NCBI RefSeq assembly: GCF_003010935.1
Contig: NZ_PGGN01000003.1
Coordinates: 248,001 to 312,000 of the forward strand
From: Phyllobacterium endophyticum
Lineage (GTDB): Bacteria; Pseudomonadota; Alphaproteobacteria; Rhizobiales; Rhizobiaceae
Length of the DNA stretch: 64,000 nt
Direction of reading: 5' to 3'
Shown: positions 1-64,000 of the stretch, in pieces
How the letters are laid out: every line of letters starts with the position of its first letter
Position numbering within the stretch: the stretch's first letter is position 1
Notes under the pieces: generated by a model
Told to the model about the DNA's origin: nothing
Seen by the model: only the letters and a program-made list of their open reading frames with translations
Databases searched by the model: none
Translations under genes and position numbers: made by a program

Positions 1-129
1 CAGGAGAATACCATCGCCTACACCGAGATGGCGGCCGCCTCGGTGCTTTCAATGCTGCCCGCGGTGCTCCTGCTACTCATTGCCCAACGTTTCATTGTCC
101 GCGGCCTCACCACGGGCGCGGTGAAATAA
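1..129 (+). CDS. ABC transporter permease, C-terminal end (partial)
   Basis: Frame 1 is open from the window edge to a TAA at 127-129, giving the last 42 residues of a protein. It ends with a hydrophobic segment (MLPAVLLLLIAQRFIV) followed by RGLTTGAVK. That ending is typical of MalG/UgpE-type carbohydrate ABC permeases, where the last membrane helix is followed by a short basic tail with a GAVK-like terminus. The sulfatase starts 20 bp downstream on the same strand, so this is probably the inner-membrane component of a sugar importer in the same operon. The rest of the gene lies outside the window. Confidence 0.8.
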   Translation, partial: QENTIAYTEMAAASVLSMLPAVLLLLIAQRFIVRGLTTGAVK

Positions 130-149
130 CCGACCGAAGGAATGACGCC

Positions 150-1682
150 ATGAAAGTTGTTTTCGCGCTTTTCGATTCGCTGAACCGCCATATGCTTGGT
201 CCTTATGGCGGCACGCGCATCCCCACGCCGAACTTTGACCGTCTTGCTCAACATACCATTACCTTTGACAATCACTACGTTGGAAGCATGCCTTGTATGC
301 CGGCCCGACGCGATCTGCTGACCGGGCGTTTGAGTTTCCTTCATCGCAGTTGGGGCCCGATGGAGCCTTATGACAATTCATTCCCGGAGCTGCTTGCTGC
401 CTCCGGTGTCTACAGCCATCTCATCACGGATCATTATCATTACTTTGAAGATGGCGGAGCTACATATCACAACCGGTATGACTCTTATGATTTCGTCCGC
501 GGACAGGAAGGTGACCGCTGGAAAGCGATGGTACAACCGCATTGGGAGCGGCTTCGCGAGATGTACCACGAGCGTCAATTCTCGGCCAAGCGGCGGGACT
601 ATAAGTCTCAGCACATCATCAACCGCGGGTTCATCAAAGAAGAAGAGGATTTCCCTTCGGTGCAGGTGTTCCAGGCGGGATTCGATTTCCTCGACCTGAA
701 CCGCGATGCGAACGATTGGATCGTGCAGATAGAAACGTTCGATCCACATGAGCCCTTCTATGCGCCAAAGCGGTTCAAGGACAAATTCGCCAGCGGATGG
801 AATGGACCCATTCGCGACTGGCCGCGATACGGACGAGTGGATGAACTGCCGGAAGAATGTGAAGAACTGCGCGCCAACTACTATGCGACAGTCGCCTTAT
901 GCGATTCCTTGCTGGGCGATCTGTTGGATTATTTCGATCGGCACGACATGTGGAAGGACACCGCATTGGTCGTGACCACCGACCACGGCTTCTTATTGGG
1001 AGAACACGACTTCTGGGCAAAGAACCGCATGAACATGTATCAGGAGATCGTCCATATCCCATTGTTCATGCATGACCCGCGCAAGCCATCTTTTGACGGA
1101 ACCAGATGCGGCAACCTGACCCAAACAGCCGACCTCGCTCCCACTTTTCTCGACTTCTTTAGCGTGCAGGCGCCGGCAGAAATGGCGGCACCGTCGCTGT
1201 TCGCCTCGTTGAAAAAACCAATGCGCGAGGGATTGTTGTTTGGGTATTTCGGTGGCGCAGTCAACGTCACGGACGGTCGATACAGTTATCACTGCTATCC
1301 CGCAGATCTTATACGGCAGGAGATCAACCAATATACGCTGATGCCTACGCACATTTCCAGTTTTTTCACAACGGAAGAACTGTCCAATGCGACCCTGTCA
1401 GAACCGTTTCAGTTCAGCAAAGGCGTTCCCCTTCTTAAAATCCCGGTCATCGAGCGCTCCCCCATGAATGAACACTATGGACCTGGAGCAATGATTGAAA
1501 ATGATACGAGACTTTATGATTTGGTCTCGGATCCCGGACAAAACACTCCTCTTGATGATCCGGCAATGGAGGCCGAGATGTCCAATTTGATGGCCTGCCT
1601 CATGCGCGTCAACGAAGCGCCTCCCGAAGCATACCGACGTTTGGAAATTCCCGTTCCCGTTGCTGACTCTGTGGCTACCTGA
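150..1682 (+). CDS. Sulfatase family hydrolase
   Basis: A 510-residue alkaline-phosphatase-superfamily sulfatase. The N-terminus has the metal-binding Asp in the segment ALFDSLNRH. Residues 49-60 hold the sulfatase signature C-M-P-A-R followed by LLTGR, in which Cys49 would be converted to formylglycine. A second metal motif, TTDHGFLLGEHD, lies near residue 277. No signal peptide is visible, so the enzyme is probably cytoplasmic and acts on an imported sulfate ester. It follows a sugar ABC permease and is separated by only 3 bp from a DUF4432 sugar-epimerase-like gene, which suggests a sulfated carbohydrate. A phosphonate monoester hydrolase activity cannot be excluded because that family shares the motif. 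Confidence 0.88.
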   Translation: MKVVFALFDSLNRHMLGPYGGTRIPTPNFDRLAQHTITFDNHYVGSMPCMPARRDLLTGRLSFLHRSWGPMEPYDNSFPELLAASGVYSHLITDHYHYFEDGGATYHNRYDSYDFVRGQEGDRWKAMVQPHWERLREMYHERQFSAKRRDYKSQHIINRGFIKEEEDFPSVQVFQAGFDFLDLNRDANDWIVQIETFDPHEPFYAPKRFKDKFASGWNGPIRDWPRYGRVDELPEECEELRANYYATVALCDSLLGDLLDYFDRHDMWKDTALVVTTDHGFLLGEHDFWAKNRMNMYQEIVHIPLFMHDPRKPSFDGTRCGNLTQTADLAPTFLDFFSVQAPAEMAAPSLFASLKKPMREGLLFGYFGGAVNVTDGRYSYHCYPADLIRQEINQYTLMPTHISSFFTTEELSNATLSEPFQFSKGVPLLKIPVIERSPMNEHYGPGAMIENDTRLYDLVSDPGQNTPLDDPAMEAEMSNLMACLMRVNEAPPEAYRRLEIPVPVADSVAT

Positions 1683-1685
1683 CCC

Positions 1686-2642
1686 ATGTGGCAGGCAGCA
1701 CAAGGTGGAAGAGAGCTTCGCCCCCTTGTTGGCGATTTGCGGCAGCTTGCATCTGTCCGTCGAATAATCCTCGATGATGGACCCGAACGAGGCGTTCAGG
1801 CTCTGGCATTTTCCACCGGCGGGGGTCTGGATTTTTGGGTTCTGTGCGACCGAAGCTTTGACATCGGTCCGCTGTGGTGGCGAGGCACGCCCATCGCTTG
1901 GCAAAGCCCGTCAGGTTTTGCTTCACCGTACCTGCGTGATCCCCATGGAGATGGCGGGTTTGGCTTTGAACGGTTGTTCTCGGGTTTTCTGGTGACTTGC
2001 GGACTCGAACACATCCGCCAACCGGCTGACGGGAAACCGCTGCACGGCCAATTGCCGTTCACACCTGGCAGATTGCTTTCTCATGGCGAGGACTGGGGTG
2101 CTGCCGAGCCGGTCATCTTCTGTGAAGGTGAGATTACGCAAGCACGGCTTAACGGCGAAAGACTGCGTTTAAGGCGCCGAATCGAGGCCCCAATTGGGGG
2201 AGCGATACTGAGGATCACCGATGAGGTCCTCAATATCGGCGGACGCCATGAGTCGCCTGCCATACTGTACCACATGAACTTCGGCTTCCCTATTGTGGGT
2301 TCTGGGACAACGGTATCGTTGAATGATGATCCTTTACTTGGCCCGCTCACTGACATCGACCCCGAGGCCCGGCCGACCGTGAGGTGTTTTGGCGTTGGTG
2401 ATCAACCCCAAGCGAGATGTGTGATCCGGCGCGAGACAAGCGGTGCCGAGGCAATCGTGAGCTGGGACACTTCCACTTTGCCCCATGCTCAAATCTGGCA
2501 CGATCTGCGTCCCTACAGCCAGGTGATCGGAATCGAACCGGTAACGACTGCTCGTGAAAACCTTATCGAGCGAGACAAATCCCTGCTTGCGCCCGGCAAT
2601 GCATTGCCCTTCAGCTTAGCAGTTTCATTTGCGGACTTGTAA
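1686..2642 (+). CDS. DUF4432 / aldose 1-epimerase-like protein
   Basis: A 318-residue protein of the DUF4432 family, which has the galactose-mutarotase fold. The recognisable blocks are the N-terminal RGVQALAF, the CDRSFDIGPLWWRGTPIAW stretch, GLEHIRQPADGKPLHGQLPF and LYHMNFGFP. The central His-Gly-Gln-Leu resembles the catalytic-His region of aldose epimerases. The start follows the sulfatase stop by 3 bp, so the two are probably translationally coupled. The likely role is handling the sugar released by the sulfatase, by mutarotation or isomerisation. That role is inferred from context, and members of the family are largely uncharacterised. Confidence 0.8.
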   Translation: MWQAAQGGRELRPLVGDLRQLASVRRIILDDGPERGVQALAFSTGGGLDFWVLCDRSFDIGPLWWRGTPIAWQSPSGFASPYLRDPHGDGGFGFERLFSGFLVTCGLEHIRQPADGKPLHGQLPFTPGRLLSHGEDWGAAEPVIFCEGEITQARLNGERLRLRRRIEAPIGGAILRITDEVLNIGGRHESPAILYHMNFGFPIVGSGTTVSLNDDPLLGPLTDIDPEARPTVRCFGVGDQPQARCVIRRETSGAEAIVSWDTSTLPHAQIWHDLRPYSQVIGIEPVTTARENLIERDKSLLAPGNALPFSLAVSFADL

Positions 2643-2967
2643 ACTTGCTGATGCCGCTTTTGATGCGCCAGGTGACCTGGTATTAACAATGCCTAGGTGC
2701 TCATTAAGCCTGCATGGCAGACAAGCGATTTGGGCTGCCGCCTTTGGTTTGATCCGGTCAGGAAAACCCATGGCAGCGTCGCAAGAGAATATCGCTTTCC
2801 ACAAACGCATTACGGAAAATCGCAAACGACCCGGAAGCTGAATAGATAGTTGAAGGCGGAACCCCGGGTCGTGCGAACGGTCGCCGACAGTCTGGTGGAT
2901 GAACACCCCCGGGTGTCCGGCGACTTCCACATCGTGTGCAGGCCAATTCGCAAGCTGCCACCACAGG
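2643..2967. other. No recognisable gene
   Basis: About 325 bp after the DUF4432 gene. Neither strand gives a product I recognise, and the frames that remain open lack a ribosome binding site. It adjoins two gene remnants, so it is probably decayed DNA. Confidence 0.5.
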
Positions 2968-3200
2968 TCAGATAGCAGGCGATTCCAACACAGGTTCGTC
3001 AAGTTGCTCGGGAATGAAGCCGCCTGTCTGGGGTTTCCACAAGCGGGCGAAGAGGCCAATTTTTTCGAGCAGCTTGTTTGGATTGCCTTCTTCCACGATG
3101 CGGCCTTGATCGAGCACGACGATTCGATCCATCCTGGCGATCGTTGAGAGGCGGTGTGCGATGGCAATCTTTGGGGCTTTTGAGTCTAGTGCGTCCAGAG
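2968..3200 (-). pseudogene. Remnant of ABC exporter ATPase domain (3' end)
   Basis: Read on the minus strand, this stretch ends with the C-terminus of a fused permease/ATPase ABC exporter (MsbA-like). The clear parts are the H-loop segment IAIAHRLSTIARMDRIV, the following VLDQGRIVEEGNPNKLLE, and a tail to a TGA at 2968-2970. Just upstream in frame is an ALDS string like the D-loop that follows Walker B, but about 25 residues that normally separate it from the H-loop are missing. Walker A, the signature motif and the whole membrane domain are absent. This is a fragment with an internal deletion and is not functional. Confidence 0.75.
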
Positions 3201-3373
3201 TCCGAGAAAGCGTTCCAGTTAGGCATAGTCGATCTTATCTCTCGTCGGAGCTAACTCAAGCAAGCAGCCCTACGGATTGACCGTTGCTCGTTCGGCAACG
3301 CTTTGTCCCGCCGCAGGTGTCTAGTACGTGCGCCCCTCACGGGCGATACTAAAAGGCAACGAGGGAGACAAGC

Positions 3374-3706
3374 TTGGCCTACGAGGAATGCGAAGCAGTG
3401 GTCGACTACCTGGTCCGGTATCCGGCGACTATCAATAATCCAACTCAAGCTGCTGGAGTTCGAGAGGTCGCTGCGAGCATGCCGAACCTGAGAGCTGTCG
3501 ACGCGCTTCCAAGCATGGCAGCTGAAGACTTTGCTTTCATGCTGCGCGATCAGACCGGATGCTATTTCTGGCGAGGAGCGGCGCGTCCCTCAGGCGAAAA
3601 TCCAGGACTTCATTCTCCGAAATTCGACTTTGATGATGCTGTGTTGCCGCTAGCGGCCACGATGTGGGTATCACTGGTTCAGTCCGTATCGAGGGCGAGC
3701 TGGTGA
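3374..3706 (+). pseudogene. Remnant of M20 family amidohydrolase/peptidase (C-terminal part)
   Basis: About 110 codons match the end of hippurate-hydrolase-type M20 peptidases. The clear blocks are RYPATINNP, SMAAEDFAFML (containing the metal-ligand Glu of the family) and the C-terminal NPGLHSPKFDFDD region. The N-terminal two thirds, with the other metal ligands and the dimerisation domain, are missing, and an in-frame stop lies at 3350. The last codons overlap the start region of the downstream Sua5-type gene in another frame. It is a truncated, non-functional remnant. Confidence 0.78.
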
Positions 3707-4674
3707 TTGTTGTTGACGCTCAGGCTGATCCGGAAGGCGCAGTTCGGGCTGCGTGCCAGGTCTTGCGCTCTGGCGAACCCGTCGCCATCCCAACCGAGAC
3801 AGTCTATGGCCTTGCGGGAGACATCCATAATGAACGATCCATTCAACGCATCTTCGGGATAAAGGCACGCCCGAACGATAATCCCCTGATCTGTCATGTC
3901 GCGTCGATCGAAATGGCGCAGAACTACGTAATATTCGACGATATGGCGTTGACATTGGCACGCTCTTTTTGGCCAGGACCACTAACTCTCGTTCTCAAAC
4001 GGAAGCTGGCAGGCAGGGCCATCGAGATGGCGGCCGCTTCCCTCCCGACCTTGGCCGTAAGAGTACCACAAGGCTTCTCGCGTGATCTGATCGAAAGCTT
4101 CGGTAGCGGGTTGGCAGCCCCGAGCGCAAATCTGTCGGGACGGTTGAGCCCAACCTCTGCGAATCATGTCACCACAAATCTTGGTAACCGGATGGCGATG
4201 GTGCTCGACGGCGGCCCATGTACAATCGGTTTGGAGTCCACGGTGGTCGAGGTCTCAGACGGCAAATGCAGACTGCTGCGACCGGGCGGGTTGGATGTAA
4301 CTGCCATTCAGAGTGTCATCGGCACTTCTTTGGTTAACGTCGCGGCGGGACAGGGTTTCAAGTCGCCTGGAATGATGGCTTCTCACTACGCTCCAAGCGC
4401 CAAAGTGCGTCTGGACGCTAGACAAGTGTTCCCAGGGGAAGCGCTAATTCTATTTGGTCCCCACTCGGTGGCGGGTGCTGCGAACGCCGTTGCCGCTTTC
4501 AATCTCAGCGAAAAGGGCAATTTGAAGGAGGCTGCCTCACGCTTGTTTGATACGATGGTCCAAGCGGATGCCAGCGGTGCCGGGACCATAGCCGTTACGA
4601 CAGTACCTTGCGTTGGCCTAGGTCTGGCGATCAACGATCGCCTCCGTCGGTCAGCTGCACCACGGCCATTGTAG
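3664..4674 (+). CDS. L-threonylcarbamoyladenylate synthase (Sua5/YciO/YrdC family)
   Basis: Forms threonylcarbamoyl-AMP from Thr, bicarbonate and ATP for the t6A37 modification of ANN-decoding tRNAs in the cytoplasm. Residues about 18-210 form the YrdC domain, with PTETVYGLAGD, KARPNDNPLICH and PSANLSGRLSPTSANHV. The linker motif SPGMMASHYAP and a C-terminal domain to residue 336 show the two-domain Sua5 form. The first possible start is a GTG at 3664, inside the M20 remnant. A GTG at 3703 after a GAGGGCGAG stretch gives an N-terminus closer to the family norm and may be the true start. The gene is intact although its upstream neighbours are decayed. Confidence 0.85.
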   Translation: MGITGSVRIEGELVIVVDAQADPEGAVRAACQVLRSGEPVAIPTETVYGLAGDIHNERSIQRIFGIKARPNDNPLICHVASIEMAQNYVIFDDMALTLARSFWPGPLTLVLKRKLAGRAIEMAAASLPTLAVRVPQGFSRDLIESFGSGLAAPSANLSGRLSPTSANHVTTNLGNRMAMVLDGGPCTIGLESTVVEVSDGKCRLLRPGGLDVTAIQSVIGTSLVNVAAGQGFKSPGMMASHYAPSAKVRLDARQVFPGEALILFGPHSVAGAANAVAAFNLSEKGNLKEAASRLFDTMVQADASGAGTIAVTTVPCVGLGLAINDRLRRSAAPRPL

Positions 4675-4995
4675 CTGTTTCTCACATCGGGAATTACCGA
4701 CTGCACGACGATCCCGTCCATCTCAGCAAGGTCACTCGGAGCAGCGACTCGAGACCGGCCTTCAAGATATTCGGGCAGCGGCGACCTCGATCAAATAGGC
4801 AGGCGCCAGTGTTCTGGCGAGGACACCCCGGGCGAGGTCGAAGCCGCCACCAATGGCTGCATCATGACCCTCAGCGATCAGATCGACCTATCGGTTCTCG
4901 AACATCCATTTACTCCGTATGAGAGGATATCAACTCAGTGGCCTCGCATGTTCGCTATCGTTCTGCGTGCTCCGCCATTCCCTTCACCATCGCAC
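4675..4995. other. No recognisable gene
   Basis: About 320 bp between the convergent Sua5-type gene and the GGDEF/EAL gene. I see no convincing coding frame or RNA gene and no clear terminator hairpin with a T-run. Confidence 0.5.
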
Positions 4996-7230
4996 TCATT
5001 GGTTCTCAGCTCTTTTGTCGTTCGGGGTTGGAAAAAGCGGATCAAGTGAACCAGAGACGCGCAGTAGACGTTCGATACCCACCGGGGACATAGGACGGGA
5101 CAGAAGAAAACCTTGGAGATCATCGCAGCCGATCTGGCGTAGATAGTCACTTTGCTCGATTGTTTCCACGCCTTCCGCCGTCGTGCGAAGACCTTTTGCG
5201 TGGGCAAGATTGACGATGGCTTTAACAATATCTTCGTCATTGGCCGAGCGGCCGAAGCCCTGAACAAAGCTTCGATCAATCTTAATGCGATCGACTTCAA
5301 GCTGCTGCAGTCGTCCAAGTGACGAAAAGCCTGTTCCAAAATCATCAATCGCGATGGTCACACCCAATGCGCGAAGAGCCCTGATGTTGTGTTCGCAATG
5401 TCCGGCGCTATCGGTAAGAGTACTTTCCGTAATCTCCAGCTCGAGCCGGCGGGGATCCATTCCGATTGCCAGTAGCAGTTTAGCAACCTTCATCGCGTAG
5501 GCCGGATTTCTCAATTCGACTGCCGAGACGTTTACTGCGAGGGTCTGGACTGGCCATGACCGCGATTCCGAACAAGCCTGGCGCATAGCACGTTCGCCCA
5601 ACGCTTCGATCAGGCCTGCTTCTTCTGCTATGGGTATGAACACTTCCGGCGAAATCCAGCCACGTTCCGGATGTTGCCAACGCAGGAGAGCCTCAACTCC
5701 GGTGATACGCTGTTCCTCCGCCGAATAAAGCGGTTGATACTCAACCTTTATCTGGGTTTCAGACTTCACGGCATTACGCAAGTCGCGTTCCAGAGCACGC
5801 CGCTGCTGCAACATGGCGTCCATCTCTTTACCAAACACCGCAAACCGGCCTCGACCGGTCGTCTTTGCATGATAGAGCGCAATGTCGGCTTTTCTGACAA
5901 GCTCGTCGCCCCCAGTGCCGTCTAGTGGTGCGGTGGCAACGCCTATACTTACCCCGATGAAGATATGATTTCCATCGATATCGAATGGATACCGGACGAC
6001 GGTGATTATTTGCTCGCAGAGCGCTTCGAGCACCGAAACTGGTCCGAAGTTGGGAACAATGATCGTGAATTCATCGCCCCCGACCCGGGCCATGAAAGTC
6101 TTGTGGTCGATGATGTCTTTCAGGCGCTTCGTGAACTGCCGGATGAGCTCATCACCCACCGGGTGTCCGAGTGTGTCGTTGACCTGCTTAAATCTATCGA
6201 GATCAAGATACAGCACCGCCACCGAGGCATTCCCGATAGTTGACAGTGTCTTATCGAGCTTGTCGTTGAAATGTGCCCGGTTGGGCAGACCGGTCATGGA
6301 ATCATGCAGTGCGAGAAACTTCATCCGCACTTCGCTGTCGCGCAGCTTGGCGGACCTCAGGCGGAGGACCCCCAGAAGGACCGCCATGATGCATAACATA
6401 AACAGCACAATGCCGACAAATGCCGGGCCAATTTGCGTCATGACCGTGGAGCCGGGGCGATAGGGCTGCCAGATGAAATATCCAATGGTGTGCCCGGTGG
6501 TCGAGCGAAGTGGATAATTATACTCGCCGGCTTGCAGAGTGTCTTGTGGAGAGTATCGCAGGCCAGCAAATAAATAGTCCCGCGCAAGATCTTCGATGAA
6601 GCTCTTGTCCAGATAACGAACGGAAACGTGCAGGTAGGTTTCATCAACCGTCTGTGAAATATTGCCGCTGTCGGAGACAATCGGTTTGACGCTGACGATT
6701 GCCGGCCGACCATCCAAGGTCAAAATCTCCGAGGCGCCGGCGCTTAACACCCGGTCGCCATAGCCATCGGGATCGGGATGTCGCAAGGATTGCCTGAGCT
6801 TTGATGCGAGCGGCGCAACGCTAGCCTCGACGCTATCATAAGCCGCGCGATCGATCTGCTTGCCATCAGCAAAGGCGTGCAGAACATTGGCTTTTCCGTC
6901 GAGAACATAGACCACATCATGACCAAAATACGTGGTCATCCAGCCGCCAAGATTGTTGTTCAGCCACTCCGCACTGTCGGGGCTCTTGACGTGGCGGATC
7001 GCATCATCCCAGACGGTGGCGCTTTCCTGGTCATGAGCGACCGAGAACTGCGCCTGCGATAGTACCAAGGCGAGTAGCCGTTCCTGCCGCTCGACAGCAA
7101 TCTGATCAGTCATGCGACTTGACCATGCGAGCAACGCGAAAACTGCAAAGCAGACAGCTATGGCAATGCTGAAAATTGGCAAAATCGTCCTGAACAGGAA
7201 CTTTGGTGACGTCGAGGCTGTATCCGTCAT
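4996..7230 (-). CDS. CHASE4-GGDEF-EAL cyclic-di-GMP signalling protein
   Basis: A 744-residue inner-membrane protein. Membrane segments at about 14-36 and 269-291 flank a periplasmic CHASE4-like sensor. The GGDEF domain keeps GGDEF at 384-388, and the EAL domain keeps EAL at 513-515 and DDFGTG at 629-634. Both catalytic signatures are complete, so synthesis and breakdown of c-di-GMP are both possible. I see no RxxD inhibitory site just ahead of GGDEF. The start was set at the ATG beginning MTDTAST; an upstream in-frame start would add 12 polar residues. It is monocistronic and convergent with the Sua5-type gene. The sensed ligand is unknown. Confidence 0.93.
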   Translation of the reverse strand: MTDTASTSPKFLFRTILPIFSIAIAVCFAVFALLAWSSRMTDQIAVERQERLLALVLSQAQFSVAHDQESATVWDDAIRHVKSPDSAEWLNNNLGGWMTTYFGHDVVYVLDGKANVLHAFADGKQIDRAAYDSVEASVAPLASKLRQSLRHPDPDGYGDRVLSAGASEILTLDGRPAIVSVKPIVSDSGNISQTVDETYLHVSVRYLDKSFIEDLARDYLFAGLRYSPQDTLQAGEYNYPLRSTTGHTIGYFIWQPYRPGSTVMTQIGPAFVGIVLFMLCIMAVLLGVLRLRSAKLRDSEVRMKFLALHDSMTGLPNRAHFNDKLDKTLSTIGNASVAVLYLDLDRFKQVNDTLGHPVGDELIRQFTKRLKDIIDHKTFMARVGGDEFTIIVPNFGPVSVLEALCEQIITVVRYPFDIDGNHIFIGVSIGVATAPLDGTGGDELVRKADIALYHAKTTGRGRFAVFGKEMDAMLQQRRALERDLRNAVKSETQIKVEYQPLYSAEEQRITGVEALLRWQHPERGWISPEVFIPIAEEAGLIEALGERAMRQACSESRSWPVQTLAVNVSAVELRNPAYAMKVAKLLLAIGMDPRRLELEITESTLTDSAGHCEHNIRALRALGVTIAIDDFGTGFSSLGRLQQLEVDRIKIDRSFVQGFGRSANDEDIVKAIVNLAHAKGLRTTAEGVETIEQSDYLRQIGCDDLQGFLLSRPMSPVGIERLLRVSGSLDPLFPTPNDKRAENQ

Positions 7231-8021
7231 TAAAAAAGGACTCGCATTCCGGTTGCTACAAAACAAATACTTAGTCGAGACGAGGCGGGGACGATAGCCA
7301 GCGCAAGAGTGGCAATCGCGCTACCTACGGTAGGGCTATCGAAAATCCTTTAACATTTTGACTGTTCCAATCATATCTCGAGGTATTGCAGATCGAAAGG
7401 GAGCCATTTCGAACGGTCATTCTGCTGTGGTGCGCACGTGTTGTGATGATGGGCTGAGCCTGCTTGGGCTGGTGCTTCTGTCACCTGCCTTCCGACCATT
7501 CTTGGGTGCAGAGCGGGGGCGCTGCCGACGAGAAAACCGTTCGACTTTCTCGGGATCTCGAAACGGTGTTTCCCTCGGGTGTTGGCACTCAAAAACGGCC
7601 GAATTCGAGCAATTGTCGACACCATTGCCAGCAACACTGTGTGCACTTCCAGGCCCCTGCAGGAGCCTTTTGTCAGGCGCGACTTCGAGTAGAAAGATCA
7701 TTCACGATGTGGGCTTCGATGTCGTCGTCCCTGCCGCTAAGGGCGCTCACTGGTAATCGCTCATCCCGACATACTCTAAGATGGATTGTAGACGGTCTCG
7801 CTGAAATCAGAATGGATGCAAAATGGCTATTGTCGGCATTTTCAATGGAAGGTTTTTCGCCTCTGGCGATAATGTGCAGCCCCAGGGCAATCGAGCGAGC
7901 TACATCGCGGACGCAAACCGACGGCTTGATCGGGAATGGCGTCTGGTCTTTTGCTTTTCACTTTGAACCGACAGAGACGGGCAAGTCATGGCCACGATAC
8001 GCCCACAGCGAACGGTCCTGA
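7231..8021. other. Long intergenic region, no recognisable gene; small palindrome upstream of GGDEF/EAL gene
   Basis: About 790 bp. The frames left open on either strand show no family I recognise and no good ribosome binding site. At 7321-7333 is an inverted repeat CTAC-N5-GTAG, about 90 bp upstream of the GGDEF/EAL start. It resembles the CTAC-N6-GTAG sites near the TetR gene but with a spacer one base shorter. The promoter of the GGDEF/EAL gene must lie here, but I cannot place it with confidence. Confidence 0.45.
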
Positions 8022-8954
8022 TCAAGATGGCCAGGCAATTTCGCCAAGGTGACGTCGAAGCCATTTCGTTTCTTCCGATGCCGTGCGTCCGAAGTGCCGT
8101 TTGAAGTCTCGGCTGAATTGAGCCGGGCTCGCGTAGCCGACTGCATCCGCGACCTGCGCGATGGTCCTGCTCTGGCGTGCAATCATCAATCTTGCTTCGT
8201 GGAGCCGCATGGCCTTCACGTACTGCATTGGACTGCTGCCGGTGAGAGCCTTGAAATGGACGTGGTAGGAAGGAACGCTCATGCCTGCTTCTCTTGCCAG
8301 ATCGGCGATGGAAATTTCCGAACTATAGTTTTCCCGCAACCAGATGAGGCTTTGGACGACCTTTCCAGATGTACCTTTCTGCTGGAGAGCGGCGATCATC
8401 GCCTTGCCTTGCGGGCCGACCAGTACCCGGTAATGCAGTTCGCGCAAAATGCCGGAACCAAGGACAGCGACTTCAACGGGGCTGCCAAGTGCCGTCAGAA
8501 GGCGCACGAGAACATCCTCGATATTGGCATCCATCCTGCTTGAGACGAGACCGCGTGGCTTGGTCATCGGCAATTCGGCGTGCATCTCCATTTGCAAGGC
8601 GATCTCGGCTGCCACCTGCATGTCGAAATCGATATAGACCGCAAGCAATGGCCGCTGCGCACTGGCCGTTGATTCCATACGGAATGGAACGGGTACTGAA
8701 ACCGCCAGGTAGTGTTTCTCATCATAGAGGTAGGTTTCCCCTTCAAGAATGCCCTGCTTTTTTCCCTGCAATACAAACACCGCCCCTGGTTTGTAGAGGA
8801 CCGGAACGTCATGGAGCACAGACTCGGTGCGGAGTATCCGGACGCAATCGAGCCCAGTTGGATTGTACCCGTGACGAGGGGCGAGGGTACCGGCGAGCCG
8901 GACCAACTCACGTCGCCGTGATCGCCGAGGTACGGCATTGATAGGATTTGGCAA
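8022..8954 (-). CDS. AraC family transcriptional regulator
   Basis: A 310-residue regulator with an N-terminal AraC_N-type domain (about residues 25-180, including VLHDVPVLYKPGAVFVLQGKK) and a C-terminal double helix-turn-helix (about 205-300, with SIADLAREAGMSVPSYHVHFK and the second helix region DAVGYASPAQFSRDFKRHFG). This is the YqhC-like subgroup, whose members usually activate a neighbouring oxidoreductase gene in response to aldehydes. It diverges from the SDR gene at 9037 across an 82-bp intergenic region, so that SDR is its most likely target. The effector is not evident from sequence. Confidence 0.9.
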   Translation of the reverse strand: MPNPINAVPRRSRRRELVRLAGTLAPRHGYNPTGLDCVRILRTESVLHDVPVLYKPGAVFVLQGKKQGILEGETYLYDEKHYLAVSVPVPFRMESTASAQRPLLAVYIDFDMQVAAEIALQMEMHAELPMTKPRGLVSSRMDANIEDVLVRLLTALGSPVEVAVLGSGILRELHYRVLVGPQGKAMIAALQQKGTSGKVVQSLIWLRENYSSEISIADLAREAGMSVPSYHVHFKALTGSSPMQYVKAMRLHEARLMIARQSRTIAQVADAVGYASPAQFSRDFKRHFGRTASEETKWLRRHLGEIAWPS

Positions 8955-9036
8955 CGTATTAAGATAATCCGCAATAGAAGCACCCAGTTTCTCATACTAT
9001 CTGTCAATCCTCGTATCAATCAGGAAAGTTCAGATC

Positions 9037-9864
9037 ATGCCGCCAAAAACGTTCTTCATCACCGGAGCGAATTCTGGCTTCGGCCTCGCCATTGCGTCCG
9101 CCGCAGTCCAAATGGGTCACAAAGTGATTGGCACCGTCCGCTCTGAGATGTCACGCACGGGGCTCGCCGAAGCCCTTCCCGAAGTCCGAGCAGTCCTCTG
9201 CGACGTAACAGAATTCGACCGCATACCGGATATCGTCAGACGGGCGCAAGACGAGCATGGACCTGTTGATGTGTTGATCAACAATGCCGGTTACGGCCAC
9301 GAGGGGATACTTGAGGAGTCGCCAATAGACGCGATGCGCCGGCAGTTCGACGTGAACGTCTTCGGCGCGGTTGCAATTGCCAAGGCATTTCTGCCGAGGT
9401 TTCGTGCGCGGCGCAGTGGTTTCATCGTCAACGTCACATCGATGGGCGGCATGATCACCATGCCCGGCATCGCATATTATTGCGCTAGCAAGTTCGCGCT
9501 CCAGGGCATTTCGGAAGTGATGCGTTCGGAAATGGCCCCGTTCGGTGTCCGCGTGACGGCCCTTTGCCCCGGTTCATTCCGGACGGACTGGGCCGGACGA
9601 TCGATGGTCCGCACGGAAAGATCAATTGCCGACTACGATGAACTTTTCGATCCGATACGCGAGGCGCGCCAGGCGAAAAGCGGCAGACAGCTCGGGGACC
9701 CCGCCAAACTGGCGCTTGCCGTTCTAGGCCTGGTTGAGTCCGATAATCCGCCGCCGCAGCTTTTGCTTGGCAGCGATGCCCTCAAGCATGTGTCGGATAG
9801 AATCGATCGCCTCCAGCAGGAAATCGAGGCGTGGAAGTCTGTCAGCGTCTCGACCGACGGGTGA
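9037..9864 (+). CDS. Short-chain dehydrogenase/reductase (SDR)
   Basis: A 275-residue classical SDR, cytoplasmic and NAD(P)-dependent. The cofactor motif TGANSGFG is at 9-16, NNAG at 82-85, and the catalytic Ser135, Tyr148 and Lys152 are present (YCASK). The ATG follows a good AGGAAAG ribosome binding site. It is transcribed away from the AraC regulator, which probably controls it. A TetR gene follows 59 bp later on the same strand but has its own promoter. The substrate is unknown; an aldehyde or ketone is expected from the regulator type. Confidence 0.92.
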   Translation: MPPKTFFITGANSGFGLAIASAAVQMGHKVIGTVRSEMSRTGLAEALPEVRAVLCDVTEFDRIPDIVRRAQDEHGPVDVLINNAGYGHEGILEESPIDAMRRQFDVNVFGAVAIAKAFLPRFRARRSGFIVNVTSMGGMITMPGIAYYCASKFALQGISEVMRSEMAPFGVRVTALCPGSFRTDWAGRSMVRTERSIADYDELFDPIREARQAKSGRQLGDPAKLALAVLGLVESDNPPPQLLLGSDALKHVSDRIDRLQQEIEAWKSVSVSTDG

Positions 9865-9887
9865 CGGCGCCAATTCTGCCTTTCCGC

Positions 9888-9916
9888 TTGACAACCTTCC
9901 TACCAGAAGGTAGATA
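9888..9916 (+). promoter_or_regulatory. Sigma-70-type promoter with TetR-type operator
   Basis: TTGACA at 9888-9893 and TAGATA at 9911-9916 are separated by 17 bp. A perfect inverted repeat, CTACC-AGAA-GGTAG, at 9900-9913 fills the spacer and enters the -10 box. This is the expected position for autorepression by the TetR protein that starts at 9924. Confidence 0.7.
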
Positions 9917-9923
9917 AAGGTGA

Positions 9924-10514
9924 ATGAGCAATGTTTTGACGACATCCGACGAAATCCTGGCATCTGCGCGAACATTGATAATGAGCGGAGGATATAACGG
10001 CTTCAGCTACGCCGATATTGCTGAGGTCGTCGGCATTCGCAAGGCCAGCATCCATCACCATTTTCCGGGCAAGGTCGATCTGGTCCGCACGCTTGTAAAA
10101 GAATACCGCGAAGATGCCGAAAGAGCGGTAGCGGCTCTCGAACACGAACTACCCGATTCACTTGATATCCTGGAAGCGTATGCGGGCCACTGGGCCCAGT
10201 GCATCGAAGACGCAAGCAGGCCTTTTTGCGTGTGCGCTTTGCTGGCAAGTGAGCTGCCCGCCTTGCCGCCGGAAATCGCGGGGGAGGTGAAGGCTTTTTT
10301 CCGCTTTCTCTCGACGTGGCTGACCTCGGTCATGGAACGAGGCTCCAGGGAGGGGGCTTTGATTCTGTCAAGCCAGCCTCGCGTCGAGGCTGAGGCGTTC
10401 ATGGCGTGCGTGCACGGAGCCATGCTTTCAGCGCGGGCCCATGGAACGCCGGAAGTCTTCCCCGCCATCCTGGCGCCTACCTTGCAGCGACTGTCTCCGA
10501 CCGCCGTTCAATAA
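9924..10514 (+). CDS. TetR/AcrR family transcriptional regulator
   Basis: A 196-residue repressor. The N-terminal helix-turn-helix (about residues 8-55) includes YNGFSYADIAEVVGIRK followed by ASIHHHFPGKVDLV, the standard TetR_N pattern. The C-terminal half is a ligand-binding helical domain resembling the YcdC/TetR_C types that respond to small electrophiles or hydrophobic compounds. The promoter directly upstream carries a palindrome in its spacer, and a matching site lies ahead of the next gene at 10587. It therefore probably represses itself and that gene. The ligand is unknown. Confidence 0.9.
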   Translation: MSNVLTTSDEILASARTLIMSGGYNGFSYADIAEVVGIRKASIHHHFPGKVDLVRTLVKEYREDAERAVAALEHELPDSLDILEAYAGHWAQCIEDASRPFCVCALLASELPALPPEIAGEVKAFFRFLSTWLTSVMERGSREGALILSSQPRVEAEAFMACVHGAMLSARAHGTPEVFPAILAPTLQRLSPTAVQ

Positions 10515-10560
10515 AGCTTCGGCGATCAATCGTCCGGAGTGACATGTTCAGCTCGTGAAA

Positions 10561-10574
10561 CTACCAACCAGTAG
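10561..10574. promoter_or_regulatory. Second candidate TetR operator
   Basis: CTAC-CAACCA-GTAG shares the CTAC-N6-GTAG layout, and the first two spacer bases CA, with the site at 9900-9913. It lies 12 bp upstream of the exported-protein start and overlaps its AGGAAG ribosome binding site. Binding there would block expression. Confidence 0.5.
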
Positions 10575-10586
10575 GAAGACACCCAA

Positions 10587-11216
10587 ATGATGAAGAATAT
10601 TCTCTCCGCTCTCGTGCTAGGGCTATCCGGTATAGCGTCGACAGCGATCCTGGCGCCGCCTGTACATGCCGAAGACAAGAAGGCCGCGCAAGTCCACATC
10701 CGGGGCAGCATCGTGAGCTACAGCGCATCCAGCCTCAAGGTGACGACGCGCGAAGGAGAGACCGTCGATGTCGCCCTCGCGGACGGCTGGAAAGTATCCA
10801 GCGTGGCAAATGCAAAGGTGACCGACATCAAGCCTGGCGACTTCGTTGGGATAGCCTCCCTGCCGAAACAAGGCGGTGGTGACGGCGCGCTTGAAGTGCT
10901 CATCTTCCCGCCGGCACTGAAAGGTGCAGGTGAGGGCAGCTATGGTTGGGACCTCAAACCTGACAGCAGCATGACCAATGCTACGGTGGCAAACGCAGTC
11001 AAGGACGTCGACGGCCGCACGGTTACTGTTTCCTATCACGGCAAGGAAAAGAAGATTTCCATTCCGGACGGCACGCCTGTCGTGACCTTTGCTCCGGCGA
11101 CCAAGGATGATCTCATTCCCGGCGCCGTCGTCTTCGTACCTGCCGAGAAGACCGTGACCGGTAGCATCGCCCATCAGGTTCTTGTCGGCAAGAAAGGCGT
11201 GGTTCCACCCATGTGA
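10587..11216 (+). CDS. Exported protein of unknown function
   Basis: A 209-residue protein with a clear Sec signal peptide (MMKNILSALVLGLSGIASTA, cleavage near VHA-ED). The mature part looks like two beta-rich repeats: IRGSIVSYSASSLKVTTREG with GDFVGIASLP, then VDGRTVTVSYHGKEK with PGAVVFVPAEK. This recalls the DUF5666-type OB-like repeats found in periplasmic proteins. I cannot assign an activity. An ATG three bases downstream is an alternative start. The candidate TetR operator just upstream suggests it is induced together with the TetR gene. Confidence 0.75.
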   Translation: MMKNILSALVLGLSGIASTAILAPPVHAEDKKAAQVHIRGSIVSYSASSLKVTTREGETVDVALADGWKVSSVANAKVTDIKPGDFVGIASLPKQGGGDGALEVLIFPPALKGAGEGSYGWDLKPDSSMTNATVANAVKDVDGRTVTVSYHGKEKKISIPDGTPVVTFAPATKDDLIPGAVVFVPAEKTVTGSIAHQVLVGKKGVVPPM

Positions 11217-11337
11217 GCCACGCCGTCGCCGGTCGGTTTCGTGCCCCCACCGGTTCGACCGGCGATTGCTACGGCGCATACGAGCGGGTTGAGCGACCGT
11301 TTCCATGACCCCACTCAACAATTGGAAAGATATCCCT

Positions 11338-11913
11338 ATGACACACTCCCAAACAACCGCCGCTTCTCGCTGGAAGGAGCAATGGCTGACGCGATACTAT
11401 TTCACGCGAGCAGGGTTTTCTGCCGTCTGGGTCGCAACTGCTTTGACTGTCGGCCAGCAATCGGCTTCCATCGCCGCCACCTTGCTGATTATCTACCCCG
11501 CCTGGGATGCCGCAGCCAATTTCGTCGATGCATCGCGCAATGGCGGGCTGGGCAACAACCGAACACAGGCAATCAATGTCGCCGTCAGTTCTGTCATGAC
11601 GCTCGCCGTTGTTTTCGCGCTCACAATGAGCATGAACTGGGTTCTTGCCGCCTTTGGTCTCTGGGCCATCTTCTCGGGTGTCTTGCAGCTTGGCACGGCC
11701 ATTCGCCGCTGGAGGACAAGTGGCGGCCAGTGGGCGATGGTCCTCAGCGGCGGCCAGTCCGCCGTGGCCGGCATATTCTTCATTGCTCAGGCGCGACTGC
11801 CCGAACCGCCTTCCATTGCCAATATTGCAGGGTACGCCGGCCTCGGCGCCTTCTATTTCCTCGTTTCGGCGGTATGGCGTAGCGTCAGCCAGATGCGACG
11901 GAAGACTGCCTGA
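11338..11913 (+). CDS. DUF308-type membrane protein
   Basis: A 191-residue integral membrane protein with about six hydrophobic segments. It starts with a basic cytoplasmic stretch (RWKEQWLTRYYFTRAGFSAVW) and ends with QMRRKTA. The spacing of short helices and the small-residue content fit the DUF308/HdeD-like group. The ATG at 11338 follows a GGAAAG element; an in-frame start at 11305 would add 11 residues and lacks a good ribosome binding site. It lies about 120 bp after the exported-protein gene on the same strand and may share its transcript. The function is unknown; HdeD in E. coli is linked to acid tolerance. Confidence 0.75.
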   Translation: MTHSQTTAASRWKEQWLTRYYFTRAGFSAVWVATALTVGQQSASIAATLLIIYPAWDAAANFVDASRNGGLGNNRTQAINVAVSSVMTLAVVFALTMSMNWVLAAFGLWAIFSGVLQLGTAIRRWRTSGGQWAMVLSGGQSAVAGIFFIAQARLPEPPSIANIAGYAGLGAFYFLVSAVWRSVSQMRRKTA

Positions 11914-12318
11914 CCTGGCGGTAAGAGCGTTCTCTTGCTGGCTATGAACCAAGCCAATCGTTTTTCTGACATTGGAAAGCGAAACACCCGTGCTGCCAAC
12001 TATCGATCGTGGCATTTTGGCCGGCACGGGAGCCCGACAGAAAAGCTGCGGACTTGCAGCCGCTCCTCGTGTCGATCGTGATGAGCCTCGACAGCTTCAA
12101 TACCGCAGACCTCACAGCCGTTCGCAAGCGATACTACTGATAGTTTCACATCAAGTGCCCTGTTATCGGCACTTTCAAGAACATTTATCTACATGTGCCA
12201 AGTTTGAACAAACGGCGAGCGGCCTGTGCAATTGCTGGTCGCAGGTTTGATCCCGTTCGTCCCAATCCATTAGATTGGACGCTTACGTCTCGCCATCCTT
12301 ACCTTTGATGAAAACATT
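11914..12318. other. Intergenic region with a small hairpin
   Basis: About 400 bp without a gene. At 12262-12278 is a perfect hairpin, CCAATC-CATTA-GATTGG. Immediately before it, a stretch around 12240-12262 looks superficially like the T-arm and acceptor end of a tRNA, but no matching 5' half exists. I see no integrase or repeat here. Confidence 0.4.
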
Positions 12319-12600
12319 CTAGATGCCAGCTTTCGGCCGTCGCTTGTGGAACGGGATGATTTCGGCGGTCCCGAGCGCGGCTCTGATCTCTTTCGCCAGA
12401 TCAACCACCAATTCGAGGTACTCTGCGCATCGCTCCTCGCGTTTTTCGTCGTTGGATTGTTGCCATCGCAGCAGCTCCGCTTCCGCATCGCCGAAATCAA
12501 TGCAAAGATCGCGAAACTCTTCATCATGGGCGGCACGTTCTTCGATCGCCGCGCTTCGGGCGGGAAAACGGCGTTTGGCTGCCGCGACACCTTTATCCAT
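12319..12600 (-). CDS. Small hypothetical protein, charged, helical
   Basis: A 93-residue protein rich in Glu, Arg and Ala with long amphipathic helices (for example DAEAELLRWQQSNDEKREER) and a basic C-terminus (HKRRPKAG). The ATG at 12600 is chosen because AAGGAG lies at good spacing before it; longer in-frame starts have no such site. It diverges from the TolB/TPR regulator gene, from which it is separated by 116 bp. Similar small helical proteins occur in rhizobia without assigned function. It is probably cytoplasmic. Confidence 0.6.
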   Translation of the reverse strand: MDKGVAAAKRRFPARSAAIEERAAHDEEFRDLCIDFGDAEAELLRWQQSNDEKREERCAEYLELVVDLAKEIRAALGTAEIIPFHKRRPKAGI

Positions 12601-12716
12601 GTCTCCTTTGCTCCTTCTCATCTCCAGCATCGTGGACGCAGCCGCGTTTGGGGAGTAGGTTACTGTAGGATACGCAAAAGAAATGCCGAAGTTTGCTGTC
12701 CATCGGGGGACAAGGA

Positions 12717-14489
12717 ATGCAGGGGCCAAAGGATGCGCGGGTTGCCCGTGTGGAGCGGCCGTCGCCCGCTCCCGAGGATATCCGCGCCCAGCTGGAGCGC
12801 TTAATCGCCAACCCGGAATTTCCGAACACCGGGCACGCCCATGCGTTTCTGCGTTATGTGGTCGAGGAGACGCTCGCGGGTCGTGCCGAGCGGATCAAGG
12901 GTTACTCGGTCGCCATCGAAGTGTTCAACCGCGGCGAGGGGTTCACGCAGGATGATCCCGTGGTGCGGATCGAGGCCGGGCGGCTGCGCCGCGCGCTAGA
13001 GCGCTACTATCTGGTTGCCGGTCAGAATGATCCGGTCCGTATCGACATTCCGAAAGGCAAGTATGTGCCGCTCTTCACCTGGGTTGGTCCGGTGGTGGCG
13101 GACCCTGCCGAACCCAAACTTCAGCTTCCCCCAAGACATTCACGATGGCACATCACACGGCTCGTTCCGTTGGCGCTGATGGGCCTCTTTGCTGTTGCGA
13201 TTACGGGCTATTGGATCATCGGTCGGCCAGCGACAGGACCATCCGTGCGGACTAATGCACCGGGTCCCGCCGTGCCGACACTCGTGGTCGCACCATTTGC
13301 CAATCTCGGCGAGGGACCGGAAGCCAATCTCTATGCACTGGGGCTGACCGAGGAGCTTTTGACGGCACTTCCCCGCTTCAAGGAACTGCAAGTGTTTGGC
13401 CGCGAGACATCGGAGTCCTTGCCACCCGAGGTTGATGCTTCACATATCCGTGGCAAGCTCGGGGCCAATTATCTGCTCGCAGGCGGCGTCCGTGTCGCAG
13501 AGGGCCGGATCCGCGTGACCACCAGACTTCTCGATACGGCGACGGGCGCAATCCTATGGTCGCAGACCTATGATGACGATTTGCGCTCGCGGGGTCTTTT
13601 CGCCATTCAGTCCGACGTCGCTGACAAGGTTGCGAAGAGCGTGGCACAGCCATATGGCATTATCGCGCAAGCCGATGCGACGAATCCGCCGCCGGACGAT
13701 CTTGATGCTTATGGCTGCACGCTGCGTTTCTATGCCTATCGCGCCGAGTTGAGCGTGGAACGTCATGCCGAAGTTCGTGAGTGCCTGGAAAGCGCTGTTG
13801 CCCGCTATCCGTCCTATGCAACTGCCTGGGCGATGCTGTCGATCGTCTACCTTGATGAGGGTCGGTTTGAATACAATCCGAGAGCTGGCACACCCGCGCC
13901 ATTGGAACGTTCGCTGAAGGCGGCGCGGCGGTCCGTCGAGCTCGATCCGGGCAACGCCCGTGCCCTTCAGGCGCTGATGACAGTCTTGTTCTTCAATCAG
14001 CAATTGGCGGAATCGATGCGTATTGGAGAGCGGGCGCTCGCAACCAACCCCAATGACACCGAACTTATGGGTGAATACGGCGTCCGACTGGCCATGGGCG
14101 GTGAGTGGAAGCGCGGCGCTAAGGTTCTGGATCAGGCCCTTGCCTTCAACCCCGGCGGGGCTGGATATTACCACGGCAACCGGGCACTCGCGGCCTACAT
14201 GCTTGGCGACTTCGAAACGGCGGTTGTCGAGATCAGACAGGCCAATCTGCAGAAGTTCCCGCTCTTTCATCTGGTTGCGGCCATAATCTACGCCGAGCGC
14301 GGGATGACCGCGGAAGCACAAGACGCGGCGTCAACATTCGTCGCCATGCGTCCCGCCTTTTTGCCAAATCTCCAAGCGGAGCTCAATATCCGCAACATCC
14401 GCGCGGAGGATCAGGCCCGCCTGATGGCGGGCATTCGCAAAGCGGGTCTGGCGATACCGGCAGGCACGGCGGTCTTACCGGGTGGTTAG
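12717..14489 (+). CDS. Membrane TolB-like/TPR regulator ('adenylate cyclase-like', no cyclase domain)
   Basis: A 590-residue protein of a type common in rhizobia. Residues 20-120 form a conserved N-terminal domain (RFLRYVVEETLAGRA-like, then IKGYSVAIEVF and DPVVRIEAGRLRRALERYY). A single membrane helix lies at 148-168. A TolB/FlgO-like domain follows (about 188-300, PTLVVAPFANLGEG), then TPR repeats to about 550. Proteins like this are often annotated as adenylate cyclases, but I see no class III cyclase catalytic domain here. The N-terminal domain on the cytoplasmic side suggests a CadC-like membrane regulator, which is inference. The ATG at 12717 follows GGGGGACAAGGA. DUF2092 and DUF3604 genes downstream are the likely targets. 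Confidence 0.75.
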   Translation: MQGPKDARVARVERPSPAPEDIRAQLERLIANPEFPNTGHAHAFLRYVVEETLAGRAERIKGYSVAIEVFNRGEGFTQDDPVVRIEAGRLRRALERYYLVAGQNDPVRIDIPKGKYVPLFTWVGPVVADPAEPKLQLPPRHSRWHITRLVPLALMGLFAVAITGYWIIGRPATGPSVRTNAPGPAVPTLVVAPFANLGEGPEANLYALGLTEELLTALPRFKELQVFGRETSESLPPEVDASHIRGKLGANYLLAGGVRVAEGRIRVTTRLLDTATGAILWSQTYDDDLRSRGLFAIQSDVADKVAKSVAQPYGIIAQADATNPPPDDLDAYGCTLRFYAYRAELSVERHAEVRECLESAVARYPSYATAWAMLSIVYLDEGRFEYNPRAGTPAPLERSLKAARRSVELDPGNARALQALMTVLFFNQQLAESMRIGERALATNPNDTELMGEYGVRLAMGGEWKRGAKVLDQALAFNPGGAGYYHGNRALAAYMLGDFETAVVEIRQANLQKFPLFHLVAAIIYAERGMTAEAQDAASTFVAMRPAFLPNLQAELNIRNIRAEDQARLMAGIRKAGLAIPAGTAVLPGG

Positions 14490-14545
14490 AGGTTTCTGCC
14501 GGCCACCCACGCAGTTTTAAAACCAGTCAGAAATCCCTCCGACGA

Positions 14546-14570
14546 ACTGTAACATACCCGATGTTACAGT
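14546..14570. promoter_or_regulatory. Perfect 25-bp palindrome upstream of DUF2092 gene
   Basis: ACTGTAACAT and ATGTTACAGT form 10-bp perfect arms around the 5-bp centre ACCCG. It lies 57 bp after the regulator stop and 118 bp before the DUF2092 start. No T-run follows, so it looks like a dimeric operator rather than a terminator. Confidence 0.6.
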
Positions 14571-14687
14571 GCCGGGCGGCTTAACAAGATGTAAGCCTTG
14601 TCCATGCGCGGACAACCGACATTCCTAGGATAGGGGGAATGATCCGCCACCCGCTGAAGTGCAAAATCCAATGGAGGGCATACGTCA

Positions 14688-15497
14688 ATGATGACGACTA
14701 TTCGAAGCGCGAGGACGGTTGCTACCCGCACAGTTTCAAGGGCGGCGCTTGTCCTCGCAATAATTTCCATCATGCCCCCGATCGCGACCGCGGGTGAGAC
14801 GGAAGCCAAGACATTACTCAAGGCGATGTCCGATTACCTGGCGGAACAAAAGGCCATTTCGTTCCAATACGACACCAATCTTGAGGTCGTCACCAAGGAC
14901 CACCAGAAACTATTGCTGGCAAGTTCAGGCAAGATCGAGATGGGTCGGCCCGACAAGATCCGCGCGACGCGGCATGGCGGATTTGCCAATGTCGCGATCA
15001 CGTTTGATGGAAAAACGCTGACGCTGCTCGGCAAAGACGCCAATCTCTACACGCAGGTCGAAGTGCCCGGCACTATCGATCATCTTGTCGATGAGTTGCG
15101 CGACACGCTGCATCGGCCGCTTCCTGCCGCCGACCTCCTCCTGCCCAATGTCTATGACGAATTGATGCGTGACGTTGTTGATGTGAAGGACCTTGGGAGC
15201 GGCGTGATTGGTGGCACCGAGTGCGATCATCTTGCGTTCCGCGCCAAGGATCTCGACTGGCAGATCTGGATCGCCCAAGGCGAGCATCCTTATCCTTGCC
15301 GATATGTCATCACTGCCAGCCAGGTCGACCAAGGGCCGCAATACAGCATCCAGATCAGCGACTGGAAGACCGGCACGGATGTTGTTGCGGATGACTTCGG
15401 CTTCAACAACGCAACGAAGGCCAAGCAGGTCGATCTCAAAGATCTCGTCGACATCGATGAACTGCCGAACCATTTTTCCGTAGGTGGCACCAAATGA
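14688..15497 (+). CDS. DUF2092 periplasmic protein
   Basis: A 269-residue exported protein. The signal peptide runs to about residue 35 (IISIMPPIATAGE). The mature part matches DUF2092, a LolA/LppX-like half-barrel family: FQYDTNLEVVT, SSGKIEMGRPDKIRATRHGG, FDGKTLTLLGKDANLY and GTECDHLAFRAKDLDWQIW are typical blocks. Such folds bind lipids or hydrophobic ligands, so a periplasmic binding role is plausible but unproven. The start follows GGAGGG. The stop overlaps the next ATG by 4 bp (ATGA), so the two genes are coupled. The large palindrome at 14546-14570 is in its upstream region. Confidence 0.85.
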   Translation: MMTTIRSARTVATRTVSRAALVLAIISIMPPIATAGETEAKTLLKAMSDYLAEQKAISFQYDTNLEVVTKDHQKLLLASSGKIEMGRPDKIRATRHGGFANVAITFDGKTLTLLGKDANLYTQVEVPGTIDHLVDELRDTLHRPLPAADLLLPNVYDELMRDVVDVKDLGSGVIGGTECDHLAFRAKDLDWQIWIAQGEHPYPCRYVITASQVDQGPQYSIQISDWKTGTDVVADDFGFNNATKAKQVDLKDLVDIDELPNHFSVGGTK

Positions 15498-15703
15498 ACG
15501 TATCAGGGAAACTCAAGATCGTCGTGCTGACCGGGATCGTCGGGTTTTTTGCCGAGGCAGGATCGGAACTTCCTTACCCGGGCATTCCCGGTTTCGTCAC
15601 CGCCGCCGAGGCCAGGGTGGGCCGCCCGCTCACGCCAGTCAGCGTCGCGGGAGTGGCACGACGGACGGCACGGCGTTGTGCCGTCGGCGTCTACTATTGC
15701 TAG
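15494..15703 (+). CDS. Small exported protein, copy 1
   Basis: A 69-residue protein beginning with a basic/hydrophobic segment (KLKIVVLTGIVGFFAEAG). After a short linker comes EARVGRPLTPVSVAGVARR, which is nearly identical in the gene at 15803. The end is Cys-rich for its size (RRCAVGVYYC). The ATGA overlap with the DUF2092 stop argues that it is translated. I do not recognise a named family. Cleavage after VTAAEA would release a small basic peptide of about 30 residues with two cysteines. Confidence 0.65.
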   Translation: MNVSGKLKIVVLTGIVGFFAEAGSELPYPGIPGFVTAAEARVGRPLTPVSVAGVARRTARRCAVGVYYC

Positions 15704-15802
15704 GCCTGTAATCGGGGAGCAGTGCTGCCGGGCAACTCGGCGAGCGAACGAGCTCATAAATGTAGATGAACGTCCAGACCACCGTGCCGTGGGAGGCAGC
15801 AG

Positions 15803-16129
15803 ATGACCGTGTCAAGGAAAGTCAAGATCGCGCTGACGGCCGGGATCGTCGCATTGCTCGGTATGGAAGCATTGGACGTTCCGAAACAGGGCGGCTTCGG
15901 TTATGTGACGACCGCGGAGGCCAGGGTGGGACGACCTCTCACCCCAGTCAGCGTTGCCGGGGCGGCCCGGCGGACCACCCGGCGGACGTTTCGCCGATCA
16001 ACCATCTATCTCGCCGCTCTTCCGGCAGGTTGCGCACGCGTAACGGTTTACGGGACGCTGGTTTGGCGGTGCGGCGGGACCTACTATCAATCCTCCGGGT
16101 CGCGATACGTGGTCGTCTATGTGGATTGA
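15803..16129 (+). CDS. Small exported protein, copy 2 (paralogue of 15494 gene)
   Basis: A 108-residue protein that shares the layout of copy 1: a basic start, a hydrophobic segment (KIALTAGIVALLGMEALDV), then EARVGRPLTPVSVAGAARR. It continues into a longer C-terminal part with two cysteines (AGCARVTVYGTLVWRCGG) and a Tyr/Ser-rich end. The GGGAGG ribosome binding site is well placed. The pair probably arose by tandem duplication followed by divergence of the C-terminus. No function is known to me; the DUF2092 neighbour suggests the cell envelope. Confidence 0.65.
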   Translation: MTVSRKVKIALTAGIVALLGMEALDVPKQGGFGYVTTAEARVGRPLTPVSVAGAARRTTRRTFRRSTIYLAALPAGCARVTVYGTLVWRCGGTYYQSSGSRYVVVYVD

Positions 16130-16311
16130 GCGCGCCCATCCGTTCCTTTGCCGCTTCCGGTCACCTGCGGTCGCGCGACCTACAGGAAAGCAGCGGCGGC
16201 AGTTGTCAGTCGCGAGCCCGCGCCAGGGGTAGAAATGCGACCGACACGAAGAGGCATGAAGCCTTGCAAACGTCGGTTCAGTGAAACAACAGGTTCATAG
16301 TGAGGAACGCA

Positions 16312-18267
16312 ATGTTGAAAACAAAGCATATTCTCGTCTCCACCGCACTGGCCGGCGCTAGCGTGCTCTTCGCATCGCCTGTCACAGCACAGTCTACGGT
16401 TACCGACATCGGCACCATCGATGCGGAAACCGTCGTCCCCGGCAAGGCGCCAGGCTATTCACCCTACGCCGGCCGCAACTTTCCGAGCCGCGTGTTCTGG
16501 GGCGATACGCATCTCCACACCAGCGCTTCCCTGGATGCCGGCGCTTTCGGCACTCGGCTCGGTTTCGAAGATGCCTATCGATTCGCACGCGGCGAGGAAC
16601 TTACCGCCTCCGGCGGCGAGCGCGTGAAGCTGTCACGGCCACTCGACTTCCTGGTCATTTCCGACCATTCCGACAATATGGGCTTCTTTCCAGCCCTCTT
16701 CGCGGGTGATCCGAAGATGCTTGCCGACAAGACCGGCCGGCGCTGGTACGATCTGGTGCAGAAAGGCGGGCAGGACGGGGTCAAGGCGGCGCTCGAAATC
16801 ATCGACAGTTTTTCGCGCGGCCAGTTCCCCAAGGCGCTGGAGTTCCTGCCGGGCTCCGACGGCTTTCGCTCGACCTGGGACCAGATCATCGCGGCGGCCG
16901 AGAAGTACAATGAGCCTGGGCGCTTCAGCGCCTTCATTGGCTACGAATGGACGTCGCAGGTACCGCCCGGCAACAATCTTCATCGCGTCGTGATCTACCG
17001 GGACGGCGGCGCCCAAGCGAAACAAACGCTGCCCTTCACGACCTATCCGCCGCAGGGCAGCACGACGCCCGAGGATCTGTGGAAGCATCTCCAGGCCTAT
17101 GAGGACAAGACCGGTGGCCGAGTGCTGGCGATCGCGCATAACGGCAATCTGTCGAATGGCTGGATGTTCCCGATCGAGACCAATCCGTCTAACGGCCAGC
17201 CGCTATCGGCCGAATATGCCGAGACGCGCGCGCGCTGGGAGCCGCTCTACGAAGTCACCCAGATCAAGGGCGACGGCGAGGCGCATCCCTATCTGTCGCC
17301 AAACGACGAGTTCGCCGGCTACGAGCTGTGGGACAAGGGGAATTTGAACCTCAGCGAGGTGAAAAAGCCCGAGATGCTGGTTAGCGAATATGCGCGCGCC
17401 GCCCTGCAGACCGGCCTTCTGCTCGAAGGAAGGCTCGGCACCAACCCCTACAAATTCGGCATGATCGGCGCGACCGACAGCCACACGTCGCTGGCGACGG
17501 CCGAGGAGGACAACTTTTTCGGCAAACACACCGGTGCCGAGCCCAAGGCCGATCGCGCCTCGCACGAGTTCATGCGCAACGGCGATGTCTTCCTGATGGG
17601 TTGGCAGATGGTCTCGTCCGGCTATGCCGGGGTCTGGGCGAGCGACAACACCCGCGAGGCGATCTGGGATGCAATGCGCCGCAAGGAGGTCTACGCCACC
17701 ACCGGCCCGCGCATGCTCGTGCGCTTCTTCGGCGGCTGGGAGTTCACCGATGCCGATGCCCAGTCGCGCACCCCCGCTTTCGCCGGCTACGCCAAAGGGG
17801 TTCCAATGGGCGGCGACCTCAGCGATGCGCCGGATGGCAAGGCGCCGACATTCCTGCTCGCCGCGCTCAAGGACCCGCTCGGCGGCAATCTTGACCGTAT
17901 CCAGGTCGTCAAGGGCTGGATCGACGCCGCCGGCGCGCGCCAGGAGAAGGTCTACGACGTAGCCTCGTCTGATGGACGGGTCGCCGGCGCCGACGGCAAG
18001 CTGCCGGCGGTCGGCAACACGGTCGATGTCGCCACGGCAACCTGGGCGAATACGATCGGCGCCTCCGAACTGGTCAAGACCTGGACCGATCCGGACTTTG
18101 ATCCCGCCCTCAGGGCCTTCTACTACGCGCGCGTCCTTGAAATTCCGACCCCTCGCTGGACCGCCTATGACGCAGTACGCTTCAGCGTAAAGATGCCGGA
18201 CGGGGTGCCAATGTTTGGGCAGGAGCGCGCCTACACTTCGCCCATCTGGTACACGCCGCGAGGCTGA
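16312..18267 (+). CDS. DUF3604 periplasmic metal-hydrolase-like protein, copy 1
   Basis: A 651-residue exported protein of the DUF3604 family, with a signal peptide cleaved near VTAQS. The conserved blocks look like a PHP-type metal site: GDTHLHT at 64-70 (His67, His69), SDHSDN near 117-122, AHNGN and TDSHT further on. These suggest a di- or trinuclear metal phosphoesterase or related hydrolase in the periplasm, but no substrate is established that I know of. The ATG at 16312 is chosen because GTGAGGAA just upstream serves as ribosome binding site; an in-frame GTG at 16300 is less likely. The parvulin gene follows 12 bp later. Confidence 0.85.
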
Positions 18268-18279
18268 ACGGAGGCCAAC

Positions 18280-19146
18280 ATGAAACTCCTTGGCGAACCC
18301 CTCGTCCACTTCCTCGTCATCGGCGGCATACTCTTCGGCGCGTACTATCTCGCCGATGCCGGTGGTGGCGAGCCTTCCGGCGAAGAGATTATCATCAGTT
18401 CGGGCGAGATCGCCAGCACCGCTGCGATTTTCAATCAGACATGGCAGCGGGCGCCGACTGCCGAGGAGCTCGACTCGCTGCTGAGCGAGCGCATTCGAGA
18501 CGAGGTTTTTTATCGTCAAGGTGTGGCAATGGGCCTGGACCGGGACGACGTGGTTGTCCGGCGCCGGATACGGCAGAAGATGGAGTTCGTAGCCGATCTG
18601 ACTGCGGACGTCGCACCGACCGACGCCGAGCTTAAGGCATTCGTTGCCGAGCATCCCGAATGGTTCCGCAAAGAGGCGCGCTTCAGTTTCGACCAGGTGT
18701 ACTTTCCCGCATCCGGCGGAGCAATGCCAGATGCGGCAGCCTTGGCGGCTCTCCTGCGGGATCTGAACTCAGGCGCTGTCGATGCATCGACCGCCGGCAG
18801 CCCGTTCATGGCGGGCGCCGACTTCCGTGACCTTACGAAATCCGACGTCGCGCGGACGTTCGGCGAGGACTTCGCCGCCTCGCTCGGCAAGGTGGCACAG
18901 GGCCAATGGAACGGACCTGTCGCCTCCGCCTATGGATCCCACATGGTCCGGCTCACCGGGCGCGTCGAAGCGCGCGAACCTCCCTTCGGGCAGGTGAGGA
19001 AGGCGGCCGAGCGGGAGTGGCTGCACATCCGCAAGATCGCCTCCAATGATGCGCTGTATGAGCAGCTCCGGTCGCGCTACGTGATCAAGGTCGAGGCTGT
19101 CCCGGCGGGCATTGTGGAAGAGCGGCAGGCCGGGGTGACGCCGTGA
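18280..19146 (+). CDS. Membrane-anchored parvulin-type peptidyl-prolyl isomerase
   Basis: A 288-residue protein with an N-terminal membrane anchor (FLVIGGILFGAYYLADA). It then has a SurA/PpiD-like helical region (PTAEELDSLLSERIRDEVFYRQ, GLDRDDVVVRRRIRQKMEF) and a C-terminal parvulin-like domain (FSFDQVYFP, FGEDFAASLGKVAQGQWNGP, HMVRLTGR). It would face the periplasm and help fold exported proteins, plausibly the DUF3604 enzymes on both sides. It lies 12 bp after the DUF3604 stop and overlaps the HupE/UreJ-type gene by 4 bp. Confidence 0.85.
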   Translation: MKLLGEPLVHFLVIGGILFGAYYLADAGGGEPSGEEIIISSGEIASTAAIFNQTWQRAPTAEELDSLLSERIRDEVFYRQGVAMGLDRDDVVVRRRIRQKMEFVADLTADVAPTDAELKAFVAEHPEWFRKEARFSFDQVYFPASGGAMPDAAALAALLRDLNSGAVDASTAGSPFMAGADFRDLTKSDVARTFGEDFAASLGKVAQGQWNGPVASAYGSHMVRLTGRVEAREPPFGQVRKAAEREWLHIRKIASNDALYEQLRSRYVIKVEAVPAGIVEERQAGVTP

Positions 19147-20159
19147 GCCGCTTACTCCTCATCTTCTGGATCGCGCTAACATGCGCGGGCGGTGCGCATG
19201 CGCATGATCTCAGGCCCGCCTACCTGGCCATAACCGAAACGGCTCCGGAAGTCTTTTCGGTGCTGTGGAAGGCTCCGGCGATGGGGGACCTCAGGCTTGC
19301 GGTGTATCCCCGGCTCCCCAAGAACGTAGTCGAGACGACGCCGCGCGAAGCCGCCGTCCTCAATGACGCCTATATCGAGCGATGGACCGTGCATGCGCCT
19401 GCGGGCTTCGCCAGCGAAACCATCGCATTCGACGGGTTGCCAGAGAGCCGCACCGATGTGCTGGTGCGCATCGAGAGGTTGAGCGGTGAAGTCAGCACGG
19501 CGCGCGCGACGGCTGCAGATCCCTCCTTTACCGTTCCGCTGCAAACCGGCTGGCACCAGGTGGCCATCGCCTATGTCTCACTCGGCGTCGAGCACATCCT
19601 CTTCGGCATCGACCATCTGCTCTTCGTACTTGCGCTCATCCTTTTGGCGCGAAGCTGGAGTTCCGTCGCCGTCACCATCACGGCTTTCACTCTGGCACAC
19701 AGCATCACGCTCGGCGCGGCGACGCTTGGCTACATTCATGTGCCCGGACCGCCGGTCGAGGCTACCATCGCGCTGAGCATCGTGCTTGTGGCCGCCGAGA
19801 TCCTGAAATCCCGACAGGCAGGAGAACCGAGCCTCGCCGCGCGGCTACCCTGGCTGGTGGCCTTCGCCTTCGGCCTTCTGCACGGCCTCGGCTTCGCCGG
19901 CGCGCTGAGCGAAGTCGGCCTGCCCAACCATGCAATCCCGCTCGCGCTGCTGTTCTTCAACATCGGGGTTGAACTGGGGCAGCTCGCCTTTACCGCGGTT
20001 GTCTTCGTTGCTTTCGCGATCCTCGGCCGGCTTTCGCTCGCCCTCATCCGTTCGCAAGACAGCGACCCGCATGCCTGGGCTCGGGCCGTCGCGGCCTACT
20101 CGATCGGCGGCGTCGCCTCGTTCTGGCTGATCGAGCGGGTTGGCGGGTTCTGGGTTTGA
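19143..20159 (+). CDS. HupE/UreJ-type membrane protein
   Basis: A 338-residue protein starting with a GTG that overlaps the parvulin stop (GTGA). A signal peptide (GGAHAHD) is followed by a periplasmic beta-rich domain of about 125 residues, then six or seven membrane helices. The helices carry His-rich motifs typical of the HupE/UreJ_2 family: GVEHILFGIDHLLFVLAL, AFTLAHSITLG and GLLHGLGFAGAL. The related HupE and UreJ proteins are linked to nickel uptake, so metal supply to the DUF3604 enzymes is a reasonable guess but not shown. Confidence 0.85.
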   Translation: MSRLLLIFWIALTCAGGAHAHDLRPAYLAITETAPEVFSVLWKAPAMGDLRLAVYPRLPKNVVETTPREAAVLNDAYIERWTVHAPAGFASETIAFDGLPESRTDVLVRIERLSGEVSTARATAADPSFTVPLQTGWHQVAIAYVSLGVEHILFGIDHLLFVLALILLARSWSSVAVTITAFTLAHSITLGAATLGYIHVPGPPVEATIALSIVLVAAEILKSRQAGEPSLAARLPWLVAFAFGLLHGLGFAGALSEVGLPNHAIPLALLFFNIGVELGQLAFTAVVFVAFAILGRLSLALIRSQDSDPHAWARAVAAYSIGGVASFWLIERVGGFWV

Positions 20160-20237
20160 GGACGCGAATGTGACGCTAACGAACAACATCGACGCCGCCG
20201 CCGTTGCCCAGGAGGTCGGGTATCGAACCAAAGGAAC

Positions 20238-22174
20238 ATGAACATGTCCGGACGCTACTACTCCACCCTCCTTTGCACCGCGCTTCTCTACGCCTCGCCG
20301 GCGCTCACCCAGGACAGCGACGTCGGGACTGTTACGCCCGAGCGGCTGGGAGGGATGGTGAAAAAGCGGCCTTATTCACCCTATGCGAACCGCACCTTCC
20401 CCGAGCGGCCGCTGTTTGGCGACACGCATCTGCACACAGCGATCTCGTTTGATGCCGGCATGCTCGGCACGACTTTGGGGCCGGCCGAAGCGTACCGCTT
20501 TGCCAAGGGCGAGCAACTGATCGCCTCAAGCGGGCAACCGGTCCGGCTAAGCCGTCCTCTCGACTTCCTCGTCGTCGCCGATCATTCCGACAATTTCGGT
20601 CTCGCAGCCGATATCGTTGCCGGAGCTCCCAACATCCTCGCCGTGCCGGAAGGGCAACGATGGTACAATATGATCCAGGAGGGAAAAGGCTTCGAGGCCG
20701 CCACTGAAGCCTACATGGCGACCGCCCAATCGAGACTCCCCGAAGCGCTCAACTATGCGCCTGGCACGCGTGCCTACCGGACAGCATGGGATCAGACGAT
20801 AAAGGCGGCTGACGATGCGAACGACCCAGGTCGGTTCACTGCCTTCATTGGCTACGAATGGTCTTCAAATCCAGGCGGCAACCTCCACCGCAACGTAATC
20901 TTCCGCAACGACGGCGCCTTGGCGCGCCAGGTCGAGCCGCTGACCACAGTGCCACCGCTCGGCACCTCCGATCCGCGAGGGCTATGGCAGTGGATGCAAA
21001 CCTACGAAGACAAGACCGGAGGAGATGTGCTGGCGATCGCCCATAATGGCAATCTGTCGAATGGGTTGATGTTCCCCATCATAGAGCCGGTCGACGGCAA
21101 GCCGATTGACCTTGCATATGCCGAAACCCGGGCGAAATGGGAGCCGCTGTTCGAAGTGACCCAAATCAAGGGTACCAGCGAGGCGCACCCGTTCCTTTCA
21201 CCTACCGACGAGTTTGCGAACTCCGAGATCTGGGACAAGGGCAATCTCGATCTGACCGTCGCCAAGACAAGCGATATGCTGGAATATGAATACGCGCGCG
21301 CGGCTTTAAAAAACGGGCTTAAACTCGAGGAACAACTCGGCGTTAACCCTTACAAATTCGGCATGGTCGGATCGACCGACGCGCATACGGGCCTCGCGGC
21401 CGTCGAGGAGAACAACTACTTCGGCAAGATCACGCCTGAGGAACCCAGCGCCCATCGTATGAACAATATCTTCCAGAACGGCGCGGCAGGCTCATTCACG
21501 GGCTGGGAATTGTCGTCTTCGGGCTATGCCGCCGTCTGGGCAAAAGAGAACACACGCGAGGCAATTTTCGACGCCATGGAGCGACGGGAAACCTATGCCA
21601 CGACGGGCACGCGCATGGTCGTGCGGTTTTTCGGCGGCTGGGACTTCGTAGCCGCGGATGCGACAGGCCGCACCCCGGCCGACGCCGGCTACACCCGGGG
21701 TGTGCCGATGGGCGGCAATCTGAGTGCCGGCCAGATGGGATTGCGCCGCGCTTCATTGTCATGGCCCTGCGTGACCCGATCGGCGCCAACCTCGACCGTA
21801 TCCAGATCGTGAAGGGATGGCTCGGCAAGGACGGGAAACTCCAGGAGCAAGTCTACGACGTCGCCTGGTCCGACGATCGCGTTGCCGGCGCCGACCACAA
21901 GCTCCCGGCGATTGGCAATACCGTCGATGTGAAGAATGCCGCCTGGACAAACACGATCGGCTCGTCCGAACTGATCACGGTCTGGGAAGATCCAAGCTTC
22001 GATCCGGTCGAGCGCGCCTTCTACTATGCCCGCGTCATTGAGATCCCGACACCGCGCTGGACCGCCTACGATGCCAAGTATTTCGGGATAAACGATGTTT
22101 CTCCAAACGTCCCGATGACAACCCAGGAGCGCGCCTACACCTCACCTATCTGGTACACGCCAAAGAGCCAGTGA
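20238..22174 (+). pseudogene. DUF3604 protein, copy 2, broken by a one-base frameshift
   Basis: Paralogue of the 16312 gene, about 645 codons when both frames are joined. A signal peptide, GDTHLHTAIS, ADHSDN, AHNGN and STDAHT are all present. The first frame is correct through GVPMGGNLSAG. Then a base is missing near 21732-21734, and the homologous sequence resumes in the next frame as DGIAPRFIVMALRDPIG, continuing to the family ending [11 protein letters not shown] at 22174. The unshifted frame runs on to a stop at 21812 with unrelated residues. No long homopolymer lies at the site. It is a recent inactivating mutation or a sequence error; the metal-motif region is untouched. Confidence 0.85.
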
Positions 22175-22345
22175 CGCCTGTTTCCGAGCGGTTGCTGATG
22201 ACGGCAGTGAGTCAACAATGTGAAGAGGTGCATTACGGCAATCGTCAAAGAAGTTAACCTGAATGGCTTGCATAAGAGACTACGGAATTTCGGCAATGGT
22301 CGCTCATCGCGTAGTACCTGCATTTGCTTTGAATATCCGAAGCTC

Positions 22346-23320
22346 TCATTTGCCGCCGCCGAGGATTGGAGAGTGTCCCAGCACGGGTAATTTCAAGGAA
22401 GGGTACAGACTATTCACGGCGTCGACATCCGCCGTAAGTTCGGCGATCATCCAGTCCCGGACCTTGCCGACGATTAGGCGCACTGGCTTGTCACGCAGTC
22501 TGACGAGATGGCAGCGGCGACCCGTGACCATGAGATGGTCGCGCGCCGGCACGAGTGCGCGGGTCCTCAACCAATGCGCGACGACATTGAGCCAGCCAAG
22601 TGCCACGCCCTGGCCTAACAGGGCCGCCTGTACGACGATCGCATAATCGGAGAAGATCATGGAATTTTGCGTGTCGCTGCCATTGGCGGGGGTAAACAGT
22701 TTGGACCAGTTCGGCTGTGCGTCGCTCAGGTTGATGGTCGTATCGGGCACGCGGCCGATCCCGCCACCGGACATGGCATGGCTCTCCAAATAATCAGGAC
22801 TGCAGATCGGCAGCAGAACTTCCGGCATGACGAAAGCCGCCTCGTGACGCTCATCGGGGCCCTCGACAAAGCGCATGCCGAGATCGACATCGTTGACAGG
22901 TCCCGACAGGGCACCCATCACCAGTTGGAAACGGAGATCGACGGCGGGGAACTGCCGCTTGAACTCAGCCATTTTCGGCATCATCCAGTGTGTGGTGAAG
23001 CCGGTTGATACGGATAGCGAGACCGTGTCCATACCGGTCTTACGGTCCTCGATCTCTCGCAGGGCGCTTTCAATGCCGCCAAAGCCGCGCGCGATTGCAT
23101 CAAAAAGCAATTGGCCCGATTCCGTCAGGGTAACGCCGACGGGCTGCCGAAGAAAAAGCGCAGTATCAAGATGTTGCTCAAGCCGCGACATCATCCGGCT
23201 CACTGCGGCAGGGGTCACGTTCAACTCGTCCGCGGCCCTTGAAAAGCTGCCCCAGCGCGCAGCCGCCTCGAAAGTAAAGAGGCCGTTCATGGATGGCAGG
23301 GAGCGGCGAAGGAATGTCAT
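22346..23320 (-). CDS. LysR family transcriptional regulator (GcvA-like)
   Basis: A 324-residue regulator. The N-terminal winged helix includes FEAAARWGSFSRAADELNVT and AVSRMMSRLEQHLD. The C-terminal part is the two-lobed LysR substrate-binding domain (for example LSVSTGFTTHWMMPKMAEFK). It diverges from the ABC/oxidase operon that begins at 23553 and is its likely regulator. ATGs at 23320 and 23290, and a start at 23335, are in frame; 23320 gives the usual RRSLPSMNGL spacing. A T-N11-A palindrome covers this start region. The inducer would be the transported amine or its product. Confidence 0.9.
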   Translation of the reverse strand: MTFLRRSLPSMNGLFTFEAAARWGSFSRAADELNVTPAAVSRMMSRLEQHLDTALFLRQPVGVTLTESGQLLFDAIARGFGGIESALREIEDRKTGMDTVSLSVSTGFTTHWMMPKMAEFKRQFPAVDLRFQLVMGALSGPVNDVDLGMRFVEGPDERHEAAFVMPEVLLPICSPDYLESHAMSGGGIGRVPDTTINLSDAQPNWSKLFTPANGSDTQNSMIFSDYAIVVQAALLGQGVALGWLNVVAHWLRTRALVPARDHLMVTGRRCHLVRLRDKPVRLIVGKVRDWMIAELTADVDAVNSLYPSLKLPVLGHSPILGGGK

Positions 23321-23332
23321 TACATTTTGTAA
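23320..23332. promoter_or_regulatory. LysR-type T-N11-A box
   Basis: TTACATTTTGTAA is a perfect palindrome (TTACA-TTT-TGTAA) with the T-N11-A form of LysR binding sites. It abuts the start codon of the LysR gene, about 220 bp upstream of the divergent operon. This position suits autorepression and possibly activation of the operon. Confidence 0.5.
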
Positions 23333-23552
23333 CATCCCTTCGATTTTTTTTCAATTGCGCGTCTGTACGTTGTTTGGTTTGTTGCTAGCCAGCGAAGGCA
23401 GAAGATCTTCCATATAATCCGGGGACCGTGACGGTTTGATTGTTGGTGAGCGCTTTGCGCCATGTACCTGTCAGTCTGTTCGTGTTTCTGCAGAAACGCA
23501 TCGCCAGGCCTCGGCATATTGCCGCGGTTGTCAGCCTTTGCAGTGGAATCAC

Positions 23553-24644
23553 ATGATTGATCAACCAAAAAACGAGCGCGTCAGCGTTTCCATCAAAAAG
23601 GCGACCAAGTCGTACGGGGCCTTTCTTGCACTTGATGACGTCAGCCTCGACGTCTCTCCCGGCGAATTCGTGTCCATTCTCGGCCCCTCCGGCTCGGGCA
23701 AGACGACTCTGCTCGGCATCCTGGGAGGTTTCGTCCAGCCGACGTCCGGCTCGATCTGGTTGGGAACCAGAGATATTACATTCGAGCCGCCACATAAGCG
23801 CGAGATTGGCATCGTCTTCCAGAATTATGCGCTGTTCCCACATATGAGCGTTGGCGAAAACATCACCTTTCCGCTCCGGGCGCGACGCCTGCCGAAGGCG
23901 ACCTGGCCGGCTAGACTCAGGTCTGCGCTCGAGATGGTTGAGCTTGTCGGCTACGGGGGTCGGCGGATTCATGAATTGTCGGGCGGCCAGCGCCAGCGCG
24001 TGGCGCTGGCGCGTGCCATGATCTTCGAGCCTGGCCTCATACTCATGGATGAGCCGCTCTCGGCGCTCGACAAACAACTGCGCGAAACGATGCAGATCGA
24101 GCTCAAGCGACTGCACAAACGGCTTGGTGCCACGATCATATATGTCACGCACGATCAGCGCGAGGCACTGACAATGAGCGACCGCGTGGCAATCATGAAC
24201 AAGGGACGGCTCGTGCAGGTCGACACGCCGGAGCGCCTGCACGATTATCCCGCCAATAGCTTTGTCGCCAGTTTCATTGGCGAAGCCACGCTGCTGGCGG
24301 TGCAGCGTGTGCAGGGCGATGCCGTACGCCTCGGTGACCAGGTGCTGAAAACAACGCGCCGCGTGCCCGAGGGCGACAGTCTGCATCTCGTGGTCCATTC
24401 TGAAAAGCTGATGGTGGCGGACGGGTCGCAGGCCGACAGTTGCAACAGGCTGACCTGCGTTATCACTGACACGCTCTACCAGGGCGAGAGCATTCGCGTT
24501 TTCGTCAGGCCTGATGCCGGCGGGGAGCTGAGCTTTCGGCTACCCAGCAATCATGCCGGCCGCGCACTGATGAAATCGCCGGGTGAGAGGATCACGCTGG
24601 CACTGCACCCGGAAGATACAATTATCGTCCCGGATGCGGGATGA
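23553..24644 (+). CDS. Polyamine-type ABC transporter ATP-binding protein (PotA-like)
   Basis: A 363-residue ATPase. Walker A is GPSGSGKTT, the signature is LSGGQRQRVALARA, Walker B is LILMDEPLSALD, and the H-loop is VTHDQREAL. After about residue 240 comes a TOBE-type C-terminal domain, as in PotA/FbpC. It is the first gene of an 11-gene operon running to 35652 and would energise the importer formed by the binding protein at 26791 and the two permeases at 27856 and 28732. The ATG at 23553 gives the family N-terminus; the longer upstream frame lacks a ribosome binding site. Confidence 0.93.
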   Translation: MIDQPKNERVSVSIKKATKSYGAFLALDDVSLDVSPGEFVSILGPSGSGKTTLLGILGGFVQPTSGSIWLGTRDITFEPPHKREIGIVFQNYALFPHMSVGENITFPLRARRLPKATWPARLRSALEMVELVGYGGRRIHELSGGQRQRVALARAMIFEPGLILMDEPLSALDKQLRETMQIELKRLHKRLGATIIYVTHDQREALTMSDRVAIMNKGRLVQVDTPERLHDYPANSFVASFIGEATLLAVQRVQGDAVRLGDQVLKTTRRVPEGDSLHLVVHSEKLMVADGSQADSCNRLTCVITDTLYQGESIRVFVRPDAGGELSFRLPSNHAGRALMKSPGERITLALHPEDTIIVPDAG

Positions 24645-24681
24645 CAACTCCCATTCAGGACACTCAACAAGGATGAAGACG

Positions 24682-25413
24682 ATGAAACTCATGCAATTCA
24701 AGGTCATGACCTTCGACGTGGTCGGCACTTTGATCGATTTTGAAAGCGGCGTGCTCAATGCGGTTCGTGCGCTTGGCGGCGAAAAGGCGGCGAAGGCGAC
24801 CGACGATGAGATTTTCGAGCCCTACAAGCGTGGCCGCGACAAATTTTATGGCCGCTCTTCCTTTGCGATGAAGGATGTCTACCTTTCGCTTGCCAATGAA
24901 GTCGGCTTGCGCAATGACAATGCCACGGCTGAAGCCTTCCAGCTTGCCGTGTTGCGCTGGCCGGCCTTCGCCGACTCCATCGAAGCGCTTGCCCGACTGC
25001 GCAAGAATTTCCGCCTGGTCGCCATGACCAATGCCGACCGGACCGCCTTTTCGGCCTATTCCGACACGCTCGGCAATCCGTTCCACGACAGCGTCACCTG
25101 CGACGAAACGGGCTGTGCCAAGCCCAATCCGCAGTTCTTCGCTTTCAACAAGGGCCGCCAGACCGCCTTCGGCTTCAAACAGTCGGAAATCCTGCATGTC
25201 GCCCAAAGCCAGTACCACGACATCGGCGTCGCCAGCGAACTCGGCTATACGACCTGCTGGATCGAACGGCGCCAGGGGCAGCAGGGTTTTGGCGGCACAC
25301 CGGAGCCCAAGGCGGTGACCAAGCCCGACTTCCACTTTTCCTCGCTCAAGCAACTGGCCGATGCCGTGGATGCGGAACTCGCGGGGACCGTCGCCACCGC
25401 AACGGCGGCCTGA
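24682..25413 (+). CDS. HAD superfamily hydrolase, haloacid dehalogenase type II-like
   Basis: A 243-residue HAD enzyme. Motif I is FDVVGTLIDFE, with the nucleophile Asp; the second acidic position is Val, as in haloacid dehalogenases rather than phosphatases. Motif II is AMTNADR, motif III includes CAKPNPQFF, and motif IV is HVAQSQYHDIGVASELG. A C-terminal extension after KAVTKPDFHFSSL ends in an Ala/Thr-rich tail. The ATG at 24682 has AAGGA at 8-bp spacing. Its place between the transporter ATPase and the FAD oxidase says it belongs to the catabolic route. The substrate is not clear, and a true dehalogenase role is only one option. Confidence 0.85.
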   Translation: MKLMQFKVMTFDVVGTLIDFESGVLNAVRALGGEKAAKATDDEIFEPYKRGRDKFYGRSSFAMKDVYLSLANEVGLRNDNATAEAFQLAVLRWPAFADSIEALARLRKNFRLVAMTNADRTAFSAYSDTLGNPFHDSVTCDETGCAKPNPQFFAFNKGRQTAFGFKQSEILHVAQSQYHDIGVASELGYTTCWIERRQGQQGFGGTPEPKAVTKPDFHFSSLKQLADAVDAELAGTVATATAA

Positions 25414-25431
25414 ACACAAGAGAAAAAGCCG

Positions 25432-26736
25432 ATGACCGCCAATCCTCCCTATCCGGACATTCGATCCCTGTGGCAGGAGACCGTTTCCCGCCGCCCGGTC
25501 TTCGACGCGCTGACGGGCGGTCATCAGTTTGACGTTGCCATAATCGGCGGCGGCTATACCGGTCTGTCGACGGCTCGCTATCTTGCGCGGCGTGGTCTTT
25601 GCGCGGTGGTGCTGGAGGCAAGCCAGATCGGCTGGGGTGCAAGCGGCCGCAACGGCGGCGTGGTCTCGGGAAAGTTCAGATTGTCGTTTTCCGACATCGG
25701 GGCGCGTTACGGAGTTGAAACAGCGCGCCGCATGCATGATCTCGGCATCGAGGCGATCGATCATGTCGGCGAACTGGTGGAGGATTACGGCATTGCCTCT
25801 GCCGATTATCGCCCCACCGGCGCGCTTAGATGTGCCCACAACCAGATCTCCCTCGACAGCCTCAAAAAAGAAGTGGCGTGGCTGAAGACTGCACTCGGCG
25901 ACCATGCATGCTCCATCCTGTCGACCGAACAGATGCAAGCCGAAACCGGCTCGCGCGACTTCGTCGGCGGCATGCTCAACACGCATGGCGGCGTCATACA
26001 TCCGCTGAATTTCGTCCTGGGCATGGCAGCCGGCCTCAAGGCCGCAGGCATCGCCATCCATGAGAGGTCGCCGGTCACAGCGATCCGGCGCGATCGCGAC
26101 GGCGTCGTGCTTGAAACACCCGGCGGGACCGTGTCGGCCGCTCAGGTCGTAATCGCCACCAATTCCTATTCCGACCTGACGCCGGCGACCTCGGCTGTGC
26201 GAAAATCCCTCATTCCGTTCCGCTCGGCGATGATCGCCACTGCTCCGCTGACGGGAAATCCTGGCGAAGGGCTTTTGTCGCAGCGCCGCAGCTACACCGA
26301 GACCCGCCGCATGATGCGCTGGTTCCGCAGGGCTGGCGACCGATTGATCTATGGTGGTCGCGGCGCCTTCGGCAAGAGCGATTCGGACAACGCCTTTGCC
26401 GCTCTTCACAAGGCGATGGTGCGCCAGTTTCCCGACCTTGCGTCGGTATCCGTCACGCACCGCTGGTCGGGGCTGGTCGCCATGACCATGGACAGCATTC
26501 CGCATCTTGGCCGGTTCGATGACCGCGTGATCTATGCGGTCGGCTACAACGGCACCGGCGTCGCATTGGCTTCCAACATGGGCCGCTATGTCGCGGCCAT
26601 GATTGCGGGCGAGAAGCCCGATCTCGGGCTCCTGACGTGCGTGCCACTGAAGCCCGTGCCCCTCTATCCCATCAGGGAACCAGCCGTCCGGCTCGTCGCC
26701 GGCTGGTACCAGTTCCTCGATGCAATCGGGCGCTAA
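25432..26736 (+). CDS. FAD-dependent oxidoreductase (DAO family, PuuB-like)
   Basis: A 434-residue flavoprotein of the D-amino-acid-oxidase fold. The dinucleotide motif IIGGGYTGLSTA (near 37-48), the following VVLEASQIGWGASGRNGG and the C-terminal GYNGTGVALASNMGR are the FAD-binding blocks. The N-terminal layout resembles gamma-glutamylputrescine oxidase (PuuB), which oxidises a primary amine to an aldehyde. In this operon it would act on the imported amine and feed the aldehyde dehydrogenases at 31235 and 32707. It is cytoplasmic. The exact substrate is unknown. Confidence 0.88.
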   Translation: MTANPPYPDIRSLWQETVSRRPVFDALTGGHQFDVAIIGGGYTGLSTARYLARRGLCAVVLEASQIGWGASGRNGGVVSGKFRLSFSDIGARYGVETARRMHDLGIEAIDHVGELVEDYGIASADYRPTGALRCAHNQISLDSLKKEVAWLKTALGDHACSILSTEQMQAETGSRDFVGGMLNTHGGVIHPLNFVLGMAAGLKAAGIAIHERSPVTAIRRDRDGVVLETPGGTVSAAQVVIATNSYSDLTPATSAVRKSLIPFRSAMIATAPLTGNPGEGLLSQRRSYTETRRMMRWFRRAGDRLIYGGRGAFGKSDSDNAFAALHKAMVRQFPDLASVSVTHRWSGLVAMTMDSIPHLGRFDDRVIYAVGYNGTGVALASNMGRYVAAMIAGEKPDLGLLTCVPLKPVPLYPIREPAVRLVAGWYQFLDAIGR

Positions 26737-26790
26737 GACCCGCAAGTCGCATATCAACCGGGGCATCGCGTCCCCAGAGGAGAACCAACA

Positions 26791-27831
26791 ATGACCTACA
26801 GACTTTGCATGATCGCGCTGTCCGCATCGGCCGCCGTCTTTCTGGCTGGCACGGCATCGGCCGAACAGATTACCTTCGTGTCGCAGGGCGGCGCCTATCA
26901 GGAAGCCCAGACCAAGGCGATCCTCGATCCGGTTGCTGAACTGCTCGGGATCACTGTCAATCAGGACAGCTCTCCGGACGCCTGGCCGGTCATCAAGACG
27001 CAGGCCGCCTCCGGCAAGATCATCTGGGACGTGATTGATACGCCTGCGAAAGATTGTATCCGGGGCGGCGAGCAGGGCATGATTGCGAAGCTCGATTTCT
27101 CCAAGATCCCGAACGCGGAGAAGATGCCGGCGGCCTATAAGAGCCCCTATTCGGTGGCCTACGAATTCTATTCGAGCGTGCTCGCCTATAACAAGGAGAA
27201 ATTCGCCGACAATCCGCCCAAGACATGGGCTGACTTCTGGGACGTGAAGAAATTCCCCGGCACCCGTGCCTTGCGCAACCATCCGCTCGCCACTCTGGAA
27301 GCCGCATTGCTTGCCGATGGCGTGGCGGCCGACAAGCTCTATCCGCTCGATGTTGATCGCGCCTTCAAGAAGCTTGAGGAACTCAAGCCGCATGTATCGG
27401 TCTGGTGGACCTCGGGCGCACAGTCGGCACAGTTGCTCGCCGACGGCGAAGTCGACATGGAAATGGCCTGGAACGGCCGCGTGGCAGCGGTCGTCAAGGA
27501 AGGCGCGCCGATCGGCTACTCCTTCAATCAGGGATTCTTGCAATATACGTCGCTCTGCATCCTTAGCGGCGCGCCGAACATGGAAACCGCGGTCAAGTTC
27601 GTCAATACCGCGCTGACGCCGGATATTCAGGCGAACTTTCCGGCCTATATCGACTATGGACCGGGCAACCCTGAAGCCTACAAGACCGGCAAGATTTCGC
27701 CGGAACGCGCGGCTGAGATGCCAAGTTCGCCGGAAAATGCAGCTATTCAGGTACTGGTCGCCGACGAATGGTGGAGCTCGCCTGCCGGCGAGGATGCGCA
27801 AAAGCGCTGGGCCTCGTTCGTCCAGCAGTAA
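26791..27831 (+). CDS. Polyamine-type ABC transporter substrate-binding protein (PotD-like)
   Basis: A 346-residue periplasmic protein with a signal peptide (SASAAVFLAGTASA-EQ). The mature part is a PotD/SBP_bac family protein: ITFVSQGGAYQEAQTKAIL at the start, then YSVAYEFYSSVLAYNKEKF and WKTWADFWDVKKFPG-like blocks in the middle. It is preceded by GGAG and followed 24 bp later by the first permease. This family binds polyamines or related amines and some carboxylates. Binding residues cannot be assigned by eye, so the ligand stays open. Confidence 0.92.
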   Translation: MTYRLCMIALSASAAVFLAGTASAEQITFVSQGGAYQEAQTKAILDPVAELLGITVNQDSSPDAWPVIKTQAASGKIIWDVIDTPAKDCIRGGEQGMIAKLDFSKIPNAEKMPAAYKSPYSVAYEFYSSVLAYNKEKFADNPPKTWADFWDVKKFPGTRALRNHPLATLEAALLADGVAADKLYPLDVDRAFKKLEELKPHVSVWWTSGAQSAQLLADGEVDMEMAWNGRVAAVVKEGAPIGYSFNQGFLQYTSLCILSGAPNMETAVKFVNTALTPDIQANFPAYIDYGPGNPEAYKTGKISPERAAEMPSSPENAAIQVLVADEWWSSPAGEDAQKRWASFVQQ

Positions 27832-27855
27832 CCTTCGGCCTTCGGAGGGTCACGG

Positions 27856-28728
27856 ATGACAAAGTCGACACGAAATCCCTCGGAGCTGCATGAGCGGCGC
27901 GAGCAGAGGCTCATGCTGCTGCTGCTGGCTCCTGCGCTTCTGGTCATCGTCGTCTTACTGGTTCTGCCACTGCTGTGGCTGGCCTGGCAGTCGATCTGGC
28001 AGGACGGCCGCTTTACCTTCGCCCATTACGAGCGGTTTATGACGGATTCCGTCTATTGGCTGGCTTTCCTGCAGACCTTCCGCATCGCCGCCATCGTCAC
28101 CCTGCTGACGGTCGTCCTCGGCTACCCCGTCGCCTATGTGGCGGCGGGGGCGCCCCAGCGCTGGAGCATCCTTATCCTGACCATGGTGCTGCTGCCGTTC
28201 TGGACCTCGGTGTTGGTGCGCGCCTATGCCTGGCTGATCCTGCTTCAGCGCAACGGCATCATCAATTCGGCGCTGACAGGATCCGGCTTGATCGATGCGC
28301 CGCTGCGCCTGGTCAACAACGAATTCGGCACAGTCATCGCAACAATCCATATCCTGCTGCCCTTCATGGTGCTGCCGCTTTATGCGACGATGAAGAAGAT
28401 CCCGGGCGAATTGACCATGGCCGGCGCCAGCCTGGGCGGCTCGCCAATGCATGTCTTCCTGCGCGTGTTCCTGCCGCTGTCGCTGCCGGGCCTGATCGCC
28501 GGCATGGTGCTGGTCTTCGTGCTGACGCTTGGCTTCTACATCACGCCGGAGCTGCTCGGCGGCGGACGCACCTATATGGTCTCCATGCTGGTTTCGCGCA
28601 ATATCGAGGTCTACAATGAATGGGGCGCCGCCTCGTCAATCAGCGTGGTGCTGATGATCTGCGTCTTCCTCGTCTTCCGCCTTGCGAGCCTGCTTATACC
28701 ATTCGAACGCATCATGGGAACGAGGTGA
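27856..28728 (+). CDS. ABC transporter permease (PotB-like)
   Basis: A 290-residue inner-membrane permease with six predicted helices, the first at about 20-42 (LMLLLLAPALLVIVVLLVLPLL, split here by a basic N-terminus). The EAA-type cytoplasmic loop appears as AGASLGGSPMHVFLRVFLP, which contacts the ATPase. It pairs with the permease starting 3 bp after its stop. The start follows GGAGGGTCACGG. Confidence 0.92.
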   Translation: MTKSTRNPSELHERREQRLMLLLLAPALLVIVVLLVLPLLWLAWQSIWQDGRFTFAHYERFMTDSVYWLAFLQTFRIAAIVTLLTVVLGYPVAYVAAGAPQRWSILILTMVLLPFWTSVLVRAYAWLILLQRNGIINSALTGSGLIDAPLRLVNNEFGTVIATIHILLPFMVLPLYATMKKIPGELTMAGASLGGSPMHVFLRVFLPLSLPGLIAGMVLVFVLTLGFYITPELLGGGRTYMVSMLVSRNIEVYNEWGAASSISVVLMICVFLVFRLASLLIPFERIMGTR

Positions 28729-28731
28729 CGC

Positions 28732-29529
28732 ATGAGCCCGTCGAAAGTCCTTCTCCACGGTTTCGTGGTCCTTATCCTCGCCTGGCTGATCATTCCGGTT
28801 CTGATCATCCTGCCGATGTCCTTTTCCGGTGCGCGCTTCCTCGCCTTTCCGCCACCTTCCTGGTCGCTGAGGTGGTACGAATCCTATCTGGGCAGCGCCG
28901 CCTGGATGCAGGCGACGCGCGTCAGCCTGATCGTCGGCGTCTGCAGCGCCGTGATTGCAACCATCTTCGGTACGGCTGCGGCCTATGCTCTGAACCTTAC
29001 GCAGTCGCGCCTGGTTCGTAGTCTGCAAGCATTGCTGCTACTGCCGCTGATCGTCCCGATTGTCATCACCGCCGTCGGCGTCTTCCTCGTTTACGCACAG
29101 GTCGGGCTGCTTGCCTCCATGACCGGGCTTATCCTCGCCAATGTGATGCTGGGACTGCCCTATGTCGTTACCTCGGTTCTGGTCGGGCTTCGCAAGTTCG
29201 ATCCAACACAGGAAATGGTATCGCGCAGCCTCGGCATGAACAGATGGCGCACCTTCTTTGCTGTCACGCTGCCGCAAATCCGGCCGAGCGTGATTTCCGG
29301 TTTGCTGTTCGCCTTCATCTCGGCGATCGACGAGACGGTCGTATCGCTCTTCATCTCCGGCGGCGAGTACCAGACCCTGACCAAGAAAATGTTCACCGCG
29401 CTTCGAGACGAGATCGATCCGACGATCGCATCGATCAGCTCGCTGCTGACGACGATTTCCTTCATCCTGCTGATGTTGGCCGCACTGAACGCACGCAATA
29501 CCGATCGCTCCCAGGGGCGGGCGACATGA
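28732..29529 (+). CDS. ABC transporter permease (PotC-like)
   Basis: A 265-residue inner-membrane permease with six predicted helices. The EAA loop is SRSLGMNRWRTFFAVTLPQI. The first periplasmic loop carries the PPSWSLRWYESYL pattern common to PotC/YdcV-type proteins. Its stop overlaps the start of the GMC oxidoreductase by 4 bp (ATGA), which ties transport directly to oxidation of the substrate. Confidence 0.92.
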   Translation: MSPSKVLLHGFVVLILAWLIIPVLIILPMSFSGARFLAFPPPSWSLRWYESYLGSAAWMQATRVSLIVGVCSAVIATIFGTAAAYALNLTQSRLVRSLQALLLLPLIVPIVITAVGVFLVYAQVGLLASMTGLILANVMLGLPYVVTSVLVGLRKFDPTQEMVSRSLGMNRWRTFFAVTLPQIRPSVISGLLFAFISAIDETVVSLFISGGEYQTLTKKMFTALRDEIDPTIASISSLLTTISFILLMLAALNARNTDRSQGRAT

Positions 29530-31217
29530 TCGTCGATCACCTGATCCTGGGCGGCGGGTCGGCCGGCTGTGTGCTGGCCGCCCGGCTCTCGGCCGATCCG
29601 AGACGAACCGTCGTGCTGGTCGAAGCCGGGCGCAATATCTCGGCCGACGATATTCCCGACGATATCCGCAGCCGCTATCCGGGACGTGCCTATCTCGACC
29701 GGCGCAATATCTGGTCTCAGTTGACGGCCAGGATGGCTTATGCCCCATCAGCAGCACCCAGTTCCTCGCGGTGCTACGAGCAGGCGCGACTTTTGGGCGG
29801 CGGGTCGGCGATCAATGCGTTGATGGCCAATCGCGGGGCCCCGGAAGATTATGCAGAATGGCAGGCGCTCGGCGCGGAGGGCTGGGGCTGGGACGATTGC
29901 CTTCCCTATTTCCTCAAGATCGAGACCGACAGGGATTTCAACGGCCCGCTGCATGGACAGGATGGCCCGCTCACCATCCGCCGCGTCTCCGATGACAAGA
30001 TTTCGCCTTTCGTCGATCATGTCATGCAGACGCTTAACCGGCGCGGCCATCCGATCAGGCCGGACCAGAATGGGCCCTGGGAGGACGGCGTATTTCGCGG
30101 CGCCATCGCTGTCAGCGATCGCGGCGAGCGCATTCCGACCTCACTGGCCTATCTGACACCGGACGTGCGCCAACGGCCCAATCTTCGCATCATCACCCAA
30201 ACGATAGCGACTCAAATACTGTTTGTCGGCCGTCGTGCCACCGGCGCGCAACTGTCGGGCGCAATGGCGGAGACGATCCATGCGGCGGAAGTGATCGTCT
30301 CGGCCGGCGCAATCCATTCGCCGGCCTTGCTGCTCCGATCCGGTATCGGGCCTGCAGGCGATCTCGCATCAGCGGGGGTAAATGTCCTGGTCGGGCGAAA
30401 GGGCGTCGGCCGCAATCTCATGGAACATCCCTCCATTGCTGTTGCCGCCTATCTGCCGCCGCATATGCGTGTGCGGGACCGGGCGGAGCACCACGAACAG
30501 GCGATCTGGCGCTTTTCCTCGGGCCTCGACGGCGCGCCGCGCGGCGACATGCATGCCGCCATCCTCTCGCGGTCCGGCTGGCATTCGGTCGGCTTGCGCC
30601 TTGGCAGCATGTTCTTCTGGGTCAACAAATCCTATTCGCGCGGCTCCGTGCGTCTTGCTGCCGCCAATCCAAAGGCCGAGCCAGATGTCGATTTCAGGAT
30701 GCTGAGCGACGAACGCGATCTGAGCCGGCTCAAGCTCGCGCTTCGCATGGGCGCCGAGGCGCTGTGCGATCCTTTCATGAACGGCCATCGCGGCACGGTC
30801 TTCCCCTCCAGCTATTCGCCGCGGGTTGCGAAGCTGGCGGGGCCGGGAGCGTGGAACGCTTTGCAGCGCGGCATGCTCGCGGGTCTGCTGGACATGGCGG
30901 GGCCGCTCCGCTCTGCCCTTGTCCATTCGGCGATCACGCTGGGTACGACGATGCGAGATTTGCTGGCGGATGACGACGCCCTGACCGATTTTGTCAGGAG
31001 CCATGTCGGCGGCACATGGCACCCGTCGGGAACATGCCGCATGGGGTTGGCCGACGATCCTATGGCGGTGACGTCTGCGACCGGACGGGTCTACGGCATC
31101 GAGGGGTTGCGGGTCTGCGATGCATCGCTGATGCCCTCCATCCCATGCGCCAATACCAACCTGCCGACGATCATGATTGCGGAGCGGGTCGCCGATTTCA
31201 TCCTGGCCAGTCGCTGA
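29526..31217 (+). CDS. GMC family FAD-dependent oxidoreductase (choline dehydrogenase-like)
   Basis: A 563-residue GMC flavoenzyme. FAD-binding blocks are [17 protein letters not shown] at 6-22, RLLGGGSAINALMANRGAP near 88 and AGAIHSPALLLRSGIGP near 259. The C-terminal catalytic region has GGTWHPSGTCRMG, with the active-site His, and a late PCANTNLP with an Asn pair. It would oxidise an alcohol group to an aldehyde, using oxygen or a quinone. The start is the ATGA overlap with the permease; a longer upstream frame is spurious. In the operon it implies a substrate with a hydroxyl group, such as an amino-alcohol. Confidence 0.9.
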   Translation: MIVDHLILGGGSAGCVLAARLSADPRRTVVLVEAGRNISADDIPDDIRSRYPGRAYLDRRNIWSQLTARMAYAPSAAPSSSRCYEQARLLGGGSAINALMANRGAPEDYAEWQALGAEGWGWDDCLPYFLKIETDRDFNGPLHGQDGPLTIRRVSDDKISPFVDHVMQTLNRRGHPIRPDQNGPWEDGVFRGAIAVSDRGERIPTSLAYLTPDVRQRPNLRIITQTIATQILFVGRRATGAQLSGAMAETIHAAEVIVSAGAIHSPALLLRSGIGPAGDLASAGVNVLVGRKGVGRNLMEHPSIAVAAYLPPHMRVRDRAEHHEQAIWRFSSGLDGAPRGDMHAAILSRSGWHSVGLRLGSMFFWVNKSYSRGSVRLAAANPKAEPDVDFRMLSDERDLSRLKLALRMGAEALCDPFMNGHRGTVFPSSYSPRVAKLAGPGAWNALQRGMLAGLLDMAGPLRSALVHSAITLGTTMRDLLADDDALTDFVRSHVGGTWHPSGTCRMGLADDPMAVTSATGRVYGIEGLRVCDASLMPSIPCANTNLPTIMIAERVADFILASR

Positions 31218-31234
31218 AGCAAGTGGAGACATCA

Positions 31235-32659
31235 ATGGACACCTACCTGAAGTTCTACATTGACGGCGCCTGGGTCGATCCTGTCGCAGATGAGCGCAAG
31301 ACGGTCATCGATCCTGCGACGGAGCAGCCCTTCGCCGAGATTGCTATGGGTTGCGCCGCCGACGCCGAGCGCGCCATCGCCGCGGCCCGCCATGCATTTA
31401 CAACCTTCTCCTTGAGCACGCATGAAGAACGCCTCTCTCTGCTCGAGCGCATCCTTACCATATTGAAACGGCGCAAGGATGAGATGGGAGACGTGATCTC
31501 GCGCGAAATGGGAGCTCCCCGCCATATGGCACGGGAGGAGCAGGCCGGTATAGGCATCGCGCATTTCGAGCAGACTATAAGGGCGATGCGGGAATTCGCC
31601 TTCGAATACATGCAGGGCACAACCCGCATCCTGCATGAGCCGATCGGCGTCGTCGGCATGATCACCCCATGGAACTGGCCCATCAATCAGATCGCCTGCA
31701 AGGTCGCGCCGGCGCTTGCCACCGGTTGCACCATGGTGTTGAAGCCCTCCGAGGAAGCCCCGCTCAATGCTATTCTCTTTGCCGAGGTCCTGCACGAAGC
31801 CGGTGTGCCGAAGGGCGTGTTCAATCTTGTAAACGGCGACGGCCCGACCGTAGGCGCGGTGCTCTCCGGTCACCCCGATATCGACATGGTTTCCTTCACG
31901 GGCTCAACGCGCGCCGGCATTTCGGTGGCGCAGGCGGCAGCCCCGACGGTGAAGCGTGTGCACCAGGAGTTGGGCGGCAAGTCGCCCAACATCATTCTGC
32001 GAAGCGCCGACCTTGCTGCGGCCATGCGTGCCGGAGTGGACAAATGCTTTGCCAATTCCGGCCAATCCTGCAATGCACCGACCCGGCTTCTCGTACCACA
32101 GGAGAAGATGAAACAAGCGATCGGCATTGCCCGGCAGGCAGCTGAATCGGTTCGCGTCGGTTCTCCCGTCAATCCGGACAGCGACATCGGCCCTGTGGTC
32201 AGCCAGGCACAGTTCGACAAGATCCAGGGCCTCATTCGAAAAGGCATGGAGGAGGGCGCCGAACTCGTCGCCGGCGGCCCGGGCCGACCCGCCCATCTCA
32301 ATGTCGGCTATTACGTGCGGCCGACGATCTTCGCACGGGTGACAAACGACATGGCGATCGCCCGCGAGGAGATCTTCGGGCCCGTTCTCGTGATCCTTGG
32401 CTATGACAGTGACGATGAGGCCGCCGCGATCGCCAACGACACACCCTATGGCCTGGCCTCCTATGTCCAGGGCGAAGCCGGTGAGGCGCGCGCTTTTGCA
32501 AGACGGCTCAGGACAGGCATCGTTCGTCTGAACAGCTCGGCCTGGGACGGTGCGGCTCCCTTCGGCGGCTACAAACAGTCCGGAAATGGCCGCGAATACA
32601 GCAAATTCGGGCTTCACGAATTTACGGAAATAAAGGCAATCGTCGGGTTCGGCGACTGA
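31235..32659 (+). CDS. NAD(P)-dependent aldehyde dehydrogenase
   Basis: A 474-residue ALDH. Conserved residues are Asn147 in TPWNWP, Glu245 in HQELGGKS and the nucleophile Cys279 in NSGQSCNAPTR. The C-terminus has APFGGYKQSGNGREYSKFGL, the usual oligomerisation and NAD region. It starts 17 bp after the GMC gene behind AGTGGAG. It probably oxidises the aldehyde made by either the GMC enzyme or the PuuB-like oxidase. The substrate range of this group is broad. Confidence 0.93.
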   Translation: MDTYLKFYIDGAWVDPVADERKTVIDPATEQPFAEIAMGCAADAERAIAAARHAFTTFSLSTHEERLSLLERILTILKRRKDEMGDVISREMGAPRHMAREEQAGIGIAHFEQTIRAMREFAFEYMQGTTRILHEPIGVVGMITPWNWPINQIACKVAPALATGCTMVLKPSEEAPLNAILFAEVLHEAGVPKGVFNLVNGDGPTVGAVLSGHPDIDMVSFTGSTRAGISVAQAAAPTVKRVHQELGGKSPNIILRSADLAAAMRAGVDKCFANSGQSCNAPTRLLVPQEKMKQAIGIARQAAESVRVGSPVNPDSDIGPVVSQAQFDKIQGLIRKGMEEGAELVAGGPGRPAHLNVGYYVRPTIFARVTNDMAIAREEIFGPVLVILGYDSDDEAAAIANDTPYGLASYVQGEAGEARAFARRLRTGIVRLNSSAWDGAAPFGGYKQSGNGREYSKFGLHEFTEIKAIVGFGD

Positions 32660-32706
32660 CGGTGCCGTCACTGCGACAGGTCGCGCCATACAACACAGGT
32701 GAACAC

Positions 32707-34176
32707 ATGCTCAATCTCAAGGATCCGTCACTCTTCGTGCAGCAGGCGCTGATCGATGGCAATTGGACGGGTGCCAGCAGTGGCGCCACCGTTACGGTCG
32801 ATAACCCGGCCACCGGCGATTTCCTCGGGACTGTGCCGGATTGCGGCAAGGACGACTCCGACCGGGCAATCGCGGCTGCGGCTGCGGCTTTCAAGACGTG
32901 GCGGCTGACCACAGCCGCGGAGCGGGCGCGGCTCCTCGACCGCTGGCACGACCTGCTGCTCGAAAATACTGACGATCTCGCGCTGATCATGACATGCGAG
33001 CAGGGCAAGCCCCTGGCCGAGGCACGGGGCGAAATCCTCTACGGCGCTTCCTTCATCAAGTGGTTCGCCGAGGAGGCTCGCCGCAGCTACGGCATGACCA
33101 TCCCGGCACCAACGGTTGATCGCCGTATTCTGGTCAGCAAAGAGCCGGTTGGGGTCGCGGCAATCATTACACCCTGGAACTTTCCCAATGCGATGATTAC
33201 GCGCAAGTGCGCGCCGGCACTGGCGGCCGGCTGCACCGTGGTCATCAAGCCATCTGAACTTACCCCATATTCGGCGTTGGCACTGGGACTGCTGGCCGAA
33301 CGCGCGGGTATCCCGCCCGGCGTCATCAATATCGTCACCGGCCTGCCGAAGGCGATCGGCGCGTCGCTCACAAGCAGCCCGGACGTCCGCAAGGTGTCGT
33401 TCACCGGCTCCACGGCGGTGGGCTCGTTATTGATGGCACAGTGCGCTGCGACGGTGAAACGTCTCAGCCTGGAACTTGGCGGCAACGCGCCCTTTATCGT
33501 CTTCGAAGATGCCGACCTCGATGCGGCCGTGGAAGCGGCAATCGTTTCCAAATTCCGCAATGGCGGACAGACCTGCGTGTGCGCCAACCGCCTGCTCGTT
33601 CAGGATGGGATCTACGATACCTTTGCCGGGAAGCTTGCAGCGCGTGTCCGTGCCATGCCTGTCGGTTCCGGCGTCGATGACGATATCCAGATAGGTCCGA
33701 TGATCAACGTCGCGGCCGTTGGCAAGATCAGCGCTCATATCGAGGACGCACTGGCACTCGGCGCTGCCAACATCACGCCGCGCGACGGCCTTCCGGCCGG
33801 CGACCGTTATGTCGCTCCGACGGTGCTGACCGGAGCGACCACCGCGATGCGACTTGCCAGTGAGGAAACCTTCGGCCCCGTGGCGCCGCTCTTCCGCTTC
33901 AAGACCGAGGCGGAGGCCATCGCGATTGCCAATTCGACACCCTATGGTCTCGCCGCCTATTTCTTCACCGAAAACCTTCATCGCGCCTGGCGCGTCGGCG
34001 AGGCGCTGGAATTCGGCATGGTCGGGCTCAACACCGGCAGCGTGTCGATGGAAGTCGCTCCCTTCGGCGGCATCAAGCAATCCGGTCTCGGCCGCGAGGG
34101 CGGTCCGAGCGGCATGGAGGAATATTTGGAGATCAAGGCCTTCCACTTAGGCGGATTGAAGACGCAGCCTGCCTGA
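32707..34176 (+). CDS. NAD(P)-dependent succinate-semialdehyde dehydrogenase-like ALDH (GabD-like)
   Basis: A 489-residue ALDH. Catalytic Glu256 lies in LELGGNAPFIVFEDAD, and Cys290 in RNGGQTCVCANR; the double Cys and the FIVFEDADLD stretch are typical of succinate-semialdehyde dehydrogenases. The C-terminus EVAPFGGIKQSGLGREGG also fits GabD. The ATG at 32707 has AGGTGA before it. A second ALDH in one operon suggests two aldehyde intermediates, one perhaps succinate or malonate semialdehyde. It could also serve succinate semialdehyde made by vitamin B6 breakdown, but it is 15 kb from that locus. Confidence 0.9.
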   Translation: MLNLKDPSLFVQQALIDGNWTGASSGATVTVDNPATGDFLGTVPDCGKDDSDRAIAAAAAAFKTWRLTTAAERARLLDRWHDLLLENTDDLALIMTCEQGKPLAEARGEILYGASFIKWFAEEARRSYGMTIPAPTVDRRILVSKEPVGVAAIITPWNFPNAMITRKCAPALAAGCTVVIKPSELTPYSALALGLLAERAGIPPGVINIVTGLPKAIGASLTSSPDVRKVSFTGSTAVGSLLMAQCAATVKRLSLELGGNAPFIVFEDADLDAAVEAAIVSKFRNGGQTCVCANRLLVQDGIYDTFAGKLAARVRAMPVGSGVDDDIQIGPMINVAAVGKISAHIEDALALGAANITPRDGLPAGDRYVAPTVLTGATTAMRLASEETFGPVAPLFRFKTEAEAIAIANSTPYGLAAYFFTENLHRAWRVGEALEFGMVGLNTGSVSMEVAPFGGIKQSGLGREGGPSGMEEYLEIKAFHLGGLKTQPA

Positions 34177-34199
34177 CGGGCGGCAGCAGGAGACAGATT

Positions 34200-35273
34200 A
34201 TGACGCAACGCTTCTACGATATTGCTGTGATCGAAGGCGACGGTATCGGCAAGGAAGTCATACCCGAAGGCATAAGGGTGCTCGAAGCGGCCGCGCGCCG
34301 TCACGGCTTCACATTGAGGCAGAAATGGCACGACTTTGCCCATTGCGACTACTATGCCCGGCACGGCCGCATGATGCCCGAGAACTGGAAGGAAGAAATC
34401 GGCAAGCCCGCAGCGATCTTCTTCGGCGCGGTGGGCTGGCCGGACATCGTCCCGGATCACATCTCGCTTTGGGGCTCGCTGCTGCAGTTCCGGCGCGAGT
34501 ATGACCAGTATGTCAATCTGCGCCCGGTCAGGCTGATGGACGGCGTGCCCTGTCCGCTGTCCGGTCGTAGGCCCGGCGATATCGACTTCTGGGTGGTACG
34601 CGAAAATACCGAAGGCGAATATTCCGCCATCGGCGGGCGAATGTTCGAGGGAACGGAACGCGAAATGGTGATGCAGGAGACGGTAATGACCCGCAAGGGT
34701 GTCGACCGTATCCTGAAGTTCGCCTTCGACCTCGCCCAGACCCGGCCACGCAAGCTGGTGACGTCGGCGACAAAGTCGAATGGGATCGCGATCACAATGC
34801 CCTATTGGGACGAGCGGGTTGAGGCGATGGCGTCGTCCTATCCCGAAGTCTCCTGGAACAAGTTCCACATCGATATTCTGACGGCAAATTTCGTGCTGAA
34901 ACCGCAGATTTTCGACGTTGTGGTCGGCTCCAACCTGTTCGGCGACATCCTCTCCGACCTTGGCCCGGCCTGCGCCGGCACGATCGGGATTGCGCCGTCG
35001 GGCAACATCAATCCGGAGGGTGAACACCCTTCGCTGTTCGAGCCGGTCCATGGTTCAGCCCCCGATATCGCCGGCCGGAACCTTGCCAATCCTATCGGCC
35101 AGATCTGGTCGGCGGCGATGATGCTCGACCATCTCGGTGAGAAACAGGCCGCGGCCGACATCATGGGCGCCATTGAAATGGTGCTGAAACAGCCCAGCTT
35201 GCGCACTCGCGATCTTGGCGGGGCGGCCGATACACAAACCTGCGGCAAGGCGATTGCCGATCTCCTGGCCTGA
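34200..35273 (+). CDS. Tartrate/D-malate dehydrogenase (beta-decarboxylating dehydrogenase family)
   Basis: A 357-residue NAD-dependent dehydrogenase of the isocitrate/isopropylmalate family. The clear elements are the N-terminal IAVIEGDGIGKEV, WVVRENTEGEYSAIGG, the Lys/Asp catalytic region TSATKSNGIAITMPYWD, the metal-binding SNLFGDILSDLGP and the NAD-binding FEPVHGSAPDIAG. The IGKEV start and the VGWPDIVPDHISLWG loop fit the tartrate dehydrogenase/D-malate group (TtuC/DmlA). It acts in the cytoplasm on a 2-hydroxy diacid. In this operon it probably handles the acid produced by the two ALDHs. Confidence 0.9.
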   Translation: MTQRFYDIAVIEGDGIGKEVIPEGIRVLEAAARRHGFTLRQKWHDFAHCDYYARHGRMMPENWKEEIGKPAAIFFGAVGWPDIVPDHISLWGSLLQFRREYDQYVNLRPVRLMDGVPCPLSGRRPGDIDFWVVRENTEGEYSAIGGRMFEGTEREMVMQETVMTRKGVDRILKFAFDLAQTRPRKLVTSATKSNGIAITMPYWDERVEAMASSYPEVSWNKFHIDILTANFVLKPQIFDVVVGSNLFGDILSDLGPACAGTIGIAPSGNINPEGEHPSLFEPVHGSAPDIAGRNLANPIGQIWSAAMMLDHLGEKQAAADIMGAIEMVLKQPSLRTRDLGGAADTQTCGKAIADLLA

Positions 35274-35295
35274 CAAATCACGAAAGATTAAAACA

Positions 35296-35652
35296 ATGTC
35301 CAACCTGATCATCTTCGACCCGGAAAACCCTGGTACACCGCGCCAGAGCAAGGCCTTGCCCGATCGCCTCATCGACGGCGACCCGTGCTACAAGACCTGG
35401 GAACAGGACAATGTCGACAACGGCCGCATCCGCTCTGGCATCTGGGAAGCCACGCCCGGCGCAACGCGATCGATCAAGGGCGAGACCTGGGAATATTGCA
35501 GCATCCTGTCCGGGCTCATGGAACTGACCGAGGACGGCAAAGAGCCCCGCCGCTTCGCCGCCGGCGATACTTTCATCTTGCGGCCCGGCTTCGTCGGCAC
35601 ATGGCGTACGATCGAGACCGTACGCAAGCTGTGGGTCATCGTGTCTCCTTGA
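35296..35652 (+). CDS. Cupin (DUF861/EutQ-like) protein
   Basis: A 118-residue single-domain cupin. The pattern TWEYCSILSGLMELTEDG followed by FAAGDTFILRPGFVGTW matches the two cupin motifs of the Cupin_3 (DUF861) family; metal-ligand histidines of classical cupins are mostly replaced, as often in this family. It starts 22 bp after the tartrate-dehydrogenase-like gene and ends the operon. Members act as small-molecule binding or isomerising proteins, and a specific role is not evident. The ribosome binding site is weak. Confidence 0.8.
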   Translation: MSNLIIFDPENPGTPRQSKALPDRLIDGDPCYKTWEQDNVDNGRIRSGIWEATPGATRSIKGETWEYCSILSGLMELTEDGKEPRRFAAGDTFILRPGFVGTWRTIETVRKLWVIVSP

Positions 35653-36331
35653 CCCGGCAGGCCTCTCACACCTTGGTCTGCCCTGTTCGAAGGCGATGCG
35701 ATGTCGCACCCTCGGGCTTTGAGCATTGAGTGGAAGAGTATATCTGCCAATTTGATCAACATCTTATGGGCATCAGCGAAACGGGCAGGGTGCTTGTTGA
35801 CACGCCGTTTGGCAACAGAGGCGGGCGCCGCCATCATCGAGACCGGCATCGCCGATTTCGATGATATTGGCCTGACGCCAAAGGCATATCCACTGCTTGA
35901 AAAGGGTCTCTGCCGCGCCGGCACGGGAATGCTTGAAACACCGGCTCGTATCGACCTTTTTTGAGGACAGCATCCCCGTGGGCTTGGCTGATCTTAAAGT
36001 CGCGCTGCAGCGGGAGGCAGGACTTTGTTAGTCGTCCCGAGCGGGATTATGGACGGGGGGCCGAAAGGACCGCGACGGTTCAGTGAGGATTTGCTACGGC
36101 AACCGGCGCCTATCCGTCGATCCGTATGGTCCGACAGCCATTTCGGCATGGTTGAGCAGATCGACGAAGCAGCCTGATGCCGTGTTGCGGGGTACAGATC
36201 GAGCAACCTCAACTTGCATGGGCCCGATGGTCGGGACGACATCTTTGCAAGTCAGATCCGGTGCAACGACGCCCATTGGCAGCGGGCCAATATGGGCGTC
36301 GGTTCAAATGCCGAATATCCGGCAAACCGGA
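35653..36331. other. No recognisable gene
   Basis: About 680 bp between two convergent operons. Short open frames exist on both strands (for example 35701-35964 plus and 36094-36276 minus), but none has a ribosome binding site or a family I recognise. No T-tailed terminator hairpin is obvious. Confidence 0.45.
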
Positions 36332-37180
36332 TCAGATGAGACCATATTGTTCCGCCTTATTGCGCAGGAAGGGCAGACCCTTGTCCATGACCTCTTCCAT
36401 ATCGCGTGCAACGGGGCGCCAGACGGCCAAACCATAGGCTACTTCGGGCGGCATGTTGATGAAACTTTCCATGGCAAGTCCGCCCTTGAAGCCGATCGCT
36501 GCGAGCGCGGCATAGATCGCATCCCACGGAATGTTGCCATAGCCCGGCGTGCCGCGGTCGCTTTCGGAAAGATGGATGTATTTCAGGTGATCGCGGGCAA
36601 TCAGGATGCCGTTTGCCGCCCCCTTTTCCTCGATATTCATATGGTAGGTGTCGAGGTGAACGAAGATATTGTCCGCGCCGACACGCTCCACCATATCGAC
36701 GGCCTGCTGCGCCGAGTTGATCAGATGGTTCTCATAGCGGTTCACGGCCTCGACGCCGAGTTGGATGCCGTGCTTGTTCGCATGCTTTGCCGCTGTGTCG
36801 AGCACCTTGGCGATGTTGTCGTATTCGCCCTGTGTCGGTGGCACGCCGGTGCGCTCGCCAATGCCGCCAAAGATGACGCCGGACAGCGCCTCGGCGTTCA
36901 TTTCTGCGGTTTTTTCGATCGCAACCTTCAAGTGCTCGATCGCGGCATCCGGGCGGACGGAGGCCCAGGCATGTTCCGGCAGTCCGAGCGAGCAGACCGC
37001 GCGCAATTTGTGCTTTTCAAGCAGGTCGCGGGTGTGTTTGGCATCGACGGCAGGCGCATTGAGCAGCGCGATCTCGATGAAATCCATCTTATAGTGCACG
37101 GCTCCGGCAATCGCCTTCTCGGCGCCTGCGCGGTCCCAGTTCATGGTCCACATGCTGGTGTGAACGCCGAAACCTTCCAT
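36332..37180 (-). CDS. Sugar phosphate isomerase/epimerase (D-psicose/D-tagatose 3-epimerase-like)
   Basis: A 282-residue TIM-barrel enzyme of the AP-endonuclease-2 superfamily. The metal-site blocks match ketose 3-epimerases: GVEAVNRYENHLIN (catalytic Glu), HLDTYHMNIEE (Asp and His), YIHLSESDRGTPGYGNIPW (His and Arg) and AMESF (second Glu). It is cytoplasmic and Mn/Co-dependent by analogy. It starts behind GGAGA, 11 bp after the permease, and is the last gene of the sugar-importer operon, so its substrate is probably the imported rare ketose. A tetrulose or hydroxypyruvate isomerase role is possible. Confidence 0.85.
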   Translation of the reverse strand: MEGFGVHTSMWTMNWDRAGAEKAIAGAVHYKMDFIEIALLNAPAVDAKHTRDLLEKHKLRAVCSLGLPEHAWASVRPDAAIEHLKVAIEKTAEMNAEALSGVIFGGIGERTGVPPTQGEYDNIAKVLDTAAKHANKHGIQLGVEAVNRYENHLINSAQQAVDMVERVGADNIFVHLDTYHMNIEEKGAANGILIARDHLKYIHLSESDRGTPGYGNIPWDAIYAALAAIGFKGGLAMESFINMPPEVAYGLAVWRPVARDMEEVMDKGLPFLRNKAEQYGLI

Positions 37181-37191
37181 GGTCGTATCTC

Positions 37192-38178
37192 CTATTTCAC
37201 GAGTCTGATGAACTTGGCCGAGAGCCACCGCAGCACCATCACGACGATGAGCAGGATGCCCCAGACGGCAGTGGTGAGATGCTGGTTGGCGCCGAGCAGG
37301 TTGAGCCCCGAAGAGAGGAGCTGCAGCACGATGAGCGCCACGAAGACGGGCAGCACGCGGCCGAAGCCGCCGAAGGGGTTGATGCCGCCGAGGAAGCAGG
37401 CAAGCACGGTGATCAGCAGATAGGATTCGCCGTGGCCGACGCGCACCGAATTGAAACGCGCAAGCATGATGATCCCGGCAACCGCAGCCATCACGCCGGA
37501 GAGCATGTAGACCAGCACCAGGATCTTGCGGGTGTTGATGCCGGAATAGCGGGCCGACTCGATATTGGAGCCGATCATATAGGTGGAAAAGCCGAGCTTG
37601 GAGCGCGAGAGCAGGATGTGACTGGCGATGACGCAGGCGATCAGGATCAGCAAAGGGACGGGGATGCCAAGGATGCTGCCGTGGCCGATTGGAGCGATGA
37701 AGGTGGGAAAGCCCGAGATATCGCCGCCGCGTGTCATGAACTCGCCGAGGCCGCGCAGAAAGATCATCATCGATAGGGAAACGAGAATCGGATGGGCTCG
37801 GGTAAAGGCGATGACGAGGCCCATCACCAGGCCGCTTGCCGCGCCGACGGCAAGCGCCAGAGCCGTGCCGAGCAGGAAGGCGCCCGAGCCGGCATCGATG
37901 CCGCCATTGGCCTGCAGCGTCCAGGCAAGCGTCAGGCCGGCAATGTTGGCGGTAAAGGTGATTGCAAGGTTGAGGCCGCCGGTGAGGATCGGCATCAGCA
38001 TGGCAAGCGCCAGAACGCCAAGCTCGGGAAGCTGAAAGGCAACCGATCCGAAGGTCGCGCCCGTCAGGAAATGCGGCGAGGCGAAACCGAAGACGATAAG
38101 CACCGCCGCCAGCGCGGCGAGGGGACCGGCCATGTCGGCCCCGAAGATGGCGTTGAAGCGGGCGGCGAGCGCGTTCAT
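37192..38178 (-). CDS. Sugar ABC transporter permease (RbsC-like)
   Basis: A 328-residue inner-membrane permease with eight to ten helices, of the branched-chain amino acid/ribose type (BPD_transp_2). Typical blocks are the glycine-rich GGLNLAITFTANIAGL, MGLVIAFTRAHPILVSLS-like helix 4, and VLACFLGGINPFGGFGRVLPV near the C-terminus. Its start overlaps the stop of the upstream permease by one base (TGATG). It forms a heterodimer with that permease for uptake of a sugar. Confidence 0.93.
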   Translation of the reverse strand: MNALAARFNAIFGADMAGPLAALAAVLIVFGFASPHFLTGATFGSVAFQLPELGVLALAMLMPILTGGLNLAITFTANIAGLTLAWTLQANGGIDAGSGAFLLGTALALAVGAASGLVMGLVIAFTRAHPILVSLSMMIFLRGLGEFMTRGGDISGFPTFIAPIGHGSILGIPVPLLILIACVIASHILLSRSKLGFSTYMIGSNIESARYSGINTRKILVLVYMLSGVMAAVAGIIMLARFNSVRVGHGESYLLITVLACFLGGINPFGGFGRVLPVFVALIVLQLLSSGLNLLGANQHLTTAVWGILLIVVMVLRWLSAKFIRLVK

Positions 38179-39206
38179 CAGCTCTCTCCCTTGTCTGCAG
38201 GCCTGGCATCGGTCGATTTACGGGTAGCGAATACCGGCGCCAGATTGCCGATGCGGGTGCTCGACAAGGTGATGGCAACGAGGATGATTGCGCCGACGAT
38301 CATCTTGAAGGCGAAGGGCGAAACGCCCATCAGGTTGAGGCCGTTCTGGGTGATCGAGACAAGCAGCACGCCCAGCACACAACCGAGCACGGAGCCCTTG
38401 CCGCCGCCCAGCCGCGCCCCACCGAGCACCACCGCAGCCAGAACATCGAGCTCGCGGCCATAGAGTGCGTTTGGCACGACTTCCTGCGCATAATGCGCCT
38501 GCATGAGCCCGGCGATACCTGCCATCAATCCCAGCCAGCCGTAGGCGATGAACTGCATGGCGCCGATATTGATGCCGAAGCGGCGCGCCCCTTCCGGATT
38601 GTCGCCGAAGGCATAGAGCTGCCGGCCGGTCGTCGTGCGGGTAATGAAGAGCCAGGTGGCGAAGGTGCACACGGCCATCACGACAACCGGCAAGGTAATC
38701 TCAGCCCAGCTCCCGTCGGCCATTTCGCGCTCATAGAGGATGACGCGGCTCGTCAGCCAGTCGGGCAGATTGTAGATCGACACGCCTTTGGTGAAGAACA
38801 TCAGCAGGCCGAAATAGACGTTGAAGGTTGCGATCGTCGCGACGATCGAGATGATGCGGAAGCGGTGAATCAGGAAGGCGTTGATCACGCCCAGCATGAT
38901 GCCGAAGCAGGCCGCAATCAGGAGGCCGGATACCCATCCGCCGCCGCCGATCCGCTCGAGCGCAAGCACGGTGACATATTGTACGATCGAGGCGGCGACG
39001 GCGAAGGAGATGTCGATGCCGCCGGCAATCAACACCACGAGCAGGCCGACGGCAAAGATGATGTTGACCGCGCTGATATTCAGCAGGTCGAAGGCGTTGC
39101 CGAGCGTAAAGAAACGCTCCGTCGCAAAACCCAGGACGAAGCTCATCGCGATGATGACGGCAAACAGCACGAATTCAGTCGTGTGGGACAGGAACAGCTT
39201 ACGCAT
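38178..39206 (-). CDS. Sugar ABC transporter permease (RbsC-like)
   Basis: A 342-residue inner-membrane permease of the ribose/xylose type. It has eight or more helices, an IAGGIDISFAVAASIVQY segment, and the conserved VVLGGARLGGGKGSVLGCVLG near residue 265. Its start lies inside the end of the ATPase gene (8-bp overlap), so the two are translated together. It partners the 37192-38178 permease. Confidence 0.93.
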   Translation of the reverse strand: MRKLFLSHTTEFVLFAVIIAMSFVLGFATERFFTLGNAFDLLNISAVNIIFAVGLLVVLIAGGIDISFAVAASIVQYVTVLALERIGGGGWVSGLLIAACFGIMLGVINAFLIHRFRIISIVATIATFNVYFGLLMFFTKGVSIYNLPDWLTSRVILYEREMADGSWAEITLPVVVMAVCTFATWLFITRTTTGRQLYAFGDNPEGARRFGINIGAMQFIAYGWLGLMAGIAGLMQAHYAQEVVPNALYGRELDVLAAVVLGGARLGGGKGSVLGCVLGVLLVSITQNGLNLMGVSPFAFKMIVGAIILVAITLSSTRIGNLAPVFATRKSTDARPADKGES

Positions 39207-40713
39207 AGACCGCCGCCTCCAGGTCCTTCAGTGTGGTCGCGCGCGGATCGTGCCAGCCGGCGATGCGTCCCTTTTCCATGTGGATGATCCGGTCGGCGTT
39301 GAAATAGACCTCCGGCACCTCGTCCGAAATGAGGAGGATCGCAAGGCCCGTCTCGGCAAGACGGGCAACGATCTCGAAAATGCCGGCGCGCGCGCCGACA
39401 TCGACGCCGACCGTGGGTGCATCGAGGATCAACACTTTTGGATCGGTGGCGAGCCATTTGGCGATCGCGACGCGTTGCTGGTTGCCGCCCGAAAGCGTCG
39501 ATATCGCATCGTCCTGCTTGCCGATCCTGATACCGAGTTCGGCGATCCAGCGCGCGACCAGCGCGCGCTTCTTGCCCGGCGAGATAAGCCGGCCGCTCAG
39601 GATACGGTTAAGCGAGGCCATGACCAGATTGTCGGCGATGGATTGCGGCTGGTTGAGACCGAGCGAAAGGCGGTCTTCGGACAGATAGGCGACGCCTGAT
39701 GCGATCGCCTCGCGGTTGGAGGCAAAGCGCATGGCTCTGCCCTCCAGCACGATCGTGCCGGCGGCGGGCCGGCGCATGCCGAACAGCGTCAGCGCAAGCT
39801 CGGTGCGCCCGGAGCCGAGCAGGCCGGTTATCCCGAGCGTCTCCCCACGGCGCAGATCGAAGGAAATATCCTCGAACTCGCCAGGCCGGCAAAGCTTGCT
39901 GACGGAGAGCAGGACGGGGTTCTGCGCTACGTCGCGGGCGCGAACATTCTGGTCGAAGGTGCGCCCGGTCATCAGCTCGGTGATCCTGGACTGGGTCATG
40001 CCCTCCACCGGATAGACCCCGACAAGCGCGCCATCGCGCAGCACGGTGATGCGAGAGGAGATTTCCAGCACTTCCGCAAGGCGATGGCTGACGAAAACCA
40101 CGGCAATGCCCGAGGCCGACAGCGTGCGCACGATCGCCAGCAGATGATCGGTCTCAGACTGGGTGAGGGAGGCGGTCGGCTCGTCCATGAAGACGATGCG
40201 GGCCTCTCCGACCAGCGCACGGGCAATGGCGACGATCTGGCGCTGGGCGATGGCGAAATCTTTGAGAGGTCTGTCGACGTCGAGGGTGACGCCAAGCCGG
40301 CCGAGCGCTTCCTCCGCTACTCCGCGGATCGCGGCATAGTTGACGAAGCGCGGGCGCGAACCGGAAAGGGTCTGGAAGGCGATGTTTTCCGCTACGCTCA
40401 TTTCCGCAAAGAGCGCGAGGTCCTGCCAGATGATCTGGATGCCGCGGGACTGGGCCATGGCAGGCGTCATGTGAGATATCGTCTCACCGTCGAAAACGAT
40501 CTCGGCGCCGTCTGCAGGCCGATAGACGCCGGAGATCACCTTGATCAACGTGCTCTTGCCGGATCCATTCTCGCCGGCCAGACAGTGCACTTCGCCGGGC
40601 AAGACTTCGAAGGAGACGTTCTTCAGTGCCTTGACACCACCGAAGGTCATGTTGATGCCGCGAAGCGAAAGAAGCGGCTTTGCCTTCACACCATCATTCG
40701 TTGCCGTGCTCAT
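39199..40713 (-). CDS. Sugar ABC transporter ATP-binding protein (RbsA/MglA-like, two NBDs)
   Basis: A 504-residue double ATPase. The first domain has Walker A GENGSGKST and Walker B IVFMDEPTASLTQSE, with a signature region KDFAIAQRQIVAIARAL that departs from LSGGQ, as is usual in this family. The second domain has GLLGSGRTE in place of a standard Walker A, the signature LSGGNQQRVAIAKWL and VLILDAPTVGVDVGA. The asymmetry of the two sites is a family trait. The ATG at 40713 (MSTATNDG) gives the expected length; the longer upstream frame lacks family similarity. Confidence 0.93.
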   Translation of the reverse strand: MSTATNDGVKAKPLLSLRGINMTFGGVKALKNVSFEVLPGEVHCLAGENGSGKSTLIKVISGVYRPADGAEIVFDGETISHMTPAMAQSRGIQIIWQDLALFAEMSVAENIAFQTLSGSRPRFVNYAAIRGVAEEALGRLGVTLDVDRPLKDFAIAQRQIVAIARALVGEARIVFMDEPTASLTQSETDHLLAIVRTLSASGIAVVFVSHRLAEVLEISSRITVLRDGALVGVYPVEGMTQSRITELMTGRTFDQNVRARDVAQNPVLLSVSKLCRPGEFEDISFDLRRGETLGITGLLGSGRTELALTLFGMRRPAAGTIVLEGRAMRFASNREAIASGVAYLSEDRLSLGLNQPQSIADNLVMASLNRILSGRLISPGKKRALVARWIAELGIRIGKQDDAISTLSGGNQQRVAIAKWLATDPKVLILDAPTVGVDVGARAGIFEIVARLAETGLAILLISDEVPEVYFNADRIIHMEKGRIAGWHDPRATTLKDLEAAVYA

Positions 40714-40837
40714 GCCGGTTGCCTGTCCAGTCGAATGCCATGAAAAACAAATGGTCCGGCCATGGCCGGATGCCGCTCTCAATCCCCGAGCCGGACCGGT
40801 CGCCATGGACCAGCCCGGCACCCGGGGAGGGGGGCTT

Positions 40838-41821
40838 TCAGAGGCCCATTGCGGCCAGGTCGTCGACCGTATCCTTGTTGATCGGCAGCAACTGATCGAC
40901 GATGATGTCGTTGCCGACCGGCTTGATCACGCCGAGTCCTGGAATGTCATCACCTTCCTTGACGCTCTCACCCTTGATCAGGCGATCGGCGAGCGTGACG
41001 AAAACTTCGCCGGCCTGCTTCGGATTCCACATGAAGCCGCCCGATATCGCGTCGGACTTGATCAGCTTTTGACCCTGGCCAGGCGAGAACGGGCCGAGCA
41101 CGAAGATTTTGCCCGTCTTGCGGCGTTCTTCGACAGCGCGCCCGGCACCGATCGGGCCCTGGCTGCCGAAGGCGAGGAAACCTTTCAGATCCGGATGGGC
41201 AGCGATGAGGTCGAGCGCTGTCGAGCGGCTTTTGTCGACATCTTCCGCGACGCCATAGCGATCGCCGACGAGTTTCATGTCCGGATAATTGGCTTTGATA
41301 TAGGCGATTGCGGCGTCCGCCCAGGCATTGTGCAGCGGGACGGTCAGCGAGCCGACGAAGACCGCATACTCGCCCTTGCCGCCCATCTTTTCAGCGAGCA
41401 GCTTGCCATGCGCCTCGCCAAAACCGGTCGAGGATGCAAGTTCGAAATTCCAGTCGGCGCCCTTTTGCGAGGGCGATTCATGCGTAATGACCTTGATGCC
41501 GGCGGCTTGCGCCTTGGTCAGTACAGGCTCGAGCACCTTGGCATCGTTCGGAACCACACCGATGACCTTGACGCCCTGGGCGATCAGATCTTCGATGGCG
41601 CGCACCTGCAGCGCCGGGTCGGCGCTGGTCGGGCCGATCATGAAGGCATCGACGCCTAGTTTCTTGCCCTGTTCCTTGATGCCGGCTTCCATCGCGTTGA
41701 ACCAGGGGATGCCGCCGATCTTGACGACAACGCCGACCTTCGGCGCATCCTGCGCAAACGCGACCACTGCCCCGGCAAGCGACAGTGATGCGGCAAATGC
41801 CGCTACGATAAGGCTCCTCAT
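40838..41821 (-). CDS. Sugar ABC transporter substrate-binding protein
   Basis: A 327-residue periplasmic binding protein with a signal peptide (SLSLAGAVVAFA-QD). The mature part follows the ribose-binding-protein (Peripla_BP_4) pattern: VGVVVKIGGIPWFNAMEAGI, GVKVIGVVPNDAKVLEPVL and ALDLIAAHPDLKGFLAFGSQG. The ATG at 41821 lies at good distance from GAGGAGGAG; an in-frame GTG at 41827 is less likely. It is the first gene of the minus-strand importer operon and is separated by about 125 bp from the ATPase gene, a gap that may allow higher expression of the binding protein. Confidence 0.92.
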   Translation of the reverse strand: MRSLIVAAFAASLSLAGAVVAFAQDAPKVGVVVKIGGIPWFNAMEAGIKEQGKKLGVDAFMIGPTSADPALQVRAIEDLIAQGVKVIGVVPNDAKVLEPVLTKAQAAGIKVITHESPSQKGADWNFELASSTGFGEAHGKLLAEKMGGKGEYAVFVGSLTVPLHNAWADAAIAYIKANYPDMKLVGDRYGVAEDVDKSRSTALDLIAAHPDLKGFLAFGSQGPIGAGRAVEERRKTGKIFVLGPFSPGQGQKLIKSDAISGGFMWNPKQAGEVFVTLADRLIKGESVKEGDDIPGLGVIKPVGNDIIVDQLLPINKDTVDDLAAMGL

Positions 41822-41949
41822 CCTCACTCCTCCTCAAAGATCGCTCATACGAGCGACGACCACCGGCCGGTTTGCGGCAGGTTGTTGCTGGTTGCTTCTT
41901 GGCGAGGGAATACCCTTGCCTCCCATCCCGCCTCCTCCGGCGAACCATC

Positions 41950-41992
41950 TTTGCACAATCGATCTTTCTTTTTTGCACAATCGATGGTGCAA
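41950..41992. promoter_or_regulatory. Repeated LacI-type operator in divergent promoter region
   Basis: TTTGCACAATCGAT occurs twice, at 41950-41963 and 41972-41985, exactly 22 bp apart. The second copy is part of a perfect inverted repeat, TTGCAC-N8-GTGCAA, at 41973-41992. The site lies between the importer operon (minus) and the regulator gene (plus), where its own regulator is expected to bind. Confidence 0.65.
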
Positions 41993-42067
41993 TGACTATC
42001 GATCAAGGTGGGACTTTCGTCAAGAGGGGCTTGTCTCTCAGGGGAAGCGGCAAGGAAAAAGCGAGAT

Positions 42068-43126
42068 ATGACCGGTATCGGCAAAAAGAAGGCGACGATC
42101 TATGATCTCTCGATCCTGTCCGGTGCCTCGCCATCCACGGTGAGCGCCGTTCTAAACGGAAGCTGGCGGAAGCGGCGTATCAAGGAGGCGACGGCGCAGC
42201 TCATTCGGCAGCTGGCGAACGAACATGGCTATACGGCAAACCTGCAGGCCCGTGGTCTGCGTTCGTCCCGCTCCGGCCTCGTCGGTCTTCTGCTTCCGGT
42301 GCACGACAACCGCTATTTCTCCTCCATGGCGCAGTCTTTCGAAGCGCAGGTCAGAAGCCGCGGCCAGTGTCCCCTCGTCGTCAGCGCCTGCCGCGATCCG
42401 GAGGAAGAGCGCCAGGTCGTAGAGACGCTGATCTCCTATTCGATCGACGAGCTTTTCATTGCCGGCGCGACCGATCCAGATGGCGTGCACAAGGTTTGCG
42501 AAAAGGCAGGGCTGAAGCACGTCAACATCGATCTGCCTGGCACGCTGGCGCCGTCAATCATCAGCGACAATTATGAAGGCGCGCGCATGCTGACACAGGC
42601 GATCATCGAACGCGCGCTAGAGGATGGCCCACTTTCACCTGACGATCTGTACCTGTTCGGCGGCCGCAACGACCATGCCAGCCATGAGCGAATTCGCGGT
42701 TTCCGCGATGTAAAGCGCGCATCGCTTGGCGCGGATCCCGACGTCTGCATCCAGCCGACCGGCTATTCCCCCGCCATGACTGCCCGCGCCTTCGAAGCCT
42801 TCTACGAAGACCACGGGAAGCTGCCGCGCGCATTCTTCGTCAATTCCTCGATCAACCTCGAAGGGCTGATGCGCTTTCTCGCCCTGCATCCGCACGAGAC
42901 TTTCGCCGATATCATCGTCGGCTGCTATGACTACGATCCTTTTGGCTCCTTCCTGCCTTTCCCCGTCTTCATGATCCGGCAGGACAGCGATGCGATGATC
43001 ACCAAGGGGTTTGCAATCCTCGACGCGGACCGCCGGCCGCCAACCACGCATCTCGTACGGCCGAGCCTCGTGCCCCCACGCACGGCGCTCATCGGCCCGC
43101 TGGATGCGCTGAAAGATATCGAGTAA
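42068..43126 (+). CDS. LacI/PurR-type transcriptional regulator
   Basis: A 352-residue regulator. The N-terminal helix-turn-helix reads ATIYDLSILSGASPSTVSAVLNG and the hinge region continues LANEHGYTANLQARGLRSSRSG, as in LacI/PurR proteins. The rest is a periplasmic-binding-protein-like sensor domain (VGLLLPVHDNRYFSSMAQSFE). The ATG at 42068 gives this start; the longer frame adds a basic stretch without a ribosome binding site. It diverges from the sugar importer and probably represses it until the sugar is present. Confidence 0.9.
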   Translation: MTGIGKKKATIYDLSILSGASPSTVSAVLNGSWRKRRIKEATAQLIRQLANEHGYTANLQARGLRSSRSGLVGLLLPVHDNRYFSSMAQSFEAQVRSRGQCPLVVSACRDPEEERQVVETLISYSIDELFIAGATDPDGVHKVCEKAGLKHVNIDLPGTLAPSIISDNYEGARMLTQAIIERALEDGPLSPDDLYLFGGRNDHASHERIRGFRDVKRASLGADPDVCIQPTGYSPAMTARAFEAFYEDHGKLPRAFFVNSSINLEGLMRFLALHPHETFADIIVGCYDYDPFGSFLPFPVFMIRQDSDAMITKGFAILDADRRPPTTHLVRPSLVPPRTALIGPLDALKDIE

Positions 43127-43199
43127 TGCGACCTGCCTCATTGGAGGGGCCGGGCTGACGGAGCGGTAGACCCATAAGCCGCCCCAATCGCTGGACCCG

Positions 43200-43760
43200 C
43201 GCTGTCATCGCTCGACCAGCTGGTTGTTGTCCGCTGGCGACCTTTCCTCTGCCCGTTAGCCCATAGGAAAGGGAATTTGCACGTCCGATGATTTCCCCGA
43301 CATTATTGAAGGTCGTCGTCGATGCTATCGGGCCGAACGGTTCTTCCGACATTATCCGCGCATTGTCCGGTACGTCTCGTAAAAGGGTGGGCGCATAAAA
43401 GTAGCCTTCATTACCCACGCGCTCGCCACCAAATGGACTCTTCGACATAGAAGCGGGTGGGTGAGGTGCAAACCTGACCCATATTGCGAAACTTGGAGGC
43501 CACGACGGTGTCGGGCGCCTTTTCCAAATAGGCATCTTCAAAAACGATGACGGGTGCATGTCCGCCGAGTTCCATCGTGCAGCGCTTGAGTGTGTCCGCT
43601 GCCTGCTTTTGCACCAGCTTGCCAACGGCCGTCGACCCGGTGAGCGAACTTTCTTCGGAATGGGCGATGCAATCAAATAGGACGAAACCTCTGCCGGAAC
43701 GCCGAAAACAATATTGAGAACGCCGTCAGGAAGGTCTGCATCCTAGCGCGGCAACATTGC
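43200..43760 (-). pseudogene. Remnant of aldehyde dehydrogenase (succinate-semialdehyde dehydrogenase type)
   Basis: Minus-strand pieces of an ALDH spread over different frames. In order they are VLNIVFGVPAEVSSYLIASP, then after a frameshift near the FTGST motif LKRCTMELGGHAPVIVFEDA with SKFRNMGQVCTSPTRFYVEE (catalytic Glu and Cys still visible), then after another shift NEGYFYAPTLLRDVPDNAR and IMSEEPFGPIAS. The first third and the C-terminal end are missing. At least two frameshifts and an internal loss make it non-functional. It diverges from the acetolactate-synthase-like gene; in rhizobia such pairs are often intact. Confidence 0.85.
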
Positions 43761-44075
43761 CACCAAATTCCCTTGGCACGAGACGTGTGACAGCGATCAC
43801 CAAAAAACAGATTGGATTTGGACGATCCCGAGCGCATTTGCGGTGTTGATATGTGATCAGCTTGGTTTGCCCCTGGAAAGATGGTCGGCCCGACATATCC
43901 GCAAGCAGGGCGCTAGAGGCGCGGTGTTTCATAATTGTCCAATCACCAGGGTTGCAGAATTCACAAAGGGATGCATTCACTTCTTTTATATTCGGAGACT
44001 TCGACATCTGCTGCTAGAATATCGATCCGACCGGCGACCAGTTTGAACGTGTACGACTGATGAGGTTCATTTGAA

Positions 44076-45722
44076 GTGACCAAAGGTTCTGATCTCCTGG
44101 TAGCCGCTCTCGAGAATGAAGGCACCGACCGTATCTTCGGGATTCCGGGTGAGGAAAATCTCGACGTCGTCGAATCCATTCGTAATTCTTCAATCCAGCT
44201 CATCTTGACCCGACACGAACAAGCGGCCGCTTTCATGGCCGCAACCTATGGACGCTTGACTGGCAAACCCGGCGTCTGCCTCACAACACTCGGGCCCGGC
44301 GCCTTGAATCTTTCTACTGGAGCAGCGTATGCCCTTCTCGGCGCGATGCCGATGATCATGATTACCGGTCAAAAGGGCATCCTCTCGTCTCGGCAAGCCC
44401 GCTTCCAGATCGTCGACGTCGTTGCGTCCATGAAACCGCTGACCAAGCTCTCAAGGCAGATCGTTTCCCCGCTCATGATCCCTACCATGGTGCGCGAGGC
44501 GTTTCGCGTGGCACAGGAGGAGCGTCCCGGTCCGGTCCATCTTGAGCTTCCCGAAGATATCGCTGCCGAGGAATGTGAAAACGTTGCACTGATCGCCCCG
44601 CATCCGGTCGATCTTGCAACTGCCAGCGACCAGGCCCTTGATCGGGCCGCCGAGATCATTCTCCGAGCCAGGCGACCACTTCTTATGCTTGGAGCAGCAG
44701 CCTCCCGTCCGCGGTCGACGTCCGATCTCGCCCAGTTCGTTCTGCGCACGCGAATTCCGTTTTTCACGACGCAGATGGGAAAGGGAACCGTTCCCGGAGG
44801 GACGGAGCTTTACATGGGAACGGCCGCGCTGTCGGAGAGGGACTACGTCCACGAGGCAATCGAGCAGGCGGATCTGATTATCACCATAGGTCACGACACT
44901 ATCGAGAAGCCGCCGTTCCTCATGGGCGAGGGAGGTCCCAAGGTGGTTCACGTGGGCTATCAGCCGGCAAGCGTCGAGCAGGTCTATTTCCCCCAGTGCG
45001 AAGTCGTGGGTGATATCGGCCCGTCACTCAAGGCGTTGGCCGACCGGATAGAAGGTAAGCTCACAAACGCTGACGCCTTGCTGCATCTGCGCAAGCGCAT
45101 TCTTGAACGGATCGGCGCACGGGCAACCGAGGACCGCTTCACGCCTCAGCGCCTCGTGCGCGCCGTTCGCGAGGTAATGCCTCACGACGGCATCCTCGCG
45201 CTCGACAACGGAATGTACAAGATCTGGTTTGCCCGGAACTACAGGACCGAGATGGCAAACACGCTCTTGCTCGACAACGCGCTGGCGACCATGGGAGCGG
45301 GTCTTCCATCAGCGATGACGGCGGCAATGCTCTATCCCGGCCGCCGCGTCATGGCGATCTGCGGCGACGGCGGGTTCATGATGAACAGCCAGGAACTCGA
45401 GACAGCTGTTCGGTTGAAGCTGAACCTGGTGGTGCTGGTTATCGAAGACAAGGCCTACGGGATGATCCGCTGGAAGCAGGCCGTCGACCGGTTCCCCGAC
45501 TTTGGCATGACATTCAACAATCCGGACTTCGTGAAGTACGCGCAATCCTACGCGGCCAAGGGGACGCGGGTGAGCGACATCGGCGACTTCAAGGACGTTC
45601 TTGAAAAGGCCTTCGCGGACGGCGGCGTTCATCTGGTCAGCATACCCATCGACTATTCGGAAAACGAACGCGTTCTCGTAAAGGAACTCCGGGAGCGCCT
45701 TCCTGCGATCCTGGAGAGTTGA
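44076..45722 (+). CDS. Acetolactate synthase large subunit-like ThDP enzyme
   Basis: A 548-residue thiamine-diphosphate enzyme with three domains. The N-terminal PYR domain has the catalytic Glu in LILTRHEQAAAFMAATYGR and the TTLGPGALNL loop. The C-terminal PP domain has the ThDP motif ICGDGGFMMNSQELETA followed by VLVIEDKAYGMI. The start is a GTG at 44076. It fits stand-alone acetolactate synthases, without a small subunit nearby, but related carboligases or decarboxylases share these motifs. The adjacent broken ALDH could once have used an aldehyde linked to this enzyme. Confidence 0.85.
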   Translation: MTKGSDLLVAALENEGTDRIFGIPGEENLDVVESIRNSSIQLILTRHEQAAAFMAATYGRLTGKPGVCLTTLGPGALNLSTGAAYALLGAMPMIMITGQKGILSSRQARFQIVDVVASMKPLTKLSRQIVSPLMIPTMVREAFRVAQEERPGPVHLELPEDIAAEECENVALIAPHPVDLATASDQALDRAAEIILRARRPLLMLGAAASRPRSTSDLAQFVLRTRIPFFTTQMGKGTVPGGTELYMGTAALSERDYVHEAIEQADLIITIGHDTIEKPPFLMGEGGPKVVHVGYQPASVEQVYFPQCEVVGDIGPSLKALADRIEGKLTNADALLHLRKRILERIGARATEDRFTPQRLVRAVREVMPHDGILALDNGMYKIWFARNYRTEMANTLLLDNALATMGAGLPSAMTAAMLYPGRRVMAICGDGGFMMNSQELETAVRLKLNLVVLVIEDKAYGMIRWKQAVDRFPDFGMTFNNPDFVKYAQSYAAKGTRVSDIGDFKDVLEKAFADGGVHLVSIPIDYSENERVLVKELRERLPAILES

Positions 45723-45975
45723 GCGACAGCAACCGAGTCGCGTTTTGACGTGTTGTGGTACTGGCCGGGCGCGCCGGAAACTGGACCCAAACGCGGGGTT
45801 GTGGCCCAAGGCGGGTCCTGGCCTTCGAACGCGCATCCTGGGCGGGGAACTTGCGGGTCGCGCGATAGACGCAAGACCACTTCTGGCCCAACGTGCCGCT
45901 TCATCTGGTCGCTCGGCGCCCGCCTGTTCGCAATTAGGATCTAGACCGGCTCATTGCGAACGTACGCTTATCTCG

Positions 45976-45990
45976 CTATCGTTACGATAG
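45976..45990. promoter_or_regulatory. Perfect inverted repeat upstream of cold-shock gene
   Basis: CTATCG-TTA-CGATAG, 6-bp perfect arms with a 3-bp centre, 29 bp before the TTG start. It could act as an operator or as an RNA hairpin in the 5' leader. The 296 bp between the acetolactate-synthase-like gene and the cold-shock gene hold no other feature I can support. Confidence 0.45.
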
Positions 45991-46018
45991 ACGTCGATGT
46001 GGCAGGGGAGGGTTCATC

Positions 46019-46228
46019 TTGGCCAAAGGGACCGTTAAGTGGTTTAATTCTACAAAAGGTTTTGGGTTTATCCAGCCCGACGATGGCAGCGCCGACGTGT
46101 TTGTACATATCTCGGCGGTTGAGCGCGCTGGAATGCGCAGCCTCAATGATGGCCAGAAAATTAGTTACGAACTCGTGCAAGACAAGAGGTCGGGCAAGAC
46201 GTCAGCTGATCAGCTGAGTGCGCTGTGA
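46019..46228 (+). CDS. cspA: Cold-shock protein (CspA family)
   Basis: A 69-residue single OB-fold cold-shock protein. RNP1 is KGFGFI and RNP2 is VFVHI, both complete, so it should bind single-stranded RNA and DNA and act as an RNA chaperone. Translation begins at a TTG, judged from the family N-terminus ([13 protein letters not shown]) and a strong GGGGAGGG ribosome binding site 7 bp upstream; no ATG is in frame ahead of it. It is monocistronic with a leader carrying an inverted repeat, which fits the post-transcriptional control common in this family. Confidence 0.95.
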
Positions 46229-47054
46229 CCCGAGAAATGTTGCGAGCAGCACAGTCGTTCCCACGTGACAATGGAACAGATTAGGGCCTTGGTCCCTGGT
46301 CACGGGCTGTGCCAAGCTGGCGAAGCTCCGCGCATTGCGTGGAAGTTCCACAGGGCACGGATTTTTATGGTTGCTGGGCCGAACATTCCTGGAATGTTGA
46401 CGAAGGTTGCGCCTCAGTCAGCGCAGCCTTAGACGTGCGCTTTTTCACCGTTATGCCATGTTTCAGCAATTGTGGAAAACGCTTGTCATAGTGAAATATT
46501 CTGAGCGATTCTACTGTTTCTGCCACTTTCAGCAAAGGTTGGAGAGCGCGAGGATCAAGGAACGCGAAGAACAAGCGGCCTTTGCGGTCAAAAAGCTGCT
46601 CAACAACGTGCCTCTCGGTCAAGCCTATCGCCGACGGGAGCTCGGATAGGGCAATTGAAGGACCGAGAATGTATGACTTTCAGCACGCCCTCTGGTTGTT
46701 CTCGGCGTGACGGCAAAGTCGGATGACTTTGAAGTTTCTGGAGAGGAGGGAAGACAAATTGCCTTTGTCTGCCCAGCTCGAAGCTGGCCGGGCCGGGCGA
46801 AGGGATACGGTTGTACTTCTGCATTACCGGTGGGCAGCATCAATGGCCACAATCGCGCAAGTGGCTGGCGAGCTTCGTTAAAAACGCGGTTTGATCGGGA
46901 AGTGCTTGGGTTTGCGCGCCTTGGTTTTACCGACAGATCAGAGTGATAAGTTCTTTACCGGCAGGATGATGCTGCCTAAGGCGGCCTGGCGATGAAAAGC
47001 GTCAAGGTCGTCGTCCGACTGCATCGTCGCGCTGCGCGCCCTCGACAATGCCGT
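46229..47054. other. Gene-poor region, no recognisable gene
   Basis: About 825 bp between the cold-shock gene and pyridoxine 4-oxidase. Open frames such as 46365-46622 (minus, 85 codons) and 46707-46946 (plus) show no family I recognise and no convincing ribosome binding site. No insertion sequence or tRNA is visible. Confidence 0.45.
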
Positions 47055-48626
47055 TCATCGCATCGGAATTCTCTCCGGGTCCATTTTCCGGTGTGATCGA
47101 GCGAAGGTCTCGGCGATCGCCAGCACCGCAGCATGAATCGGTCCTGCGGTGAGGTTGGGCATAATTGACGCGTCCACTACAAAAAGATTGTCGAGCGCCC
47201 TTAGTCGTAGATTTGCGTCGACGACGGCGTCCGGATCCTTACCCATCCTGCAAGTACCACAGGGATGATGGTGTGTAATGGCCGCCTGGGCGATAAAGTC
47301 GTCCATGTCGGCCGCACTGTTCAAGGTGGTTGGCAGGAGTTCGCGCTCTCTCCAGCCGGCGAGTTCATCTTTATGCCCGATTGTCCGTGCAGCCTGGAGA
47401 GCTTGGCGAAACAGCTCGCGGTCCCGACCGGTTTGCAGGTATGCCGGGTCGATGATCAATCGGTCGCTGACCTCCGGCCCGCTGATGCGCAGGCTGCCGC
47501 GGCTCGTTGGATGTGTGATCCCGAACAGCAGCGAATATGCAGTTCCAGCGGCAGGCGCGTGAAAGCGTTCGGACACGATGGGCGCGACGCCACAACCAAC
47601 GACAATCTCGGGTTGACCGGTAGCGGTGCGCCCGTCAGTTCGCATATAGGCCATCGACTCCGAGTGTTGGAGGCGCGATGGAGGAACCGGCTTGCGTGCC
47701 GCATAAAGGTTGCCGGCACCAAGCAGGTGGTCCTGAAGGTTTCGACCGATTTCAGACATATCGATCAAGCAGCCAACGCCTGCGGCGTCGAGTACATCGT
47801 GCGGACCGATGCCCGAACGCATCAGCAAAGCCGGACTTTCCAGCGCGCCGGCACAAAGGACAACTTGATCCGCGAAGACTTCGACCGAACCCTGTCTGCC
47901 TAGGACCTCGAGGCTGCGGACCTGATGGCCCTCCAAGTTGAGCCGCCGCACCCGGGATCCCGTGAGGATGGTTAGGTTTTTGCGGTCTCGAACGGCCTTT
48001 GTGAGCCACGCGTCCGCCGTCGTAACCCGCCGCCCGTCGCGAATGTTCATAGAGTTTGGGGTGACACCGATCATCTCTCCACTGTTGTGACCCTCGAGGC
48101 GAGGCAGGCCCAACGATGCGCCTGCCTCGATGAAGGCACGAGCAAGCGGACTTACTTCGTCCGCCGGTAGATGGATCGGCAACGGCCCGCCCTTGCCGTG
48201 AATGCCGTCGCCACCAAGCGGGTGGTCTTCGATAGCCTGGAAAACCGGCAGCAGTTCATCCCAACTCCAGCGGCGATCTCCAGTCGCGTCGACCCAAGTC
48301 TGGAAGTCGGAGGGATGGCCACGCATGTAGCCCATCGCATGCAGGCAACTCGAGCCGCCGATCAACCGCCCGCGCGCCCAATGATGCACCCGGCCTGCGG
48401 TGCCGGCTTGCGGCTGCGTGCGATAGTCCCAATCATAGCTGCGGCCCTGCAACGACGGCCAGGCAGCGGGTTTCCAGATGTCGGGGTCTGCCGCCTCTTC
48501 GCCTGCCTCGATCAGCAGAACGCGGCTGTCCGGTTCTTCACTCAGTCGCGCGGCAAGCAACGTGCCGGCCGACCCACCGCCGACGATGACGATATCGGAA
48601 TTCGGTTTGCGCTCAACATTGGCCAT
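47055..48626 (-). CDS. Pyridoxine 4-oxidase (GMC family flavoenzyme)
   Basis: A 523-residue GMC oxidoreductase that oxidises pyridoxine to pyridoxal with O2, giving H2O2: the first step of B6 degradation pathway I. FAD blocks are IVIVGGGSAGTLLAARLSEE, RLIGGSSCLHAMGYMRGHPS and CAGALESPALLMRSGIGP. The active-site region has THHHPCGTCRMG and a late PNLTAGPIHAA. The whole sequence closely resembles, from memory, the M. loti enzyme of known structure. The start is one of several clustered ATGs; 48626 gives MANVERK. It is transcribed away from the other B6 genes, with the GntR gene between, as in M. loti. Confidence 0.93.
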   Translation of the reverse strand: MANVERKPNSDIVIVGGGSAGTLLAARLSEEPDSRVLLIEAGEEAADPDIWKPAAWPSLQGRSYDWDYRTQPQAGTAGRVHHWARGRLIGGSSCLHAMGYMRGHPSDFQTWVDATGDRRWSWDELLPVFQAIEDHPLGGDGIHGKGGPLPIHLPADEVSPLARAFIEAGASLGLPRLEGHNSGEMIGVTPNSMNIRDGRRVTTADAWLTKAVRDRKNLTILTGSRVRRLNLEGHQVRSLEVLGRQGSVEVFADQVVLCAGALESPALLMRSGIGPHDVLDAAGVGCLIDMSEIGRNLQDHLLGAGNLYAARKPVPPSRLQHSESMAYMRTDGRTATGQPEIVVGCGVAPIVSERFHAPAAGTAYSLLFGITHPTSRGSLRISGPEVSDRLIIDPAYLQTGRDRELFRQALQAARTIGHKDELAGWRERELLPTTLNSAADMDDFIAQAAITHHHPCGTCRMGKDPDAVVDANLRLRALDNLFVVDASIMPNLTAGPIHAAVLAIAETFARSHRKMDPERIPMR

Positions 48627-48780
48627 GGTCATCATCACTCCATCTGCCAGCTGCTGGCGGCCATTGCCGGCATGTCTGACACCGACACGGTGAAGACCCC
48701 GTGCACTGATCTGCGTTCGGCAGATACCCGATCCGGACCGTCATGAAGGTCTCAGACGGATCTGCAGTCTTTCGACGCAC

Positions 48781-49452
48781 TCAAGGTTTGCTGTCCATGG
48801 ATATCTTCGCTGCCGCCTTCGCCTTCAGGACGTGCTGTCTCGAGGCTTCTCTGGCGGCTTTCTCGTCGCCGGCGGCGATGGATTCGAATATCTCCCTCAT
48901 CTCCGAGAGGCTGCTTTGTGCTCTGCCCTCCAATGACATCGATCGTCCTCGAAAGAAGCTTATCCTGGCCACCAGACCACGATGGACTTCCTCCAGGATC
49001 GGATTCCCGCAATTGGCGAGTATGATTGAATAGAAGTCTGCCGCGGTCATGACGCGCGCGAGGCTGTCATTGCTCGATGCCGCCGCTTTGAATGCGGAAA
49101 GAGATTTCTCAAGTTCATGCAACTGATCCGGGGAAATTCTCGACGCGCATCGCCCCGCCGCCTCGACTTCCAACAGCTCTCGAACCTCGTAGATGGCGGT
49201 TGCCACCTCCCACGAAAGTGCCGGTATCGACGGTCCGCGGTTGGGTACGATCTCGATCAGGCGCTCGGCCTCAAGACTTCGCAAGGCCTCTCTGAGCGAC
49301 GGACGGCTGATGCCGAGCTGCGTGCATAGCTGACTTTCGATAAGGCGGCTTCCCGGTTGGAACATTCCGGAGAAGATGGCGAGCCGTAACTTATCTACGG
49401 TCTCCCGTTGCACTGAACGTGGCGAAATTCGCAAATTCAAATCTGGTGGCAT
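48781..49452 (-). CDS. GntR family (FCD/VanR-type) regulator of the B6 degradation genes
   Basis: A 223-residue regulator. The N-terminal winged helix includes TVDKLRLAIFSGMFQPGSRL and QLCTQLGISRPSLREALRSLE. The helical FCD ligand domain follows, with metal-site-like residues and EVRELLEVEAAGRCA. The ATG at 49452 (MPPDLNL) is preferred over an upstream in-frame start. It sits between pyridoxine 4-oxidase and the divergent degradation operon, so it probably represses both until a B6 compound or intermediate is present. Which intermediate it binds is not visible from sequence. Confidence 0.9.
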   Translation of the reverse strand: MPPDLNLRISPRSVQRETVDKLRLAIFSGMFQPGSRLIESQLCTQLGISRPSLREALRSLEAERLIEIVPNRGPSIPALSWEVATAIYEVRELLEVEAAGRCASRISPDQLHELEKSLSAFKAAASSNDSLARVMTAADFYSIILANCGNPILEEVHRGLVARISFFRGRSMSLEGRAQSSLSEMREIFESIAAGDEKAAREASRQHVLKAKAAAKISMDSKP

Positions 49453-49513
49453 CGGTGACGTCTCATGGGCCTTTGGGTCGCGATCTGACGCACAATACGC
49501 CAAGCGTCTAGAC

Positions 49514-49570
49514 TTGACAGTAAGATAGCCAGATTGTCAAATCTGAAGATTGCAAGAATGTCAGACAATC
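49514..49570 (+). promoter_or_regulatory. Divergent control region with inverted repeats (candidate GntR operators)
   Basis: A TTGACA -35-like box is at 49514-49519. Downstream, GATTGTC (49532-49538) and GACAATC (49564-49570) form perfect 7-bp arms 32 bp apart, about three helical turns. The second arm contains the palindrome TGTC-A-GACA (49559-49567). Short odd-centred palindromes like this are typical operators of FCD-type GntR proteins. No good -10 box could be fixed. Confidence 0.5.
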
Positions 49571-49638
49571 CGCTTGACGGACCTTGCCTTATATGATCCT
49601 CTTGCATGAGAAACGGGCAGCGGCGGCGAGGATATGAC

Positions 49639-50469
49639 ATGGCGGCAGACATTCCTTGCGACCACTTCATCTTGCGGCGCATCGACGTCGGCCGCATCAC
49701 CTTGAATGTGCGCGAGAAGGGCAGCGGCCCATTGATGCTATTCTTTCACGGCATTACCTCCAACTCGGCCGTCTTCGAGCCGTTGATGGCTCGGCTATCG
49801 GATCGGTTTACGACCATAGCGGTTGACCAAAGGGGGCATGGCCTCAGCGACAAGCCACAAACCGGTTACGAGGCGAATGACTACGCCGACGATATCGCCG
49901 GCCTTGTACGCACGCTCGATCGAGGCCATGCCATCCTCGTCGGACATTCGCTTGGTGCTAGAAATTCCGTCACCGCCGCAGCGAAATATCCGGATTTGGT
50001 GCGGTCTGTCATCGCAATCGACTTTACGCCGTACATAGAGACTGAAGCATTGGACGCACTGGAGGCGCGAGTGAACGCGGGAAGCCAGCTCTTCGAGAAT
50101 GTAAAGGGCGTCGAGGCATACCTCGCCGGCCGCTATCCGAACATACCTGCTGACGCCATCAGGTTAAGGGCCAAGAGCGGCTATCGGCCGGTTGCCGGCG
50201 GATTGCGTCCATTGGCCTCGCCAGCGGCCATGGCGCAGACCGCCAAGGGCCTGCGATCAGACTTGGTGCCCGCCTACCGGGATGTGACGAAGCCCGTGCT
50301 CATCGTTCGGGGCGAGATGAGCAAATTGGTGTCAGCAGCGGCGCTGGCGAACACAAGTCGGCTGCGGCCTGATTTGCCTGTCGTCGTCGTTCCGGACGCC
50401 GACCATTACGTCAACGAGGTCTCTCCCGAGATCACGCTGAAAGCCATCAAAAACTTCATAGACGCCTGA
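49639..50469 (+). CDS. (E)-2-(acetamidomethylene)succinate hydrolase
   Basis: A 276-residue alpha/beta hydrolase catalysing the last pathway step: it splits the ring-opened product into succinate semialdehyde, acetate, ammonia and CO2. The catalytic triad is Ser104 in GHSLG, Asp128 in AIDFTP and His256 in DADHYVNE. These positions equal those of the M. loti enzyme shifted by two residues. The HGITSNS loop supplies the oxyanion hole. The ATG at 49639 follows GAGGA at good spacing. It is the first gene of the plus-strand operon and lies opposite the GntR gene. Confidence 0.93.
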   Translation: MAADIPCDHFILRRIDVGRITLNVREKGSGPLMLFFHGITSNSAVFEPLMARLSDRFTTIAVDQRGHGLSDKPQTGYEANDYADDIAGLVRTLDRGHAILVGHSLGARNSVTAAAKYPDLVRSVIAIDFTPYIETEALDALEARVNAGSQLFENVKGVEAYLAGRYPNIPADAIRLRAKSGYRPVAGGLRPLASPAAMAQTAKGLRSDLVPAYRDVTKPVLIVRGEMSKLVSAAALANTSRLRPDLPVVVVPDADHYVNEVSPEITLKAIKNFIDA

Positions 50470-50510
50470 CGGCAAACGCGCCGTCTTCTGTACGCAGCAG
50501 GATCCAAAAA

Positions 50511-51650
50511 ATGGCCAACGTAAACAGATTTTCGGGCAAAACGCGTCGTGCCGAGGTTGCCGGTGGCGGCTTTGCCGGCCTGACAGCCGCCATCGCCCTC
50601 AGGCAGAACGGCTGGGATGTCAGGCTGCACGAAAAGAGCTCGGAGCTGCGGGCATTCGGCGCAGGCATCTATCTCTGGCACAATGGCCTTCGCGTTCTCG
50701 AAGGTCTTGGCGCCTTGGATGATGTTCTAAAGGGCTCACACACGCCTCCGGCCTACGAGACTTGGATGCATAACAAGTCGGTGTCCAAGGAGACGTTCAA
50801 CGGTCTCCCCTGGCGTATCATGACTCGCAGCCATCTGCATGATGCCCTGGTCAGTCGGGCCCGTGCCCTGGGTGTCGACATCCGCGTCAGTTCCGAAGCA
50901 GTCGCGGCCGATCCGGAAGGACGTATGACCCTCCAGACCGGCGAAGTTGTCGAAGCCGACTTGATCGTCGGCGCCGACGGCGTAGGTTCAAAGGTCAGGG
51001 ATTCCATCGGCTTCAAACAGGATCGATGGGTTTCAAAAGATGGTCTCATCCGACTGATTGTCCCGCGCATGAAGAAACAGCTCGGCCACGGCGAGTGGGA
51101 CAATACCATCGACATGTGGAACTTCTGGCCGCGTGTTCAGCGTATTCTCTACTCGCCCTGTAATGAAAATGAGCTCTACCTTGGCCTCATGGCTCCGGCC
51201 GCCGATCCCCGCGGATCAAGCGTTCCGATCGATCTCGAAGTCTGGGTCGAGATGTTTCCTTTCCTGGAGCCATGCCTGATCGAAGCGGCGAAGCTGAAAA
51301 CCGCAAGATACGACAAGTACGAAACGACCAAGCTGGATAGCTGGACGAGAGGCAAGGTCGCCCTTGTTGGAGATGCCGCACATGCAATGTGCCCGGCTCT
51401 TGCCCAGGGCGCCGGTTGCGCGATGGTCAACGCCTTCAGTCTGTCGCAGGATCTGGAAGTGGGCTCTTCGGTCGAAGATGCGCTCGTTGGGTGGGAGAAG
51501 CGCATTCGTCCGATCACAGATCGCTGCCAGGCACTATCGGGCGACTATGCGGCGAACCGCTCGCTCTCGAAGGGAAACATGTTCACGCCAGCAGCACTGG
51601 AAGCCGCCCGCTTCGACCCGCTGCGCCGTGTTTACTCATGGCCGCAGTAG
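50511..51650 (+). CDS. 2-methyl-3-hydroxypyridine-5-carboxylate oxygenase (MHPCO)
   Basis: A 379-residue FAD-dependent aromatic hydroxylase of the PHBH fold that hydroxylates and opens the pyridine ring, using O2 and NAD(P)H, to give (E)-2-(acetamidomethylene)succinate. FAD motifs are VAGGGFAGLTAA at 16-27, the ADLIVGADGVGSKVR block near 148 and VALVGDAAHAMCPALAQGAG near 280. The length and nearly all of the sequence match, from memory, the structurally solved M. loti protein. It follows the hydrolase gene by 41 bp, the reverse of the order of the two reactions. Confidence 0.95.
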   Translation: MANVNRFSGKTRRAEVAGGGFAGLTAAIALRQNGWDVRLHEKSSELRAFGAGIYLWHNGLRVLEGLGALDDVLKGSHTPPAYETWMHNKSVSKETFNGLPWRIMTRSHLHDALVSRARALGVDIRVSSEAVAADPEGRMTLQTGEVVEADLIVGADGVGSKVRDSIGFKQDRWVSKDGLIRLIVPRMKKQLGHGEWDNTIDMWNFWPRVQRILYSPCNENELYLGLMAPAADPRGSSVPIDLEVWVEMFPFLEPCLIEAAKLKTARYDKYETTKLDSWTRGKVALVGDAAHAMCPALAQGAGCAMVNAFSLSQDLEVGSSVEDALVGWEKRIRPITDRCQALSGDYAANRSLSKGNMFTPAALEAARFDPLRRVYSWPQ

Positions 51651-51720
51651 CGTCGGACAAAGCCGGGCAACGAATTAATTGGCGTGGGCAGAAGCTGCGC
51701 GCTCCCCTCAGGAGATAAAG

Positions 51721-52314
51721 ATGAATTATTCCAGTGAAGTCGAAAGAGACTATGATGTCAGGGAATGGTATTCCTCAGTCCAGGAAAGCCGGCACGACGG
51801 CGGCAAGCCTGGCGAGACCCTTGTCAAAGTCGCAACAGGCGTTGTCATACGCAATCCGTTCGCCGGAAAGTTCGTCGTCGAACTGTCCGAGCTGACGAAT
51901 CCGAGTTCGGCTATCGGTCATGCCCTCGGCGAGCGAGCCGTGGCACTGCTCGGCAACAGGCCGGTCGAAAGCTATGGCAAGGGCGGTATCGCAGGTACAG
52001 CCGGCGAGCAGGAACATGTCGTTGCCTGCATAACCACAGTATTCGGAGATCCGCTGCGGCAGCAGGTGGGCGGCGGCAAGGCCTGGATCTCCTCGGTGAG
52101 CAAGGTCGCTGTCGCCGGCACGACTATCGACATCCCGCTCGCCCACAAGGACGAACTCTATATCCGTTCCCACTATGATGCCGTCACCTTTTGCGTGCCG
52201 GATGCCCCGCGCCCCGACGAGCTTTTGATCTGCGTCGCCGTCGCGTCAGGTCCGCGCGTGCATCAGCGCGTGGGGGGAAAATCCGTAGCTGACCTGAAGG
52301 CCACCGCCGTCTAG
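51721..52314 (+). CDS. DUF1185 ('amino acid synthesis') family protein in B6 operon
   Basis: A 197-residue protein with the DUF1185/AA_synth pattern: GETLVKVATGVVIRNPFAGKFVVEL, GERAVALLG, ESYGKGGIAGTAGEQEH and the later HYDAVTFCVPDAPRPDELLICVA. It has no signal peptide and should be cytoplasmic. AGGAG precedes the ATG. It sits between MHPCO and the PEBP gene inside the B6 operon, where M. loti also has such a gene as I recall. No step of the known pathway needs it. A role in handling a B6 ring intermediate is possible. Confidence 0.82.
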   Translation: MNYSSEVERDYDVREWYSSVQESRHDGGKPGETLVKVATGVVIRNPFAGKFVVELSELTNPSSAIGHALGERAVALLGNRPVESYGKGGIAGTAGEQEHVVACITTVFGDPLRQQVGGGKAWISSVSKVAVAGTTIDIPLAHKDELYIRSHYDAVTFCVPDAPRPDELLICVAVASGPRVHQRVGGKSVADLKATAV

Positions 52315-52347
52315 TTCGATCGAAATTGGTGAAAGGACGAATATTCT

Positions 52348-52806
52348 ATGCCGCTGAACATCAAGGACCTCAAGATTACTTCCGAGGATTTCCAGCCGCT
52401 CGGGAAATTGCGCGATGCGCACGCCGGCGACAAGGGCAACGTATTGCCCAAGCTTACGGTCAGTGGCGTACCGGCAGGTGCGAAAGAGCTCGCGGTCATC
52501 TGCCATGATCCAGACGCGCCCTTGCCTAACGGTTTCACGCATTGGGTTGTCTACGGCATCGATCCCTCGGCCACCGATCTTTCCGACGCGCAGGAAAAGT
52601 TTCGCGTAGGACCCAACGGCGCCGGTGACAGGCAATATTTTGGGCCTCAGCCACCTGCGGGCCATGGAGAACATCACTATTACTTCTGGGTCTATGCCCT
52701 GGACACGAAGGTCGAAGGGACGCCTACCAGGGAGGAATTTCTCCAAACATATGCCCAAAATATCATCGAGCAGAATCGGATCGTCGGCATTTACGAAAAT
52801 AAGTGA
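52348..52806 (+). CDS. YbhB/YbcL-type PEBP (Raf-kinase-inhibitor-like) protein in B6 operon
   Basis: A 152-residue cytoplasmic protein of the phosphatidylethanolamine-binding family. The anion-binding pocket motifs are [21 protein letters not shown] and the [21 protein letters not shown] strand; the second motif has an extra His. Bacterial members have no settled function. It is tightly placed (33 bp after the DUF1185 gene, 70 bp before the decarboxylase gene), so co-expression with the B6 genes is likely. The small anion-binding pocket could hold a pyridine carboxylate, which is inference. Confidence 0.85.
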
Positions 52807-52876
52807 AATTCCTGCATCGGCGATCAAAACCAATAATAAAAATGATCGCAGATGCCATGTATCGGGAGAATTGGAA

Positions 52877-53599
52877 ATGACAGAGAGTAAATCCGCCCAC
52901 GACAAGGTTTTCGCGGAGCTGGTTACGGCCACGAAAATCCTTATAAACGAAGGGATCATGGATACCTTCGGCCACATCAGTGTCCGTGTTCCAGAGGATC
53001 CCGAAAGCTTCTTCCTGGCGCAGAAGCTTGCTCCAAGCGCAATAACGGTCAATGACATCCAGCGCTTCAACCTCGACGGTGAGACGTCAGACAACCGCCC
53101 TTCCTATCTGGAGCGCTATATTCACAGCGAGATCTACAAGGCGCGTCCCGACGTTCAATGCGTGCTCCACACCCATTCGCCGGCTGTCCTGCCTTACTGT
53201 TTCGTCGACCAGCCGCTTCGGCCGGTCACCCATATGGGCGCTTTTATCGGCGATGCCGTCCCCGTTTACGAAATCCGCGACAAGCACGGCGACGAGACGG
53301 ATCTCTTCGGCGGCAGCCCGAGCGTCTGTCGGGACATTGCCGAGAGCCTCGCAAGCTATCCTGTCGTTCTCATGGCGCGTCATGGCGTCGTCAATGTAGG
53401 CAAGTCCGTCAGGGAGGTTGTCTTCCGCGCCTTCTATCTTGAGCAGGAAGCGGCCGCGCTTACGGCCGGCTTGCAGATTGGCACGGTCAAGTATCTGTCG
53501 CCGGGTGAGATCAAAACGGCGGGAAAGCTTGTCGGCGCGCAGATCGACCGGGGCTGGGATCACTGGTCGCAGCGTCTCAGGCAGGCCGGCCTGGCCTAG
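52877..53599 (+). CDS. 3-hydroxy-2-methylpyridine-4,5-dicarboxylate 4-decarboxylase
   Basis: A 240-residue class II aldolase-fold enzyme that removes the 4-carboxylate to give 2-methyl-3-hydroxypyridine-5-carboxylate, the MHPCO substrate. The divalent-metal histidines are in [15 protein letters not shown] and in [11 protein letters not shown]; the acidic residue is in [11 protein letters not shown]. The sequence closely matches, from memory, the Mn-dependent M. loti enzyme of known structure. The ATG at 52877 follows GGGAGAATTGGAA. Confidence 0.94.
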
Positions 53600-53695
53600 T
53601 GCCGTGGCCTTGAAGATTACCTCTACCGTCCGGGTCTTTTGCCAGTTTCCAGTTTCCTGACGCAGGTGCGTCAAACGAAGGCCACGAAACACACT

Positions 53696-55324
53696 ATGCC
53701 GCACGCGGAAAGTTACGATTACATCATCGTCGGGGCCGGATCCGCCGGTTGCGTGCTCGCCAACCGGCTGAGCGCTGATCCGCGATGTTCGGTGCTGTTG
53801 CTGGAGGCCGGCGGCTGGGACCGCGATCCCATGATCCATATACCGCTTGGATGGGGTAAGATCCTGACTGAGCGTCGCCATGACTGGATGTATTTCTGTG
53901 AGCCGGAAGACAATGTGGGCGGACGCCGGGTCGAGTGCGCCCGCGGCAAGGTTGTCGGCGGATCATCGTCTACCAACGCCATGGCCTATGTGCGGGGCAA
54001 TCGCGGGGACTACGATCGTTGGGCAGCCGCAGGGCTCAGCGACTGGTCGTATGACAAGGTGCTGCCGTATTTTCGCAAGCAGGAAAGCTGGGAAGGCGGC
54101 GAGAACCAGTATCGTGGCGGCAACGGCCCGGTCAGCACCCAGTTCTGCCGCTACAAGGACACGCTGATCGACGCCTTTGAGCAAGCCAGCGTTCAGGCGG
54201 GCTACGCGCAGACGAACGACTACAATGGCGAGCGGCAGGAAGGATTCGGCCGTCTCCAGATGACGATCTCCAAAGGCCGGCGCAGCTCGACTGCGTCAGC
54301 CTATCTGCGACCGGTGCTGAAGCGGCCCAACCTGACCGTTGTGACAGAAGCGAGCGCCACAAAGATCGTGCTGGAGGGTGCGCGCGCCACCGGCGTCACC
54401 ATCAAGCATCGCGGGGCCGAACGCACGGTCGTCGCCCGCAAGGAAGTTCTGCTTGCCGGCGGTGTGATCAACACGCCGCAGCTCATGATGCTGTCGGGCA
54501 TAGGGGCGCAGGATGAACTTGCCGCGCACGGTATCCAGACACGGGTCAACCTACCGGCGGTCGGCAAGAACCTGCAGGATCACGTCTCGGTCATTCTCAT
54601 GTACCGGCGCCGCAATCCGGGCCCGTTCCTGCGCAACATGCGTGCCGATCGAATCGGGTTCGATTTCCTCAAGACTTATCTCACGGGACGAGGTTTTTCG
54701 GCGGATGTGCCCGGCGGGATTGTTGCCTTCCTCAAGAGCGGTCCGACGCGACCGTTGCCGGATGTGCAACTGCTCTTCACGGCAGCTCCGCTCGCCGCAT
54801 GGCCATATCTCAAGCCGTTCAAGCCACCGTTTGCGGACGGCTTTGCGACGCGGGTCGTGGCCACGCAGCCTGAAAGCCGGGGCGCGGTGAAACTGGCGTC
54901 GGCCGATCCTGCGGCGGCGCCCCTGATCCACCAGAATTTCCTGGCCTCGCCGAAGGATTGGGAGTCTCTGCGGGCCGGCTTCCGGGTGGCAAGGGATCTT
55001 GCGGCGCAGCCCGCCATGCAGCCCTTCATCGAGGCGGAGTTTTTTCCCGGCCCAAAGTGTCAGAGCGACGACGAGATCGACGAGCATATCCGCCGAACCT
55101 CCATCACCGTGCATCATCCGGCCGGGACCTGCCGGATGGGGGTCGATACGGCCTCGGTCGTCGACCCGCAATTGCGGGTTCGGGGCGTCGAAGGTCTGAG
55201 AGTGGTGGACGCTTCCGTCATGCCTGACCTGGTCTGCGGAAACATCAATGCGGCAGTGATCATGATTGCCGAGAAAGCCGCCGACCTCATCGCGAACTCG
55301 AAACAAAGCGGGGCAATGCAATGA
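53696..55324 (+). CDS. 4-pyridoxic acid dehydrogenase (GMC family)
   Basis: A 542-residue FAD enzyme that oxidises the 5-hydroxymethyl group of 4-pyridoxate to the aldehyde (FHMPC); in M. loti it is membrane-associated and about 59 kDa. FAD blocks are [38 protein letters not shown] and [19 protein letters not shown]. The catalytic region is [12 protein letters not shown] with a late VCGNINAA. The ATG at 53696 replaces an upstream TTG. The stop overlaps the FHMPC dehydrogenase start (ATGA), so substrate and product enzymes are coupled. Confidence 0.92.
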
Positions 55325-56250
55325 TCCGAAATATCGCCATCATCGGTCTGGGTACGATGGGACCGGGCATGGCCGCCCGGCTCGCCAGAGGCGGCCTTCA
55401 GGTGGTAGCCTACGATGTTGCCCCGGCAGCGATCGAGCGCGCCCGATCCATGCTGAGCGCGGCCGAGACCGTTCTCGACGCCTTGGATATCGCGTCACCG
55501 TCCGCCGACGTTGGAATGGTTCGCTTCGCCGATGATATCGGCGATGCGGTATCGGGTGCCGACCTTGTCATCGAGAACGTTCCTGAAAACATTTCGGTCA
55601 AGGCCGAAGTCTATCGTTCGATCGACGGCCTGATAGGCTCGGACACGATCGTCGCGTCCGACACGTCGGGTATCCCCATCACCAAGCTGCAGGCGCATAT
55701 CTCGCATCCAGAGCGGATGGTGGGCATGCACTGGTCGAACCCGCCGCACATCATCCCGATGATCGAGGTGATCGGCGGCGAGAGGACCGCGCCGCAAACC
55801 GTAGCGACGATCCGCGAACTGATCCGCTCGATCGGCTTGCTGCCGGTGGTGGTGAAGAAGGACATTCCCGGCTTCGTCGAAAACCGTGTGCTCTATGCGC
55901 TGCTGCGTGAGGCGGTCGACCTTGTCGAGCGCGGGGTCATCGATCCGGAAGATCTCGACACGTGCGTGTCGTGGGGCATCGGCTATAAGATCGCCGTGAT
56001 CGGGCCGATGGCCCTGCTCGATATGGCGGGCCTCGATATCTACAAGTCCGTCTCCTCCTTCCTCAACGCGGATCTGTCCAATCGCGATGATGTCGCGCCC
56101 GTGGTGCTGGAAAAGACGAAGGCGTCGAAGCTGGGCATCAAGTCGGGCGAGGGCATGTTTTTCTATACGCCCGAGCAGATCAAGGCGCTGCAAGGCGAGC
56201 GGGCGCGCAAACTCGTCGCTGTGCGGCGCATCCTGGAAGGCCGGGGGTAG
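55321..56250 (+). CDS. FHMPC 5-dehydrogenase (5-formyl-3-hydroxy-2-methylpyridine-4-carboxylate)
   Basis: A 309-residue NAD-dependent enzyme of the 3-hydroxyacyl-CoA dehydrogenase fold that converts FHMPC to 3-hydroxy-2-methylpyridine-4,5-dicarboxylate. The Rossmann motif [18 protein letters not shown] is at 5-22; the catalytic His lies in [18 protein letters not shown], and the C-terminal helical domain starts at VPGFVENR-like [15 protein letters not shown]. It matches, from memory, the M. loti enzyme of solved structure. It is the last catabolic gene before the transporter genes. Confidence 0.94.
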
Positions 56251-56383
56251 CCAATGGTTCATCGTGATCACAAGACCCGCTGGGTTGGGACATTCGTAAC
56301 GGCGGCTGCTGTTGGTGCCAAGCGCGCCTTCAAGGACCGGACGGTGCTTCTAGGCTTGACGACGGTGCGTGAGGTGGCAAGCC

Positions 56384-57214
56384 ATGCGCGTTGAAACCAT
56401 TCGAGCAGCCGGCAGCCGGCCTGCTCATATCCGCCATGACGACCTGATCTCCGCCAAGGGTGTTTCGGTGGTCATGGCCAGGCAGCTGGTTCTGCAGAAT
56501 ATCGATCTTTCGATATCGAAAGGGTCGTTTGTCTCCCTTATTGGCCCTTCCGGTTGCGGCAAAAGCACCTTGCTCAAGGTTCTGGCCGGGCTTGTCAACC
56601 CGACGAGCGGCAACGTTTCGATCGCCGGTCTTTCGCCGGTCGAGGCGACGCGAAAGCGAATGATCGGCCTCGTCTTCCAGGACGCCAACCTGCTTCCCTG
56701 GAAGAATGCCGTCGACAACGCATCGATGCTGCTTGGCATCGCCGACAGATCGCTGTCGCGCGCGGATTTGCGGGCGTGCGGGCACGAGATGTTGGAACTG
56801 GTGGGGTTGGGCGACAGCGCCCACAAGCGCCCTCATGAATTGTCCGGCGGCATGCGCCAGCGCGTCGCCATCGCGCGGGCCCTGGCGCTCGATCCGGCGG
56901 TTCTGCTGATGGACGAGCCGTTCGGCGCGCTGGACGCCATTACCCGCGATGCGATGGGTCAGTCGCTGCTCGAGATTTGGCAGCGCACCGGCAAGACCAT
57001 TGTGCTCGTCACCCATTCTATAGACGAGGCCATTCACCTGTCGCGCCATGTCCACGTGATGGGGATCAAGCCTGGCCGGATCACCGGCAGCCTCGACATT
57101 GGTCTGCCCTATCCGCGCGATCTGTCTTTAGAGGAAGATCCGCAGTTCGTCAGGCTGTTGGTTCAGCTGCGAACGATGCTGCGCGCCAGCCATCAACCGG
57201 GAGGTGCGTCGTGA
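56384..57214 (+). CDS. ABC transporter ATP-binding protein (SsuB/ThiZ-like)
   Basis: A 276-residue ATPase of the nitrate/sulfonate/thiamine-precursor type. Walker A is GPSGCGKST, the Q-loop is VFQDANLLPWKN, the signature is LSGGMRQRVAIARAL, and Walker B is VLLMDEPFGALD. The DANLLPW and PFGALD forms are typical of SsuB/ThiZ/TauB. It starts behind GAGGTGG, 134 bp after the FHMPC dehydrogenase stop, and overlaps the permease start by 4 bp. It is the energiser of a three-gene importer attached to the B6 degradation operon. Confidence 0.92.
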   Translation: MRVETIRAAGSRPAHIRHDDLISAKGVSVVMARQLVLQNIDLSISKGSFVSLIGPSGCGKSTLLKVLAGLVNPTSGNVSIAGLSPVEATRKRMIGLVFQDANLLPWKNAVDNASMLLGIADRSLSRADLRACGHEMLELVGLGDSAHKRPHELSGGMRQRVAIARALALDPAVLLMDEPFGALDAITRDAMGQSLLEIWQRTGKTIVLVTHSIDEAIHLSRHVHVMGIKPGRITGSLDIGLPYPRDLSLEEDPQFVRLLVQLRTMLRASHQPGGAS

Positions 57215-58026
57215 GCGATCAACCTGTCAGCAATCTCTCCGAGTCGCGGCCTGCCTCAAGCTGGGGTGCAGTGACAGGCAGCTGGCTTCCAGCGGCTATC
57301 CTACTTTTGGCGACGATCGTGGTGTGGGAAGCCGTGGTGCGGATTTTCGCCATATCCGCTTTCATCATTCCCGCCCCGTCCGAGATCGCGCAATCGCTCA
57401 TCGCGCAATGGGGAGCGCTGATGCAGGCGACACTGGTAACGGCAGGCGAGATCCTGTTCGGATTCCTTGTCTCTATCGTGGTCGGCATTGCCATTGCGCT
57501 GGTCATCGTGCGCTTTGACTGGCTGGGGCGAGCGCTTTATCCGCTGGTGGTCCTGTTCCAGAACGTGCCCAAGGTGGCATTGGCGCCGATCTTCATCCTC
57601 TGGTTCGGCTACGGGCTCGCGCCCAAGATCGGCCTGATCCTGGTCATCGCCTTCTTCCCGGTGACATTATCGATGCTGGCGGGCATGCAATCGGTCGATC
57701 GCTCGCTGTTGTCGCTGATGCATTCGGTCGGCGCCAGCCCCACGCAGATTCTGTTCCGGATTCGTGTCCCGCATTCGTTGCCGAACCTGATGGCCGGCAT
57801 CAAAATCGCCGCGACGCTCAGCGTCATCGGCGCCATCGTCGGCGAATTCGCCGGCGCCTCCGATGGGCTCGGCTACGTCATCCAGTTTGCTTCGACCCAG
57901 CTCGACACCGCGCTCGTCTTCGCGGCCCTGCTCCTCGTTTCGGTGCTGGGCATCGCCTTCTACTACGCAGCCGAAGTTCTCGAACGCATCATCGTGCCAT
58001 GGGCACCGAAATTCAGCCACGCCTAG
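57211..58026 (+). CDS. ABC transporter permease (SsuC/ThiX-like)
   Basis: A 271-residue inner-membrane permease with six helices. The EAA-type loop is MHSVGASPTQILFRIRVPHSLPNL, interrupted as in SsuC/TauC. Other family features are FIIPAPSEIAQSLI near the start and LFQNVPKVALAPIFILWFGYG in the middle. The start is a GTG overlapping the ATPase stop. It pairs with the THI5-like binding protein that follows. Confidence 0.92.
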   Translation: MSDQPVSNLSESRPASSWGAVTGSWLPAAILLLATIVVWEAVVRIFAISAFIIPAPSEIAQSLIAQWGALMQATLVTAGEILFGFLVSIVVGIAIALVIVRFDWLGRALYPLVVLFQNVPKVALAPIFILWFGYGLAPKIGLILVIAFFPVTLSMLAGMQSVDRSLLSLMHSVGASPTQILFRIRVPHSLPNLMAGIKIAATLSVIGAIVGEFAGASDGLGYVIQFASTQLDTALVFAALLLVSVLGIAFYYAAEVLERIIVPWAPKFSHA

Positions 58027-58036
58027 GGTTCCTAGG
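58022..58036. repeat. CCTAGG-GTT-CCTAGG hairpin between permease and binding-protein genes
   Basis: A perfect 6-bp stem with a 3-base loop that begins within the permease stop codon. It lies in the 37-bp gap before the binding-protein gene. Such a hairpin could shield the downstream message or slow the ribosome, raising the relative level of the binding protein. Confidence 0.4.
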
Positions 58037-58063
58037 ACAGTCAACGACAGGAAGGATCGATCA

Positions 58064-59074
58064 ATGCTCAGACGCTCACTCTTAAAGGCAGCCACGCTCG
58101 CGGCGTTTGCCGGCGCGCTTGGCTTCTCCGGCGTAGCGCTGGCGGCCGACAAGGTCAGCGTGCAGCTCGACTGGGTGGTGCGCGGCAATCACGCCATGTT
58201 CTTCGTGGGCAAGGAGAAGGGCTTCTTCGCCAAGAACGACATCGACCTGGCCGAAATCCGCAAGGGTTCCGGCTCGCCGGACGCCATGCGGCTGGTGGGC
58301 AACGAGAACGCGGATTTCGGTTTCGGCGATCTTCCCACGCTCGCCGTTGCGCGCTCGCAGAATGTGCCGGTGGTGGCGGTGGCCGCGGTCAACCAGCACT
58401 CGCCGCTGGCGATCATCTCGCTGGCCAAGACGGTGAAGCTCACCAAGCCGGCTGATCTGAAGGGCCTCACCATCGGCATTCATCCGGCCGGTTCGACCTA
58501 CATCTTCTTCAGGGGCTTCCTGGCGGCCAATGGCCTGACGGAGAAGGACATGACGCTCAACAGTGTCTCGCCGCCCTATGAAAGCTATCTGCTTCTAGGC
58601 CGGGTCCAGACGGTGGTCGGCTATGTCGACGCCGAGGTTCCCGAACTGGAGGCCAAGGCAGGCGGACCCGGTTCGCTCAGCGTCATGATGGGCGCGGACC
58701 ATGGCTGGCAGGCTTATGGTTCGGGCCTGTTCACCTCCCAGAAGATGATCAAGGACAAGCCCGACGTCGTCGCCCGCTTCGTTAGGGCATACAGGGAGGC
58801 ATTCGATTATGTCGTGGCCCACCCCGAAGAGGCCGCCGCGATCACGGCCAAGGCTGCACCCGGTTACGCGGACAAGAAGGATGTGCTGCTTGCGCAGATC
58901 AATGCAGATATCGCGTCGACCTTCACCGGCCCGGACACCAAGGAACACGGCCTCGGCTGGATGACGAAAACGCGGTGGGAGGAAACACTCAAGACGCTCA
59001 CCGATCAGGGCGTGCTCAAGACGGCTCTCTCGGCGGACGATGTCTTCACCGACACGTTCCTGGCAAAGAAGTAA
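58064..59074 (+). CDS. THI5/NMT1-like ABC substrate-binding protein, candidate vitamin B6 binder
   Basis: A 336-residue exported binding protein. The start MLRRSLLKAATLAAFAG contains RRSLLK, close to a Tat motif, and cleavage is near VALAAD. The mature protein matches the NMT1/THI5 family: VSVQLDWVVRGNHAMFFVGKEKG, GSGSPDAMRLVGNENADFGFGDL and MGADHGWQAYGSGLFTS. Relatives bind the thiamine pyrimidine precursor (ThiY) or other pyrimidines and sulfonates. Placed directly after the B6 genes, the best guess is a pyridoxine or pyridoxate binder. CAGGAAGGA precedes the ATG. Confidence 0.85.
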   Translation: MLRRSLLKAATLAAFAGALGFSGVALAADKVSVQLDWVVRGNHAMFFVGKEKGFFAKNDIDLAEIRKGSGSPDAMRLVGNENADFGFGDLPTLAVARSQNVPVVAVAAVNQHSPLAIISLAKTVKLTKPADLKGLTIGIHPAGSTYIFFRGFLAANGLTEKDMTLNSVSPPYESYLLLGRVQTVVGYVDAEVPELEAKAGGPGSLSVMMGADHGWQAYGSGLFTSQKMIKDKPDVVARFVRAYREAFDYVVAHPEEAAAITAKAAPGYADKKDVLLAQINADIASTFTGPDTKEHGLGWMTKTRWEETLKTLTDQGVLKTALSADDVFTDTFLAKK

Positions 59075-59112
59075 GAGGCGCACCGATGTTGGACGGGCAA
59101 GTCGATGAGCGG

Positions 59113-59538
59113 CTACCGGCAGACCAGAGCGTCCTGCCTCGTGACGCAGGACACGGTGCGCTCGCCTTTCGCGGCGTCGGTGCGCTGGAGCGTGATCTGC
59201 ACGCGTGTGGCATATGCGCGACCCGACAGCCCGCACCGCAGCCGCTCGACTGGCAGGTTCTCGCGCTTGTCGTTGAGGATCGTGAACGTGCCGGTCTCGG
59301 GGTCGAACCAGAGTTCGAGGCGCGCGCTCTTGCCCGGCTCGACCGTCGCGATCCCGGCCGAATACCAGTGGGCGAAGTCGGCATTGCAGGACAGTGCTTC
59401 ATTGCCGACGTTCGAAATCGTCAATGGCACCATGTCGAGCCCGTCGGTGCCCTTTCGCACGATGACATGGTGCAACTCAACCGCGTTGGCGAAGGATGTC
59501 AACGCCAGCGCCACAGGGAGAACATAACGAATCTTCAC
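59113..59538 (-). CDS. Small exported protein of unknown function
   Basis: A 141-residue protein with a signal peptide (VKIRYVLPVALALTSFANA-VE). The mature part is beta-rich, with VPLTISNVGNEALSCNADFAHWYSA and LWFDPETGTFTILNDKRENLP, and four cysteines. It resembles small immunoglobulin-like or DUF-type periplasmic proteins; I cannot name a family. The GTG at 59538 is chosen because it starts the signal peptide and GGAG lies 10 bp upstream. It is the only minus-strand gene between two plus-strand importers, so it interrupts the B6 operon. Confidence 0.65.
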   Translation of the reverse strand: MKIRYVLPVALALTSFANAVELHHVIVRKGTDGLDMVPLTISNVGNEALSCNADFAHWYSAGIATVEPGKSARLELWFDPETGTFTILNDKRENLPVERLRCGLSGRAYATRVQITLQRTDAAKGERTVSCVTRQDALVCR

Positions 59539-59540
59539 TT

Positions 59541-59573
59541 TGCCTGAACTCCATGGGTCAGTTTTCTCAGGCA
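59541..59573. promoter_or_regulatory. Inverted repeat upstream of the small exported gene
   Basis: TGCCTGA (59541-59547) and TCAGGCA (59567-59573) are perfect 7-bp arms with a 19-bp centre. The near arm is directly ahead of the GTG start on the minus strand, over its ribosome binding site. This is a candidate operator in the divergent region. Confidence 0.35.
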
Positions 59574-59607
59574 GTCTACCTCGCATATGCACAATAACAA
59601 CATAATA

Positions 59608-59623
59608 TTGATTGGTAAATCAA
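59608..59623. promoter_or_regulatory. Inverted repeat upstream of the BMP gene
   Basis: TTGATT-GGTA-AATCAA, perfect 6-bp arms, lies 14 bp before the BMP start in an AT-rich stretch. It is a candidate operator or leader hairpin for the second importer operon. Confidence 0.4.
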
Positions 59624-59637
59624 ACAGAGAGGGTAAC

Positions 59638-60666
59638 ATGTTTAAGATTCTGAAGAGTAGTGTGAGTGCAGCTATACTGAGTGGCGTCTTGCTGGGCAGC
59701 GCGCTTGCCGGCGAAGTCAAGTCGATCGCCATCCTGACGCCCGAAGAAGGCACCGATTACGGCTGGAACCAGCAGGGGATCGATGCCGCCAGGGCGGCGG
59801 GCAAGGCCGCCGGCGTCGAAGTGGTCGTCGCCCAGGGCCTCGGCTACGGCGATGTTCGTCCGACGCTGCGGGAGCTCGCGTCCGATGGCGCCAGCTTGCT
59901 GATCGCCCACGCCAGCGGTTACAACACTTCGGGGCCTGAAATCGCCAAGGAATTGAAGGTTCCGGTGGCGATCGTCGATACGCCGAGCGGCCTGGAGAAG
60001 GGTCTCGTCGCCGACTACACGCTGAGCGGTCACCAGGGCGCTTATCTCGCCGGCCGTCTTGCCGCCAAGATGTCGCGCTCGAAGTCGGTCGGCATCGTCG
60101 TGTCGGGCGAACCGCCCTCGTGGAATTCGCAGTCAGCGGCGTTCGCGCAGGGCGTGAAGGCGGAGAACCCAGAGGTCAAGATCACCTATGCGGTGATCGG
60201 ACCCGCCGCCTACAGCGACGCAGCCGGCGGCAAGCGCGTCACCGAAAGCGTGATCGCCTCGGGCGCCGACATCATCTTCGGCCAGGGCAATGGTTCGAGC
60301 TTCGGCATGCTGCAGGCGGTCGAGACGACCAAGGCGGCTGACGGCGGCAAGGTCTATTTTATCGACGTCATCGGCGACAAGACGCCGATCGACAAGGGCT
60401 TCCTGCTGTCGTCGGTGGTGTGGAACATTGAGCCGGTCTACGCGGCGATGATCAACGACCTGAAGGCCGACACGTTCGGCACCAAGAGCTACTCGATCGG
60501 CCTCAAGGATGACTCGGTCAAGCTGCTGAAGACCGCTGCAATCCCGGACAAGGTCTGGACCGAGATCCAGATGCTGCGCGAGGAAGTCATTTCCGGCAAG
60601 ATACCGGTCGAGCCGGTCTATGATGCAGCGGCTGTCAGGGCGCTGATGACCAGCGTCGCCCAGTAG
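59638..60666 (+). CDS. BMP family ABC transporter substrate-binding protein
   Basis: A 342-residue periplasmic protein of the basic-membrane-protein/Med family. The signal peptide ends near LAGEVKS and has no lipobox Cys, so it is soluble. The BMP pattern appears as ILTPEEGTDYGWNQQGIDAAR at the start, LAGRLAAKMSRSKSVGIV in the middle and GADIIFGQGNGSSFGMLQA. BMP proteins bind nucleosides, purines or autoinducers. GAGAGGG precedes the ATG. It is the first gene of a second importer operon next to the B6 genes, so a B6 vitamer is a possible ligand. Confidence 0.9.
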   Translation: MFKILKSSVSAAILSGVLLGSALAGEVKSIAILTPEEGTDYGWNQQGIDAARAAGKAAGVEVVVAQGLGYGDVRPTLRELASDGASLLIAHASGYNTSGPEIAKELKVPVAIVDTPSGLEKGLVADYTLSGHQGAYLAGRLAAKMSRSKSVGIVVSGEPPSWNSQSAAFAQGVKAENPEVKITYAVIGPAAYSDAAGGKRVTESVIASGADIIFGQGNGSSFGMLQAVETTKAADGGKVYFIDVIGDKTPIDKGFLLSSVVWNIEPVYAAMINDLKADTFGTKSYSIGLKDDSVKLLKTAAIPDKVWTEIQMLREEVISGKIPVEPVYDAAAVRALMTSVAQ

Positions 60667-60746
60667 GGCAATTTAAACCGGCTACCGGAAGGGTGACCCG
60701 TTCATCCCTCCGGACCGATTTCATGTTTTTGAGGTTGTGGGCTTTC

Positions 60747-62318
60747 ATGGGCAGTCTTTCTTCATTACCGGGCGCCGACACATGCGACATCGTCGCGCTT
60801 GCAGGCGTGACCAAACGCTTCCCCGGCATTGTCGCCAATGACAGCATCGACCTGTCAATCCGTCCGGGCGAGGTGCATGTGCTGCTCGGCGAGAATGGCG
60901 CGGGAAAATCCACCTTGATCGGCATGCTGTCCGGCCTGCTGCAGCCGGACGAGGGACGCATACTGGTCGACGGCAAAGTGACACAGATCACCTCGCCGCG
61001 CCACGCGCTGGCGCTCGGTATTGGAACCGTCTTCCAGCACATGATGCTGGTGCCGGCTCTGAGCGTGGCCGAGAACCTTCTGCTTGGCGGGCCCTGGTGG
61101 CAGCGCCCCAGGATCGAGGCGCTTGAGGCGCGCGTCGCCAAGATCACACGCAGCCTCGGCATCACGGTGAAGCTGCATGCCAGGGTGTCGGAGCTTTCGC
61201 TTGGCGAGCAGCAGCAGGTGGAGATCCTGCGCGCCATGGTGCGCAACAGTCGGCTACTGATCCTCGACGAATCCACCTCTATGCTGACGCCGAAGGGCAT
61301 CGACGAACTGGGCACGCTGATGCGCCGCCTCGTCAAGCAGGGACTGGCGATCGTCTTTATCACCCACAAGCTCAAGGAGGCGGCGGCCTTCGGCGACCGC
61401 ATCTCGGTGCTGAAGCTCGGCCGCAAGGTCGGCGAGATTCCGCCCGAGCGCTTCCGCGCGCTGGGCGAACAGGAGATCATCTCGCAGATCGTGGATTTGA
61501 TGTTCGGCAAGCAGAAGGACGATCCGGAAGCGGTCGAGCGCCCCATCCGCAAAGTCAGCGTTGAAGCCGCTCCGTTGCTTCAGGTCACGGATCTCGCGGC
61601 GGCGCCTACGGACAACGCACCGGGCCTGTCGTCGATCTCCTTTGACATTCGTCCAGGCGAGATCCTTGGCATAGCCGGCATCGATGGCAACGGCCAGAAA
61701 CAACTGGCGGAGGCATTGGCAGGTCAACGCGTGACGACTGGTGGTTCGGTGCGGCTGGAGGGAACCGCCATCGAGATGCTGAGCGTTGGCGAACGCCGCC
61801 AGCGCGGTCTACGCTACCTGACCGACGACCGGCTGGGCGAAGGCACTGTCGGAACCTTCCCGGTCTCGATAAACTTCTTCCTCAAGCAGGTGGGCGCCCC
61901 TCCGTTCTGGCGCAACGGCTTCGAACAGCGCGCCGAGATCGACAAGCGCGCCGCCCAGCTCGTGCGCGAGTACGATGTACGCACGCCAAGCCTGAAGACG
62001 CCGGTCGCGCGGCTTTCGGGCGGCAATATCCAGAAGGTTCTGCTGGCGCGCGAACTGGCCGAAGGCGCCAAGGTCGTGATCTTCAACAAACCGACCTATG
62101 GGCTCGATCTCGCCAATACGCTGGCGTCGCGCCAGCGCATCTGCGCCACCGCAGCGCGCGGCCTTGCTGTATTGCTGATCTCCACCGACCTTGAGGAATT
62201 GCTCAGCATGTGCGACCGCATAGCCGTCATCGCCAGCGGAGCGCTGGTCGGCACCGTCGAGAACGTAGACGACGCCCGCACCAGGGTCGGTCGCCTGATG
62301 ATCGGACTGGCCGCATGA
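60747..62318 (+). CDS. Nucleoside-type ABC transporter ATP-binding protein (two NBDs)
   Basis: A 523-residue double ATPase of the YufO/RbsA-like type that accompanies BMP proteins. Domain 1 has Walker A GENGAGKST and Walker B LLILDESTSMLTPKG, with Ser in place of the usual Pro. Domain 2 has GIDGNGQKQ at Walker A, the signature LSGGNIQKVLLAREL and IFNKPTYGLDLAN where Walker B usually reads AAQPTRGLD. These changes hint at an asymmetric pair of sites. The ATG at 60747 is preferred; two upstream ATGs are in frame. The stop overlaps the permease start (ATGA). Confidence 0.9.
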   Translation: MGSLSSLPGADTCDIVALAGVTKRFPGIVANDSIDLSIRPGEVHVLLGENGAGKSTLIGMLSGLLQPDEGRILVDGKVTQITSPRHALALGIGTVFQHMMLVPALSVAENLLLGGPWWQRPRIEALEARVAKITRSLGITVKLHARVSELSLGEQQQVEILRAMVRNSRLLILDESTSMLTPKGIDELGTLMRRLVKQGLAIVFITHKLKEAAAFGDRISVLKLGRKVGEIPPERFRALGEQEIISQIVDLMFGKQKDDPEAVERPIRKVSVEAAPLLQVTDLAAAPTDNAPGLSSISFDIRPGEILGIAGIDGNGQKQLAEALAGQRVTTGGSVRLEGTAIEMLSVGERRQRGLRYLTDDRLGEGTVGTFPVSINFFLKQVGAPPFWRNGFEQRAEIDKRAAQLVREYDVRTPSLKTPVARLSGGNIQKVLLARELAEGAKVVIFNKPTYGLDLANTLASRQRICATAARGLAVLLISTDLEELLSMCDRIAVIASGALVGTVENVDDARTRVGRLMIGLAA

Positions 62319-63409
62319 GTATCGACACCCCCTCGGTCAATGCTACCGCACCCGATCCCACGAGCGCGGCGGCCGCGCGCCGTGACATCCTCCACAGGCT
62401 GCTGATGACGCTCGGCCCGATCCTGGCCGCACTGGTCATCGCCGGTTGCATCCTGCTTGCCGTCGGCGTCGACCCGCTCGCCTATTATGGCTATGTGTTG
62501 GAAAAGGGCCTGTTCTCGCCGCTTGGCATTCAGCAGACGCTGACGCGCATGGCGCCGCTGCTGTTTCTTGCCGCCGGTCTGATCGTGGCCTTTCGCGCCG
62601 GGATGTGGAATCTTGGCGGCGACGGCCAGTTCCTGCTTGGTGCCGTCACGGCAGCCGCCAGCGCTCCGGTGTTCGTCCAGTTGATGCCGGCCTGGCTGGC
62701 TCTCATCTGTTCGTTCCTGATCGCCGCAGCGGTAGCGATGATCTGGTCGCTGGTGCCGGCGCTGCTGCGGGGCTATCAGGGCGTCAACGAGATCATCACC
62801 ACGCTGATGATGACGTTCCTGGGCACCTCGCTTGCCAATGTTCTGGTCAAGCTTGTGTTTCGCGATCCCGGCACGACCGTTCCCCAGACACGCACGCTAC
62901 CGGTGGAGGACCGGCTGCCGCGCCTGTTCGATACGACCATCACCAGCGGGCTGCTGCTCGGCCTGGCAGCAATCATCATCGTGCATCTGGTGATGACGCG
63001 CACGGCGTTCGGGCTGAAACTGCGAATCGTCGGCGCCAATCCGCGAGCGGCGATTCATGCCGGGCTCGGCGTACCTGGTCTGACTGTTGCCGTCTTTGCC
63101 ATTTCCGCCGGGCTCGCGGGCCTTGCCGGTGCCGTCGACATCATCGGCGTGCAGGGCAATGTCCGCGCCGACTGGAACCCCGCTTACGGGCTGGCAGTCA
63201 TTCCGGCCGTGTTCCTCGCCCGCATGAACGGTTTTGCCGCCATAGGTTTCGTGTTCCTGCTTTCGGTGCTGTCGATCGGCGGCGAAAGCGCGGCACGGCG
63301 GCTTGGTGTGCCCAATCATTTCACACTGGTACTGGTCTCCATCGTGCTGATCGTGCTCGCTCTTGCCGAGTATGTCGACCACCGTTACAACCAGTCGAGA
63401 AAGGCTTGA
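62315..63409 (+). CDS. Nucleoside-type ABC transporter permease
   Basis: A 364-residue inner-membrane permease of the BPD_transp_2 class, with about nine helices. Conserved blocks are FRAGMWNLGGDGQFLLGA near 95, LLRGYQGVNEIITTLMMTF near 155 and GLKLRIVGANPRAAIHAGL near 240, as in YufP. It starts in the ATGA overlap with the ATPase and is followed 3 bp later by the second permease. Confidence 0.92.
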   Translation: MSIDTPSVNATAPDPTSAAAARRDILHRLLMTLGPILAALVIAGCILLAVGVDPLAYYGYVLEKGLFSPLGIQQTLTRMAPLLFLAAGLIVAFRAGMWNLGGDGQFLLGAVTAAASAPVFVQLMPAWLALICSFLIAAAVAMIWSLVPALLRGYQGVNEIITTLMMTFLGTSLANVLVKLVFRDPGTTVPQTRTLPVEDRLPRLFDTTITSGLLLGLAAIIIVHLVMTRTAFGLKLRIVGANPRAAIHAGLGVPGLTVAVFAISAGLAGLAGAVDIIGVQGNVRADWNPAYGLAVIPAVFLARMNGFAAIGFVFLLSVLSIGGESAARRLGVPNHFTLVLVSIVLIVLALAEYVDHRYNQSRKA

Positions 63410-63411
63410 GC

Positions 63412-64000
63412 ATGACCGGGCTATTCAGCGAAGTCTTTCTCGGCGCGCTCATGTTCGGCGCCGTCACCGCGGCCATCCCGCTGCTGCTGGCCGGCCTCGG
63501 CGAGCAGATGTCGGAAAAAGCCGGCGTGCTCAACATCGGCATCGAAGGCATGATGCTGGCCGGTGCCTATCTTGGCTTCGTCGGCGCGTTCTATTCCGGG
63601 TCGCTGTGGCTGGGATTCCTAACAGGTGCCGCCGGCGGCGTCGCGGTGGCGCTGATCATGGCGCTGCTCTGCGTGCGCATCGGGCTGAACCAGATCGTCA
63701 TCGGCATCGCGCTGACACTGGGTCTCGAAGGCCTGACGGCGCTGCTTCATCATTTCCAGTTCTCACGCAGCTATCCGCGCCTGCCAGCGGCGAACGCCAC
63801 CGTCATTCCGCTGCTGTCGGATATTCCTGTCATCGGACCTGCCTTCTTCAAGCATCACCTGATCGTCTATCTGGCGCTCGCGCTGGTGTTCGGCATGCGT
63901 TACCTTTATCGGCACACCCAGCTCGGCCTCAACCTGCAGGCGGCGGGCGACAAGCCGGCTGCGCTCGATGTCGCCGGTATCGATGTCATCAAGACCCGGA
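63412..64000 (+). CDS. Nucleoside-type ABC transporter permease, second subunit (partial)
   Basis: The first 196 codons of a YufQ-like permease that runs off the window. It has the conserved LAGLGEQMSEKAGVLNIGIEG segment, split by the membrane start, and RIGLNQIVIGIALTLGLEGL further on. It completes the BMP importer together with the previous permease. The full gene is usually about 310 codons, so roughly a third is missing. Confidence 0.9.
   Translation, partial: MTGLFSEVFLGALMFGAVTAAIPLLLAGLGEQMSEKAGVLNIGIEGMMLAGAYLGFVGAFYSGSLWLGFLTGAAGGVAVALIMALLCVRIGLNQIVIGIALTLGLEGLTALLHHFQFSRSYPRLPAANATVIPLLSDIPVIGPAFFKHHLIVYLALALVFGMRYLYRHTQLGLNLQAAGDKPAALDVAGIDVIKTR

What the first reader, a model, noticed from the sequence alone, without database searches (positions are those of the whole stretch)
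56384..59074. THI5/ThiY-like importer directly downstream of the vitamin B6 degradation genes
A complete SsuABC/ThiXYZ-type importer follows the last B6 catabolic gene on the same strand. Its binding protein is of the THI5/NMT1 type, whose known ligands include pyrimidine vitamin precursors chemically close to pyridoxine. Dedicated bacterial B6 importers are poorly known, so this is a candidate pyridoxine, pyridoxal or 4-pyridoxate transporter. The position is seen directly; the ligand is inference.
Basis: partly seen in the sequence, partly recalled or inferred. Interest (0 to 1): 0.7.

Follow-up and report, generated by a model that had tools for sequence, protein, structure and literature searches.

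The report
Vitamin B6 breakdown importer, probably for 4-pyridoxate
Soil bacteria that eat vitamin B6 carry, inside the B6-eating gene cluster, an uptake system whose place is taken in other species by a quite different uptake system, which suggests that both bring in 4-pyridoxate, a breakdown product of vitamin B6.

Summary
In detail: 56384-59074 encodes an ATPase, a permease and an NMT1/THI5-type binding protein on the strand of the B6 genes. Two corrections: the binding protein starts at 58064, and the cluster does not end here; a second (BMP-type) importer, pyridoxolactonase, PPAT and pyridoxal dehydrogenase follow.

The B6 link is strong. In 394 family genomes all 6 orthologues (80% or more; next best 34%) directly follow FHMPC dehydrogenase. 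In 56 of 56 loci with that gene an importer follows it: this ABC system in 29, an unrelated TRAP transporter in 27, never both.

The ligand is probably not pyridoxine. NCBIfam already names the BMP importer next door "putative B6 ABC transporter". TRAP binding proteins select carboxylates, and the arginine responsible is invariant here (25 of 25 aligned). Pseudooceanicola marinus has the 4-pyridoxate-degrading operon with the TRAP slot, but searches of its genome found no PNOX, PPAT, pyridoxolactonase or BMP protein. The slot importer follows the 4-pyridoxate/FHMPC dehydrogenase module, not MHPCO and not the upper pathway.

Best reading: a 4-pyridoxate importer (confidence 0.55), interchangeable with a TRAP system. 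Binding was not tested.

The parts
56384..57214 (+). importer ATPase (tA); an upstream GTG at 56369 is an alternative start
   Evidence: PF00005 1.2e-33; the best NCBIfam score, 219 bits, is under its cut-off (best 25 of 189 shown)
57211..58026 (+). importer permease (tP), GTG start, overlaps tA by 4 bp
   Evidence: PF00528 4.1e-30; 4-bp overlap in 29 of 29 ABC loci
58064..59074 (+). NMT1/THI5-type binding protein (tS), 336 aa, start corrected
   Evidence: PF09084 2.2e-42; start from sequence; AF2 pTM 0.77, nearest folds 4nmy, 3ix1, 4esx
55321..56250 (+). FHMPC dehydrogenase, the gene before the importer slot
   Evidence: NF042925 561.3 bits, cut-off 500
53696..55324 (+). GMC dehydrogenase taken as 4-pyridoxate dehydrogenase, by position and recalled gene order of M. 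loti
   Evidence: GMC_oxred_N/C; conserved in 56 of 56 loci
52877..53599 (+). HMPDC decarboxylase
   Evidence: 477 bits to 2z7b Mlr6791
50511..51650 (+). MHPCO, ring-opening oxygenase
   Evidence: 837 bits to 3alj
49639..50469 (+). AAMS hydrolase, first gene of the operon
   Evidence: 546 bits to 3kxp
49559..49567 (.). palindrome TGTCAGACA between the GntR and AAMS hydrolase genes, candidate operator
   Evidence: TGTCNGACA present in 39 of 47 resolved gaps
48673..48681 (.). second copy, TGTCTGACA, between the GntR and pyridoxine oxidase genes
48781..49503 (-). GntR-family regulator (named by eye)
   Evidence: ORF, conserved next to AAMS hydrolase
47055..48638 (-). pyridoxine 4-oxidase
   Evidence: 1051 bits to 4ha6
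59113..59592 (-). conserved protein of unknown family between the two importers
   Evidence: no Pfam match; seen in 54 of 56 loci
59638..60666 (+). BMP-type binding protein, 'putative B6 ABC transporter'
   Evidence: NF047927 503 bits, cut-off 400
60762..62318 (+). BMP importer ATPase (start uncertain, ORF opens at 60693)
   Evidence: NF047930 838 bits, cut-off 670
62315..63409 (+). BMP importer permease 2
   Evidence: NF047929 568 bits, cut-off 400
63412..64000 (+). BMP importer permease 1 (runs past the window end)
   Evidence: NF047928 558 bits, cut-off 465 (read in L004)

Best explanation
The genes at 56384-59074 make a binding-protein-dependent ABC importer dedicated to the lower half of B6 catabolism. 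The exported binding protein catches 4-pyridoxate outside, the permease and ATPase bring it in, and the enzymes of the same operon (4-pyridoxate dehydrogenase, FHMPC dehydrogenase, decarboxylase, MHPCO, AAMS hydrolase) degrade it. In related bacteria a TRAP transporter does the same job at the same place. The vitamers (pyridoxine, pyridoxal, pyridoxamine) enter through the BMP importer encoded with the upper-pathway enzymes. Shown: gene anatomy, synteny, the ABC/TRAP swap, the specificity of the orthologue group, the lower-only genome. Inferred: the ligand, the equivalence of the two slot importers, co-transcription.
For: Slot: 56 of 56 loci with FHMPC dehydrogenase have an importer directly downstream, 29 this ABC and 27 TRAP, never both; 24 of 27 TRAP gaps are -4 to 7 nt. 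Orthologues: 6 of 394 family genomes at 80% or more, next 34%; all 6 directly follow FHMPC dehydrogenase. Carboxylate: TRAP binding proteins select carboxylates through a conserved arginine (PMC4646407, passages); that Arg (R175, aligned with R173 of 4p47) is invariant in 25 of 25 aligned, 2 truncated of 27 left out. Dissociation: L059 has lower operon plus TRAP, no genome match for PNOX, PPAT, pyridoxolactonase, BMP protein; G271 has no MHPCO at 1e-80 but keeps the importer beside FHMPC and 4-pyridoxate dehydrogenases; 6 MHPCO loci without FHMPC dehydrogenase hold no orthologue of either slot importer. BMP importer carries the B6 name. Fold: nearest are thiamin-, FAMP- and PLP-binding. Arg40: 30 of 30 orthologues, 0 of 31 relatives.
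Against: No binding data. The carboxylate argument comes from the TRAP side and holds for the ABC only if the two are equivalent. The lower-only genome is a single case, of unstated completeness, with a TRAP and not this ABC; pyridoxal dehydrogenase was not sought there, and a missing contig or another route to 4-pyridoxate is possible. The TRAP protein L049 lacks two helper residues usual in the family (Arg152, Asn213 of 4p47) in one pairwise alignment. That Arg40 points into the pocket was not seen (no coordinates), and part of the second lobe of the model is poor (171-191 under pLDDT 50). All 29 ABC loci also have the BMP importer, so within them upper and lower roles cannot be told apart.
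Confidence: 0.55

Rival explanations
1. The importer takes up pyridoxine, pyridoxal or pyridoxamine, and the BMP system brings in something else or is redundant.
For: Lies inside the cluster; the fold family includes Thi5, which uses PLP as a substrate (PMC6385983 passages; 4esx).
Against: The BMP importer is the one placed with upper-pathway enzymes and named putative B6 transporter; the slot alternates with a carboxylate-selecting TRAP; L059 keeps the slot importer with none of the four upper-pathway proteins sought.
Confidence: 0.15
2. It imports a later intermediate or another pyridine or aromatic acid (for example MHPC, HMPDC or FHMPC), or a mixture of pyridine carboxylates.
For: Same carboxylate logic; MHPCO-only clusters carry other NMT1-type importers beside MHPCO, so import of later acids is plausible in general.
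Against: G271 shows no MHPCO and keeps the importer; MHPCO-only clusters use other importers; 4-pyridoxate is the known excreted end product of B6 (recalled).
Confidence: 0.2
3. It is an ordinary ThiXYZ (HMP/FAMP), pyrimidine or sulfonate importer that happens to sit here.
For: Sequence and fold nearest to FAMP- and thiamin-binding proteins.
Against: No Rfam hit in 46-64 kb; the genome's three TPP riboswitches are on other contigs; 6 of 6 orthologues in B6 clusters; in a tree tS forms its own clade apart from 3ix1, 4nmy and 4h6d (with long branches); SsuA model 79 bits against a cut-off of 163.5.
Confidence: 0.1

Closest known systems
ThiY, FAMP-binding protein of Bacillus halodurans (3ix1), and thiamin-binding protein of C. 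difficile (4nmy)
   Different: 23-24% identity; tS has no thiamine-gene or riboswitch context, and Arg40 where both have Asn
Thi5 HMP-P synthase of yeasts (4esx with PLP, 4h6d)
   Different: tS lacks the substrate histidine and the Cys-rich stretch (aligned Thr; no Cys); it is a binding protein in an ABC operon
BMP-type 'putative B6 ABC transporter' (NF047927-NF047930)
   Same: Encoded in the same cluster, about 560 bp downstream
   Different: Other binding-protein and permease families (Bmp, BPD_transp_2) and a double ATPase; matches 59638-64347, not 56384-59074
P5PA of Actinobacillus and ECF PdxU2/HmpT
   Same: Bacterial uptake of a B6 compound
   Different: Other families (PF13531, PF07155 according to PMC9997740); known for uptake of the cofactor or a vitamer, not for catabolism
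Ectoine importers: ABC EhuABCD versus TRAP TeaABC
   Same: An ABC and a TRAP system standing in for each other in one catabolic regulon (PMC5320631 passage)
   Different: Different substrate; there the ligand is known

Membership tests
Binding-protein-dependent ABC importer of the NMT1/THI5, SsuABC type | NMT1 binding protein, BPD_transp_1 permease, ABC ATPase side by side on one strand | tested here: met
   all above gathering scores; 4-bp overlap and 37-bp gap
Binding-protein-dependent ABC importer of the NMT1/THI5, SsuABC type | exported binding protein (signal peptide) | tested here: inconclusive
   MLRRSLLKAATLAAFAGALGFSGVALA-AD reads as a signal peptide by eye; no predictor was run
ThiXYZ (HMP/FAMP) importer | thiamine gene or TPP riboswitch context | tested here: not met
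   no Rfam match 46000-64000; TPP riboswitches on contigs C4 and C7 only; orthologues in B6 clusters
ThiXYZ (HMP/FAMP) importer | binds HMP, FAMP or thiamin | not testable with these tools
   no assay
THI5 HMP-P synthase | substrate histidine (H66) and Cys-rich stretch | tested here: not met
   alignment: Thr in place of His, HGWQAYGS in place of the Cys-rich stretch; H66 taken from the title of 4esw, the role of the Cys stretch recalled
SsuABC sulfonate importer | NCBIfam TIGR01728 above cut-off | tested here: not met
   79 bits, cut-off 163.5
NCBIfam putative B6 ABC transporter (BMP type) | models NF047927-NF047930 above cut-off | tested here: not met
   tS and tP have no such match; the best score of tA against any model is 219 bits, under the 670 that NF047930 asks (best 25 of 189 shown for tA); met instead by the neighbouring importer
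4-pyridoxate importer | binds and transports 4-pyridoxate | not testable with these tools
   inferred from context only

The most novel reading that the evidence does not exclude
B6 catabolism in alphaproteobacteria is built of modules, each with its own importer for its own entry compound: a BMP importer for the vitamers with the upper enzymes, an exchangeable ABC-or-TRAP slot for 4-pyridoxate with 4-pyridoxate and FHMPC dehydrogenases, and, in MHPCO-only clusters, another NMT1-type importer for a pyridine carboxylate such as MHPC. The slot importers would be the first 4-pyridoxate importers.
Probability: 0.4. Interest if true: 0.72.

Novelty: new member of a known kind. Interest (0 to 1): 0.57.

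Why it matters
A 2023 survey counts only three characterised transporters of B6 vitamers or PLP in prokaryotes, two with verified substrates (PMC9997740 passages). A 4-pyridoxate importer would explain how soil and marine bacteria recycle an excreted form of vitamin B6. The ABC/TRAP exchange at one slot also turns ligand prediction into a clean test: two unrelated binding proteins should bind the same compound.

Tried and rejected
Thiamine or HMP importer: rejected on context. THI5 enzyme: rejected on residues. Operator before the importer itself: TGTCNGACA does not occur in the FHMPC dehydrogenase-tA gap of the window, so the importer is assumed to be read from the operon promoter. Plasmids: no MHPCO at 1e-80 and no tS orthologue, best 31% in 2 records. 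Class-wide search: 3 of 385 genomes match MHPCO at 1e-80, the window's own and two of 47-50% identity that were not followed. Further lower-only genomes: in 394 genomes of the family of L059 only L059 itself matched its MHPCO at 1e-80. Papers: (4-pyridoxic acid or 4-pyridoxate with ABC or TRAP transporter) gave 0, 0 and 5 papers, the 5 unrelated by title; this covers only the open-licence library, listings seen. The M. loti 4-pyridoxic acid dehydrogenase paper is not held. The tree of NMT1 proteins has joined long branches and was used only to say that tS is its own clade. Rows dropped: L066 from the tree (too gappy); L003 from the alignment (no match); 2 truncated DctP of 27; my script could not place GntR in 10 of 56 loci, though the tblastn table shows the gene in 9 of them (L063 is cut). 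The operator is missing in 8 of the 47 resolved gaps, L059 and L049 among them, and one search shows none in L057, L058, L066 and L067.

Full report
What is there. The stretch 56384-59074 encodes an ABC ATPase, a permease and an NMT1/THI5-type binding protein on the + strand. The binding protein begins at ATG 58064. Upstream on the same strand lie AAMS hydrolase, MHPCO, an AA_synth protein, a PEBP protein, HMPDC decarboxylase, a GMC dehydrogenase (4-pyridoxate dehydrogenase by position, recalled from M. loti) and FHMPC dehydrogenase. Matches to solved enzymes and to NF042925 fix the identity of AAMS hydrolase, MHPCO, the decarboxylase and FHMPC dehydrogenase. Pyridoxine 4-oxidase and a GntR-like regulator are on the other strand. 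Downstream, a BMP-type importer is followed, outside the window, by 4-pyridoxolactonase, pyridoxamine-pyruvate transaminase and pyridoxal 4-dehydrogenase, all above NCBIfam cut-offs. So the importer lies in the middle of the cluster, at the end of the lower-pathway genes.

Is the link to B6 real? A search with the binding protein in 394 genomes of the family found 6 with at least 80% identity; the next best match has 34%. In all 6 the importer directly follows FHMPC dehydrogenase: the window, G271 and four more that I fetched and checked. Five of the six lie about 7.5 kb (start to start) from MHPCO; G271 has no MHPCO match at 1e-80, but has 4-pyridoxate dehydrogenase, the BMP importer, pyridoxolactonase, PPAT and pyridoxal dehydrogenase around it. 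No orthologue was found on 72,556 plasmids.

The slot. A scan with MHPCO gave 64 named loci. In 56 of them FHMPC dehydrogenase is present, and in 56 of 56 an importer follows it on the same strand: 29 have this ABC system, 27 a TRAP transporter (DctQ, DctM, DctP; Pfam tested on L049), none has both or neither. The other 8 are 2 short contigs (L068, L069) and 6 loci without FHMPC dehydrogenase. Gaps are -4 to 7 nt in 24 of 27 TRAP loci (others 33, 66, 163) and 2 to 130 nt in the ABC loci. A tree of MHPCO, HMPDC decarboxylase and 4-pyridoxate dehydrogenase (56 rows: the window and 55 loci) needs three changes of slot type, of which well supported branches force one. The swap may therefore be a single event, and the 56 loci are related, not independent.

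Which compound? Three dissociations point to 4-pyridoxate. First, the slot importer persists without the upper pathway: Pseudooceanicola marinus (L059) has the lower operon and TRAP, yet its genome gave no match for pyridoxolactonase (1e-30), BMP binding protein (1e-20), PPAT (1e-40) or pyridoxine oxidase (1e-120), while the four other genomes with FHMPC dehydrogenase in the same searches (L031, L049, L057, L036) gave strong ones. The six MHPCO-only genomes in those searches gave none either, but for a 30% BMP match in L056. Second, it persists without MHPCO (G271). Third, the 6 loci with MHPCO but no FHMPC dehydrogenase in the genome (best match per genome 30-42% identity) hold no orthologue of this importer or of the TRAP one; they hold other, distant NMT1-type systems. 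The slot thus follows the two enzymes that start from 4-pyridoxate. TRAP binding proteins select carboxylates through one arginine, present in 96.8% of the family (PMC4646407, passages read); it is invariant in 25 of 25 DctP proteins aligned here (aligned with R173 of 4p47). Two helper residues of the family, Arg152 and Asn213 of 4p47, have Pro and Ala at the aligned places in L049 (my reading of one pairwise alignment); the orotate-binding 4nn3 also lacks the first (PMC11668362 passage).

The vitamers. All four proteins of the BMP importer match NCBIfam models named 'putative B6 ABC transporter' above cut-off. In the window's genome and in G271 it stands directly before the upper-pathway genes, on their strand, and its binding protein is found in 54 of 56 loci; the exceptions are L059 and L031, whose locus ends first and whose genome does hold it. 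This makes it the better candidate for pyridoxine, pyridoxal and pyridoxamine. The name is NCBI's; I found no experiment.

Regulation. TGTCNGACA stands between the GntR and AAMS hydrolase genes in 39 of the 47 gaps I could resolve, in ABC and TRAP clusters alike; 8 lack it, L059 among them. No such site lies before the importer of the window, which fits one operon. No riboswitch was found at 46-64 kb; the genome's three TPP riboswitches are on other contigs.

Novelty. The transporter class is known; the orthologue group, its predicted ligand and the ABC/TRAP exchange were not met in the listings (open-licence library only). A parallel exchange is described for ectoine (PMC5320631 passage). Bacterial B6 transporters are few (PMC9997740 passages; PMC8427247 passages).

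Noticed in passing
L100:1186-4619 (G271, a member of the family): A B6 cluster with the importer, FHMPC and 4-pyridoxate dehydrogenases, but MHPCO not found in the genome at 1e-80; between the two dehydrogenase genes a gentisate-dioxygenase-like cupin (209 bits, under cut-off), a Rid protein, a GST and an LVIVD protein: a possible second way to open the ring.
   Followed up: partly
L060:6605-9933, L025:6633-9936, likewise L055, L061, L064, L065: Another NMT1-type importer (two permeases, ATPase, binding protein) between AAMS hydrolase and MHPCO in clusters without FHMPC dehydrogenase, and additionally in Mesorhizobium 1M-11 (L025), which also has the slot importer (Pfam on L060 only).
   Followed up: partly
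L056:11337-14155: Bradyrhizobium cluster with a further kind of NMT1 importer directly after MHPCO, and a distant BMP-type importer before AAMS hydrolase.
   Followed up: partly
L031:8959-11896: Microvirga pakistanensis carries an NMT1_3-type binding protein with a large TRAP-like permease (named by eye) between 4-pyridoxate and FHMPC dehydrogenases, besides the slot TRAP.
   Followed up: partly
59113-59592 (-): Small protein without Pfam match between the two importers, seen in 54 of 56 loci with either slot type.
   Followed up: no
51721-52806: AA_synth (PF06684) and PEBP genes sit in the operon in 56 of 56 loci; I know of no role for them in the pathway.
   Followed up: no
G000:C4:494833-495609 (L117:6810-7796): The genome's other close THI5-like binding protein sits with an importer behind a dihydropyrimidinase-like gene (named by eye), so it probably serves pyrimidine breakdown.
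   Followed up: partly
whole cluster: 7 of 7 other sampled genomes of the window's own genus have no match for MHPCO (1e-80) or the binding protein (1e-30), which suggests recent gain.
   Followed up: no
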